From: Deltaproteobacteria bacterium
Lineage (GTDB): Bacteria; Desulfobacterota; Binatia; Binatales; Binataceae
NCBI GenBank assembly: GCA_021801125.1
Contig: JAJYYI010000033.1
Coordinates: 1-44,660, forward strand
Length of the DNA stretch: 44,660 bases
Direction of reading: 5' to 3'
The notes under the pieces were generated by a model. The model searched no databases. It was not told where the DNA came from and saw only the letters and a list, made by a program, of their open reading frames with translations. A program made the position numbers and the translations under genes. The stretch's first letter is position 1. Each line of letters starts with the position of its first letter. Shown in pieces: positions 1 through 44,660 of the stretch.

Positions 1-215
1 AAGCGATCGAGCTCCCCCAAACTCATCGGCTGCCAAGCGCCGAGCCCGCGGGCCATGAACTTTTCGGCATAAAACTTTGAGCCGTTCCGCGCTCTGCGGA
101 CCTGGCGCTGCAGTTTGCGCAACTGGAGCGCGGCCAAGTTCTCACGACTGATCTGTTCGACCGCGGGCCGCCAAACGTATCCTCGCGCGTCCGCGCAAAC
201 GTCGTGCGCTAGCAT
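1..215 (-). CDS. Phenylacetate-CoA ligase-like AMP-forming ligase, N-terminal fragment (cut by window edge)
   Basis: Reading the minus strand from an ATG at 215 gives 71 codons that run off the window. The start is preceded by AGGAGGG four bases upstream. The peptide begins MLAHDVCADARGY and contains ISRENLAALQLRKLQRQVRR, then a KFYAEKF stretch. This matches the N-terminal pattern of PaaK-type ligases, where a 'leQLRKLRxxVRRAxxxxPFYxxkf' segment precedes the adenylation core. Such enzymes join an aryl or other carboxylic acid to CoA using ATP. It is the last visible gene of the minus-strand catabolic cluster and would supply the acyl-CoA substrate for the enzymes encoded upstream. The catalytic core is outside the window, so the substrate cannot be judged. 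Confidence 0.72.
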   Translation of the reverse strand, partial: MLAHDVCADARGYVWRPAVEQISRENLAALQLRKLQRQVRRARNGSKFYAEKFMARGLGAWQPMSLGELDR

Positions 216-237
216 TCACCCTCCTAGTGCGGCGCCC

Positions 238-1434
238 CTAACGGCCCGCGTCTTGAGCGTCAAATGCGACCCCGGCTCGTATGAGGTCCTCGATTTCTTG
301 CGGCAGGTATCCGAGATCTTGAAGCACTTCTCTTGAATGCTCCCCAAGTTTTGGGGCTGGTCTGTTCGGAGCAGGCGCGCGATTTCCAATCACCAAGGGC
401 TGGCGAACGTGGGTCTCTTCCGACCCTCCGTTGCTGATTCGCACGATCAATTCTCGCGCCTGAACTTGCGCGTCGGAGGACACCTGTGTCAGCGCCAGCA
501 CTGGAGCGAAAGGGACATCCTCCTTATTGAAGACGTTTGCCCATTCCTTGAGCGGGCGCTGCCCGATGGCCGCGGCCAAGCGCTCGCGCAGCGCATGCAC
601 ATCGCGAACTCGCTCCGCGCCGCTCAGGCCGGCGTACTCATCCAGCCCTATACACCGACAGAGGTTGCGCCAAAAATGATCCTCGTGCGCGACACTGAGG
701 CTTACGTACTCGTCGTCGGCGGTTCGGTAAACTCCGTATCCAGGTTCGGGAGGAATGTGGGCCGGGCGCGAATTCATAACCGGTACCAGATGCGTCGCCA
801 TCAGCGTGACCAAGCCGTCTAGCATGGAGACGTCTATGTAGCTTCCCGCGCCCCGGTGCTCGCGAGTCCAAAGACCCAACAAAACCGCCAGTGCAGCGAA
901 CATCCCGGAAGACAAGTCGGCAATCGCCAAGCCGGGCCCCTCAGTGGCGCCGCGAAAAGCCGCCGCCAACATACCGGACAGCGCCTGGTAGCTGATATCG
1001 TGAGCGGGCCGATCGCGGTACGGACCCGTCTGGCCGAAGCCCGAGATGGAGACGTACACGATCCTGTCGTTCAGCGCGCGTATCTCTTGGTAGTCGACGC
1101 CGAGCCGGTCCACCGTGCCGGGCCGAAATCCCTCGAGAAACACGTCCGCCGCTTTTGCCATTCGCCGGACCACGTCGAGTCCGCGCGGTGCCTTAAGATC
1201 GACGGCTATCGACCTTTTGTTGCGATTAAGAGCAGAGTAAAAAGCCGGGAATTTACGCGACGGGTCGCCTCCGGCAGGACGCTCGATTTGCACCACGTCC
1301 GCGCCGAGGTCAGCCAAAAGCATGGTGGCGAACGGACCGGGAAACTGTTCGGCCATGCTCAGGACTCTGACGCCCTGCAGCGGCGGCGCGTCCGGCTTGC
1401 TTGAGTTTGATTTCACTGAACCGGATAGGCTCAA
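238..1434 (-). CDS. CaiB/BaiF family (class III) CoA-transferase
   Basis: This 398-aa protein has the usual length for family III CoA-transferases, which move CoA between carboxylic acids in the cytoplasm. The first domain opens with GVRVLSMAEQFPGPFATMLL, then ADLGADVVQIERP, typical of the family. The expected catalytic aspartate is D173 in IADLSSGMFAA. The C-terminal half carries the GAGSYIDVSMLDGL segment and ends in the LGEHSREVLQDLGY motif. The start is TTG at 1434, with AGG seven bases upstream, lying 4 bp beyond the thiolase stop, so the two are translationally close. Its place between a thiolase and an acyl-CoA ligase points to activation of a pathway acid. The substrate pair is not deducible. 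Confidence 0.93.
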   Translation of the reverse strand: MSLSGSVKSNSSKPDAPPLQGVRVLSMAEQFPGPFATMLLADLGADVVQIERPAGGDPSRKFPAFYSALNRNKRSIAVDLKAPRGLDVVRRMAKAADVFLEGFRPGTVDRLGVDYQEIRALNDRIVYVSISGFGQTGPYRDRPAHDISYQALSGMLAAAFRGATEGPGLAIADLSSGMFAALAVLLGLWTREHRGAGSYIDVSMLDGLVTLMATHLVPVMNSRPAHIPPEPGYGVYRTADDEYVSLSVAHEDHFWRNLCRCIGLDEYAGLSGAERVRDVHALRERLAAAIGQRPLKEWANVFNKEDVPFAPVLALTQVSSDAQVQARELIVRISNGGSEETHVRQPLVIGNRAPAPNRPAPKLGEHSREVLQDLGYLPQEIEDLIRAGVAFDAQDAGR

Positions 1435-1438
1435 AACA

Positions 1439-2629
1439 TCACCTGCTCAAAATCGTTACGGTGGCAGCGGCCGGATGTGAATGAAGGTAGCCACCGGCGT
1501 TTTCGGCTAAAGCGACTCGAGCGTCCTCGACCTGGCGCCGACCCGCCTGATAACGCAGCTGCTCGACCAGCTCGACGATCTGCCCGACGCCGGTCGCGCC
1601 AATAGGATGCCCTTTGCTGATCAGTCCGCCGCTTGGGTTGACTGGCACGCGCCCGCCTAGTTCGGTAGCCCCCGAGGACAGCAACCGCGGACCCCCACAC
1701 GGCTCGCACAACCCCAGCTCCTCATAGAGGATCAACTCGGCGGGCGAGGTGGCGTCGTGGACTTCGACCACATCGATGTCCTCGGGCCCGACCCCGGATT
1801 GCTCGTACGCGCGCTTGGCCGCTTTCTCCACCGGCGACCAGTCCGCGCCTTCCTGCGCTGTCGCAAGGCCGAAGCCCCTGATTCGCACGAGCGCATTGCC
1901 GCCGTTCTGAACCGCGCCGCGCGAACAAACCACGACCGCGGCGGCTCCGTCGCCGATCGGCGCGCACATAAGGAGCGTCAGTGGCCCGCTTATATGGCGG
2001 CTGGCGAGGACTTCGTCAACGCTAACTTCGTGGCGATACTGCGCGTGCGGGTTAAGCGCGCCGTGGCAGTGGTTCTTCGCTGAAATCGCGGCGAAGTCGC
2101 GTTGCGTGGCGCCGGCTCGCTCCATGTACCTTGTCGCCATGGATGCGTACACGTCCATGAAAAGCGAGTGCGCGCTGCCCCCGTCGCCGGGCACGCCAAG
2201 CTTGGCGCGAACCTCGTCGATCCGCGACACATCCACCCCGCCCATGAGCGCCTCGAACGTCTTTCTTTTGTCGGGGACGACCAGCTTTTCCGCTCCCACC
2301 GCAAGAGCTACGTCGCACTGACCCGAACCTACGGCGAGCCAGGCCATGAAGAGGGCCGATGACCCTGAGGCGCAGGCGTTTTCTACGTTGATCAGAGGAA
2401 GTCCTTCCAAACCCGAACCCGCCAGCATGACCTGACCACGTATCATTTCTTGGCCCGTCAACCGTCCGGCGCAGGCGTTGGAAAAGAAAACCATTTGCAC
2501 CGACTTAGGCTCCACGGCAGCATCAGCTAGAGCGTGCGCCACCGCTTCTCGAGCCAGGGAACCGACGTCGCGGTCCTGAAACTTCCCAAAGTCGGTCATT
2601 CCAACTCCGCTGATAAAGACCTCTCTCAA
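1439..2629 (-). CDS. Thiolase family protein (SCPx / lipid-transfer-type acetyl-CoA acyltransferase)
   Basis: This 396-aa thiolase would cleave or form a beta-ketoacyl-CoA. The nucleophilic cysteine is C86 in NVENACASGSSALF. The protein also shows EVHDATSPAEL, and near residue 340 NPSGGLISKGHPIGATG, whose histidine is catalytic. At the C-terminus the classical second-cysteine CxG motif is replaced by ALAENAGGYL, as is common in the SCPx-like branch rather than in biosynthetic thiolases. The start is TTG at 2629 with GAGG seven bases upstream. It sits between an acyl-CoA dehydrogenase and a CoA-transferase, which suggests side-chain or ring-fragment beta-oxidation. A non-canonical ligand is possible because SCPx-type thiolases often act on bulky substrates such as steroid side chains. 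Confidence 0.92.
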   Translation of the reverse strand: MREVFISGVGMTDFGKFQDRDVGSLAREAVAHALADAAVEPKSVQMVFFSNACAGRLTGQEMIRGQVMLAGSGLEGLPLINVENACASGSSALFMAWLAVGSGQCDVALAVGAEKLVVPDKRKTFEALMGGVDVSRIDEVRAKLGVPGDGGSAHSLFMDVYASMATRYMERAGATQRDFAAISAKNHCHGALNPHAQYRHEVSVDEVLASRHISGPLTLLMCAPIGDGAAAVVVCSRGAVQNGGNALVRIRGFGLATAQEGADWSPVEKAAKRAYEQSGVGPEDIDVVEVHDATSPAELILYEELGLCEPCGGPRLLSSGATELGGRVPVNPSGGLISKGHPIGATGVGQIVELVEQLRYQAGRRQVEDARVALAENAGGYLHSHPAAATVTILSR

Positions 2630-2680
2630 TTTCCGTCCTCCCCGCGTGCTTGACGCTGGTCTTCGCCGGCCAGGTCAGCC

Positions 2681-3829
2681 TTAGTGGTCCAACGGATTGT
2701 CCTTGCTCAAGAACTCTCGCGCGATGACGAGCATCTGGATGGTCGGAGTGCCCTCTTCCAGCCAATTGAGTCGAGCGTCGCGATAAAGGCGCTCTATCCT
2801 GTGCTTGCGTGTATATCCGATTCCCCCATGTACCAAGAGCGCGCGATCAGTGACGCGCCCCACGGCCTCTAGCCCGAAAAGCTTGCATATCGAACTCTCC
2901 GCCGGGATCCTCTTGCCGGCGTCGCACTTTGCCGCCGCATCAGCAATCATCAGGCGCAGTGCGTGAATGTCCACGGCCATCTCGGCAAGATAACGCTGGA
3001 CGGCCTGGCGTGCGGCGATCGGTTTGCCGAAGGTGACACGCTGCTTGGCGAACGCGAGCGAAAGCTCGAAGGCGCGCTCGGCGGTCCCCAGAGAGGTCGC
3101 CGCGATAAAGAGTCGGCTAACCTCCAGCGCGGTTTCCATCTGTTCGAGGCCGCGGCCTTCTTCGCCAAGGACGTTGCGGACCGGCACGAGCACGTCCTTG
3201 AACGTAAGCTGCCCGTGCTCGCCGCCTTTGCAACCCATGGTTTCCGGCAAGGGCTCTATCGTGAAGCCTGGAGTGTTGCGTTCCACGAGGATCGCGCTCA
3301 CCGCCCGTTCACCTGCCTCCGGCTGCGTTTTCGCGAATACGATAAAGTGGCTTGCGATATTGGAATTGGTAATCAGATGTTTGCGTCCGTTGATTGAAAA
3401 ATGGCCGTTCACTTTGATCGCGGTCGTGCCGACGTCGGCACCTGTGCCATGGTCGGGTTCGGTCAGTCCGAAAGCGACTGACAGTTGCCCGGTCGCGATT
3501 CCCGGCAGAAGCGCGGCGCGCTGCTCTTCGGAGGCCATATCCGCGATGGCGTGCGCCGTCATGTTGTGGACGTGAACTAAGACACGGATAGCGCCCTGAA
3601 CCTTGGCCAACTCCGCGAGCACAGGCACATACTGCGTCACGCTCAAACCAAGTCCGCCATACTGTTCCGGCACCAGAAGGCCGAACGCTTGCATATCCCG
3701 CAGTATCGGCACCACCCGGTCGAGCGGCAGCCGCTCGGTCGACTCGATCTCTTCTTCAAACGGATCCAACTCGACCCATACTCTTTCGAAGAACCGGCGA
3801 CGAAACTCCTCATAAGCCTTGGCTTCCAT
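2681..3829 (-). CDS. Acyl-CoA dehydrogenase
   Basis: This FAD enzyme is predicted to introduce an alpha,beta double bond into an acyl-CoA and pass electrons to ETF. The start chosen is the ATG at 3829, since AGGAG lies seven bases upstream; an in-frame GTG at 3853 would overlap the preceding ATPase gene and has no better site. The resulting 382 aa is typical of the family. Visible motifs are VAFGLTEPDHGTGAD (FAD/substrate loop), AFAKQRVTFGKPIA (helical C-terminal domain), HGGIGYTRKHRIERLYRDAR and, near the end, EEGTPTIQML, where the family's catalytic glutamate often lies. It belongs to the same transcript as the thiolase and CoA-transferase. Confidence 0.94.
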   Translation of the reverse strand: MEAKAYEEFRRRFFERVWVELDPFEEEIESTERLPLDRVVPILRDMQAFGLLVPEQYGGLGLSVTQYVPVLAELAKVQGAIRVLVHVHNMTAHAIADMASEEQRAALLPGIATGQLSVAFGLTEPDHGTGADVGTTAIKVNGHFSINGRKHLITNSNIASHFIVFAKTQPEAGERAVSAILVERNTPGFTIEPLPETMGCKGGEHGQLTFKDVLVPVRNVLGEEGRGLEQMETALEVSRLFIAATSLGTAERAFELSLAFAKQRVTFGKPIAARQAVQRYLAEMAVDIHALRLMIADAAAKCDAGKRIPAESSICKLFGLEAVGRVTDRALLVHGGIGYTRKHRIERLYRDARLNWLEEGTPTIQMLVIAREFLSKDNPLDH

Positions 3830-3846
3830 AATCCTGCTCCTAGATT

Positions 3847-5397
3847 TCACCACACTGCCGCGTACATTATTTCTTCGGCCGTTGCCTCTCCCTGCGCGAA
3901 CTCAGCCGCGATCCGCCCCTGCCTGGCGACCAGTATCCGATCGGACAACGCCAACACTTCCGGCAAGTAGGAAGAGATAACGATTACCGCCTTTCCCGAG
4001 CGCGCGAGGTCCCGGATGATCTGGTGGATTTCGGCGATAGTAGCTACGTCGACCCCTCGCGTGGGCTCGTCGAAGATGACCAGGCTCGGGTCCTGTACCA
4101 GCGATTTAGCGATAACGACCTTCTGCTGGTTGCCCCCCGACAACTCCACCACCTTGGCGTTGCCGTCGATAGCTCTTATCTGCAGCTTCTTGATCCAGGT
4201 CTCCGCAAGCTCCCTTTTCTCGCGTGTCGAAACCAGCGACCGCCAGCCCTTACGCTTGGCAAGCCATCCCAGATAGATGTTCTCGGCGATATCCAAGCGC
4301 TCGAAGAAGCCGTTGCGCTTGCGGTCTTCGGTTATGTAAGCAATTCCGTCCCTGAGCGACTGCGCAGGCACGCGATATCGGATCGGCCGGTTGCCAAGGA
4401 GAATCGAGCCGCCGTGGATACGATTGCGCTTGAGCGCACCCCATATTATCTTCGCGATCTCCGTGCGCCCCGCGCCGACCAACCCGAAGATTCCGAGCAC
4501 TTCTCCCGCATAGGCGCGAAGCGTCATGTTCTTGACGACGGAACCCATCGTCACGTTCTCGACCGCGAGAACCTCGCGCATCGCAGCACCCGATTTGTGC
4601 CGTTCGTGATGGCCGTCCCGGCTATAAATCGTCTGCACCACCTCGCGCCCGACCATGTGTCGCACAATGGCCTCGCGCGTCATCTCCCGCGCCGGTTTGG
4701 TGACTTGCAGGGCTCCGTCACGCAACACCGTGATGCGGTTGGATATTTGCAGTGCCTCCTCCAGAGCGTGGGAGACGAAGATTACCCCCACGTCCGCGGC
4801 CCGCAAATCTTCGATCACGTGGAAAAGGTGCAGCACCTCTTCCGGCGTCAGCGCTGCCGTGGGCTCATCGAAGATGACGACCCGCGCCTGTGCTCTCAGC
4901 GCTCGCGCTATTTCGACCATCTGCTTTTTGGCCGCGCCGAGCGTCGCCATCTTGGCCGTCGGATCGACGTTGAAGTTCATCGACTGAAGCAGAATCTGAG
5001 CCTTGATGTTGAGCGAGCGGTACCGCGTGAGCAGCGATTCATGGCCCAGTTCGATATTTTGCGCGACCGTCATGGTGTCGACCAGGCTGGTCTCCTGGTA
5101 CACCATCGCTATACCTCGCTCCAGGGCGTCGCGTGGTCGCGAAAAGTTCACGGCCTGACCGTCGATTAGCAATTCGCCGTCGTCCAGCGTGACCGCTCCG
5201 GAGATAATTTTGCACAGCGTGGACTTTCCCGCGCCGTTCTCACCCACAAGCGCATGAACTTCGCCGGGATACAGCGTGAAATCCACGTCTTTGATGGCAG
5301 GCACGCCCTGGTAAACCTTGGTTGCTTTTCGCAACTCGAGGATCGGTTTGTCCGAGGCCGCGCGCTGTTCGCGGCTTAGCACTTCAGATACCGCCAT
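3847..5397 (-). CDS. Ribose/galactose-type ABC transporter double ATPase (RbsA/MglA-like)
   Basis: This 516-aa protein has two tandem nucleotide-binding domains, as in RbsA, MglA and XylG, and powers uptake through the two RbsC-like permeases of the cluster. The first domain has Walker A GENGAGKST at 52-60, a Q-loop in AMVYQETSLVD, a divergent signature LGAAKKQMVEIARAL and Walker B VVIFDEPTAAL. The second domain has a degenerate Walker A (GLVGAGRTE), which is normal for this family, and a canonical LSGGNQQKV signature followed by VIFDEPTRGVD. The ATG start at 5397 overlaps the end of the propeller gene by 14 bp, so translation is probably coupled. The predicted cargo is a small polar compound, not necessarily a sugar. 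Confidence 0.95.
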   Translation of the reverse strand: MAVSEVLSREQRAASDKPILELRKATKVYQGVPAIKDVDFTLYPGEVHALVGENGAGKSTLCKIISGAVTLDDGELLIDGQAVNFSRPRDALERGIAMVYQETSLVDTMTVAQNIELGHESLLTRYRSLNIKAQILLQSMNFNVDPTAKMATLGAAKKQMVEIARALRAQARVVIFDEPTAALTPEEVLHLFHVIEDLRAADVGVIFVSHALEEALQISNRITVLRDGALQVTKPAREMTREAIVRHMVGREVVQTIYSRDGHHERHKSGAAMREVLAVENVTMGSVVKNMTLRAYAGEVLGIFGLVGAGRTEIAKIIWGALKRNRIHGGSILLGNRPIRYRVPAQSLRDGIAYITEDRKRNGFFERLDIAENIYLGWLAKRKGWRSLVSTREKRELAETWIKKLQIRAIDGNAKVVELSGGNQQKVVIAKSLVQDPSLVIFDEPTRGVDVATIAEIHQIIRDLARSGKAVIVISSYLPEVLALSDRILVARQGRIAAEFAQGEATAEEIMYAAVW

Positions 5398-6508
5398 CGC
5401 TCTTTACTCTGTAGCGCAACAACTCGTGGTTGCCCTTGCAACAGACGAACAGATCGTCGCCGAATTGCCTTGCGGAGACTATGCCGTGGCGCACCCCGTC
5501 GGCGCGACTGTGGAAACTCTCGAGCAGCTCCCCAGATTGATTGAGCTTCACGACTAACCCATACGATCGTGGCGGAGCCCATGGCTTGGCCCGCCCAAGC
5601 TTCTTGATCGCGCCCCCCTGCAGCGGCTCCAAACCGGAGTTCAGGGTGCGGAGCGCGGGCCGAATCCAATAGAGCGGATCCACCGTCCGCATCATCTCGT
5701 CGCGGAATGCACGCTGCGTAAGCAAAAACTCCACGAGTTGAGTCCGTAGCGCAAACACGGACAACCAATACCCGCCTTCGGGAGCAACGCTGATGCCAGC
5801 GGGATAACCCACCAGATTCTTGCGCACGGCTTCGAACTCTCCGCGGCGCGGTCCTTCGAGATGGTAGCGATTTACCGAGTGGTCCCAAGCCTGGGTTATC
5901 AGCAGCGACGCGTTGTCAGCCGAAGGACACAGGCCGTTCGGAAAAGGCATTCCCTCGCGCACTACTTCCCCACGCCGCGCCGACAGATCGTAGCGAATGA
6001 GCCGCCCGCTGCGGTCGCGCTTCATCAAGCTCCATACCCAGTCGTCGGCGCTACAATTTATACTGCCCTCGGTCACGTAGAGCGCCCCGCCGGGGCCGAC
6101 GGCCAAAGCCGTGGCGCACCTGAGCGGCGCCCCCAAGACCTCACCGATCAACACCTTGTTTTGCGCCTTGCTGCTCACCTCCACAACGCCGACGCCGCTG
6201 ACGCAGACCAAGAGTCTCTCGCCGTCGAGAAAAGCCAGCGGGCCGGCGCTGCCGCTGAATTCAGCAACCACCGCGCGGTCGCGGTAACCTTCGCCCCAGC
6301 ATCGCACCACCGAATTCCCAGCAGACACAAAGACTTCATTCGACGCCGAGCAGGCTACGTCATTGATCTCGTGAAACACGCCGACCGACGCGAACTCCTC
6401 CAGGCGATTATTCGGCGCAAGCGGCCCGTCGAGAGGCGGGATTGCCGTGTGCTCCTTTTCCCCAACGGCAAATTCCCTAAGAATGGTTAGCCAGTACGGA
6501 AGCTCCAC
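5384..6508 (-). CDS. Strictosidine synthase-like / SMP-30-type beta-propeller protein
   Basis: This 374-aa protein has no obvious signal peptide. It carries repeated propeller blades and the strictosidine-synthase-like signature FPNGLCPSADNASLLITQAW near residue 200, then NRYHLEGPRRGEFEA and the GYPAGISVAPEGGYWLSVFA stretch. Family members include lactonases, SMP-30 gluconolactonases and plant strictosidine synthases, which hydrolyse or condense small molecules; bacterial members are mostly uncharacterised. Where SMP-30 proteins have an EGP metal ligand near the first blade, this one has HEINDVACS, so activity is uncertain. The start is GTG at 6508 with AAGAG seven bases upstream. It is a paralogue of the propeller fused to the neighbouring permease and overlaps the ATPase gene. 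Confidence 0.85.
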   Translation of the reverse strand: MELPYWLTILREFAVGEKEHTAIPPLDGPLAPNNRLEEFASVGVFHEINDVACSASNEVFVSAGNSVVRCWGEGYRDRAVVAEFSGSAGPLAFLDGERLLVCVSGVGVVEVSSKAQNKVLIGEVLGAPLRCATALAVGPGGALYVTEGSINCSADDWVWSLMKRDRSGRLIRYDLSARRGEVVREGMPFPNGLCPSADNASLLITQAWDHSVNRYHLEGPRRGEFEAVRKNLVGYPAGISVAPEGGYWLSVFALRTQLVEFLLTQRAFRDEMMRTVDPLYWIRPALRTLNSGLEPLQGGAIKKLGRAKPWAPPRSYGLVVKLNQSGELLESFHSRADGVRHGIVSARQFGDDLFVCCKGNHELLRYRVKSDGGI

Positions 6509-6560
6509 AGCTAAACTCTTTGGTAGTTCGGGATGCGGCCGTGAGTCGGCCGTGTCCTCG

Positions 6561-8714
6561 CTATGGGCGACCGCCCCCAGCCAGCTTGATCCGCCCGACT
6601 CGATTGTTGTTCAGCCCTCCGATGTAGAGGAACCCATCGTGTTCCCTCATCGAGGTGACCGTGGCGTGCGCATTCCCCGTAGGATCCCAGTACGACTCCA
6701 ATACCTCGCCCTTCTCGGTGATTTTGATGATGCACCCGTAATTCATGCTCGGATACAGCCATTCGTCGCGAGGAATGCGCTTCATCATTCGTCGCCGAAA
6801 TCTGGGATGGGCGTAAGCCAAATCGAATACCGGCGAGCGAATCCCAACCAGGGCGACCCAATAGTTCCCGTCGCTCGCGCGGTTTATATTGTCGACATAG
6901 CCAGGTAGATTCTCTACGAAGACTTCGACTTCGCCTTTTTTAGGGCCCGCGATCCAGTAGCGCAGAATTCGGCAAAGCCAAGTCTGGCCGATGAGCACCG
7001 AATTACCGTCGTGCGACACGGCCACCCCATTGGGAAAGACCAACCGCTTCAGTACGGTGCGCGTCGTTTTGGTGGCCGGATCGTAACAGATCAACCGACC
7101 GTTGCGGCGCCCCTCGAGACCATCCTCAATCCAGTCATGGGCCTCGAAACGCACCGACGCCTCGCTGAAATAAATCTTGCCGTCCGGAGCGATGTCGAGG
7201 TCGTCCGCCAGACGCAACCGCGAATCGTCCTTAAGCCGATACCAAGTGCGGTTTGTCTCGTCCGTCAGCTTTGTCACACGGCCCAGCGGATCGACGCCAT
7301 AAAGGCCCATCCCGCCGATGCAGATAATCAGGTTGCCGTTTTTATCCCACTGCATACCCAACGGCATACCGCCGATCTTGGCGAAGATCTCCGCCCGGTC
7401 GAAATTTTCCCCGGAGAATCTCCAAATCCATCCGCGCCTGTCACCGGTGTACAACCTACCCTGGGCGTCAAGCAGAACGTCTTCGGGGCCTTCGACAACT
7501 CCCAAACCGATCGGCATCGAATTGGATAGTCGATCGTTAATCGCAAATGGACTGTTGTCGTTAGGAGCAATGCTCGGAGCGGGCTCGAAGTGAAGGTATG
7601 TAGGATTGATATATATCTTCTGAATGGCCTTAGCCCGGTTTTTAGCCCACTTGATATCAACACCAACCACCAGCAAAAGGATCATTGCCTGAATGAGCGT
7701 GTAGATTTCTCCACCCACGTTCATCAGCAAGAGCCCCTTGGACAGGATGGTGATCGTCGCCGCCCCGATTAGCGCCCGGGGAACCGTGCCGTTGCCGCCA
7801 GCCAGACTGATGCCCCCCAGGACCGCGGCGGTCAACGCCGTGAATTCCATGCCCAACGCGGTGTACGGGCTCAGGCTGTTCACCCGCGAGGCGTACAACA
7901 TGGCGGCCATTGCCGTGAGCAGCCCGGAGAAAACATAACTCGACAGGAGTACACGCTCGACGTCGATTCCCGCGTGTCGGGCGGCCTTGCGGCTGGCTCC
8001 TACGGCGGTTATATGCCAGCCCAGCCTTGAGCGGCTCAGCATCACGTGCCCCACCAGCACGACGACAATTAGGAAGACGATCGCCGTTGGGACGCCTAAG
8101 ACGCTCCCGGTCCCAAGCCACGTCCAAAAAGGATCCTGAATCGTGCCCTTTGTGGCTATCGACATCGAGAAGTGTTCGTCGAGGAGATTGGTAATTCCCC
8201 GGTAGACGAGCAGGGCAACCATCGTCGCCAGAAACGGCTTCGCCTTCAGGTAGGCGACGAGCACGCCATTGCATGCTCCCATAAGGCAGCCCAGGCCCAG
8301 CACGAGAAGCGTCGTGAGCCACATGGGAAGACCCACGATCAGGCCGAGAAGGAGCGCAACATAGTTGTTCAGCGCAAACATCGATCCAACGCTGAGATCG
8401 ATGCCCCCCGAGATGACGACGATACCCATGCCGATCACAACGAGAGCGAACTCCGATAGCTCTCGTAGCGTCGAGATAACGTTGTCGAACTCGCCCATGC
8501 CGGGCACTGCGATAACGAACGAAGCCGTTACGGCGATCAGCACGGCCAGAGGAATTGCAGGTTCCATCCACTGCTTTTCCAGCAGCTCGCCTAGCACGAG
8601 CTGGGCCGACGCCCGCCATCGCAGCTCTTTCCAGCGACCCCTTGTGCGCGGAGCGACCCAGGTCTTGGGCCATCTCGCGGCGTCGACGGTCGCCGCCGTT
8701 ACTTCAGCAGCCAA
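6561..8714 (-). CDS. Fusion: RbsC-like ABC permease + strictosidine synthase-like beta-propeller
   Basis: This is a single 717-aa reading frame with two unrelated modules. Residues about 52-355 form an RbsC-type permease with eight to ten hydrophobic helices and the family stretches ISGGIDLSVGSM (102-113) and TALTAAVLGGISLAGGNGTV (292-311). A linker at about 356-398 leads into a six-bladed-propeller domain (400-712). This contains EGPEDVLLD (408-416), LADDLDIAPDGKIYFSE (502-518) and FPNGVAVSHDGNSVLIGQTW (560-579), followed by CRILRYW and GYVDNINRASDGNYWVAL. The start is TTG at 8714 with AAGGAG eight bases upstream; no stop interrupts the junction. RbsC proteins normally end shortly after the last helix at about 320-350 aa, so the propeller is extra. 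By family topology the C-terminus should face the cytoplasm. The DNA coding for the linker (about 7540-7660) is visibly more AT-rich than its flanks. Substrate and enzymatic activity are unknown. Confidence 0.9.
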   Translation of the reverse strand: MAAEVTAATVDAARWPKTWVAPRTRGRWKELRWRASAQLVLGELLEKQWMEPAIPLAVLIAVTASFVIAVPGMGEFDNVISTLRELSEFALVVIGMGIVVISGGIDLSVGSMFALNNYVALLLGLIVGLPMWLTTLLVLGLGCLMGACNGVLVAYLKAKPFLATMVALLVYRGITNLLDEHFSMSIATKGTIQDPFWTWLGTGSVLGVPTAIVFLIVVVLVGHVMLSRSRLGWHITAVGASRKAARHAGIDVERVLLSSYVFSGLLTAMAAMLYASRVNSLSPYTALGMEFTALTAAVLGGISLAGGNGTVPRALIGAATITILSKGLLLMNVGGEIYTLIQAMILLLVVGVDIKWAKNRAKAIQKIYINPTYLHFEPAPSIAPNDNSPFAINDRLSNSMPIGLGVVEGPEDVLLDAQGRLYTGDRRGWIWRFSGENFDRAEIFAKIGGMPLGMQWDKNGNLIICIGGMGLYGVDPLGRVTKLTDETNRTWYRLKDDSRLRLADDLDIAPDGKIYFSEASVRFEAHDWIEDGLEGRRNGRLICYDPATKTTRTVLKRLVFPNGVAVSHDGNSVLIGQTWLCRILRYWIAGPKKGEVEVFVENLPGYVDNINRASDGNYWVALVGIRSPVFDLAYAHPRFRRRMMKRIPRDEWLYPSMNYGCIIKITEKGEVLESYWDPTGNAHATVTSMREHDGFLYIGGLNNNRVGRIKLAGGGRP

Positions 8715-8726
8715 ATGCCCAGCTCC

Positions 8727-9857
8727 TTAACGCGGAACCTTGACGACCTCGCCCTTGCCGTCGCGTTCAACTGTGATCACCCTGCCGGTGCCGTCGTAGC
8801 ACATACCGGGAACGTTCCAATTGGAATGATCAATCTTCACCACAGGCGCGTAGATCACCGTGCGGCTGCTGCCGGCCGGCTTGCCGCTCTGGAGCAGGAA
8901 AGCCGCCAGCGTCATAAGCTGGCGCCCCTGCTCGGGCACGTTGTACCCGTAGGACTGGTAGAAAACGCCCTCCCCGATCCCCTGACAGGTGATCGCGCTC
9001 GAATCAGCGGTGAAAACCTTTACCTTGCCTTCGAGCCCCGCCGCCTTTACCGCTCTTGCGGCTCCGTAGGCCATCTGATCCCAGTCGCTCCAAATCGCGC
9101 AGAGATTGGGATGCTGCTTTAGGATGGTGGAAGAGATGTCGTAGGCCTTCGAGCGCTGCCAGTCGGCAAACTGCCGCGCGACGATTTTAATTTCCGGGTG
9201 CGCCTTAAAGACCGGCGCCGCACCCTCCCAAGCCTGCTGCGTCCAGCCCGAGTTTGGGTCGCCGGGCACCAACGCGATTTCATGCGACGTGGACGTCCCT
9301 GCTCCGCACTGGGCAACGATGTCTTGAGCGACAAGCTTACCGATACCGATGGCGTCGCCGCCTACGAAAGCGTCGCTTTTATAGTTGGATTCCATGTTAA
9401 CCTGCAGAACATAGATCCCTTTCTCGTTAGCCTGCTTGAGCAGGTTAGCCACGAGCCCGGTATCCAGGTTATGCACGATCAGAACGTCGGGCTTCTCATT
9501 TATAAACGCCTGCACGACAGCGACTTGCTTGGTTGGATCCCAGTTTGGGTCGCGCATCTTGAACTTCATGCCGTAGGCATTTGCATACGTGCGTATCCAG
9601 TAGGTCCATTCCTCCATCAAGGGCGTGCCCATGCCCAGCGGCACCCAAGCGACCGTCTTCCCGCCAACGCACTTTTGGAAGCGGTCGCGAAATTGCTCGG
9701 TCGTGTCGTACGGCTTCGGCATGCTGGAGCAGCTTTGTCCGTCCGTGGACGCACCTGCGGCCTGCGCCCCGGTGCGTCCGGCCATTCCCACGAGCAGCGC
9801 CAAGGCCACCAAGCCCCCGGCGCACTTCTTGAGTAAATGCATATTAGCTTGCCTCAT
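8727..9857 (-). CDS. Periplasmic substrate-binding protein of ribose-type ABC transporter
   Basis: This 376-aa type-I periplasmic binding protein has a Sec signal peptide: MRQANMHLLKK, a hydrophobic GGLVALALLVGMAG core and an AQA-like cleavage site near residue 33. The mature part shows the fold's alternating domains: TVAWVPLGMGTPLMEEWTYW, AFINEKPDVLIVHNLDTG, FVGGDAIGIGKLVAQDIV and ALVPGDPNSGWTQQ. Four or more cysteines (SCS, QKC, QCG, LCA, ITC, MCYD) may form disulfides. ATG starts at 9857 and 9842 are both plausible; the first has GGGGG six to ten bases upstream. It lies 12 bp before the permease-propeller gene and 13 bp after the other permease, so it delivers cargo to that pair. Confidence 0.92.
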   Translation of the reverse strand: MRQANMHLLKKCAGGLVALALLVGMAGRTGAQAAGASTDGQSCSSMPKPYDTTEQFRDRFQKCVGGKTVAWVPLGMGTPLMEEWTYWIRTYANAYGMKFKMRDPNWDPTKQVAVVQAFINEKPDVLIVHNLDTGLVANLLKQANEKGIYVLQVNMESNYKSDAFVGGDAIGIGKLVAQDIVAQCGAGTSTSHEIALVPGDPNSGWTQQAWEGAAPVFKAHPEIKIVARQFADWQRSKAYDISSTILKQHPNLCAIWSDWDQMAYGAARAVKAAGLEGKVKVFTADSSAITCQGIGEGVFYQSYGYNVPEQGRQLMTLAAFLLQSGKPAGSSRTVIYAPVVKIDHSNWNVPGMCYDGTGRVITVERDGKGEVVKVPR

Positions 9858-9870
9858 TACTGGCCCCCTG

Positions 9871-11082
9871 CTAGTCCCCTTGCTTGACAGTTTCCTCGTC
9901 CCTTGGATTAAGCCTTTTATCCAGCACCAGGGCCGCCAAAAGGATCAATCCCTGTATGATTTGCTGCACAAATACGTCCATGTTAAGTAGCGTCATGCCG
10001 TTGAGCATCACCCCGATAAGCAAGGTGCCAGCGACAACGCTCTGAACCCCGCCCCGTCCGCCGACGAGACTGATTCCTCCGAGCACGACGACCGTGAGCA
10101 CGTTGTAGATGAGCGGCGACGTCATAATCACCTGGGTATCCATCGCGTTCAACGTTCCCGCGAGAACCAGGCCGGCAAGATATCCTAGTAACGCGCAAAC
10201 TGTATACTCGATCATTGTCAAAGGGCGTATCGGTATGCCCGTTAGGGACGCCGCCTCGGGATTGTCGCCGTGCGCGTAGATAAAGCGCCCCAGCGCAGTG
10301 CGCGTCAATACGAAGTGAGTTGCTATACACACGGCGGCGAAAATCAGCACCGGAACCGGCAGCCCCAATATGTGCCCGAGCCCCATCGTGCGGACAAAGG
10401 CGCCGCGCTCCGGCACGTCCACGATTAGATTTCCACCCGACAAGAAGAAAGTGCGGGCCAAGCCAAACACCGCCAGGCCCGTCGCCAGCGTGGTAAATAG
10501 AGCGGGAATCTCGACGAAAGCTATCACGAAGCCGTTGAGCAAACCCATCGCGAGGCAGACGCTAAGTCCTATTGCGACCGCCAACATTACGCTGGCGCCA
10601 GGTTCGCTCAGCGCCTGTAGCGTCAGCGCGGTGGAAACGCCCATAGTCGCGATCAGAGACAGATCGATCCCACGCGCGATAACGACCAAGCCCATCGCCA
10701 AGCTGAGCACTCCAAGGACCGATACGTTGCGCACCAAGGTCAGAAGATTCCCCAAGGTGAGGAAGCCCGGCAGCATCGCCCCGAAGAGAACCACCAGGCC
10801 GGCGACGACGATCAGGACGACTTGTTCCTGGCTAAGCCGGAAAAACCCGCGGCGTCGAACCTCCGCCGCGCCGCGGCGCGACTCTCTAACTTCGCGCGAG
10901 ACATCCGTGTTCGACAGGAGCGAATCCGAAGGCGCTTGCCGCGCGGCTGCAAGACCATTTGATTGAGATTTTTCGGCCCCCACTCGAAGCCCCAAGCCCC
11001 CTCTCAGGCTTTGTACCGACCGTCCCGTACGTAAAATTTTGATCGGGCCCTGCGGCGATGTCAATACTTCCGCGATGAACAC
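9871..11082 (-). CDS. RbsC-like ABC transporter permease
   Basis: This second ribose-type permease of the cluster would pair with the fused permease to form a heterodimeric channel. Hydrophobic segments begin with VVLIVVAGLVVLFGAMLP (about residue 86). Family stretches are VVIARGIDLSLIATMGVSTA, the cytoplasmic loop with AHGDNPEAASLTGI, and VVVLGGISLVGGRGGV. The longest frame (403 aa) starts at GTG 11082, but it has an 85-residue hydrophilic, arginine- and serine-rich leader unusual for RbsC. A GTG at 10983 preceded by purine-rich GAGAGGGGG is an alternative. It is the first gene of the minus-strand cluster, divergent from the flavoprotein gene. Confidence 0.92.
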   Translation of the reverse strand: MFIAEVLTSPQGPIKILRTGRSVQSLRGGLGLRVGAEKSQSNGLAAARQAPSDSLLSNTDVSREVRESRRGAAEVRRRGFFRLSQEQVVLIVVAGLVVLFGAMLPGFLTLGNLLTLVRNVSVLGVLSLAMGLVVIARGIDLSLIATMGVSTALTLQALSEPGASVMLAVAIGLSVCLAMGLLNGFVIAFVEIPALFTTLATGLAVFGLARTFFLSGGNLIVDVPERGAFVRTMGLGHILGLPVPVLIFAAVCIATHFVLTRTALGRFIYAHGDNPEAASLTGIPIRPLTMIEYTVCALLGYLAGLVLAGTLNAMDTQVIMTSPLIYNVLTVVVLGGISLVGGRGGVQSVVAGTLLIGVMLNGMTLLNMDVFVQQIIQGLILLAALVLDKRLNPRDEETVKQGD

Positions 11083-11246
11083 ATCCGGCGTGCGCCGCTC
11101 GCCTGAGACGATCCGGCTCGCCTTGCGTCGCGAAGCAAGCAGCAGGCCGCGCGCTGCGGCGGATCCGGCCAGCTTGCCCCGGGTACGCCGGATCGCGCAC
11201 CGCGCGCCTCGTCGCTGTTCTCGATTTTGGGCTACTATATTTGATC
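11083..11246. promoter_or_regulatory. Divergent intergenic region, probable promoters for regions A and B
   Basis: This region separates the minus-strand transporter cluster from the plus-strand flavoprotein operon, so it should hold both promoters. On the plus strand TACTAT at 11233-11238 resembles a -10 element only eight bases before the ATG at 11247, which has no Shine-Dalgarno site; this suggests a short-leader or leaderless transcript. No convincing -35 element or clear operator repeat was seen, and no regulator gene adjoins. Confidence 0.4.
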
Positions 11247-12725
11247 ATGGAAAAATTTGACGTGATCGTAGTTGGCGGGGGAAACGCCGCGCTTTGCGCG
11301 GCGCTCGCCGCCCGCGAGCGAGGAGCGAGCGTCGCCATGCTGGAGCGCGCGCCCGTAGCTGAGCGCGGCGGCAACTCGGCGTTCACCGCCGGCGGCTTCC
11401 GTGTCGTCTACAACGGCGTGGACGACCTGCTCGAGTTAATTCCCGACTTGAGCGAAGAGGAACGGCAATCCACCGACTTCGGCGCTTATAGTAAGGAGCA
11501 ATACTTCGATGACATGGCCCGGGTGACGGAGTTTCGGGCCGACCCTGACTTGGTTGAGACCCTGGTGCGGCGCAGTTACGCGACGCTCAAATGGATGCGC
11601 GGCAACGGCGTGAGGTTCGTCCCGATGTACAGGCGCCAGGCTTTCAACGTCGACGGCAAGTTCAAGTTCTGGGGCGGCCTAACCGTAGAAGCGTCGGGCG
11701 GCGGCCCCGGTCTGGTAGACGCGCTTTATCGCGCCACCGAGCGCAACGGCGTGACCGTCTTTTACGAGACAAGCGCCCTGGGATTGCTGGCTGACGACCG
11801 CGGCGTGTACGGGGTGCGAGCGCGACGAACAGGAGTGACTCGCGAACTGGCCGCCAAGGCGGTGGTGCTCGCCTGCGGCGGTTTCGAAGCCAACGCTGAA
11901 TGGCGTGCCCGCTATCTGGGCTCGAACTGGGACTTAGCCAAGGTACGAGGAACGCGCTTCAATACCGGCGACGGGATTCGGATGGCGCTCGAACTCGGCG
12001 CGCAGCCTTGCGGACATTGGTCCGGGTGTCACGCTGTAGCCTGGGACCGCAATGCGCCCGAGTATGGCGACCTTGCGGTCGGCGACGGTTTCCAGAAGCA
12101 TAGCTATCCGTTGGGGATTGTCGTCAACGCTCACGGGCAACGTTTCCTCGACGAGGGCGCGGACTTTCGCAATTACACCTACGCCAAGTATGGTCGCCTT
12201 ATCCTCGAACAGCCGGGCCGCTTCGCCTGGCAGGTGTTCGATAACAAGGTTGCCCACCTTCTGCGCGACGAATACCGGATTCGCCAGGTGACCCGCGTTC
12301 AAGCGAACTCGCTCGAAGAATTAGCCGCACGGCTCGAAGGGGTGGACCCGCGAGGCTTCCTTAATACGGTGCGCGAGTTCAACGCGGCGGTGGCGACAGA
12401 ATTACCGTTTAACCCGAATATCAAAGATGGCCGCTGCACCCGAGGACTGGCGGTTCCCAAGAGCAACTGGGCGAATACGATCGACACGCCCCCTTTTCTC
12501 GGGTTCGCCGTGACCTGCGGGATTACTTTCACCTTCGGCGGACTTCGGATTAACACGTCAGGCGAAGTGCTCAGCACCGAGGGTGCGCCTATCCGCGGGT
12601 TATACGCGGCTGGGGAGCTGGTTGGCGGCCTTTTTTACTTCAACTATCCTGGGGGAACCGGCCTGATGTCCGGCGCGGTTTTTGGCCGGATCGCCGGAAA
12701 CTCGGCCGGCGCCGCCGCCCGCTGA
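11247..12725 (+). CDS. FAD-dependent dehydrogenase, tricarballylate dehydrogenase TcuA-like
   Basis: This flavoprotein of 492 aa belongs to the fumarate reductase/succinate dehydrogenase flavoprotein superfamily. The N-terminus FDVIVVGGGNAALCAALAAR is the dinucleotide-binding GxGxxx fold, and the GNAALCAA form plus ERGGNSAFTAGGFR is characteristic of the TcuA branch, which oxidises tricarballylate to cis-aconitate. The C-terminal FAD-binding end reads GLYAAGELVGGLFYFNYPGG. The start is the ATG at 11247; an in-frame TTG six bases earlier is less likely. The gene leads a plus-strand set with an aldehyde dehydrogenase 15 bp downstream. No tcuB or tcuC is present, so a different 2,3-desaturation substrate is likely. 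3-Ketosteroid dehydrogenases are distant relatives and a less likely assignment. Confidence 0.87.
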   Translation: MEKFDVIVVGGGNAALCAALAARERGASVAMLERAPVAERGGNSAFTAGGFRVVYNGVDDLLELIPDLSEEERQSTDFGAYSKEQYFDDMARVTEFRADPDLVETLVRRSYATLKWMRGNGVRFVPMYRRQAFNVDGKFKFWGGLTVEASGGGPGLVDALYRATERNGVTVFYETSALGLLADDRGVYGVRARRTGVTRELAAKAVVLACGGFEANAEWRARYLGSNWDLAKVRGTRFNTGDGIRMALELGAQPCGHWSGCHAVAWDRNAPEYGDLAVGDGFQKHSYPLGIVVNAHGQRFLDEGADFRNYTYAKYGRLILEQPGRFAWQVFDNKVAHLLRDEYRIRQVTRVQANSLEELAARLEGVDPRGFLNTVREFNAAVATELPFNPNIKDGRCTRGLAVPKSNWANTIDTPPFLGFAVTCGITFTFGGLRINTSGEVLSTEGAPIRGLYAAGELVGGLFYFNYPGGTGLMSGAVFGRIAGNSAGAAAR

Positions 12726-12740
12726 ACTCGCGGACTTCGT

Positions 12741-14207
12741 ATGAGCGCCTTGCCTTTTCTCATCGGCGATCGCTGGGTAATCGGTTCCGGGGAACCGATT
12801 CGCTCGATCAATCCCGCCGACGGCAGTCTCAACGCCGAGGTCAGCACCGCCGGCGCGGCTGAAGTGGACGCCGCGGTTAACGTGGCCGCCAAAGCGCAGC
12901 GCGAGCGCGCCTGGCGCGTAATGCGGCCTCACGAACGCGCGCGATTGCTGTACCGTGTCGCGGAGCTTATTACCGCTGGTGCCGAGGACCTGGCTCGACG
13001 GCAAATGCGAGAGAACGGTAAGGTGATCGCCGAATGCCGCGCGCAGGTGGCGAGCGCCGCCGCAGTGTTTCGTTACTATGCCGGCCTGTGCGAGACCCTT
13101 GGCTCGGAGGTAACGCCCTCTCGCGGACCGTACTGGAGCATGACGGTCTACGAACCGGCGGGTGTCGTCGCAGCAATCACGCCGTGGAATTCGCCGCTTA
13201 CGATGGAGGCGCAAAAACTGGCGCCCGCATTGGCCGCCGGCAACGCGGTCGTGCTCAAACCGTCCGAAGTGACCCCTACCGTTGGGCTTGAGTTGGGTCG
13301 GCTCTGCCTCGAAGCCGGCTTTCCACCGGGCATCGTCAACGTCCTGGCGGGCACGGGCGCTGAAACCGGCATGCCGCTTGTCCGCCACTGCGGAGTGCGC
13401 ATGGTGGCCTTCACCGGCGGCACGAGCGCCGGACGCGCAATCGCGCTAGCCGCGGCCGAGCGGCTCGTTCCGGTAGTCTTGGAACTCGGCGGCAAGTCGC
13501 CCCATATCGTGTTCGCCGACGCGAACATCGAGCGAGCGATCGGGAGCATCATCGACGGTATTTTCGTCTCCACGGGCCAGTCATGCGTGGCGGGCTCGCG
13601 TTTGTTCGTGGAGAAACCGGTGTTCGATAAGGTGCTCTCCCGCTTGGTCGAGCGTACGCGAGGCCTGAAGGTCGGGATGCCGGATAGTGCCGATTCGATG
13701 ATCGGCCCATTGGCTACGTTCCCGCACCGGGAGCGCGTGGAGCGTCACGTTGCCGCCGCCCGCGACGACGGTGGAGAGCTAATCGTCGGCGGCACGCGCC
13801 CGGATGCGCCAGAGCTTGCGCGGGGCGCTTTCTACCAACCGACGATCGTGGTTGGACTTAGCAACCGCGCCAGAGCCTGCCAGGAAGAGATCTTCGGACC
13901 GATTCTATGCGTCCTGCCCTTCGAAAATGAAGCGGATCTGATCGCTCAAGCCAACGACACGGTCTACGGGCTTGCCTGCGGTATATGGACGCCCGACTAT
14001 CAAAAGGCTTGGCGAGTCGCGCGCGCGATCGAAGCGGGAACGGTTTGGATCAACACCTACAAGCAGCTCAGCATCTCGACACCTTTCGGCGGCTTCAAAG
14101 AGAGTGGAATCGGCCGCGAGAAGGGTGTGGGAGGAATGCGCCTTTATCAGCTAGCCAAGAGTATCTACTGGGGGCTGGGGGGTCCTTTGCCCGAAACGGC
14201 GCCGTGA
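12741..14207 (+). CDS. NAD(P)-dependent aldehyde dehydrogenase
   Basis: This 488-aa enzyme is of normal family length and oxidises an aldehyde to an acid in the cytoplasm. Visible features are the TPWN motif with the catalytic asparagine at 150, the cofactor-binding KPSEVTP, the FTGGTSAGR turn, general base E248 in VLELGGKSP, and nucleophile C282 in GQSCVAGSR. It ends with ESGIGREKG and a hydrophobic oligomerisation tail. It follows the TcuA-like gene by 15 bp and no terminator lies between, so co-transcription is likely. The specific aldehyde is unknown; the IWTPDYQKAWRVARAIEAGT segment is typical of betaine- or aromatic-aldehyde-type members. Confidence 0.95.
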   Translation: MSALPFLIGDRWVIGSGEPIRSINPADGSLNAEVSTAGAAEVDAAVNVAAKAQRERAWRVMRPHERARLLYRVAELITAGAEDLARRQMRENGKVIAECRAQVASAAAVFRYYAGLCETLGSEVTPSRGPYWSMTVYEPAGVVAAITPWNSPLTMEAQKLAPALAAGNAVVLKPSEVTPTVGLELGRLCLEAGFPPGIVNVLAGTGAETGMPLVRHCGVRMVAFTGGTSAGRAIALAAAERLVPVVLELGGKSPHIVFADANIERAIGSIIDGIFVSTGQSCVAGSRLFVEKPVFDKVLSRLVERTRGLKVGMPDSADSMIGPLATFPHRERVERHVAAARDDGGELIVGGTRPDAPELARGAFYQPTIVVGLSNRARACQEEIFGPILCVLPFENEADLIAQANDTVYGLACGIWTPDYQKAWRVARAIEAGTVWINTYKQLSISTPFGGFKESGIGREKGVGGMRLYQLAKSIYWGLGGPLPETAP

Positions 14208-14366
14208 GCCGCGGACGTCTGACGTTGCCCGCCGGATAATCGAGCGACAAATGTCGCTTAAGCGCTTGCGGCCGATCGGGATTGGCCTTTCAACAATGGC
14301 AGATATCGGCGACGGATACCCCCACCCGCAGCTTAACGAAACGCGTGAGACTGGAGGAGAGCCGCG

Positions 14367-15254
14367 ATGGGCCAAGAGCGTCGGATAGGTTTCATTGGTC
14401 TGGGCGTCATGGGCGAACCGATGTGCCGCAATCTCGCGCGCAAGTGCGGAAGGCCTTTGATCGCCTACGACTCGCGGCCAGAGCCGCTTGAGCGCCTGCG
14501 CGCGCACGGCGTTGAAATCGCGCGATCGGTCGAGGAGGTCGCGGCGCTCGCGGACGTGGTGATGCTGTCGCTCCCGAGTGGACAGGAGGTCGCCGCCGTT
14601 TGCGGCGACGCAAATGGTCTCATAGCGCTGGCCAGGCCTGGCCAGACGGTGGTCGATCTGGGGACTTCGCCCGTGGATCTCGCGCGCGATTTGGCACGGC
14701 GATTCAACTCCGTTCGGGCAGACTTCGCCGACGCGCCGGTGGCCCGCACGCGCGCTGCGGCCGAACAGGCTACGCTCAGTGTCATGGTGGGCGCCCGTGA
14801 AGCCGTCTTTCGACGAATCGAACCGCTGCTGCGATGCTTTGCCACCGACGTAACGCATTGCGGCGATGTCGGCGCGGGCCAGCTCGTCAAAATCGTAAAC
14901 AACATGGTGCTGTTCCAGACCGGCGTTGCCCTTGCCGAAGCGCTGGTGTTGGCCAAGCATGCGGGCGTCGCCGGCGACGTGCTATTCCAGACGCTCGCCA
15001 AGGGATCGGCCGACAGCTTTGCCTTGCGTAATCACGGAATGAAAGCGATGATTCCGGGAGAATTCCCCGAGCAGGCCTTTTCGGCGGAGTACGCGCTGAA
15101 GGACATCGGCTACGCGCTGGAGTTGGGAACGGAAGCGAAGGTCCGCTTGCGTGGCGCCGAGTTGGCTGCGCAATTGCTGCGCGAGACGATCGACCGCGGC
15201 TATGGCAAAGAATACTGGCCAGCGCTGATCAAAGTGGTCAGTCCGCCGAAATAG
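14367..15254 (+). CDS. Beta-hydroxyacid dehydrogenase (3-hydroxyisobutyrate dehydrogenase / tartronate semialdehyde reductase family)
   Basis: This 295-aa NAD(P) oxidoreductase interconverts a beta-hydroxyacid and its semialdehyde. The N-terminal Rossmann motif is GFIGLGVMGEPM (8-19). The substrate-binding stretch reads ADAPVARTRAAAEQATLSVM, where the family usually has DAPVSGG, so substrate contacts are altered. The catalytic lysine is K175 in GAGQLVKIVNN. The ATG at 14367 has GGAGGAG nine bases upstream. It is 159 bp after the aldehyde dehydrogenase, so it may have its own promoter. Together with that enzyme it could convert an alcohol to an acid via the semialdehyde. Confidence 0.92.
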   Translation: MGQERRIGFIGLGVMGEPMCRNLARKCGRPLIAYDSRPEPLERLRAHGVEIARSVEEVAALADVVMLSLPSGQEVAAVCGDANGLIALARPGQTVVDLGTSPVDLARDLARRFNSVRADFADAPVARTRAAAEQATLSVMVGAREAVFRRIEPLLRCFATDVTHCGDVGAGQLVKIVNNMVLFQTGVALAEALVLAKHAGVAGDVLFQTLAKGSADSFALRNHGMKAMIPGEFPEQAFSAEYALKDIGYALELGTEAKVRLRGAELAAQLLRETIDRGYGKEYWPALIKVVSPPK

Positions 15255-15438
15255 TGTCAGATTTTCGACTGGCAAGCGCCGAGGAAAGAGGCGGGAACAT
15301 GCCGATAAACCATTTTGCTCCCAATCGATTTTTCCGATCATTCGCTTAGGGCGCGCGATTACGCAATCGATTGCCCGCGACCTCAAAACGCCCAGCTAAT
15401 CATAGTCCACATTATCGAGCCGATCAGGCATACCCGGC

Positions 15439-16441
15439 TTATGCCCGACGGGTCTTTTGGAACAGCAAAGCGAAGATGCTGCGGACAAAGTTAAGGCCCT
15501 GGAGCGGCACGTCCGGCAGCGTCATGTCGGATGTCGCTCCAAAGTGCATTATTGATGCGGTCTCCTTGGTCACGTCCATGCCCGAACCCATCGCCACGCC
15601 GGTATTGAAGCGCCTGAGGGCCGGCGCGCCATTAACGCCATCCCCGGTCACGGCCACGAAATGGCCGACCTTTATCAGCGCGTCAGCGATCCGGAACTTC
15701 TGCACCGGGCTCACGCGAGCAAAAACGTGCATGGTCTTTACTCGCTCCAGGAACTCAGGAACGTCAGAGTGCCCGATTTCGGCAAGCTGGCACCCAGTTA
15801 CGACCTCACGGGGAGAGTCCGCGATTCCCACCTCTCGCGCTATCGCGAGCGCAGTCAGAGGATGGTCGCCAGTGACAATCGCGACCTCGATTCCCGCCTC
15901 CTTACACCTCTCAGCCAGAGCCCCCGTGTGCTTCTCGACTGCTTGGGATTCGCCGGTAAGCAACGATTCATCCGCGGAAAGATTGGATGCTCGAAGCAGT
16001 CAGAGATTGGCGCGAACCCGGTTTCTCGATTCAGGCTGCACGACGTCGCCTGGCGCAAGCTCCTCAGCGGCGATTTCCTGCTCCACTCCGTTTCGCCTAG
16101 CCTTGACGACGACCTTAAGCAGTTGCTGGAGGTCCGACGCGTTTTTCTCGGCTTTTCATTCTTGAAAGGTCCGGAGTGCAGGATTGAGCAACACAACGCC
16201 GAAGACGAACGCCGCGTCCTTTACGTGGCCGATTACGATCGAAGCGACGCCGGCGGCGGGCAGAATGTAAATCGGCGGGCTAATAAACTGTTGAAGAAAA
16301 GCCGCCCACGCCGATCTTCGCGGCCTGGCGGGAAGTACGGTTGGGACTAAACTCCCGCAGACGTCCCTGAGCCTGCTCCTGGGCAAGACCAATCGCCGAG
16401 GTTTCGGACTTTTCGAAAACCGATTGTTCATCCAGCGCATG
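15439..16441 (-). pseudogene. Decayed P-type (type II) cation-transporting ATPase
   Basis: Three reading frames on the minus strand together spell pieces of one P-type ATPase in the correct order. From about 16441 comes the cation-ATPase N-terminal domain (HALDEQSVFEKSETSAIGLA, then REFSPNR). A frameshift leads to AWAAFLQQFISPPIYILPAA with VVLLNPALRTFQE. A further shift gives NGVEQEIAAEELAPGDVVQP, ended by a TGA near 16000. The last frame (from about 15995) reads NLSADESLLTGESQAVEK and jumps straight to KEAGIEVAIVTGDHPLTA. The DKTGT phosphorylation segment and the nucleotide-binding domain are therefore deleted. The normally invariant GDGVND reads GDGVNG, and the membrane C-terminal half is missing. 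It cannot encode a working pump. Only the last piece (15439-15963, 174 aa) could still be translated. Confidence 0.88.
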
Positions 16442-16986
16442 CGGCGCGGTCCCGGCGTTCCTATTATTCCGGGCATGGTTATTCGCGTTCGTGCGAAAGG
16501 CCAATCGCATATCCGTTAGCTTACAGAACGGTCTCTCTTGAGTTGCGAAGCGCTGCAAGAATGCTGGATGACCGTGGCAAAACGATGCCTACTTGGACGG
16601 CACTGGCAGGGATCAGCAAGAATCAAGCGGTCGACCGCGCAGCCCTGAAGTCTCGCAGGCCTTGGTTTAAGATTGCCCTGCGCCAAGAAAACTTGTCGGT
16701 TTCAGCATGTTTACCGCGACCATTGCAGCCTCCAAATAACAGCTTAGTACGGAGTGCGCGCCGCATTAATTTTTGTTTTTACTCCGCCTTCCGCCATATA
16801 CCTGCACGTTCTTTATAGCCATTGGACCCGCACCCGCGCCGGGCAGCAATTCATACGTCGCGCACGCGGGAAATTCTCGCCGCGCCAAAGGCCGACGATT
16901 AGCCGGATGCATGCCCGCGGCGTCGAAACAGATCAAGACGCGAGAGTGACGAACTATGTTGTTTGCTTTATGAGCGAAGGAAAGAA
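16442..16986. other. Gene-free stretch downstream of livF
   Basis: This stretch of about 545 bp lies between the decayed ATPase and the stop of livF. No frame here resembles a protein family; the short frames present have unlikely composition. It probably represents decayed DNA left with the pseudogene. No strong terminator hairpin was recognised after livF. Confidence 0.5.
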
Positions 16987-17703
16987 CTAGACGGCCAGGT
17001 AGCGTCTGGTAATTTCCGCGTCGCGCTCCAGATTTTCAGCCTTGTCGCGCAGCACGATTTGTCCCTTGTCAATGATCGTCACGTGGGTAGCCACCGTCTG
17101 GCAGAAATGCAGATTCTGCTCGGCAAGCACGATCGTGACTCCCATTTCGCGCAAACGAAGCAGCAACCGTGCGATCTGCTGCACCATGATCGGCGCCAGG
17201 CCTTCTGACGGCTCGTCCAGAAGGATCAACTCCGGGTTCCCCATAAGCGCCCGCGCGATCACCAGCATCTGCTGTTCACCGCCCGAAAGACGCCCCGCGG
17301 CGCGTTGCCTTATCGAATAGAGCGTCGGGAATACTTCATAAATTCGCTGCAAGTTCCAGTACACCTGTCTGTGCGCTCCGGGTTTCTTAGCGATTCTCAA
17401 ATTGTCCTCAACCGAGTGCTCGGGGAAGACCTGCCGATCCTCGGGCACATAGCCGATGCCCGCTCGTGCGATCCGATAAGGCGACAAACCGTTAATGGCC
17501 TTTGCGTTAAGCAGAATCTGTCCCGCGCTCGGCGCTACAAGCCCGGCGATGGCCCTAAAGGTCGTCGTCTTTCCTGCCCCATTTCGCCCCAGCAACGCCA
17601 TCGTAGCGCCCTTTTCGATCTCGATGCTGACGCCGAACAGGATTTGGCTCGCACCGTAAGAAACGTCGATCTCTCGTAATTCGAGCTTAAGCGCGCGGCT
17701 CAT
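16987..17703 (-). CDS. livF: Branched-chain amino acid-type ABC transporter ATP-binding protein LivF
   Basis: This 238-aa ATPase energises uptake by the livKHMGF-type transporter at the inner face of the membrane. It shows Walker A GRNGAGKTT, a LivF-type AGIGYVPEDRQVFPEHSVEDNL Q-loop region (only the first part is strictly conserved), signature LSGGEQQML and Walker B LILLDEPSEGLAP. The ATG overlaps the livG stop by 4 bp, indicating translational coupling. It is the last gene of the operon. The family imports branched-chain amino acids, but HAAT-type systems also carry amides, urea and aromatic acids, so the cargo is open. Confidence 0.95.
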   Translation of the reverse strand: MSRALKLELREIDVSYGASQILFGVSIEIEKGATMALLGRNGAGKTTTFRAIAGLVAPSAGQILLNAKAINGLSPYRIARAGIGYVPEDRQVFPEHSVEDNLRIAKKPGAHRQVYWNLQRIYEVFPTLYSIRQRAAGRLSGGEQQMLVIARALMGNPELILLDEPSEGLAPIMVQQIARLLLRLREMGVTIVLAEQNLHFCQTVATHVTIIDKGQIVLRDKAENLERDAEITRRYLAV

Positions 17704-18464
17704 ACCGGAACACTCGCACTGGTGGCGCCGAGATAGGCCTCTATTACCGCGGGATTGCCGCGGACTTCGCGCGGCGATCCTTCCGCCAGGACCTTACCGT
17801 AATGGAGGACACGAACCGACTGAGCTATCTGAAAAACGATATCTATGTCGTGTTCGATAAAGATAAGCGTCAGGGATTGCTGGCTCCACAGGTTGTGGAC
17901 CTTTTCGATCATTTGCCAACGCGCCTCTCGCCCCATTCCCGCCGTTGGTTCATCGAGGAGCAGCACCCTCGGCTCCAACGCGAGCGCCAGCGCGATATCG
18001 AGCAATTTCTGGTCGCCGTGCGAAAGCTGCTGAGAGGCCTGTCCCGCCACGGCCTCCAGGCCGACCAGTTCGAGAACTTCGCGGGCCCTGGCGCGCGCGC
18101 TCGGCAGCGGGAAACGCCGCAGAATAGAGTGGCTCTGGCGCCAGCGGGCATGCACGGCGGCGGCAAGCGCCTGCTCGACGGTGAATTGCGGAAAGAGGCT
18201 GGCAATTTGAAACGCGCGAGACAGCCCGCGGCGCACAATCTCGACTTCAGGGAGCCCGACCACGTTCTCTCCGCTCAACCAGACCTCGCCTGCGTCGGGC
18301 TTCAGCCTGCCCGCGATCAGGTTGAAAAGGGTCGTCTTCCCGGCACCGTTGGGCCCTATGATTGCCGTCAGCGATCCGGGCGCGAAGTCGAGGTTGACGT
18401 TATCGGCCGCCGCCACGCCGCCAAACCGTTTCGTCAGTCGCTTGATCGTCAGCCGGCCCTGCAT
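17700..18464 (-). CDS. livG: Branched-chain amino acid-type ABC transporter ATP-binding protein LivG
   Basis: This is the second ATPase of the HAAT system, 254 aa from the ATG at 18464. GAGG lies nine bases upstream of that start, and a longer in-frame start would run far into livM and add 60 residues unlike the family. Motifs are GPNGAGKTTLFNLIAG (Walker A), RRGLSRAFQIASLFPQFTV (Q-loop region), signature LSHGDQKLLDIALALA and Walker B LLLDEPTAGM. LSHGD in place of LSGGQ is usual for LivG. The gap to livM is 4 bp. Confidence 0.95.
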   Translation of the reverse strand: MQGRLTIKRLTKRFGGVAAADNVNLDFAPGSLTAIIGPNGAGKTTLFNLIAGRLKPDAGEVWLSGENVVGLPEVEIVRRGLSRAFQIASLFPQFTVEQALAAAVHARWRQSHSILRRFPLPSARARAREVLELVGLEAVAGQASQQLSHGDQKLLDIALALALEPRVLLLDEPTAGMGREARWQMIEKVHNLWSQQSLTLIFIEHDIDIVFQIAQSVRVLHYGKVLAEGSPREVRGNPAVIEAYLGATSASVPV

Positions 18465-18468
18465 GACT

Positions 18469-19443
18469 CTATCCCTCGCGTGAAAGGCGCCGCACGGCCC
18501 ACGGACCGCATCGCTCGAAGACAAAGTCCAGTACGCCTCGGCGAAGACCAAGCACGACGCACAACAGAACGATCCCCATGACGAGGCCGGAATATTCGGT
18601 GGTCCGCGTGATAATCCCATTAAGCATGAGAAAGATGCCCGCACCAGCGATCGGACCGAGGAACACCGTCATCCCACCCAGCATGATCATCAGAATTCCG
18701 TCACCGGATAAAGTCCAGTAGGCAAAGTTGGGATAGGCGCCGGAAACGTAGAGGCTCATCAGGACTCCTGCGTTGGCGGCTATGGTCCCCGAGATTACGA
18801 ACGCCGCAAGCTTGTATCGCTGCACCGACAGGCCCAGCGCCAGCGCGCGCTCCGGATTGTCGCGGACCATCCGTAAGCTATACCCGAACGGCGACTCGAC
18901 CATTTGGCGCACAAGCAGCACCAAGCCGAAAAAGAACACGCAGGCGAGAACGAAGAATTGCTTTGGATTGCCGAGGTCGACGCCAAGAAAGGGCGGACGC
19001 GGGATACCTCCTTGCAGCCCCTGATCCCCGCCCGTCAGCGAGACCCAACTGAGGATGACAGCATGCAACAGCATCTGAAACGCCAGAGTGAGAATCCCGA
19101 AGTAGATATCCTTGAGCCGGATGCATAACGCACCGACGCTGACCGCGAGCACCGCCGCACCGGCAATCGATACAACAAAAGCCAGCGGGATCGAGACGAG
19201 CCCGGTTTGCATCAGCAACCCAAAAGCGTACGCGCCGAACCCGAAGAACATCGCGTGGCCAAATGAAACGAGTCCGGCGTAACCGACAAGCAGGTTCAGT
19301 GAAAGCGCATACAGGCCGAAGATGCTTAAGCGCAACACGAAGTCCGCGAACTGCGGATTGTCGAGCGTGAGCGCGAGGGCAATTACGACGAGGCATCCGC
19401 TCAGCGCCATCATCGCCTCGCCAAGCGCCGATCGGCCATTCAT
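18469..19443 (-). CDS. livM: Branched-chain amino acid-type ABC transporter permease LivM
   Basis: This 324-aa polytopic membrane protein forms one half of the HAAT transport channel. It has about eight to ten hydrophobic helices, the GLYALSLNLLVGYAGLVSFG segment with HAMFFGFGAYAFG following, which is the typical LivM signature, and RMVRDNPERALALGLSV, the cytoplasmic coupling loop. The ATG at 19443 lies one base after the livH stop, so the two permeases are translated in step. Confidence 0.95.
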   Translation of the reverse strand: MNGRSALGEAMMALSGCLVVIALALTLDNPQFADFVLRLSIFGLYALSLNLLVGYAGLVSFGHAMFFGFGAYAFGLLMQTGLVSIPLAFVVSIAGAAVLAVSVGALCIRLKDIYFGILTLAFQMLLHAVILSWVSLTGGDQGLQGGIPRPPFLGVDLGNPKQFFVLACVFFFGLVLLVRQMVESPFGYSLRMVRDNPERALALGLSVQRYKLAAFVISGTIAANAGVLMSLYVSGAYPNFAYWTLSGDGILMIMLGGMTVFLGPIAGAGIFLMLNGIITRTTEYSGLVMGIVLLCVVLGLRRGVLDFVFERCGPWAVRRLSREG

Positions 19444-19444
19444 G

Positions 19445-20347
19445 TCAGGCTAACTTTCGTCCGAAAAGTCCAGTGGGCTTGACCAGCAGCACCAGCGCCA
19501 TAAACGCGAACATCAGACCGTCAGTGAAAAGAGGGTAGCCGATGCTCCCGAAGGCGCGAATGATCCCAACCAGAACCGCGGCGAAAAAGGCGCCGATAAT
19601 CGAGCCCATTCCGCCAATCACGGTGACTATGAAGGACTCGATCAAGATCGAAAACCCCATCTCGGGGGACATCGACCGAACCGGAGCAGCAAGCGCTCCC
19701 GCCGCTCCGGCAAGCAACGAACCTAAGCCGAACACGGCCGCATAGAGCAGGCTCGTGTTGACGCCGAGACAGCTCAACATTTGCCGATTGACCGCGGCGG
19801 CCCGCACCAGCTTGCCGAAACGAGTCTTGTTCACCAAAACGCTGAGACTGAAGGCCGCGGCCACCGTCAGCCCGGTGAGAAACACGTAAAACGGCGGCAC
19901 GAAGCCGCCGAACAGATGTATCGGGGGCAGCGCAAAGGTCGCCGGCATGCCCATCGTTTGAAAGTCGGTTCCCCAGACAATCTTTACCACGTCGTCAAGA
20001 ATCAATATGAAGGCGTAGCAGACCAGCAACTGCATTAGTACATTCGAGTTGTAAACCGGACTGATAAAGAGCCGCTCGAACACGACGCCGAACACGGCGA
20101 CACCCAGCGCGCCCGCAATCACGGCATCAAAATAGCTGCCCGTTACGCGATACGCTGTGAGCGAGAAGTAAGCGCCCAGCATATAGAACGATCCGTGCGT
20201 GAAGTTGATCACGCCCAGAACACCGAAGATGAGCGTCAGGCCGGACGCGACTAGGAAAAGCAGCATGCCGATGATGAGGCCGGTCGACACTTGCGTAACG
20301 ACGCAAGAGGAGCTGCTGACGCAGTCCAGCAAAGCTGGCAAATTCAT
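19445..20347 (-). CDS. livH: Branched-chain amino acid-type ABC transporter permease LivH
   Basis: This 300-aa permease is the partner of LivM. The family signature near the N-terminus reads GLTLIFGVLGVINFTHGSFY, followed by MLGAYFS, and a second conserved stretch is AAAVNRQMLSCLGVNTSLLY on the cytoplasmic loop. The C-terminal part shows GGMGSIIGAFFAAVLVGIIR. The ATG at 20347 has GGAGGAG about nine bases upstream. The gap of about 70 bp to livK contains no clear terminator. Confidence 0.95.
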   Translation of the reverse strand: MNLPALLDCVSSSSCVVTQVSTGLIIGMLLFLVASGLTLIFGVLGVINFTHGSFYMLGAYFSLTAYRVTGSYFDAVIAGALGVAVFGVVFERLFISPVYNSNVLMQLLVCYAFILILDDVVKIVWGTDFQTMGMPATFALPPIHLFGGFVPPFYVFLTGLTVAAAFSLSVLVNKTRFGKLVRAAAVNRQMLSCLGVNTSLLYAAVFGLGSLLAGAAGALAAPVRSMSPEMGFSILIESFIVTVIGGMGSIIGAFFAAVLVGIIRAFGSIGYPLFTDGLMFAFMALVLLVKPTGLFGRKLA

Positions 20348-20420
20348 CTCGCTTCTCCTCCAGTGAGGCGCCCAAAGCAGGATGGCGCCGAAGAGCCCGC
20401 GCCTTCAGGCGCGGACGAGA

Positions 20421-21692
20421 TCAAATGTAGCCTTTCTTTTTCTTCCAGTCCTTTTCAAGTTCCAGGATCACATTCCAATCGGCCGGCTTGATGTCCTCGA
20501 GATACGGCGCGTTCGGGATAATCACCCCCCAGCCGATTGCGTAATTGATAATCGTCTGATCCTCGGCTCTCATAGTGATCTTGCCATCGACGCCGAAGGG
20601 TGAATCGATCGTCATTCCGCGGATCGCGTCCGACAGCGCTTTGCTGTCTACGCTGCCGGTTTTCTTCATCGCTTCGATGATGAATGTCATCCCGACATAG
20701 TTCTGCCACGACCAGTTGATCGGAGGCACATTGAACTTCTTCTGATACTCGGCCGCCCAGTCAGCGTTCGCCTTGGTGTTCGGGAAGGTCGAGAGGTAGC
20801 GGTCGCCGGAATGAATCCCCTTTGGCAGCTTCTTCACCGCTTCAAGAGTAGTGTAATCCGCCATGTTGGGGTCGAACAGCGTCAGCTGATCAAACAGACC
20901 GTACAGGTTTCCCTGATCGATGAATGTCACGAGATCACCCCCGTAAAGCGCGGAATAGAGCGCTTGGGGTTTGGTCTGCAAAATCTTCGTAATGTTTTCG
21001 GTATAGTCGGGCGCGAACAGTTTCGGCCAGGTCTCGCTGACAACCTCAACCGACGGTTCGCTTTCCTTGAGAAAGTGGAAAAAGAGCGCGCTTACATCGC
21101 GGCCGTACGCATAATCCGGCGAGCAGATCATCCAGCGCTTGAACCCCTGTTGCTTCACGAATTGCGCGGCGTAGCGTCCGCCCGCGATCGAATCGTGAAT
21201 GTCCTGGCGCGCGCACCGGAAGGCATTGGCAGCGCGGATTTTTGGGTTTGCGGTGAGCGAGGTGGTTTCGGAACATGCGTGCATGCAGAGGGTGCCGGTC
21301 TGGCGAATAACCTCCTGAACCGCAAAGGCCGCGCTCGACGCCTCCGAGTCAAGAATGATCTGACATTTGTCAGTATTGATTAGCTCGCGCACGACGCGAG
21401 CGGCCTCGTCCGGGCGTCCCTTGGAATCACGCGTCACGAGCTGCAGCTTGCGGCCGTTGAGGCCACCGGCCGCGTTGAAAGCGTCGATCGCCATCTGCGC
21501 GCCGTCGCGCGAAGATTCGCCGAGCCGAGCCACGCGGCCCGATAGAATGGTTGGTTGGCCGATTTTGATCGGCTCATTGGATTGACCCCGCGCGGTTCGC
21601 GCGAGACCGCCCACCGCGGCAAACGCTGCCGTCGCGGCGGCGCTCTTCAGAAAGTCGCGGCGACTCCTTCCAAGCTTCGATGTCTTTTTCAT
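20421..21692 (-). CDS. livK: Branched-chain amino acid-type ABC transporter substrate-binding protein, Tat-exported
   Basis: This 423-aa periplasmic binding protein of the HAAT class heads the livKHMGF operon. The start chosen is the ATG at 21692, with GGGGGAT close upstream; a longer frame to 21818 adds an unrelated leader. The N-terminus has twin arginines in GRSRRDFLKSAAATAAFAAV with an alanine-rich core and an ARG/QS cleavage zone, so it is predicted to be Tat-exported, unusual but known for this family. The mature domain shows IKIGQPTILSGRVARLGESS, RDGAQMAIDAFNAAGGLNGR and ICSPDYAYGRDVSALFFHFL. The ligand is not deducible. Confidence 0.94.
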   Translation of the reverse strand: MKKTSKLGRSRRDFLKSAAATAAFAAVGGLARTARGQSNEPIKIGQPTILSGRVARLGESSRDGAQMAIDAFNAAGGLNGRKLQLVTRDSKGRPDEAARVVRELINTDKCQIILDSEASSAAFAVQEVIRQTGTLCMHACSETTSLTANPKIRAANAFRCARQDIHDSIAGGRYAAQFVKQQGFKRWMICSPDYAYGRDVSALFFHFLKESEPSVEVVSETWPKLFAPDYTENITKILQTKPQALYSALYGGDLVTFIDQGNLYGLFDQLTLFDPNMADYTTLEAVKKLPKGIHSGDRYLSTFPNTKANADWAAEYQKKFNVPPINWSWQNYVGMTFIIEAMKKTGSVDSKALSDAIRGMTIDSPFGVDGKITMRAEDQTIINYAIGWGVIIPNAPYLEDIKPADWNVILELEKDWKKKKGYI

Positions 21693-21972
21693 TTGATCCC
21701 CCACAGACTCTGGACGATGATGCGCTTTAACCGGTTGAAGCCGGTCGGTGCGGCCTTCTCCACCCTTGCCGCATTCGGCGCGCCACCTTAAGGTACCGAG
21801 GTCAAGACGGTCTAGCAACCACTCGCTCGCCCTTTGAGCGCGGGCACTCGGTTACCTGAAAGCCTCCTTTTTGCCCTAGCGCCGCAGCCCGAGCCAAGCG
21901 TTTGCTCCAGGAGCGGCCTGCCAAGGATGATGAAAGGAAAAGCCGCTAACAAAGCGACGGGAGGACAACGCG

Positions 21973-22656
21973 ATGGGTGAGCGAATACTGAGTCATGAAG
22001 AAATAGCCGAAATGGAAAAGTTGATGGTGGACCGTGTGGTCGAGGCGATCGAACGCGGCGATACCGAGGCCGCCAAACGCATGGCGCGCCGGATGTACAA
22101 CGAATTCCTGAGCATGCACGACCTCTATCGCAACTGGATCACCGCCATGCTCAGCTTTATCGGAGAGCGCTTCGGCGACGAGGTGCTGGAGGCAATGATG
22201 GAGGCTGGCGTGAAGTCGTGGTGGCTGCCCAATCTGGAGAAGATGCCCAACGACGTCCGCGCGCGGGTCAAAATGTTCGCCGCCGGCTTGCGCGGACATC
22301 TCCAGCCTCTGCATATCGAAGAAGACGACGAAAAGATCGTCATCCAGATGCGGCCGTGCGGCAGCGGGGGACGGCTTGTGCTCGAGGGCACGTACGACGG
22401 TCCAGGCTCGTTCCTAACCGTCAAAGGCAAACAGTTTCTGACTTACGGGCGCGACAGCTTTCCCGTCTACTGCGCGCACGAGCCCGTGATGGAACGCCAG
22501 GATATCGAGGCTCACGGAGCGCCCTTCGTAGTGGTCGAGCCGGCAACCGAGATAGGCAAGCAGCACTGCAACTTTATCATTTACAAAGATCGGTCGAAGG
22601 TGCCGGCAAGATACTATGAACGGCTGGGAATGAAGAAGCCCGAACCAGCCGAGTAG
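21973..22656 (+). CDS. Conserved-looking hypothetical protein, 227 aa
   Basis: I do not recognise this protein with certainty. The ATG at 21973 has AGGA eight bases upstream, and codon use matches the neighbours. The N-terminal half is helical and charged (SHEEIAEMEKLMVDRVVEA, then ERGDTEAAKRMARRMYNEF). The C-terminal half is beta-rich with RPCGSGGRLVLEGTYDG, YCAHEPVMERQDIEAHG, PFVVVEPATEIGKQHCNFII. The two cysteines in RPCGSGG and YCAHEP and the histidine in QHCNF could form a metal or ligand site. The layout faintly resembles the ATC-hydrolase / 4-vinyl-reductase-like ligand-binding families, but this is only a guess. It stands alone on the plus strand between two minus-strand groups and converges with the isomerase gene 22 bp away. 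Confidence 0.8.
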   Translation: MGERILSHEEIAEMEKLMVDRVVEAIERGDTEAAKRMARRMYNEFLSMHDLYRNWITAMLSFIGERFGDEVLEAMMEAGVKSWWLPNLEKMPNDVRARVKMFAAGLRGHLQPLHIEEDDEKIVIQMRPCGSGGRLVLEGTYDGPGSFLTVKGKQFLTYGRDSFPVYCAHEPVMERQDIEAHGAPFVVVEPATEIGKQHCNFIIYKDRSKVPARYYERLGMKKPEPAE

Positions 22657-22678
22657 CCGCATGCGCCATCAGCAGGCT

Positions 22679-24019
22679 CTAAGCAGACGGGTGACTTAAC
22701 GCGTTCGACAGCAGGCAACGGATAAGCGGTAGGTGCTGGCGGCCGATGAACACTTCGTCGTTCACTCGGTACGCCGGCGCCTCGTACACGCCAGCCTCTT
22801 GAAGTTCCGACTGTATTTTTTCGAGTCCTGCGCGCCCTTGCTCCGCAGCGAATGTTTCGAAGCCCGCAACGGGAGCGCCGATCTCAACAAGCAACCCTCG
22901 AATCGTTTGTTCGTCCCCGATGTCAAGGGTCTTCTGCCAGCGGCCGTCGAAGACCCGTTTGACGTAATCCCATGCAAGCGACGGATGTTCCTGCTTAACC
23001 CACAGCAACCCGAGCGCTGCTGACGTAGAGTCGATTTGCTCGTACAAGCCGCGAACCGCGAGACCCTGGTCTGCAGCATACCGCATGACATCGCGCTCCA
23101 GGTACTGGGTGCGAATTCGGCGATGGCGCGTGCCGCGGTCATCCGACGGCCTCGGCGACGGAGGCGCCTTGCGAGCAGGCGCAAGGAACGGCTGCCAGTC
23201 GATAGGCACACCCATTTCCTCCGCCAGCGCGCGAGTAGACTCGAGCGCGACATAGGTCTGGGGACTGCCGAAATCGATCGTGACAGACAGCACCTTGACC
23301 CCCTCACCTACTCCGACAGCCACTCCAGGCGTCGCGGCTTCATAGGCGACGTCCGGCGGCGCGCCTTGTCGTCCGGTAAGCAGCCATCGAACGCGCGGCA
23401 GGTGTTCGCGTCCGAAGAACATTTCTCCGCCGACCAGGTAGGTGGGAACGCCGAAGATCCCGGCGTCAAAGGCCGCCCGCTGCATACGGTCGTGCAGCAC
23501 ACGGCCCTCGCCACAAGCGTAGCCGCTAAAGCCTGCCGTCCGCGCTCCGGCTTCCTTGAGTACCCCTTCGATCACAGCCGCGTCCTCGATATCGAGTTCG
23601 CGCTTCCAGAAACGCTCGTAGGTAAGGCCGATGTAGGCGCGCAGCACGGCGGGGCCTTGTTCTTTGGCCCACAACATTCCGATGCCCGCGAGCGACGAGT
23701 CCCAAATCTTCGTGGTACCACGCACTATCAGTCCGCGCAGCGAGGCGTAGCGCCTCGCGTCGCGATATGCGTATTTCACTTTTGACCACTGCCTCGGGGT
23801 GCGCTGGCTCTCGACGACACGGCCCTGCTGATCAAGGCGCGCAGAGCCTAGATAGCTCGGTATATCGAGCGTGAACGGACGCCAGTCAACCTCTATTCCC
23901 AATTCGTCCGCGAGAGCGTACGTCGGATCCTTGGCAAGATAGGCATACGGGCTCTTGTAGTCGATGTAGACGATGAGCGGCGCAGACGACGAGAGCGGAT
24001 CGAATTCGGTCGAAGACAT
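22679..24019 (-). CDS. Tandem-domain HCCA isomerase / DsbA-family protein
   Basis: This 446-aa protein starts at the ATG at 24019, which has AGGAGG eight to nine bases upstream. It contains two copies of the thioredoxin-fold 2-hydroxychromene-2-carboxylate isomerase (kappa-class GST-like) domain. Copy 1 (about 12-215) starts IVYIDYKSPYAYLAKDPTYA and ends VPTYLVGGEMFFGREHLPRV. Copy 2 (about 235-440) starts VLSVTIDFGSPQTYVALEST and ends APAYRVNDEVFIGRQHLPLI. Neither copy has a CxxC, and both carry Ser-Pro at the active-site position, as HCCA isomerases do, so a thiol-disulfide role is unlikely. Single-domain members are about 200 aa, so this is an internal duplication. Naphthalene-type aromatic degradation is the classical role, but no ring dioxygenase is nearby. 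Confidence 0.88.
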   Translation of the reverse strand: MSSTEFDPLSSSAPLIVYIDYKSPYAYLAKDPTYALADELGIEVDWRPFTLDIPSYLGSARLDQQGRVVESQRTPRQWSKVKYAYRDARRYASLRGLIVRGTTKIWDSSLAGIGMLWAKEQGPAVLRAYIGLTYERFWKRELDIEDAAVIEGVLKEAGARTAGFSGYACGEGRVLHDRMQRAAFDAGIFGVPTYLVGGEMFFGREHLPRVRWLLTGRQGAPPDVAYEAATPGVAVGVGEGVKVLSVTIDFGSPQTYVALESTRALAEEMGVPIDWQPFLAPARKAPPSPRPSDDRGTRHRRIRTQYLERDVMRYAADQGLAVRGLYEQIDSTSAALGLLWVKQEHPSLAWDYVKRVFDGRWQKTLDIGDEQTIRGLLVEIGAPVAGFETFAAEQGRAGLEKIQSELQEAGVYEAPAYRVNDEVFIGRQHLPLIRCLLSNALSHPSA

Positions 24020-24355
24020 GTTCGCAGAACCTCCTGTTGCAGGTATCCCCCAGATCGGCGCTCCCACCGCCGTTTTGCGTCTGCGATTGGGAACGGATCG
24101 CTTTCGGCCCGCGCGGTCTAACAAGCACAGGCCATCGCCGATGGGTCAAGCCCGACCCAAGGCGTTCCGCACGCACAGGCTAGCCGCCGTTTTGGACGGC
24201 TGTCACTCTCAGCGCCCGAAGGTAAAACCTGGCGCTTGGCCCTCGAGCATCGTATGCACCGGCCGCTTAACGCGACCGAAACGCTTTGCGTCTCGGCTCA
24301 GCGGTGCCACAGGACAAATGCCCTCGGGCCGCCCGACCGCAGGGCGCCATCCTGG
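24020..24355. other. Gene-free stretch between CoA-transferase and tandem isomerase genes
   Basis: These 336 bp separate two minus-strand genes. No family-like frame was found on either strand. The minus-strand end just before 24019 carries the AGGAGG site of the isomerase gene, and a promoter for that gene may lie here, but no clear -35/-10 pair was recognised. Confidence 0.4.
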
Positions 24356-25597
24356 CTAATTCTGTTCCGGCTTTACGTAGCGAGTGAGCACACCTTCTTC
24401 GTAAAGTCGGCGGATTTCGGCGTCCGGCATATCGAGCAGGGCGCGCAGCACCGTCTCGTTGTCTTGCCCCAGGCATGACGCCTTGATCGAATCTCCGAGG
24501 CGCTGCTCCCAACCGGAGAACCGGACCGGCATAGCCGGCAGATCGAATTCACCGAGTTCCGGATCGCTGGCGCTGCGTACTGTATGGCGCTCGCGCAGGT
24601 GCGGATGGGAAATTGCTTCGGCCAACGTCAGCACCGGCGCGCACGGGACGCGTTCTTTGTCTAGCGCCGCCAGAGCGCTGTCGCGGTCCGGAAATCCGCC
24701 GAGCCATCGTTCGATCACTTCCTGTAGTTGTCGCGCGTTCTTGGTTCGCGACCGATGATCCTTGAAGCGCTCGTCGGTGGCTAGTTCAGGCATGCCCATC
24801 GCGCGAACTAGTTGAGGCCACTGATGCTCCAAAGCGGTGATAAAGATGTACCCGCCGTTGGCCTTGAAGATCCCGTTAGGACTGGATAGAGGATGAAGCG
24901 GCCCGCCGCGCGAAAACGCTTTAAAGCGCTCCGGACGCAGCGAAACCAATGGCACGACCATGTCATGCATGTGAAAGTAGGTGTCGAGAATTGACGCGTC
25001 GATATATTGACCTTGGCCCGTGCGTTCACGGTTGAGCAGCGCGAACCCCACCGCCATCGCGGCCGCTACTCCGGTGGACACATCGCCAATCGCCATCGGC
25101 GGCATAATCGGAGTGCGCTCGGGTTCGCCGAGCTGATCGGTTACGCCGGCATAGGACTGACCCATGTAGTCGTAACCCGGCTTCGAGGCTAGCGGGCCGT
25201 CCTGCCCGGCCATCGATATCGAGCACATCACGAGCTTGGGGTTTAGCTCGCTTAAAGCCTCGTAGCCAAAGCCCATGTTCCTCATCACACCTGGCGCGTA
25301 GTTCTCGACTACGACGTCGATCTTCGGAATCATCGCCAGCAGAAGCTCGCGCGCGCGAGGCTTTTTCACATCAAGCGCCAAGCTCAGCTTGCTGTGATTA
25401 TGCTGAAAGTAATACGTGCTCTGGCCGTTATGCCTTAGACCCATCGCCCGCGTGCGGTCCCCATGCGGCGCAGGCTCTACTTTGATCACCTTGGCCCCGA
25501 GCTCGGCCAATATCCGAGTGCAGGTTGGTCCGGCGACAAAATGGGTGAAATCGAGCACCTGGTATCCTTCCAGCATCCGTGGTCCGTTCACCTTCAT
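24356..25597 (-). CDS. CaiB/BaiF family (class III) CoA-transferase (second copy)
   Basis: This 413-aa family III CoA-transferase is distinct from the one near the window start. It opens LEGYQVLDFTHFVAGPTCTR, followed by AELGAKVIKVEP. The catalytic aspartate should be D172 in IGDVSTGVAAA, and RTGQGQYIDASILDTYFHM is the conserved helix region. The family TVRFSGWEQR-like C-terminal segment appears as MPVRFSGWEQRLGD, followed by LGQDNETVLRALLDM. It is monocistronic or leads the tandem-isomerase gene after a 336-bp gap. The CoA donor and acceptor are unknown. Confidence 0.94.
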   Translation of the reverse strand: MKVNGPRMLEGYQVLDFTHFVAGPTCTRILAELGAKVIKVEPAPHGDRTRAMGLRHNGQSTYYFQHNHSKLSLALDVKKPRARELLLAMIPKIDVVVENYAPGVMRNMGFGYEALSELNPKLVMCSISMAGQDGPLASKPGYDYMGQSYAGVTDQLGEPERTPIMPPMAIGDVSTGVAAAMAVGFALLNRERTGQGQYIDASILDTYFHMHDMVVPLVSLRPERFKAFSRGGPLHPLSSPNGIFKANGGYIFITALEHQWPQLVRAMGMPELATDERFKDHRSRTKNARQLQEVIERWLGGFPDRDSALAALDKERVPCAPVLTLAEAISHPHLRERHTVRSASDPELGEFDLPAMPVRFSGWEQRLGDSIKASCLGQDNETVLRALLDMPDAEIRRLYEEGVLTRYVKPEQN

Positions 25598-26422
25598 GAT
25601 CCTCCCGAGGATAAACTAGCACGCCGTAAGCTGCAAAAAGCCCAAACTCATCGAGACAAATTCTTCGTCCTAGTGAGTCCCTCGCGGCTACCGGTCCCAA
25701 TGGCCCTTGACGTTTCGCCACGCGGGCCCTCGGGGGTCGGTCGGGACGAATGACCGCGGATCGCTGAGGGTTGCCCTAGGTCCATTGACAAGGCGCCACT
25801 CTAGTTTGGAGCGTCAGGAATCCGTTTACAAGATGTTCGATACTGGCCCGCCCAGACGCATACGGGCCGGTAGCGGTTATTGGGGCGAAAAGCGCCGGAT
25901 CCGGCACGCTTTTTTGGTGCGTACTTCGTTTCATTGATTCTCGAAGCCCTTGGACTCGCGACAGTCCCGACTCGACCGCCTGAGGCAGGCAGCCTTCTCC
26001 ACCCTATTTCGCGACGCCTGATTGTAAGCAGCTGTATCCTTTAGCATCATTTTTGTGTTGAAAACGTGCATCATTTGGCAGCAAAGCCGACACAGCGACA
26101 GACAGAAGCGGAACTCCAATCGCACACGCACCGCCAGTGCCGATAAGCCAGGTAGGGTTCAACAATCTCAGCCCTTGAAGCTTTTAAAACCAATAAGCTC
26201 TTTGCACCAAGCGAACTCACGCGGCTTCATATGACCTTCGCCTGCGTTCTCCCAGGCGAAAAACGCGGTCCTTAGCCTTAATTTGGGCGTTCGTTCGGGG
26301 TGTAATTGCGTCGTCTTTGCCTCTATAAGCCCCATAAGGCACGACATCTGCAAATGAAGATTTCTCGGCGAAGTAAGTCCAATGTAGTAAGTGGTTGCTA
26401 AGGTTTTTAGGGAGGGCTCTTC
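25598..26422. other. 825-bp gene-poor region with an orphan terminator
   Basis: No frame in this interval looks like a real gene on either strand. It contains a terminator-like hairpin at 25888-25915, described separately. It also holds two copies of GCATCATTT at 26044-26052 and 26068-26076, and an isolated TTGACA at 25785-25790 without a matching -10. Composition near 26.0-26.4 kb is lower in GC than the surroundings, as for regulatory or transferred DNA. Confidence 0.5.
25888..25915 (+). terminator. Rho-independent terminator-like hairpin without an obvious gene
   Basis: The plus strand reads AAAAGCG, an inner CCGGATCCGG segment, then CGCTTTTTT. The outer arms pair over seven bases and are followed by a run of six T. 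The mirrored A-run could allow weak function on the other strand. No open gene ends just before it on either strand. Confidence 0.55.
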
Positions 26423-26713
26423 ATGAGGGTTAATGGTAGGAGAACGGAAGTCCAGGGGGTCGTATACAGAGTCGCCTGCCAAAACCGCGGATGCGGACAT
26501 CAGTTCGAACTTCAGATCACACCGCAAAACGCGAGACTTTTGAGCGAAACAATGGCTTGCCCTCGATGTGGACGCAGAGGGGGGTTTCTAAAACCCGACG
26601 GGAGAATCGGCGACAAGCTTTTCGCCGCCCGTCTCTTCTTCAAGCTTGCTAATACTAGCTACTCTGGGGCTGGGTCAGCCGAAGAGGCGGATTCTGTGGC
26701 CGAGGTCTATTAA
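26423..26713 (+). CDS. Small zinc-ribbon protein, function unknown
   Basis: This 96-aa protein has an ATG preceded by GGGAGGG six to seven bases upstream, a good ribosome-binding site. Four cysteines are arranged as C19-x4-C24 and C46-x2-C49 (VACQNRGCGHQF and MACPRCGRRGG), the layout of a zinc ribbon. The C-terminal third is alpha-helical (KLFAARLFFKLANTSY). It stands alone between two minus-strand genes and is followed by a strong inverted repeat. Such short ribbons may bind nucleic acid or serve as protein adaptors; no specific role can be assigned. A minus-strand frame at 26168-26527 overlaps its start and is considered spurious. Confidence 0.7.
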   Translation: MRVNGRRTEVQGVVYRVACQNRGCGHQFELQITPQNARLLSETMACPRCGRRGGFLKPDGRIGDKLFAARLFFKLANTSYSGAGSAEEADSVAEVY

Positions 26714-26746
26714 GCCGGGGATCGCCAGACTCCCGTAGAGACCTCG

Positions 26747-26783
26747 CCAGACCGTCCTTGGCGCCATACCAAGGACGGTCTGG
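26747..26783. terminator. Perfect 15-bp inverted repeat, probable bidirectional transcription barrier
   Basis: CCAGACCGTCCTTGG at 26747-26761 is followed by a seven-base loop and the exact reverse complement at 26769-26783. It lies 33 bp after the zinc-ribbon stop and 39 bp beyond the GST stop, between convergent genes. No T-run follows on either strand, so it may work as a Rho-dependent end, an RNA 3' stabiliser or a protein-binding palindrome. Confidence 0.6.
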
Positions 26784-26822
26784 GAGACGCGGATTTGGCG
26801 GTGCAATACGCCCGGTCAGCTG

Positions 26823-27461
26823 TTAGGTCGGGGCAGGGGCCGAGACACCAGCCCCGCGCAGTTCCAGCACACTAGGGCGCTCAAGCAATCGGTTCAACCA
26901 GGCGGTGCCGTTCGGGCGGGTGGCGCTTATTTCAATCCCAAGGCCGTTCAAAAGCATCAATCGCGGTATAAAAGCGATATCGGCTACGGAAAATTCGTCA
27001 GCCAAAAAGTGGCGTCCTTGAAGCTGCCTATTCAAGTAGTCAAGAACCCGCTCAATCGCTTGCCGCAACCGCTGTACGCGGCTTGTGTCGCGCTCGACCT
27101 CCGGCTTGGCCAACTCCGCGATTAATTGGTCAACTTGAGGCGTGAAAGAGTTATCCGCAAAATCCTCGAACATCCGGCACAGCGCCCGAGTTGCACTCGA
27201 TTCGACGCGAGGTAATAGCGACGGGGTCGGATATTCGTCGTCGAGATATTCGTTGATGATCGTCGAGTCGTAAACGACCACATCGTCGTCCGTCAGCACA
27301 GGCACGCGGCCGTAAGGGTTAAGCCGCAAAAACTCCGCACGACGGTTTTCGCCGGCCGCCAAATCAACCATTACCAGCTCGTAGCTTAGCCCTTTTTCGG
27401 CTAAGGCTATTCTTACCTTCTGTCCGTAAGGACAGTCGCGAGCGTCATATAATTTGATCAT
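26823..27461 (-). CDS. Glutathione S-transferase family protein
   Basis: This 212-aa cytoplasmic protein has an N-terminal thioredoxin-like domain (MIKLYDARDCPYGQKVRIAL) with C10 at the glutaredoxin-like position, the glutathione-binding GRVPVLTDDDVVVYDSTII stretch with the usual cis-proline and the DS pair, and an all-helical C-terminal domain with DEFSVADIAFIPRL, the N-capping box of GSTs. The pattern resembles the stringent-starvation-protein-A and beta/omega-like branches. It sits 12 bp after rplI on the same strand and may be read through from the ribosomal operon. Substrate unknown. Confidence 0.9.
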   Translation of the reverse strand: MIKLYDARDCPYGQKVRIALAEKGLSYELVMVDLAAGENRRAEFLRLNPYGRVPVLTDDDVVVYDSTIINEYLDDEYPTPSLLPRVESSATRALCRMFEDFADNSFTPQVDQLIAELAKPEVERDTSRVQRLRQAIERVLDYLNRQLQGRHFLADEFSVADIAFIPRLMLLNGLGIEISATRPNGTAWLNRLLERPSVLELRGAGVSAPAPT

Positions 27462-27473
27462 TGCGAAGGCGCC

Positions 27474-27917
27474 TCACAGCGCCGCGACATTGAGCTTCAA
27501 GGTCGCTTCGACATCGGGATCGGTTTTCACCACCACGTTAAACTCGCCAAGCTGCTTAATCGGCTCGTGCAGTAGGATCCTCCGACGTTCGACCTCAAGG
27601 CCAAGCTCTCTAAGCGCTTTTTCGATATCGATATTAGTTACGGATCCGAAGAGTTTGCCCTCCTCGCCCGCGCGCACGGTGAGCGTCAGCGTTAGCGCCT
27701 CAATTTTCTCTTTGAGCTGAAGCGCGAGCTGCTTCTTCGCTTCGCGCCGACGCATCGCAATACGCTTTTCATGCTCGAAGGCGCGCAGGTTCTTCAAATT
27801 CGCCTCGACCGCAAGCCCGCGCGGCAACAAGAAATTGCGCGCGAACCCGTTCTTGACGGTTACCACGTCGCCAGGCCGTCCAAGATTGGCCACGTCTTCG
27901 CGCAGTATCACCTCCAT
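27474..27917 (-). CDS. rplI: 50S ribosomal protein L9
   Basis: This 147-aa protein matches bL9 in length and layout. The N-terminal RNA-binding domain has MEVILREDVANLGRPGDVVT and the KNGFARNFLLPRGLA signature. The long connecting helix (HEKRIAMRRREAKKQLALQL) follows, and the C-terminal domain has GKLFGSVTNIDIEKAL. It is the last gene of the rpsF-ssb-rpsR-rplI set, 108 bp after rpsR. Confidence 0.98.
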   Translation of the reverse strand: MEVILREDVANLGRPGDVVTVKNGFARNFLLPRGLAVEANLKNLRAFEHEKRIAMRRREAKKQLALQLKEKIEALTLTLTVRAGEEGKLFGSVTNIDIEKALRELGLEVERRRILLHEPIKQLGEFNVVVKTDPDVEATLKLNVAAL

Positions 27918-28025
27918 CGCATCACCTTATCCGTTCGCGCGCATTAGATTTGGTTTTGCAGGCGCGCGATGAAAAGTCCGGGGTTGTCAAAGCTCGTTTC
28001 CTCACCGCATCGGCCCATTACGCGG

Positions 28026-28376
28026 TCAGATCCCGAGCCTGGTGTACGGCAAGAGCGCCAAGATGCGTGCACGCTTAATCGCGATAGCAAGCTGGCGTTG
28101 ATGTTTGGCGCAGTTCCCGCTGGTTCGGCTCGGAACGATTTTTCCCCCTTCGGTTATAAAGCTTTCCAGGATGCGTACGTCTTTATAATCCGCTTTGAGC
28201 GTTTTATCGGCGCAAAACCGGCACACCTTGCGCCGAAAGCCCGGGCGGCGTCGCGGAGCGAGCCGCTCGCCGCCACGCCCTTCGGGCGCTGATCGCTCAG
28301 ATTCCGGTGGTCGAGTCCTGCCGCCGCTCGGGGCCTGCGGAGCCCTTGTCTCTGATGTCTCTTCGCTGGTTGCCAT
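28026..28376 (-). CDS. rpsR: 30S ribosomal protein S18
   Basis: This 116-aa protein carries the bS18 core ([59 protein letters not shown]). The CRFC pair plus the NCAKH cysteine and histidine is the zinc-binding (C+) form. About 45 residues rich in Pro, Arg, Glu and Ser precede the core, longer than the 75-aa enterobacterial protein but seen in other phyla. An AAAGG site lies five bases before the ATG. S18 pairs with S6, encoded upstream, on the 30S platform. Confidence 0.97.
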
Positions 28377-28421
28377 GCTACCTTTGCGCTTCTTTCAAGG
28401 TTGGAATTGTACTCTCCTTCC

Positions 28422-28802
28422 CTAAAGTATCTTCGAGCCCAAACCGCTCGAAGCCTGATTGGCGCCCGCGCGCCCGACGGCTTGGCTTTCCTCGGCACCA
28501 CATGCTGGGGAACCGGCTACGACTTGGCTGGCCATCACGGTAAAACTGACCTCGCTCAAACCGACGACCGAATTGCGCCGCCTCGCCGTGAGCTCACCTG
28601 ATATCCGCACTTCGGACCCGGCCGCAAGCTTACGCTCCAGTTCACGCCCGCTGTCGCCGAGGACGAGAACCTCAATCTCAAGCTTCTGGTTGACTTTGCC
28701 GCAATCGACCGGGAAGCGAAGCAACAACTGGCCGCTCGGCGTCGCGCGCAGTTCGGGCTCGCGCACGACGCGACCGCACAGCTCAATTTTGTTCCACCCC
28801 AC
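28422..28802 (-). CDS. OB-fold single-stranded DNA-binding protein, SSB/PriB-like
   Basis: This 126-aa OB-fold protein occupies the position of ssb (or enterobacterial priB) between rpsF and rpsR. The N-terminus MGWNKIELCGRVVREPELRA and SGQLLLRFPVDCGKVNQKLE are SSB-like strands, and the GSEVRISGELTARRR segment corresponds to the last OB strand region. The usual acidic C-terminal tail ending DDDIPF, which recruits partner proteins, is absent; the protein ends SSGLGSKIL. It overlaps rpsF by 20 bp. It could be a divergent SSB, with the main SSB encoded elsewhere, or an independent PriB-type derivative. Confidence 0.85.
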   Translation of the reverse strand: MGWNKIELCGRVVREPELRATPSGQLLLRFPVDCGKVNQKLEIEVLVLGDSGRELERKLAAGSEVRISGELTARRRNSVVGLSEVSFTVMASQVVAGSPACGAEESQAVGRAGANQASSGLGSKIL

Positions 28803-29256
28803 TCTCGTTCGCCACCGAAGATTCTTGCTCCCGCGGCTGCGCCTCGGCTTCAGACGCTGGCGGTTGGCTCTCGTCTCTGGCGACGGCGGCAGTTTCGGCC
28901 GCGCTCTGCGCCTGAGCCGCCTCGGTCTGCCGTGCTTGGGCCTGCTCCTTCAGCTTGGCCAAATCCGGGCTCGTGTCCGTCACTACCGAGAGAAAGCGCA
29001 AAACCGCATCGCTCAACTTAAGATTACGCTCGAGCTCGTTGACCGTGGCCGCTGACGCCACGTAATCAAGGCGGAAGTATTGCCCGCGATGCTCGCGGCG
29101 AATGCGGTAAGCCATCTCGCGGGTTCCCCACTCCTCGGTGAGGAGCAGTTGACCGCCATCGGTGGCCACCACGCTTTCGAACCGCTTCAGGGCTTCTTTA
29201 AGCGGAGCTTCAATAAGGTCGGGACGAAGTACAATTATAGTCTCGTAACGCCGCAC
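28783..29256 (-). CDS. rpsF: 30S ribosomal protein S6
   Basis: The bS6 core starts RRYETIIVLRPDLIEAPLKE and includes GTREMAYRIRREHRGQYFRL and NELERNLKLSDAVLRFLSV. A Glu/Gln/Ala-rich tail of about 55 residues follows, a common extension. I prefer the GTG at 29256, where AAGGAG lies about 11 bases upstream. The longer frame begins at GTG 29268, where the AAGGAG overlaps the start codon and leaves no spacing. S6 binds S18 and in several phyla the S6:S18 complex regulates this operon through a leader RNA. Confidence 0.96.
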   Translation of the reverse strand: MRRYETIIVLRPDLIEAPLKEALKRFESVVATDGGQLLLTEEWGTREMAYRIRREHRGQYFRLDYVASAATVNELERNLKLSDAVLRFLSVVTDTSPDLAKLKEQAQARQTEAAQAQSAAETAAVARDESQPPASEAEAQPREQESSVANESGVEQN

Positions 29257-29596
29257 GCGTCTCGCCACTCCTTATGGATCGTGTTGCCGAGCCCATTTTC
29301 TGGGCAAGGGGGTCGAGCGTCTCTACTCTAACAGCTTTTCGTTCTCCTAGGAAGGCGCATGAGCGCAGTTTCCGCTCATGCGCCGTAATCCGCCGCGCGA
29401 ATGCCGCCGCCCACCCGGTTAGCAACCATAAGACACCGGGAAACCGCCTGGCTCCCATGCTCAGACGCGCCCGCTCGGAATCCCTGCCCCGGAAGAAGGC
29501 GTTCTAGAAGGCCGCTACGCCACACTGCGCGAGACCCCAAACAGCACATTGCCCCGCCTTGGGCGACGCGGGCTTGCCGGCGTTAGCTAGGGGTAT
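29257..29596. promoter_or_regulatory. Leader/promoter region of the rpsF operon with two hairpins
   Basis: This 340-bp region between the Fe-S carrier gene and rpsF, both on the minus strand, should carry the ribosomal-operon promoter and leader. GGCGCATGAGCG (29354-29365) pairs perfectly with CGCTCATGCGCC (29373-29384) across seven bases. Closer to rpsF, GCCCA and TGGGC (29291-29305) enclose a five-base loop. The larger hairpin could end the upstream transcript, though no T-run follows. Either could take part in autoregulation by S6:S18. No clear -35/-10 pair was recognised. Confidence 0.5.
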
Positions 29597-29989
29597 CTAT
29601 ACGGTGAAGGAAGATCCGCACCCGCACGTCCGGCTCGCTCGCGGGTTGTCGAACTTGAAGCCGGCGCCATGCAATCCTTCGACAAAGTCCAGCGTCACGC
29701 CCGCCAGGTACGGCAGCGAAAGCTCATCCACCAGTACTTTAAGGCCGTCAAACGCCACAACCGTGTCGGTTTCGTTCTGAGTTGTGTCAAAGTTAAGCGA
29801 ATATTGAAAACCCGAGCATCCGCCGCCGGCGACTGCGACCCGCAGCGCTACCTCCGGGCCGCCTCCCTCTTTGTCGCGCATGCGCTTGGCCATCTCCAGC
29901 GCCTTCGGGGTCAGATGAATCAGCGCTTGCGCGCGCGGCGCCGCCTCGGACTGGGATTTTGGGGCCAAACCGCTAATCTCGTCGACCAT
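29597..29989 (-). CDS. A-type iron-sulfur carrier protein (HesB/IscA/ErpA family)
   Basis: This 130-aa protein has the three family cysteines, one in GGGCSGFQYSL and two in the C-terminal TCGCGSSF motif, which hold an iron-sulfur cluster for delivery to target enzymes. The start is placed at the ATG at 29989 because GGAGG lies nine bases upstream; a longer frame to 30043 adds 18 residues unlike the family. LTPKALEMAKRMRDKEG and FDGLKVLVDELSLPYLAGVT complete the fold. An N-terminal extension of about 25 residues precedes the core. The Fe-S enzymes QueG and LutB encoded nearby are possible clients. Confidence 0.95.
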   Translation of the reverse strand: MVDEISGLAPKSQSEAAPRAQALIHLTPKALEMAKRMRDKEGGGPEVALRVAVAGGGCSGFQYSLNFDTTQNETDTVVAFDGLKVLVDELSLPYLAGVTLDFVEGLHGAGFKFDNPRASRTCGCGSSFTV

Positions 29990-30391
29990 CAAAATTTGCC
30001 TCCAGCACTTCGCTCGAATTAAACCGGTGTTCTCTTTCACCATAGCGCCACCCCTGATTTCGCGTCAAGGCGCCTACCCGCCACAATGGCCGACGCTTGC
30101 ACGGTCGACCCTCGGCGCGACCCTCTGGAAGGCTATTGAGCAAGATAAGAATCGTGGCGATAGCACCATGCTTGACGCCCGAACCTTCGTGGCCGAAAGC
30201 CCGCAATGGCTCGGGAAATTGCACGGCGGACTCTTAGATCACTACGGCCTTTGCCGCAGGGCTGGCCGCCGAGATTCAAGCGGTCAGCGGGGGAAAACCG
30301 CCCCCACTCTGGAAAATAAGAAGGAACAGCGATAGCAAAGACTAAGGCGCGCAAGATATCCGTCTTTTGCGCAGGTTGATCGAGGACGCCA
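29990..30391. other. Divergent intergenic region between Fe-S carrier gene and queG
   Basis: These 402 bp hold no convincing gene. A GGGGG (30289-30293) / CCCCC (30301-30305) hairpin with a seven-base loop is visible. The region must contain the two divergent promoters, but I cannot point to clear elements. Confidence 0.4.
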
Positions 30392-31525
30392 TTGGTCGAT
30401 TTAAAAGAGCGCTTGAGCGCTGCGGCGGTCGAGCAGGGTTTCGTTCTTGTCGGCTTCGCCTCGCTGCGTCCGCTTGACCGAGGTCGATTCTTCTCCGACT
30501 GGCTTGCGGGCGGCAGGCATGGCGAAATGAGCTACCTTGCTCTGGAGCCGCAGCGTCGGCTGGACCCGCGCTTCTTGGACCCCCGCCTGCGCTCGGTCAT
30601 CAGCCTGGGTTACCCGTATCAGGCACCGCCACGCCCCTCGCGGGTTAGCTGGCGCGAGGAGCTGCGCGGACGCGTCGCGGCCTACGCGCTTGGCGAAGAT
30701 TATCACCGTTATGTTCTAGCCAAGGCGCGGCGGGTCGGCGAAGTCTTGAATGCGCTGCGGCCGCGGGCACTCACGCGCGCCTATGTCGACACCGGACCGG
30801 TTTTCGAGCGCGAATGGGCGCTTAAGGCGAGCATTGGCTGGATTGGCAAAAACACCAATTTGCTGAATCGCCGCTACGGCTCTTATTTTTTCTTGGCCGA
30901 GATCTTCACCGACGTTGACTTCGGGGCGGACAGCCCGCCCTACGGTGCGCATTGCGGGCGATGCAGGCAATGCCTTGAGCTTTGTCCGACCGGAGCGCTC
31001 GAAGGCAGCTACGTCATGGACGCGCGGCTATGCATCTCCTACCTGACAATCGAGCTGCGCGGTCCGATACCACTGCCGCTGCGAACCAAGCTGGGCAATT
31101 GGATCTTCGGCTGCGATATCTGCCAAGAGGTTTGCCCGTGGAACAGCGAGGCTCAGAGTCAACCCGACGAGCGCCTGACGCCATATTTGCCCGAGTTGCT
31201 GGCGCTGGACCAGGCTCAGTTCAGCAAGCGCTTTTCGCGCAGCGCGATCAAGCGGGCCAAGCGGCGCGGCCTTCTTCGCAACGCGGCAGTGGCTCTCGGT
31301 AATTCCGGAAATCCGCGCGCCGTGGCGCCGCTCGCCGCATGCCTTGAGCGCGAGCCGGAGCCTCTGGTGCGCGCGCACGCGGCCTGGGCCCTCGGACATT
31401 TGGGAGGAGGCGTAAGCCGACGGACGCTCGAACGGCGCCGGAAATCCGAACCCGATCCGACGGTGGCGAATGAGATAGCTTTGGCGCTGGCGCGCGGTAG
31501 CGCGCCCGAGTGCGAGGCGGTATAG
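30392..31525 (+). CDS. queG: Epoxyqueuosine reductase
   Basis: This 377-aa cobalamin- and Fe-S-dependent enzyme makes queuosine from epoxyqueuosine in tRNA, the last step of Q biosynthesis. The TTG at 30392 is the only start available after an in-frame TGA at 30377. The catalytic acid is D133 in YVDTGPVFER. Two [4Fe-4S] clusters are bound by CGRCRQCLELCPTGAL (C188, C191, C194, C198) together with C214 and CDICQEVCPWN (C241, C244, C248). The C-terminal HEAT-like repeat (GNPRAVAPLAACLE, ALGHLGGG) contacts tRNA in this family. It lies 31 bp before lutB. Confidence 0.97.
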   Translation: MVDLKERLSAAAVEQGFVLVGFASLRPLDRGRFFSDWLAGGRHGEMSYLALEPQRRLDPRFLDPRLRSVISLGYPYQAPPRPSRVSWREELRGRVAAYALGEDYHRYVLAKARRVGEVLNALRPRALTRAYVDTGPVFEREWALKASIGWIGKNTNLLNRRYGSYFFLAEIFTDVDFGADSPPYGAHCGRCRQCLELCPTGALEGSYVMDARLCISYLTIELRGPIPLPLRTKLGNWIFGCDICQEVCPWNSEAQSQPDERLTPYLPELLALDQAQFSKRFSRSAIKRAKRRGLLRNAAVALGNSGNPRAVAPLAACLEREPEPLVRAHAAWALGHLGGGVSRRTLERRRKSEPDPTVANEIALALARGSAPECEAV

Positions 31526-31556
31526 AATGTCCTAATAGGGGCTTTCGGGGGAATTC

Positions 31557-33083
31557 ATGATGCGGCCGCCTGAGGCAGAGAGCTTTTTCGCGGACAGCCG
31601 CAAAGCGGTCGGCGATACCGACCTGCGGCGAAAGCTCGAAGGCGCCGTCGGGCGCCATCTCGAGCAGGTCGAGATCGTGGCCGGAGCGTTTCCCCAATAC
31701 GAGCAGGAAAAGGTCGCGGCGCGACGGATCAAGGAAGAAGCGATAAGCCGGCTGCCCGAACTGCTCGAACAACTACGCCGCAATCTTGAAGCCAAGGGCG
31801 CGCGCGTCTTCTTTGCCGGCGACGCCGCCGAGGCGCGCAATTACATCGTCGATTTGGGCCGAAAAAACGCCGTCAAGCTCGCAGTGAAGGGCAAGTCGAT
31901 GGCCACCGAGGAGATCGAACTCAACCACGCGCTCCAAGGCGCGGGAATCGAAGTGGTCGAGACCGACCTCGGCGAGTATATCGTTCAGCTGCGCGGCGAG
32001 CGTCCATCGCACATCATCACCCCGGCTATTCATTTGTCCAAAGAGGACGTCGGCAAGCTCTTCGAACAAAAGCTTGCCGCTCCGTACACCAACGTGCCGG
32101 AGGAGTTGACCGTGGTTGCGCGGGCGCGGTTGCGCGAGAAGTTTCTCGCCGCCGACATGGGCGTTGTCGGCGCCAACTTCGCCGTCGCCGAGACCGGCTC
32201 TATCGTGCTCGTGGAAAACGAAGGCAACGGCCGGCTGACAACCTCGCTGCCCGAGGTAGTGGTCGCGGTGATGGGGATCGAGAAAGTCATCCCACGAGCG
32301 AGCGACCTGAGCCACTTCATGGAAATTCTGGGGCGCACCGCGACCGGCCAAAAGCTCACCACGTACGTGAATTTCGTCAACGGCGTGCGCCGCGCGGGCG
32401 AGCTTGACGGACCTCGCGAGCTGCACGTGGTCATCCTCGACAACGGTCGCAGTCAGATGCTGGCCGACCCGGTGCTGCGCGAGGCGCTGTACTGTCTGCG
32501 CTGCGGCGCTTGTCTCAACGTATGCCCGGTGTTCCGAAGAATCGGCGGTCACGCGTACGGCACGACTTATCCGGGCCCGATCGGCTCGATCATCAGCCCG
32601 TCGCTCGTCCACGAGGGCCAGGCAGGCCACCTCGCCTTCGCTTCGACGCTTTGCGGCGCGTGCAAGGACATCTGTCCGGTGAAGATCGACATTCCGCGCA
32701 TCCTGCTTCATTTGCGCTGGCGCGCGACCGAGGGCGATATTGCCGTAAAATGGCCGCAGGCGGCGCACCGCGTTCGTACCGGTGCCAAGCTTACCGCGCG
32801 GCTTTTCGCCGCGCCGTCCTTGATGCGGGCGCTAAGCCGCGCCGCCAGCGTCCTTCTGCGGCCGTTTGCGCGCGACGGTTACCTCAGCTGGCTGCCGCCG
32901 CCTTTCAATGGCTGGACGCAAAGCCGCGATTTTCCGCTTTTCGGCGGCACGGGCAACAGAGTGGCGGGCGCTAAGTCGGCACCTGTCGAAGCGGGCAACA
33001 CGGGCTCAGGGCCTACTGGGTCGCGCGATGCTGGTCAGCGCCATGACCCTGAGGCTCACGAGACCGAGCAGGCGCACCAATGA
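31557..33083 (+). CDS. lutB: L-lactate oxidation iron-sulfur protein LutB-like (LldF)
   Basis: This 508-aa protein has an N-terminal LUD domain (about 60-290, with AVKGKSMATEEIELNHAL, GVVGANFAVAETGSIVLVEN) followed by a bis-[4Fe-4S] ferredoxin module (LRCGACLNVCPVFRRIGG and LCGACKDICPVKIDIPRIL) and a LutB-type C-terminal region. In Bacillus LutABC oxidises L-lactate to pyruvate; LutB carries the electrons. The last 40 residues are Gly/Ala/Thr-rich and unlike the family core, probably a disordered tail. Its stop overlaps the lutC start by 4 bp. The gene order here is lutB-lutC-lutA, not lutABC. Confidence 0.93.
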   Translation: MMRPPEAESFFADSRKAVGDTDLRRKLEGAVGRHLEQVEIVAGAFPQYEQEKVAARRIKEEAISRLPELLEQLRRNLEAKGARVFFAGDAAEARNYIVDLGRKNAVKLAVKGKSMATEEIELNHALQGAGIEVVETDLGEYIVQLRGERPSHIITPAIHLSKEDVGKLFEQKLAAPYTNVPEELTVVARARLREKFLAADMGVVGANFAVAETGSIVLVENEGNGRLTTSLPEVVVAVMGIEKVIPRASDLSHFMEILGRTATGQKLTTYVNFVNGVRRAGELDGPRELHVVILDNGRSQMLADPVLREALYCLRCGACLNVCPVFRRIGGHAYGTTYPGPIGSIISPSLVHEGQAGHLAFASTLCGACKDICPVKIDIPRILLHLRWRATEGDIAVKWPQAAHRVRTGAKLTARLFAAPSLMRALSRAASVLLRPFARDGYLSWLPPPFNGWTQSRDFPLFGGTGNRVAGAKSAPVEAGNTGSGPTGSRDAGQRHDPEAHETEQAHQ

Positions 33084-33781
33084 GCGATTTCGCGGCCGCG
33101 ACCAACCTGATGCGCGCCGCCCTGAAACGGGCTGGGGCCGCGCAAAACGGCCATGGCGAAACGCAACCCCAGGCCGTCGCAACTCCCCCTGCTCCGACAG
33201 CCTCGCGCGAGGAAATGAGCGCGCATTTCGTGCGCGAACTCAAGGAACTGGGCGGGAAGGCTGTCGTGGTCGATTCGCCGCAAGCGGCGATCGACGCGAT
33301 CGTGGAATTTGCCCGCGTGTTCGAGGTCAAATCGGCCGCGATAGGCGAAGGCGCCAGGACCGACCTTCAACCTCTTAGCGAGGCGCTGGGGCGCAACGGC
33401 GTCGCCGTCTTCAGCGTGGCTCAAGCGCCCGAGGAAAAGCGCGCGGAGTTGCGCGCAAGGGTTGCAAGCGCCGACGCAGGCGTCGTTGAGGCGGATTTCG
33501 GCGTGGCCGCCAGCGGCACGCTGGTCTTCGTTCCCACGCCGGCGCGACCGCGCTCGCTCTCCTTGGTGCCGCCGGTCAATATCGTTCTCCTGCGCACGGA
33601 TTATCTCTTGCCGAACCTCGCCGCCCTGATGTCGGCGCTCGGCGTGGACGCGATGCGTGACAATCCAGTAGCGTTTGTCACCGGGCCCAGCCGCACCGCG
33701 GATATCGAAAAGCGCCTCGTCAGAGGCGTTCACGGCCCCAAGACGCTGTACGCGGTGCTAGTTCGATCGGGGCGGGATTGA
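33080..33781 (+). CDS. lutC: L-lactate oxidation LUD-domain protein LutC-like
   Basis: This 233-aa LUD-domain protein completes the three-part lactate-oxidation complex. It shows VVDSPQAAIDAIVEFARVFE, a VVEADFGVAASGTLVFVPTP stretch matching the LUD active region (VGxTxadfaIAeTGTL in relatives), and a C-terminal VTGPSRTADIEKRLVRGVHG, followed by PKTLYAVLV, the typical LutC end. An N-terminal 45 residues are poorly conserved in kind. The ATG lies within the lutB stop (ATGA), so translation is coupled. Confidence 0.93.
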   Translation: MSDFAAATNLMRAALKRAGAAQNGHGETQPQAVATPPAPTASREEMSAHFVRELKELGGKAVVVDSPQAAIDAIVEFARVFEVKSAAIGEGARTDLQPLSEALGRNGVAVFSVAQAPEEKRAELRARVASADAGVVEADFGVAASGTLVFVPTPARPRSLSLVPPVNIVLLRTDYLLPNLAALMSALGVDAMRDNPVAFVTGPSRTADIEKRLVRGVHGPKTLYAVLVRSGRD

Positions 33782-33872
33782 AAGACGAAGCGTCGTCGCG
33801 CAGAGCGCATTCCACACTCGAAGCGGGTGGTCCGAGCAATGCGTGCCACGCTTGCTGATGAGAGAAAACGCG

Positions 33873-34595
33873 ATGGCTGAAATACAGTTGTTCGCCGGCT
33901 GTCTGGCGCAGACATTTTTTCCCCAGGCCGGCGAAGCGGTACAGCTGGTTCTGGGTCGCCTTGGCTTAAAAGTACGGCGGATCAACGATGCCTTTTGCTG
34001 CGGGCAGATGGCGTTCAACGACGGCCTGCGAAAGGAAGCGACGACGCTGGCGCGCCGCCTGCTCGGCGCGGTAGACCCGGCGCTGCCGGTCGTGTTGCCC
34101 TCCGGCTCTTGCACCGCGATGATCCGCGTATTCTATAGCGACCTGCTTTGCGGCCAACCGGAGCTTGCGCAAATGGCGCAACGGATTCGGCCGCAGGTTT
34201 TCGAGTTCTCCGAGTATCTGACGCAAGTCCTCAAGGTAACGGACGTCGGCGCGCGCTTCGAGAGCACGGTCGCGTACCACCCGTCATGCCATTTGACGCG
34301 CGAATTGCGCGTTACCAACGGTCCTCTGGATTTGCTCAAGTCCGTGCGCGGACTTTCGCTTCGCGAATTCGAGAAGAGCGAAGAATGTTGCGGGTTCGGC
34401 GGTTTGTTCTCCGTCAAGTTTCCGCATATATCGGCCGCGATGCTCGAAGACAAGATAGCCAGAGTCAGCGCCAGCGGTGCGAAAACCCTGGTGTCATGCG
34501 ATCTGGGCTGCCTCATGCATATCGGCGGCGGACTCCATCGCCGGCGCCTGGGGATCGAAACCCGCCATCTAGCTGAGGTGCTCGCCGGCAGATAA
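33873..34595 (+). CDS. lutA: L-lactate oxidation CCG-domain protein LutA-like (LldE)
   Basis: This 240-aa protein has two cysteine-rich CCG-type domains, as in LutA/YkgE and the C-subunits of glycolate oxidase and heterodisulfide reductase. The first has FAGCLAQTFFPQAG with INDAFCCGQMAFNDG; the second has AYHPSCHLTRELRV with SEECCGFGGLFSVKFP. These ligate Fe-S clusters. The ATG at 33873 places the first beta-strand (AEIQLFAGC) at the family position; in-frame GTG 33843 and ATG 33858 are alternatives. It lies about 90 bp after lutC and closes the lactate set. Confidence 0.93.
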   Translation: MAEIQLFAGCLAQTFFPQAGEAVQLVLGRLGLKVRRINDAFCCGQMAFNDGLRKEATTLARRLLGAVDPALPVVLPSGSCTAMIRVFYSDLLCGQPELAQMAQRIRPQVFEFSEYLTQVLKVTDVGARFESTVAYHPSCHLTRELRVTNGPLDLLKSVRGLSLREFEKSEECCGFGGLFSVKFPHISAAMLEDKIARVSASGAKTLVSCDLGCLMHIGGGLHRRRLGIETRHLAEVLAGR

Positions 34596-34784
34596 GATTC
34601 CGCGCGCAACCGGTACGGCCGGACGTTAAATACAAGCGCAACGCCTGCTCTTGGCCATAGCTTCCCCGTGCTACCGAGAATCGTAAGCTTAGGTTACAAT
34701 CGGTTCGCCGCGGCCGGACGGGCGAGCGGGTGACCGGCTCGCGCGGCCGTAATTCACAGCGCTCGACGAGCGAAAGGAACGACC

Positions 34785-36245
34785 ACGGATAAGATTGATG
34801 AAAAGAAGGTAACACCTCGGAGCCGAGATTTTTCCGCTTGGTACAACGAGGTCATTCTGCGGGCTGAGTTGGCCGACTACTCACCGGTCCGAGGGTGTAT
34901 CGTCTTTCGGCCCGAGGGATTCGCGATCTGGGAGAATATCGTTGCCGAGCTCGATCGGCGGATTAAGCGCACGGGAGCACGCAACGCTTACTTTCCGCTC
35001 TTCATCCCGGAAAGCTTCATCCGCAAGGAAGCCAGCCACGTCGAGGGATTCTCGCCCGAGCTTGCGGTAGTGACGCACGGCGGCGGCAAAGAGCTGGAAG
35101 AGCCGCTGATCGTACGTCCGACGTCCGAGACGATCATCAACCATATGTTCGCCCAGTGGATCAAATCCTACCGCGATTTGCCGCTGATGGTGAACCAATG
35201 GTGCAACGTGGTGCGTTGGGAGATGCGCACCAGGATGTTTTTGCGCACCAGCGAGTTTTTGTGGCAGGAGGGGCACACCGCGCACGCCACGCGCGAAGAG
35301 GCCGAGGCCGAAACGCTCACGATGCTCGAGGTGTATCGCGCCTTCTGCGAGGAATTCCTTGCAATTCCCCTGATCGTCGGGCGCAAGAGCGCGGCCGAAC
35401 GCTTCGCCGGCGCGTTGGAGACCTATGCTATCGAGAGCCTGATGGGTGACGGGCGGGCGCTGCAATGCGGAACCTCGCATTTTCTGGCGCAAAACTTCTC
35501 GCGCGCCTTCGAGATTCGTTATCTGGACGAGACAAACCAATGGCAGTACGTCTGGCAGACCAGCTGGGGAGTTTCAACCCGGCTGCTGGGCGCCCTCATC
35601 ATGGTGCACGGCGACGACCAGGGGCTGCGATTACCGCCCGCTGTGGCGCCCGTTCAGGCGGTGATCGTACCGATCTGGCGCAAACCCGCCGAGCGCGATA
35701 GCGTTCTCGAAGCGGCCCAGCGAGGAATCTTAGCCTTGACTCAAGCGGGCGTACGATGCCATCTCGATGACCGCGCCGGAATAACGCCGGGCTTTAAGTT
35801 TAACGAATGGGAGATGCGCGGGGTGCCGCTGAGAATCGAGATCGGCCCGCGAGACGTCGCCGCCGGCGAGGCGACGCTTGCAAGGCGCGACGGCGCCGGC
35901 TCGGCGAGCAAAGTCAAAAGCCCGCTCGACCGGCTGCCCGAGAGCGTTGGCGCGCTGCTGGACGATATCCAGAAAAGCCTGTTTCGCGCGGCTAAAGACG
36001 CGATGGATGCCCAGACCCATGAGCCCAAGGATTTCAACGGCCTTGCTGAGCAGATGGAGGGCGAAGGCGGCGGTGGCCTCGCCTACGTCTATTGGTGCGG
36101 CAACCCGGCGTGCGAGACGAAGATACGCGAAGAGACCCGGGCAACCTGTCGCGCTATACCTCTTGCTCAAAGTGCGCCGCCGCAAAGTTGTATCGTATGC
36201 GGCGAGGAGTCCCGCGAACGCGCCTTCTTCGCCAAAGCTTACTAG
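34785..36245 (+). CDS. proS: Proline-tRNA ligase, archaeal/eukaryal type (ProS type 3), no AUG start
   Basis: This protein of about 486 aa is a short class II ProRS lacking the bacterial editing insertion. Motifs include RPTSETIINHMFAQW (motif 2 region), EFLWQEGHTAHAT, WQTSWGVSTRLLGALIMVHG (motif 3) and a C-terminal zinc-like cluster of four cysteines (YWCGNPACETK, SCIVCGEESRE). Homology clearly extends upstream of the first canonical start (TTG 34869) through VTPRSRDFSAWYNEVILRAE, LADYSPVRGC. Between the in-frame stop at 34731 and that TTG the frame has only ACG, ATT and a CTG as near-starts. AAGGA at 34774-34778 is six bases before ACG 34785, which I take as the likely start; ATT 34794 is the alternative. 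Confidence 0.93.
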   Translation, partial: TDKIDEKKVTPRSRDFSAWYNEVILRAELADYSPVRGCIVFRPEGFAIWENIVAELDRRIKRTGARNAYFPLFIPESFIRKEASHVEGFSPELAVVTHGGGKELEEPLIVRPTSETIINHMFAQWIKSYRDLPLMVNQWCNVVRWEMRTRMFLRTSEFLWQEGHTAHATREEAEAETLTMLEVYRAFCEEFLAIPLIVGRKSAAERFAGALETYAIESLMGDGRALQCGTSHFLAQNFSRAFEIRYLDETNQWQYVWQTSWGVSTRLLGALIMVHGDDQGLRLPPAVAPVQAVIVPIWRKPAERDSVLEAAQRGILALTQAGVRCHLDDRAGITPGFKFNEWEMRGVPLRIEIGPRDVAAGEATLARRDGAGSASKVKSPLDRLPESVGALLDDIQKSLFRAAKDAMDAQTHEPKDFNGLAEQMEGEGGGGLAYVYWCGNPACETKIREETRATCRAIPLAQSAPPQSCIVCGEESRERAFFAKAY

Positions 36246-36434
36246 CGGGCACAGCGCCCTGGTCGGCCGCGCCGACATCGGTGCGCTCGGAGCCTTAATA
36301 TCACAGCTGGCTGGCAAGTGAACAGGCAACCGATGCCGTTTGGTACGCGTGCCTGAAGGCGGCCTTGAAAATCGGTGCGACACGCCGATGCGGCGGCAAC
36401 TCTGTAGCAAACGCCACGAAACGCTCTAGTCGCG

Positions 36435-37112
36435 ATGTGGTTTAAGGATCGTACGGAAGCGATTGGCGTGATAGCGGCGGCGTTCTTCGGCGCCGGCGGC
36501 GCCGTAATCGTGGCCTTCTTGAGCCTCGTCTATCCGCAATTCGGAGAGAAGACGGCGCTGGTTTCCGAGGCGGGTTATTTATGCGACGCGATGGCTTGGC
36601 AGGTTTTTTACGTCTCCGGCCAGGTACCGCCGGGAGATTGGAAAGTGGCCGGCAGCGCATCTCGCTTGAATTTTGAAAAACCCGCCGAAAGCGCCTGGGA
36701 AAAACCGTGGTTCCCGCTGCGCACGCCAATCTGGGATCGGCTCGAGGACAAGGTCGGCGACCTCGGCTCGCACGCGGGCAGACTCGCCGGTTTTTTCTAT
36801 CGAGTCGAATTCCTCAACATGCTGCGCCAAGCGCGAGATTGTTTCGGCAAGGGAGACCGCCGGTTCTGGCATACGTACCTTTGCACGCTTAGGGACGAAT
36901 TAAGCATTTGCGCTGCACAGCACTATGGCGAACAAGGCTGCCACTGGTTTCTCAGCTTTCGCTACGGATGCAGAGTAGATTTCGACCGGAGCTATCTCGA
37001 GATCGTCCATCAGCTCGACAGCGTCGAGAAGAACGGCGTATGTCGCCAGTGGGGTGAGGACAGACCCGCCCAGGAACCCGGATGCAAGAACCTCGATTCG
37101 TTCATTCATTAA
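36435..37112 (+). CDS. Hypothetical membrane-anchored protein, 225 aa
   Basis: I do not recognise this protein. It opens with MWFKDRTEAIGVIAAAFFGA and a hydrophobic segment through AVIVAFLSLVYP (about 9-33), one predicted membrane helix, followed by a soluble domain of about 190 residues. The soluble part has several cysteines (YLCDAM, RDCFG, YLCTL, SICAA, QGCHW, GCRVD, GVCRQW, PGCKN) and aromatic-rich stretches such as HWFLSFRYGCRVDFDRSYL. No strong ribosome-binding site precedes the ATG. Codon choice resembles the neighbours. It stands alone between proS and an MFS gene. Confidence 0.6.
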   Translation: MWFKDRTEAIGVIAAAFFGAGGAVIVAFLSLVYPQFGEKTALVSEAGYLCDAMAWQVFYVSGQVPPGDWKVAGSASRLNFEKPAESAWEKPWFPLRTPIWDRLEDKVGDLGSHAGRLAGFFYRVEFLNMLRQARDCFGKGDRRFWHTYLCTLRDELSICAAQHYGEQGCHWFLSFRYGCRVDFDRSYLEIVHQLDSVEKNGVCRQWGEDRPAQEPGCKNLDSFIH

Positions 37113-37323
37113 CGGTCGCGCGGGGGCAGTTTACGGATCTCCCCGTTCGCTACTCGACGCGGCTCTCCGTCCGGCGCGAACGCGCAGAGACACGCTCGGA
37201 CACCGCTAGGCGGCCTTGCAAGGCCGAGCGCAAAGCACAGGGCGGAGCCCCTTTCCGCACCCGGCAACAACGCCTGTACCGGTGAAAGCCCCTTTTGCGC
37301 GACCGCGCCCAAAGGAGAGCTCG

Positions 37324-38607
37324 GTGACGGTTGACTTCGAAACCGCGCGTCCGACCCCTGGTCATGACCAGTCGGCTGCTAAGAGCCTGTCTGCCGCCCC
37401 GCACGGCGAGTATGTCGGACAAGATTCAGCCAAAGCCTGGCTCATGGCGAGCATCGCGTTTGTCCTCATGTTCACCACCTTCGGCACGCTGTACAGCTTC
37501 GGCGCCTTTCTCAAGCCGATGATGGAAGACTTCGGCGGCAGCCACGGCGCCGTCTCGGGCCTGTTCTCGACCATAATGTGTTTGGGCCTTTTGCTCGGGT
37601 CCTTCACCGGCCGCCTGAGTGATCGACTCGGCGCGCGTCCGGTGCTGGTCGCGGCGTCGCTGGCGCTGGGCGCCAGCATGATTCTGACCGCGTTCGTTAA
37701 CCGCCTGTGGCTGACCTATCTCACCTTCGGCGTGGGCATGGGGTTCGCCGTGGCGTGCAGCTACGTGCCCTCGCTGGTCCTTGTCGGCGTATGGTTCAAA
37801 CGTCGTCGCGAAGCGGCGCTGGGCTTCGCCGTAGCCGGCATCGGATGCGGCACGCTGGTGTTGGCGCCGCTGGCCGCCGCGCTTAATGAGCGATTCGGAT
37901 GGCGCGAAACGTTCGTGATCGTCGGCCTGGTTGGCGGGGCTGTCATGCTCGGCTGTGCAGCCGTCTCGCACAGCCCGCCCGCGGCGATCGGACGCCCGCG
38001 AATGTCGATCGCGCGCGCGATTCGCGAGCCGGCTTTCGGGTTGCTCTACGTCGGCGGGCTGTTGTTTCAAATCGCTCAGTTCATCTCGTTTACCTACCTG
38101 GCCGCCTTCGCGCGCCTTCACGGCGTTGATCCAGTGGCGGCGGCTACGCTGGTCGGGCTCATCGGCGCTTCCAGCGTCGTCGGCCGATTCGGTCTGGCAG
38201 CGCTGAGCGGGCGCTTCGGCGCTGTGCGCGTCTACCAGACGACGGTCCTGATATTCGCGCTCAGCTTCGGCATCTGGTTAATGGCACGCAGCTACGCGCT
38301 GATGGCGACCTTCGCCATCGTGATGGGCGCCAGCTACGGAGGCTTCGTCGCGATGTCGCCGGCCGTCGCGGCGCAGATTTTCGGCATCGAAGGCCTCGGC
38401 GGCCTGCTCGGCGCGCTTTACACCAGCGGCGCGGTGGGAGTAGTGATAGGACCGCCTGTCGCAGGATTCCTTATCGACCACACGGGAAGCTATGAGTTGA
38501 CGATCACATTCGCGATGGGGATGGGACTGGCGGCCTTTGCCACGTTACTGCCGTTAAGTCACGCGCGCGCCAGCGTGCAATTCGAGCCTGAGCGGAAAGT
38601 CCTCTGA
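37324..38607 (+). CDS. MFS transporter, monocarboxylate/oxalate-formate antiporter-like
   Basis: This 427-aa permease has about twelve hydrophobic helices. The GTG at 37324 is chosen because AAGGAG lies seven bases upstream; a longer frame adds 36 residues without a membrane segment. Family features are an early TFGTLYSFGAFLKPMMEDFG helix pair, GRLSDRLGARPVLV (the loop 2-3 MFS signature) and GVWFKRRREAALGFAVAGIG. The middle-half repeat VVGRFGLAALSGRFGAVRVY follows. This set resembles the OFA / monocarboxylate porter branch. Cargo may be an organic acid, consistent with the lactate set upstream, but this is inference. Confidence 0.9.
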   Translation: MTVDFETARPTPGHDQSAAKSLSAAPHGEYVGQDSAKAWLMASIAFVLMFTTFGTLYSFGAFLKPMMEDFGGSHGAVSGLFSTIMCLGLLLGSFTGRLSDRLGARPVLVAASLALGASMILTAFVNRLWLTYLTFGVGMGFAVACSYVPSLVLVGVWFKRRREAALGFAVAGIGCGTLVLAPLAAALNERFGWRETFVIVGLVGGAVMLGCAAVSHSPPAAIGRPRMSIARAIREPAFGLLYVGGLLFQIAQFISFTYLAAFARLHGVDPVAAATLVGLIGASSVVGRFGLAALSGRFGAVRVYQTTVLIFALSFGIWLMARSYALMATFAIVMGASYGGFVAMSPAVAAQIFGIEGLGGLLGALYTSGAVGVVIGPPVAGFLIDHTGSYELTITFAMGMGLAAFATLLPLSHARASVQFEPERKVL

Positions 38608-38614
38608 GCGCGAA

Positions 38615-38645
38615 CCCGCCGCGGCCGCAGGGACCGCGGACCGGG
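38615..38645. terminator. GC-rich hairpin between convergent MFS and trpS genes
   Basis: CCCGCCGCGG (38615-38624) can pair with CCGCGG and CGGG (34-39 and 42-45 of the same stretch) with a nine-base loop and a two-base bulge. It fills the 38-bp gap between two convergent stops and probably ends both transcripts, though no T-run is present. Confidence 0.45.
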
Positions 38646-39653
<1,008 letters not shown>

Positions 39654-39746
39654 TCATCTGAGGTTAACGTTTCATATTTGCCCGCGTCAGCGCAGGGTCG
39701 AAACGGAGCGGGTTCAGCCTCGTTCTTGAATCAGGATGGTCTTAGC

Positions 39747-40628
39747 CTACGCGTCCTGGAACAGGGCGCGCAACGTGGCGAGGTTTTCCACGTCCTCTTT
39801 CAGGTCCGGACCTTTGGGCGTCTCGATACACATCGGAAGCCCCGCAAAGCGCGGATCGTTGACCAGCCGCGCGAAAGCCTCAAGCCCGATCGCGCCTTTG
39901 CCGATATGCTCATGGCGGTCAACCCTGGAGTTAAGCGGCTTGCGCGAGTCGTTGAGATGAAAGGCGACGACGCGCTCCAGCCCGAGGCGCTGGTCGAGCT
40001 CGGCGAAGGTATCGGCGTAACCCTGCGCCCTCGCAAGGTCATAGCCCGCCGCGAATGCGTGCTCGGTATCGAAGCATAGCCGCAGCCGGTCGCTTTCATG
40101 CGTGGCGTCGAAGATTCTCGCTAGTTGCTCGAACGAGTAGCCCACCACCGTGCCTTGGCCGGCGGTATTCTCCAGCGCGATCTTAACTTCGAACCGAGCG
40201 CACGCCTTATGCGCCTGGCTCAGCGAATCGGCGATCGCCTTGATTCCCTGGTCTTCCCCAGAGCCGACATGAGCGCCCGGATGGACGACTAGAAACGGCA
40301 GCCCCAGCATCTCGCACCGCTCCAGCTCGGCGATAAACGCCGAGATTGACTTGCGTCGCAGAGCGTCGTCGGGCGCGCCAAGATTCAGCAGGTAGGAGTC
40401 ATGAGCGAACGTCACCTCGACCCCGCTTTCCTTTTGCTTTTCCTTGAACTCGGTCGCCTCGGCCTCGGTCAGCGGCTTGGCCGCCCACTGGCGCGACGAC
40501 TTGGTAAAAATCTGCATGCATTCGCAGCCAACCCGCTGCGCGCGGATGAAAGCGGTTGCAAGCCCGCCGGCGGTCGGCATATGGGCGCCCAATAGCGGAC
40601 GCTTACCACTGTTGCTCTTGACCGTCAT
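39747..40628 (-). CDS. nfo: Endonuclease IV (deoxyribonuclease IV, AP endonuclease)
   Basis: This zinc-dependent TIM-barrel AP endonuclease for base-excision repair is 293 aa from the ATG at 40628; a longer frame to 40715 adds 29 Arg-rich residues unlike the family. Family motifs are LGAHMPTAGGLATAFIRAQ, LVVHPGAHVGSGEDQGIKAI, IALENTAGQGTVVGYSFEQL, CFDTEHAFAAGYDL, VAFHLNDSRKPLNSRVDRHE and a final IETPKG with EDVENLATLRAL. The His, Asp and Glu zinc ligands fall in these motifs. It converges on nothing and is divergent from nadK. Confidence 0.97.
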   Translation of the reverse strand: MTVKSNSGKRPLLGAHMPTAGGLATAFIRAQRVGCECMQIFTKSSRQWAAKPLTEAEATEFKEKQKESGVEVTFAHDSYLLNLGAPDDALRRKSISAFIAELERCEMLGLPFLVVHPGAHVGSGEDQGIKAIADSLSQAHKACARFEVKIALENTAGQGTVVGYSFEQLARIFDATHESDRLRLCFDTEHAFAAGYDLARAQGYADTFAELDQRLGLERVVAFHLNDSRKPLNSRVDRHEHIGKGAIGLEAFARLVNDPRFAGLPMCIETPKGPDLKEDVENLATLRALFQDA

Positions 40629-40861
40629 TATCGCTGGCACTCGTCGCCTGCAACTACGCAGCCGAGCGCTGCGAGGCGTCAGCGCCGCTCTACCTGCCGC
40701 AATTCTACGCGCCACAATATTGAAAAGCGGCCCGGAACGGCAAGTGCTTGCGCAAACGCATGTGGCGCGGGATATTCGTTTAGCAAAAGGCCGTCGGCTT
40801 TGGCGCGCGCGGCGAGGCGGTAAGGAAACACAAACTGGGTTGTAAGCGCAAGCATAGGGGG

Positions 40862-41734
40862 ATGAAAGCGGGTCCGATACGGTCAGTCGGTCTGGTGGTC
40901 AAGCGCGGCGTCCCCGAGGCGCTGGAAGTCGGGCGTAGGCTGAGCGCCTTTATCAAAGGGCGCGGCCTCAAGGTGTTGGCTGAGCCCGAGGCCGCCGACG
41001 CGCTCGACGCATCCCCGCTGGTCGCGCCCGACCTGGCGCGGCGCGCTGACCTAATCGTGGTTCTGGGCGGCGACGGAACGCTGCTGGGGATTGCGCGCCT
41101 AGTCGGCGCGCGAGAAGCCCCTATTCTCGGGATTAACCTCGGCGGATTGGGCTTTCTCACCCAGGCGCGGATAGTCGAGGCGCAGGAATCGGTCGCGCGA
41201 ATTCTCGCCGGCGATTTCAGCGTCGACCGGCGGATTACGCTCGAAGCGGTGGTCGAGCGCCGCGGGCGTCAAGTCGAGCCCGGATGCGAGGAATGGCTAC
41301 CGGCGGTGAACGACGTCGTAATCAATAAGCGCTTGCTCGGGCGGATTATCGACCTCGAGGTCTTTGCCGACGGCATGCCGTTCTGTTGGTATCGCGCCGA
41401 CGGCCTGATCGTCTCCACACCGACCGGTTCGACAGGATACGCCCTGAGCGCTGGTGGACCGATTGTCTTTCCCACGCTCGACGTTATCGTGCTCGCGCCC
41501 ATCTGTCCCCATACGCTCACTAACCGGCCCGTGGTGTTGCCCGAGAACCTCGCGATCGAGGTTGTGGTCAAAAGTCCCGACCATGAGGCCTCGCTGACGC
41601 TCGACGGCCGCGAAGTAGCCACGCTCAAGGAAGGAGACCTGGTGCGCGTGCGCAAAGGCAAGGCGCGCGTCGCGCTGGTCTCGTCAACCCATTCCTACTT
41701 CGAGATCTGGCGCGACAAGCTTCGCTGGGGCTAG
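40862..41734 (+). CDS. nadK: NAD kinase
   Basis: This 290-aa enzyme phosphorylates NAD to NADP. The GGDGT motif is at 69-73 (VVLGGDGTLLGIAR), with GINLGGLGFLTQ and the STPTGSTGYALSAGGPI signature downstream. The C-terminal strand DHEASLTLDGREVATL is typical. It is followed 14 bp later by recN, the common nadK-recN pairing of many bacteria. Confidence 0.97.
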   Translation: MKAGPIRSVGLVVKRGVPEALEVGRRLSAFIKGRGLKVLAEPEAADALDASPLVAPDLARRADLIVVLGGDGTLLGIARLVGAREAPILGINLGGLGFLTQARIVEAQESVARILAGDFSVDRRITLEAVVERRGRQVEPGCEEWLPAVNDVVINKRLLGRIIDLEVFADGMPFCWYRADGLIVSTPTGSTGYALSAGGPIVFPTLDVIVLAPICPHTLTNRPVVLPENLAIEVVVKSPDHEASLTLDGREVATLKEGDLVRVRKGKARVALVSSTHSYFEIWRDKLRWG

Positions 41735-41748
41735 GGTGGAGTCGCGCG

Positions 41749-43446
41749 ATGCTTGCCTTGCTGCGAATCCGCCGGCTGGCTGTGATCGACGAGGTCGCCT
41801 TCGAGTTCGGCCCGGGCCTCAACGTCATCTCGGGCGAGACCGGCGCGGGCAAGACGATCGTGATGAACGCGCTGGGGTTGATCACGGGCGCGCGGGCCGC
41901 CACGGAGATGGTCCGCAGCGACGAGAAAGAGGCGGTCGTCGAGGGCCTCTTCGAGCTTGAAGGCGGCGCGCTCTCGCCCCAGCTTATCGAAACGCTCAAT
42001 CTCACCGACACCTCCCAGCTATTGGTCAGACGAACTATCGCCGACGGCGGCCGCTCGCGCGCAACCGTCAACGGCGAACTCGCCACGCTGCAGAGCCTGT
42101 CGCAGCTCGGCTTCAACCTGGTTCAGATCTTCGGCCAGCACGAGCAGCAGGAACTTTTGCGCACCCAAGGCCATGTCGCGATTCTCGATCAATACGGCGA
42201 CCTCGGCGCCCAGGTCGAGGAATACCGGCGCGCCTACGGCCGGGCTACTGAACTCAAGTCGCGGGCCGAGGAGCTGGAGCGCCGCGCGCGAGAGCGAGAA
42301 CAACGGCTCGACCTCGCGCGCTTCCAGTTTGCCGAGCTGAGCCGGGCCGGGCTGGCGCCAGGCGAAGACGACGAGCTTGCGCAGCAGCGGCAGGTGCTGG
42401 CCAACGCAACCCGCCTCGCCCTTGCCGCGCGCGAAGCCGAACAGACGCTCTACGGCGGTGAGAACGCAGCGATCGACGCGGTCGGCAGCGCCAGAGCCAG
42501 GTTAGCGGAAGCGGCGGCGCTGGACCCGGCGATGAACGAGCCGCTACGGCTGCTCGATTCCGCAAGCGCCGCGCTGGATGAGGCCGCCCGATGGCTCGGC
42601 GGCTACGCCGAGCGGGTGGAGGCCGATCCGGCGAGACTCGAGGAGATCGAGCAGCGCCTGGAACAGCTAAATCGGCTTAAGCGCAAGTACGGCGGCAGTA
42701 TCGCCAGCGCGCTCGCAGCCTTGGAAAACGCGCGGGCAGAAATCGAGCGACTTGAAACCAACGAGCAAGAGCAGGCTGAAGTCGCGTGCGAGCTTTCCGC
42801 GGCTCTGGCGCAGTTGGCTCGCGCCGCGCGGGAACTGAGCGCGTGGCGCTCCAAGGCCGCCGCGCAGCTCAAGGAAAAGGTCCAGGCGGAACTAAAGACC
42901 CTGGGTATCCGCAGCCCGGTCTTCGAAACGCGGTTCGAGACGCTCGCTTCGTCCGGCTCGCCACTGTCCTACGACGGCGTCGCGATGGGGCCGAACGGGA
43001 TGGACGGCGTTGAGTTCCACATCGCGTTTAATCTAGGGCAACCGCCTGCGCCGCTGGCCAAGATCGCCTCGGGCGGCGAGCTGTCGCGCGTGATGCTCGC
43101 GCTCAAGTGCCTTGAGGCACGACAGCGCTCGATAGCCACCCTGGTGTTTGACGAGGTGGACGCCGGCATCGGCGGCGCTATCGCGCAGGTGGTAGGGCTT
43201 AAGCTCAAGGGGCTAGCACGGATGCATCAGATTCTCTGCGTGACGCATCTTCCGCAGATCGCCGCGTTTGCCGACAAACATTTCGTCGTGGAAAAGCGCG
43301 AAGAAAAGGGCAAGACGATAAGCCGCGTGAGGGAGCTTAGCGCGGCCGAACGCGTCGAGGAGCTGGCGCGGATGATCGGCGGCGACCGCCGCACGGACCG
43401 CATCACCCGGGCCGCGCGCGAGCTTCTGGAACGAGCGCGAGCGTAG
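41749..43446 (+). CDS. recN: DNA repair protein RecN
   Basis: This 565-aa SMC-like ATPase acts in double-strand-break repair. Walker A is GETGAGKT (29-36). GQHEQQELL follows in the N-terminal lobe, and a long coiled coil (about 170-370, rich in Glu, Leu and Arg) spans the middle. The C-terminal half has signature ASGGELSRVMLALK and Walker B TLVFDEVDAGIGG, then THLPQIAAFAD. The ATG at 41749 has GGTGGAG seven bases upstream. A short GGCGG/CCGCC hairpin begins at the stop codon (43446-43461). Confidence 0.97.
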   Translation: MLALLRIRRLAVIDEVAFEFGPGLNVISGETGAGKTIVMNALGLITGARAATEMVRSDEKEAVVEGLFELEGGALSPQLIETLNLTDTSQLLVRRTIADGGRSRATVNGELATLQSLSQLGFNLVQIFGQHEQQELLRTQGHVAILDQYGDLGAQVEEYRRAYGRATELKSRAEELERRAREREQRLDLARFQFAELSRAGLAPGEDDELAQQRQVLANATRLALAAREAEQTLYGGENAAIDAVGSARARLAEAAALDPAMNEPLRLLDSASAALDEAARWLGGYAERVEADPARLEEIEQRLEQLNRLKRKYGGSIASALAALENARAEIERLETNEQEQAEVACELSAALAQLARAARELSAWRSKAAAQLKEKVQAELKTLGIRSPVFETRFETLASSGSPLSYDGVAMGPNGMDGVEFHIAFNLGQPPAPLAKIASGGELSRVMLALKCLEARQRSIATLVFDEVDAGIGGAIAQVVGLKLKGLARMHQILCVTHLPQIAAFADKHFVVEKREEKGKTISRVRELSAAERVEELARMIGGDRRTDRITRAARELLERARA

Positions 43447-43742
43447 GCGGACCGGGCCGCCACCTGTATCGCGATGGCCTGGCGCGCCCTGCCGGCGGTT
43501 CGAAGGCGAGATCGGCGATGCCGACGCGGGCGGTCCGCGAGCGCCGACCGTCGGTCCACGACCTTCAAAAAATGATCCCCTGCGACGACCGGACGCACCC
43601 CTCGTTGAGCGCAGAGTGCCTGACCGTCGCCATATAGGCGCAGTTTGGTCTGACGTGGCTTCTGCTGCGCCGCAAAAAGCGCACTCGGCGAGGATTTGAC
43701 AGAGCGCGTCACCTAGGGTTAGTTAGAATGTCTAACCCGAGT
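43447..43742. promoter_or_regulatory. Region upstream of tRNA-Ala with -10 element inside an inverted repeat
   Basis: No gene is seen between recN and the tRNA. TAGAAT at 43724-43729 is a good -10 element, placing transcription start near 43736, just before the tRNA. GGGTTAG (43716-43722) and CTAACCC (43732-43738) form a 7-bp inverted repeat around it. A TTGACA at 43696-43701 lies 22 bp upstream, too far for a standard spacer, so the -35 assignment is uncertain. Confidence 0.45.
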
Positions 43743-43819
43743 GGGGCTGTAGCTCAGTTTGGGAGAGCGCCTGAATGGCATTCAGGAGGTCGGCGGTTCG
43801 ATCCCGCTCAGCTCCACCA
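43743..43819 (+). tRNA. tRNA-Ala (anticodon GGC)
   Basis: A 77-nt cloverleaf can be drawn. The acceptor GGGGCTG pairs with CAGCTCC, the D arm is GCTC/GAGC, the anticodon stem CCTGA/TCAGG encloses loop ATGGCAT with anticodon GGC, and the T arm GGCGG/CCGCT encloses TTCGATC. The 3' CCA is encoded. It reads GCC (and GCU) alanine codons. The sequence downstream changes character, so the gene's 3' end could be an integration site. Confidence 0.96.
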
Positions 43820-43973
43820 ATAAAACCAAGGGCTTTTTCGGTTTCGGACATAATGGAAAAGGTGGATCCTCCGTATTCTGTCCGCATTTGTCAAGAGAAG
43901 CGGAGGGCGATTCCATCCGCCAGCTTCCAGCCCTACCGCGAGCCTGAACGCGTGTGCTACCGTAAACGTTCGA

Positions 43974-44186
43974 ATGGAACTTCCAATCATATTGCTACCC
44001 GGAGAGGACGGTTACTTGGTCGCTGAGTGCCCCGTGATTCCAGGTTGTATCAGTCAGGGCAGGACTCGGGAAGAGGCTTTGCGGAACATCCGAGAGGCGA
44101 TCGAACTCTGCCTGGAAAACCGAGCGAATGAAGGTTGGGAGCTGCCCGATCGCTATGAGATTGTGCAAATCTCCGTCGGTGCATAG
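43974..44186 (+). CDS. HicB-like antitoxin-family protein, orphan
   Basis: This 70-aa protein matches the HicB/UPF0150 degraded RNase-H-like domain: MELPIILLPGEDGYLVAECP, then VIPGCISQGRTREEALRNIR, then EAIELCLENR. HicB proteins normally neutralise a small HicA mRNA interferase encoded next door. Neither the 154-bp gap before it nor the 206 bp after it can hold a HicA gene, so it is an orphan here, perhaps a stand-alone regulator. No ribosome-binding site precedes the ATG. The C-terminal DNA-binding extension of long HicBs is absent. Confidence 0.85.
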   Translation: MELPIILLPGEDGYLVAECPVIPGCISQGRTREEALRNIREAIELCLENRANEGWELPDRYEIVQISVGA

Positions 44187-44325
44187 AAAAAGGGTGCGAT
44201 ACCGGGAGACGCTTGAGACTCCGGGGATGCGATCCATCAGTCGCCGGGGCAGGTCGCTGCTGTCCCGCTAACCATACTCTTGGGTTAACGAAACCCCAGA
44301 GAGCAACTACACAGCACACATTAAT

Positions 44326-44357
44326 ACCCCCTAGTCCGACGGGTCCCCTGGGGGTGT
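44326..44357 (+). terminator. Inverted repeat after hicB-like gene, possible terminator
   Basis: ACCCCC near 44326-44331 can pair with GGGGGT near 44350-44355 across a loop of about 18 bases, with partial extension by CTAG/CTGG. It lies 140 bp after the HicB-like stop and 36 bp before the next gene, so it could end the upstream transcript or act as an operator. Confidence 0.3.
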
Positions 44358-44392
44358 TTGCGCGCAACGTTTGCCGACCTTATTGTTGAGGC

Positions 44393-44660
44393 ATGGCAAG
44401 CGCACAGACCTCTAAGGCAACGGGAGTTGATGTAGGTACGCTCGAGCACCGCTGGGGGAAGTCCCTAATTGACGCTGGCTGGGTAGCCTTACCATCGGTT
44501 TTTCTGCAGCGTCAGCAGGCGCTGGGACTTGAGCCACTGGATATCAATATTCTGTTGCAGTTGGCGGACCATTGGTGGGAACGCGATAACCTGCCCTTTC
44601 CGTCCAAGAAAACGCTCGCGGATAGAATCGGAGTTAAGCCCCGGACGATTCAACGTCGCA
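44393..44660 (+). CDS. Helix-turn-helix protein (HTH_36-type replication-initiator-like domain), cut by window edge
   Basis: From the ATG at 44393 (weak GAGG just upstream) 89 codons are open to the window end. The peptide includes KSLIDAGWVALPSVFLQRQQ, then GLEPLDINILLQLADHWW and PFPSKKTLADRIGVKPRTIQ followed by RR. The last part is a winged helix-turn-helix of the HTH_36 type, found in plasmid and phage replication proteins and in stand-alone regulators. The rest of the protein is outside the window. Its place just after a tRNA and a HicB-like gene fits an integrated element, but this is inference. Confidence 0.75.
   Translation, partial: MASAQTSKATGVDVGTLEHRWGKSLIDAGWVALPSVFLQRQQALGLEPLDINILLQLADHWWERDNLPFPSKKTLADRIGVKPRTIQRR

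Follow-up and report, generated by a model that had tools for sequence, protein, structure and literature searches.

A conserved ABC importer cassette in which a CUT2-type permease is fused in frame to a strictosidine-synthase-like propeller

Organization of the Importer Cassette

The window, i.e., the whole stretch of 44,660 nucleotides that was analysed (contig JAJYYI010000033.1 of a Deltaproteobacteria bacterium), carries on its minus strand a cassette of five genes. The first gene (9871..11082) encodes a plain CUT2 permease of 403 aa with a BPD_transp_2 domain, and the second (8727..9857) a substrate-binding protein of 376 aa (Peripla_BP_4) with a hydrophobic, signal-like N-terminal segment. 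The third gene (6561..8714) encodes a protein of 717 aa in which a permease is fused to a strictosidine-synthase-like (SSL) propeller, as assigned by Pfam, alignment, and an AlphaFold2 model. The fourth gene (5384..6508) encodes a free SSL-like propeller of 374 aa that lacks the full set of ligand residues described below, and the fifth (3847..5397) an RbsA-type double ATP-binding protein of 516 aa with two ABC_tran stretches. The free propeller gene starts 52 bases downstream of the fusion gene and overlaps the ATPase gene by 14 bases. The BPD_transp_2 permeases, the single ATPase polypeptide with two ABC domains, and the Peripla_BP_4 binding protein are those of CUT2 importers of the RbsABC, AraFGH, and LsrABCD type; the cassette differs from these in that an SSL propeller forms the C-terminus of one permease and that a fixed fifth gene encodes another propeller, which lacks the ligand set. 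The best NCBIfam matches of the double ATPase are of the XylG/AraG/AlsA/RbsA type and lie below the equivalog cut-offs; among the matches listed, none of the five cassette proteins reaches such a cut-off.

All 20 loci fetched besides the window show this same succession of permease, binding protein, fusion, free propeller, and ATPase, the plain permease being cut by the contig end in one of them (L081) and the ATPase by the record end in another (L045). In the 12 plasmid loci where both genes are annotated, the fusion stop and the free propeller start overlap by 4 bases (11 loci) or 8 bases (1 locus). The pairwise distances of the six cassette parts correlate with r of 0.81-0.93, values that still include the kinship between the species.

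Downstream of the cassette, also on the minus strand, there are genes for an acyl-CoA dehydrogenase (2681-3853), a thiolase (1439-2629), and a family III CoA-transferase (238-1434). On its other side the cassette adjoins a divergent pair on the plus strand (11241-14207), encoding a TcuA-like FAD enzyme, which scores 612.9 bits against an NCBIfam tricarballylate dehydrogenase cut-off of 369 bits, and an aldehyde dehydrogenase.

The Permease-Propeller Fusion Gene

The fusion gene is a 717-codon frame (6561-8714, minus strand) that starts with TTG and is open throughout. Pfam places BPD_transp_2 at residues 81-350 (E 1.2e-32), and in the propeller half SSL_N at 389-433, Str_synth at 504-590, and SGL at 449-624, all of them above the curated cut-offs. 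The protein thus comprises a permease (about 52-355), a linker (about 356-388), and a six-bladed SSL propeller (389-712); the propeller half with its conserved ligand set (residues 366-717) is encoded at 6561..7619 on the minus strand. An earlier note on this DNA had proposed a single in-frame fusion of a permease and a full SSL propeller, and both the Pfam domains and the existence of 20 other full-length copies bear this out: the open reading frame is a CUT2 (ribose-type) ABC permease joined in frame to a six-bladed SSL propeller. BPD_transp_2 is present in all 21 fused proteins, which likewise all match both SSL_N and Str_synth at E 0.001. The source genome contains one such fusion, its three other matches being two members of the cassette (the free propeller and the plain permease) and a further, separate permease.

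In the 12 annotated plasmid records the fused gene is named 'SMP-30/gluconolactonase/LRE family protein' in 10 and after its permease half in 2. The former name is misleading, since these genes are half membrane channel. Literature searches aimed at both the fusion and the cassette (titles and abstract openings) found no published description of either among the matches listed. Each part belongs to a known family.

Distribution in Genomes and Plasmids

The main doubt attached to the proposal, that no other genome might carry the fused form, was removed by 20 further full-length copies, found in 5 genomes and 15 proteobacterial plasmids at 43-88% identity. The genome of the same genus (G001) carries the fusion at 88% identity, and 19 further copies are 702-718 aa long and align end to end. 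The plasmid copies were found by tblastn in 15 of 72,556 records, in each of which a single place spans 80% or more of the protein, with identities of 39.6-48.7%; their hosts are alphaproteobacteria in 13 cases, Paraburkholderia in one, and Pantoea in one. A full-length fusion is present in 3 of 96 relatives (G000, G001, and G042) and in 4 of 395 genomes across the phylum (G000, G141, G318, and G358). By group, it was found in 3 of 148 genomes of the class, in 1 of 5 and 2 of 46 in two other families, and, in the class to which G318 belongs, in 2 of 85; these samples overlap, and six different genomes carry the fusion in all. No full-length match was found in the 39 genomes of the same family that belong to other genera (G002-G040). 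This patchy spread, together with the plasmid copies, would fit horizontal transfer. The sampling outside the phylum consisted of the plasmid collection only, with chromosomal copies uncounted there, so the plasmid location reflects the collection.

With the single protein as query, no relative was found in viral contigs, and a pattern scan of genome contigs matched only the metagenome-assembled genome of the same genus, a result that reflects the limit of the method and not absence. On the conjugative plasmid pShin-09 of Shinella sp. HZN7 (L051, 8001-9298), the fused gene lies in four pieces at the record end and the free propeller at the record start; this broken copy, running across the record start, was excluded from the 21.

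Fold and Closest Known Systems

The model of the fused protein, built by AlphaFold2 from six sequences, has a mean pLDDT of 55. The blades of the propeller mostly reach 71-92, with values of 60 or lower at residues 481-500, 521-540, and 621-660, and the permease half stays mostly below 50, which is too poor to position the propeller. In VIA-align comparisons, where Z values within 1 count as tied, the fused propeller matches two six-bladed proteins as a tied pair, TGW6 (Z 31.8, 2.7 A over 277 residues) and strictosidine synthase (Z 31.4), followed by the RPA3624 lactonase (8djf; Z 29.8) and DFPase (1pjx; Z 29.4). The model of the free propeller (pLDDT 75) matches strictosidine synthase (Z 33.4) and TGW6 (Z 33.0). 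These models support a six-bladed fold for the fused and free propellers alike. Rice TGW6 (8kg3) is also the best PDB match by profile (E 1.3e-32). For the permease half, phmmer matched no solved CUT2 permease structure at E 0.01, and none of 40 profile matches at E 10 covers it.

The propeller had been assigned by the earlier note to the strictosidine synthase/SMP-30 lactonase family. The SMP-30 label holds for the wider fold family, but the closer relatives are SSL proteins (TGW6 and strictosidine synthase). SMP-30/gluconolactonase-type propellers (RPA3624, 8djf; Drp35; squid DFPase) share the fold, and the fusion has an SGL match above the Pfam cut-off, but they are free-standing enzymes, 14-21% identical when aligned by structure. 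The strictosidine synthase of plants (e.g., PDB 2fp8) shares the Str_synth domain, the fold, and a Glu-His pair aligned with E691/H692 of the fusion, but it is a Pictet-Spengler enzyme of alkaloid biosynthesis, without a transporter; we take it to lack the metal ligand set. The Pfam name Str_synth does not by itself indicate that tryptamine and secologanin are joined in a Pictet-Spengler condensation. Standalone bacterial SSL proteins (27 loci, e.g., on the Pseudomonas aeruginosa plasmid pZYPA1927) adjoin the fused branch on the midpoint-rooted tree described below, at 33-40% identity (tblastn), but they are unfused, and no permease or binding protein of the cassette type was found beside them.

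The Free Propeller as a Partner of the Fused One

As the earlier note had indicated, a stand-alone propeller directly follows the fusion gene (5384-6508). This follower is, however, no redundant paralogue: it is a conserved partner that lacks the ligand set. The free and fused propellers are about 30% identical and fall in different clades. In a maximum-likelihood tree of 69 propellers (21 fused, 21 free, and 27 standalone SSL), the fused ones form one branch with support of 100/95, the free ones with 100/100, and the standalone ones with 100/99; four free proteins have long end branches. The midpoint root serves for drawing only, and weaker SSL-like matches (e.g., those of L016 and L019) were left out. 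A recent duplication of the fused propeller was rejected as the source of the free one, each set making up one side of a branch.

Strong matches to the free protein all occur where the fused protein is, both in the plasmid records and in the 395 genomes. With the free protein of L047 as query, 17 plasmid records were matched, and the 16 with at least 80% coverage are the 15 that carry the fusion plus pShin-09, with its frame-broken fusion; the 17th, from Sulfitobacter sp. S223 (54% coverage at 31% identity), was not counted as a free protein. A profile search of the 395 genomes matched 32 at E 1e-20. Four of them lie below E 1e-100, and these same four carry the fusion; the other 28 (E 1e-20 to 1e-38) were assigned to standalone SSL by score alone. 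At E 0.001, Str_synth matches 8 of the 21 free proteins and SSL_N 1 of the 21; the free protein of the window lies above the Str_synth cut-off. The invariant residues of the free family include P24, D27, N33, W157, W248, R255, S331, H333, and R335.

The positions that we have tallied in one alignment of the 21 fused and 21 free propellers are presumably those of the metal ligands of paraoxonase and DFPase. In the fused propeller, E411, D505, N562, D608, N609, E691, and H692 are present in 21/21, and position 504 holds D (16) or N (5). The free proteins have D (19) or N (2) at position 411, T, L, or S at 504 in all 21, and A, S, or G at 505. Position 562 is N only in the free protein of the window (1/21). 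At position 608, D occurs in none of the 21, its place being taken by A, G, S, V, or W. Position 609 is R in 18, K in 1, and G in 2 (the window and G001), and E691 and H692 are kept in 11 and 5 free proteins, respectively. Thus, the Glu/Asn/Asn/Asp set of calcium-dependent propeller hydrolases is found in 21/21 fused propellers (with D for the first Asn in 16), whereas no free protein has the full set. The separate clades, and the ligand set lost in the free family and kept in the fused one, indicate that the free neighbour is an old partner, as judged from its sequence, and probably a pseudoenzyme. Position 411 of the free proteins is still mostly acidic, and therefore some cation binding may persist in this family.

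TGW6 is a hydrolase of indole-3-acetic acid-glucose (IAA-glucose) whose ligand residues E59, N167, N226, and N272 are partly conserved and in whose crystal no calcium was seen (PMC10958001). Counted on the alignment, these residues correspond to E411, D504, N562, and N609 of the fusion. Rice TGW6 is free-standing and has one acidic ligand; in 16/21 fused proteins the N167 position is occupied by D, which gives them an additional acidic residue. Since TGW6 is a hydrolase with no calcium seen at the equivalent site (PMC10958001), the conserved ligands do not prove metal catalysis.

The Linker and the Origin of the Fusion

The junction had been described as AT-rich in the earlier note, and a GC dip does exist, but it is mild, with 46-49% GC in 120-base windows over 7520-7759 vs 52-70% in the other windows. 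The linker residues D353, K358, Y368, and P371 are invariant in the 21 fused proteins. The further suggestion, that the linker is the trace of two once-separate neighbouring genes, finds no support. By tblastn at E 1e-6, no permease or binding protein of this type was found beside the 27 non-fused SSL genes, whose flanks covered up to about 1.5 kb in 26 cases (shorter at contig ends) and 8 kb in one, so that remoter neighbours are possible; one of these loci (L061) has a different ABC ATPase adjoining. With the same gene order in all loci, no such pair within those flanks of the standalone genes, and the fused form as a single branch, a fusion of neighbours that are found apart elsewhere is not supported. 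None of the 21 cassettes has the two modules split, although these cassettes were found with the fused protein as query, and split forms were sought solely via the free protein and the standalone SSL genes.

Membrane Side of the Propellers

In the permease of the window, net-positive stretches are found at the N-terminus (+9/-6), in the loop 222-254 (+6/-2), and in the linker 355-389 (+5/-2), and negative loops at 71-88 (+1/-4) and 179-202 (+1/-3); some hydropathy segments overlap, which leaves the helix count unsettled. By the positive-inside rule, this pattern would place the linker and the propeller in the cytoplasm. We assume the C-terminus of RbsC to be cytoplasmic as well. None of the 21 free proteins has a signal-like N-terminus by hydropathy (highest mean 1.12), while all 21 binding proteins, taken as positive control, reach means of 1.53-2.53.

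In G042 (L081, 4376-7063, minus strand), the free propeller and the double ATPase make up one ORF of 895 aa, with a linker of about 30 residues. Codons 303-414 of this ORF lack an in-frame ATG, GTG, or TTG, the ATPase domain beginning near 399, and codons 331-459 are free of stops in all three frames; thus, a single indel error there could not by itself place a stop between propeller and ATPase. The sequence comes from a draft of 74% completeness, on a single 10.5-kb contig, at 73% GC, a composition at which open frames are common. The ORF is strong but single evidence that the free propeller sits at the cytoplasmic motor. Its first 370-375 residues were used in the free alignments and the tree, and the DNA stretch 5941-7063 for the invariants of the free family. 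The ORF lies 531 bases upstream of a gene for methylmalonyl-CoA mutase that has the same orientation.

Together, the charge pattern, the free twin without a signal-like N-terminus, and the ORF of G042 favour the cytoplasmic orientation that the earlier note had predicted. Its idea of catalysis upon entry appears plausible, given the ligand set kept in the 21 fused propellers.

A Proposed Function for the Cassette

We propose that the cassette encodes a five-component CUT2-type importer with enzyme-derived propellers on its cytoplasmic side, the fused one hydrolysing the incoming substrate and the free one docking as a structural or regulatory subunit, a reading to which we give a probability of about 0.55. 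The plain and the propeller-bearing permease would form a heterodimeric channel driven by the double ATPase. The fused propeller, hanging at the cytoplasmic mouth, would hydrolyse an incoming ester, lactone, or acyl-glucose conjugate. This would trap the product, which catabolic enzymes of the acyl-CoA or aldehyde/alcohol type, encoded by adjacent genes, would then take over. With its ligand set lost, the free propeller would dock on the ATPase or the permease. To our knowledge, ABC importers are generally thought to deliver their substrate unchanged, leaving the chemistry to separate enzymes. If the proposal is true, this cassette, kept across distant bacteria, would exemplify the coupling of import to the first step of metabolism, and it offers direct mutants for testing such coupling.

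The strongest competitor, with a real though clearly smaller chance, is that the fused propeller is a regulatory or docking domain, non-catalytic in transport, which either senses the product and throttles import or serves as a landing pad for catabolic enzymes. Other ABC importers do have C-terminal regulatory domains, and the second propeller is present in all 21 cassettes, yet lacks the full ligand set in every one. A docking or binding role would, however, not obviously need the ligand set that stays whole in all 21 fused propellers though the full-length proteins are down to 43% identity with that of the window. A combination of both ideas, which we regard as rather improbable, is that the fused propeller hydrolyses the substrate at the exit while the free twin, whose old ligand pocket mostly carries an arginine (609), captures the acid product and influences the ATPase with which it is in contact (the two are joined in G042), giving product feedback on import within one complex.

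Slightly less credible still is a fusion that is real but trivial, merely fixing the stoichiometry of an ordinary hydrolase that would do equally well unattached: SMP-30/SSL enzymes are common as soluble hydrolases and gene fusion often succeeds co-expression, but the modules are never split in the 21 cassettes, with the caveat that the fused protein was the query. We consider it quite unlikely that the propeller lies on the periplasmic face, processing or receiving the substrate before transport. Many plant and animal SSL and SMP-30 relatives are proteins of the secretory pathway, but the charge pattern, the lack of a signal-like segment in the free twins, and the joined ORF of G042 all speak against it. 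Although the genome to which the window belongs is a draft in 150 contigs, an assembly or annotation artefact is hardly conceivable, since 20 other full-length copies exist, 15 of which lie in plasmid records.

Flanking Genes and Hints to the Substrate

Under the proposed hydrolysing importer, the genes next to the cassette may hint at the substrate, and we regard them as suggestive only. The trio of acyl-CoA dehydrogenase, thiolase, and CoA-transferase genes after the cassette was found only in G001 among the 20 fetched loci. In many loci the neighbours encode acyl-CoA, aldehyde, and alcohol enzymes; others include beta-oxidation genes, AMP-binding acyl-CoA ligase-like genes, a 2-oxoacid dehydrogenase, members of the carboxymuconolactone decarboxylase family together with dehydrogenases, and, just upstream in two loci, a nitroreductase gene. 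The Pantoea locus is flanked by pentose and triose-phosphate genes. Since the flanking catabolic genes vary this widely between loci, no single substrate follows. In a locus of Shinella sp. HZN7 (L040), the gene for a degradative HMG-CoA reductase (10316-11641, plus strand) shares one base with the first permease gene, a hint that mevalonate or its lactone may be a substrate of that cassette.

Elsewhere in the window, a second ABC importer cluster, of the LIV type, lies on the same strand as the cassette (16987-21818, minus) and encodes two ATPases, two BPD_transp_2 permeases, and a Peripla_BP_6 protein. A 481-aa protein (22679-24124, minus strand) has two matched stretches of a DSBA-like thioredoxin domain. 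A prolyl-tRNA synthetase-like protein of 458 aa (34869-36245, plus strand) carries a C-terminal ProRS-C_1 domain, which we take to be typical of the archaeal/eukaryotic type.
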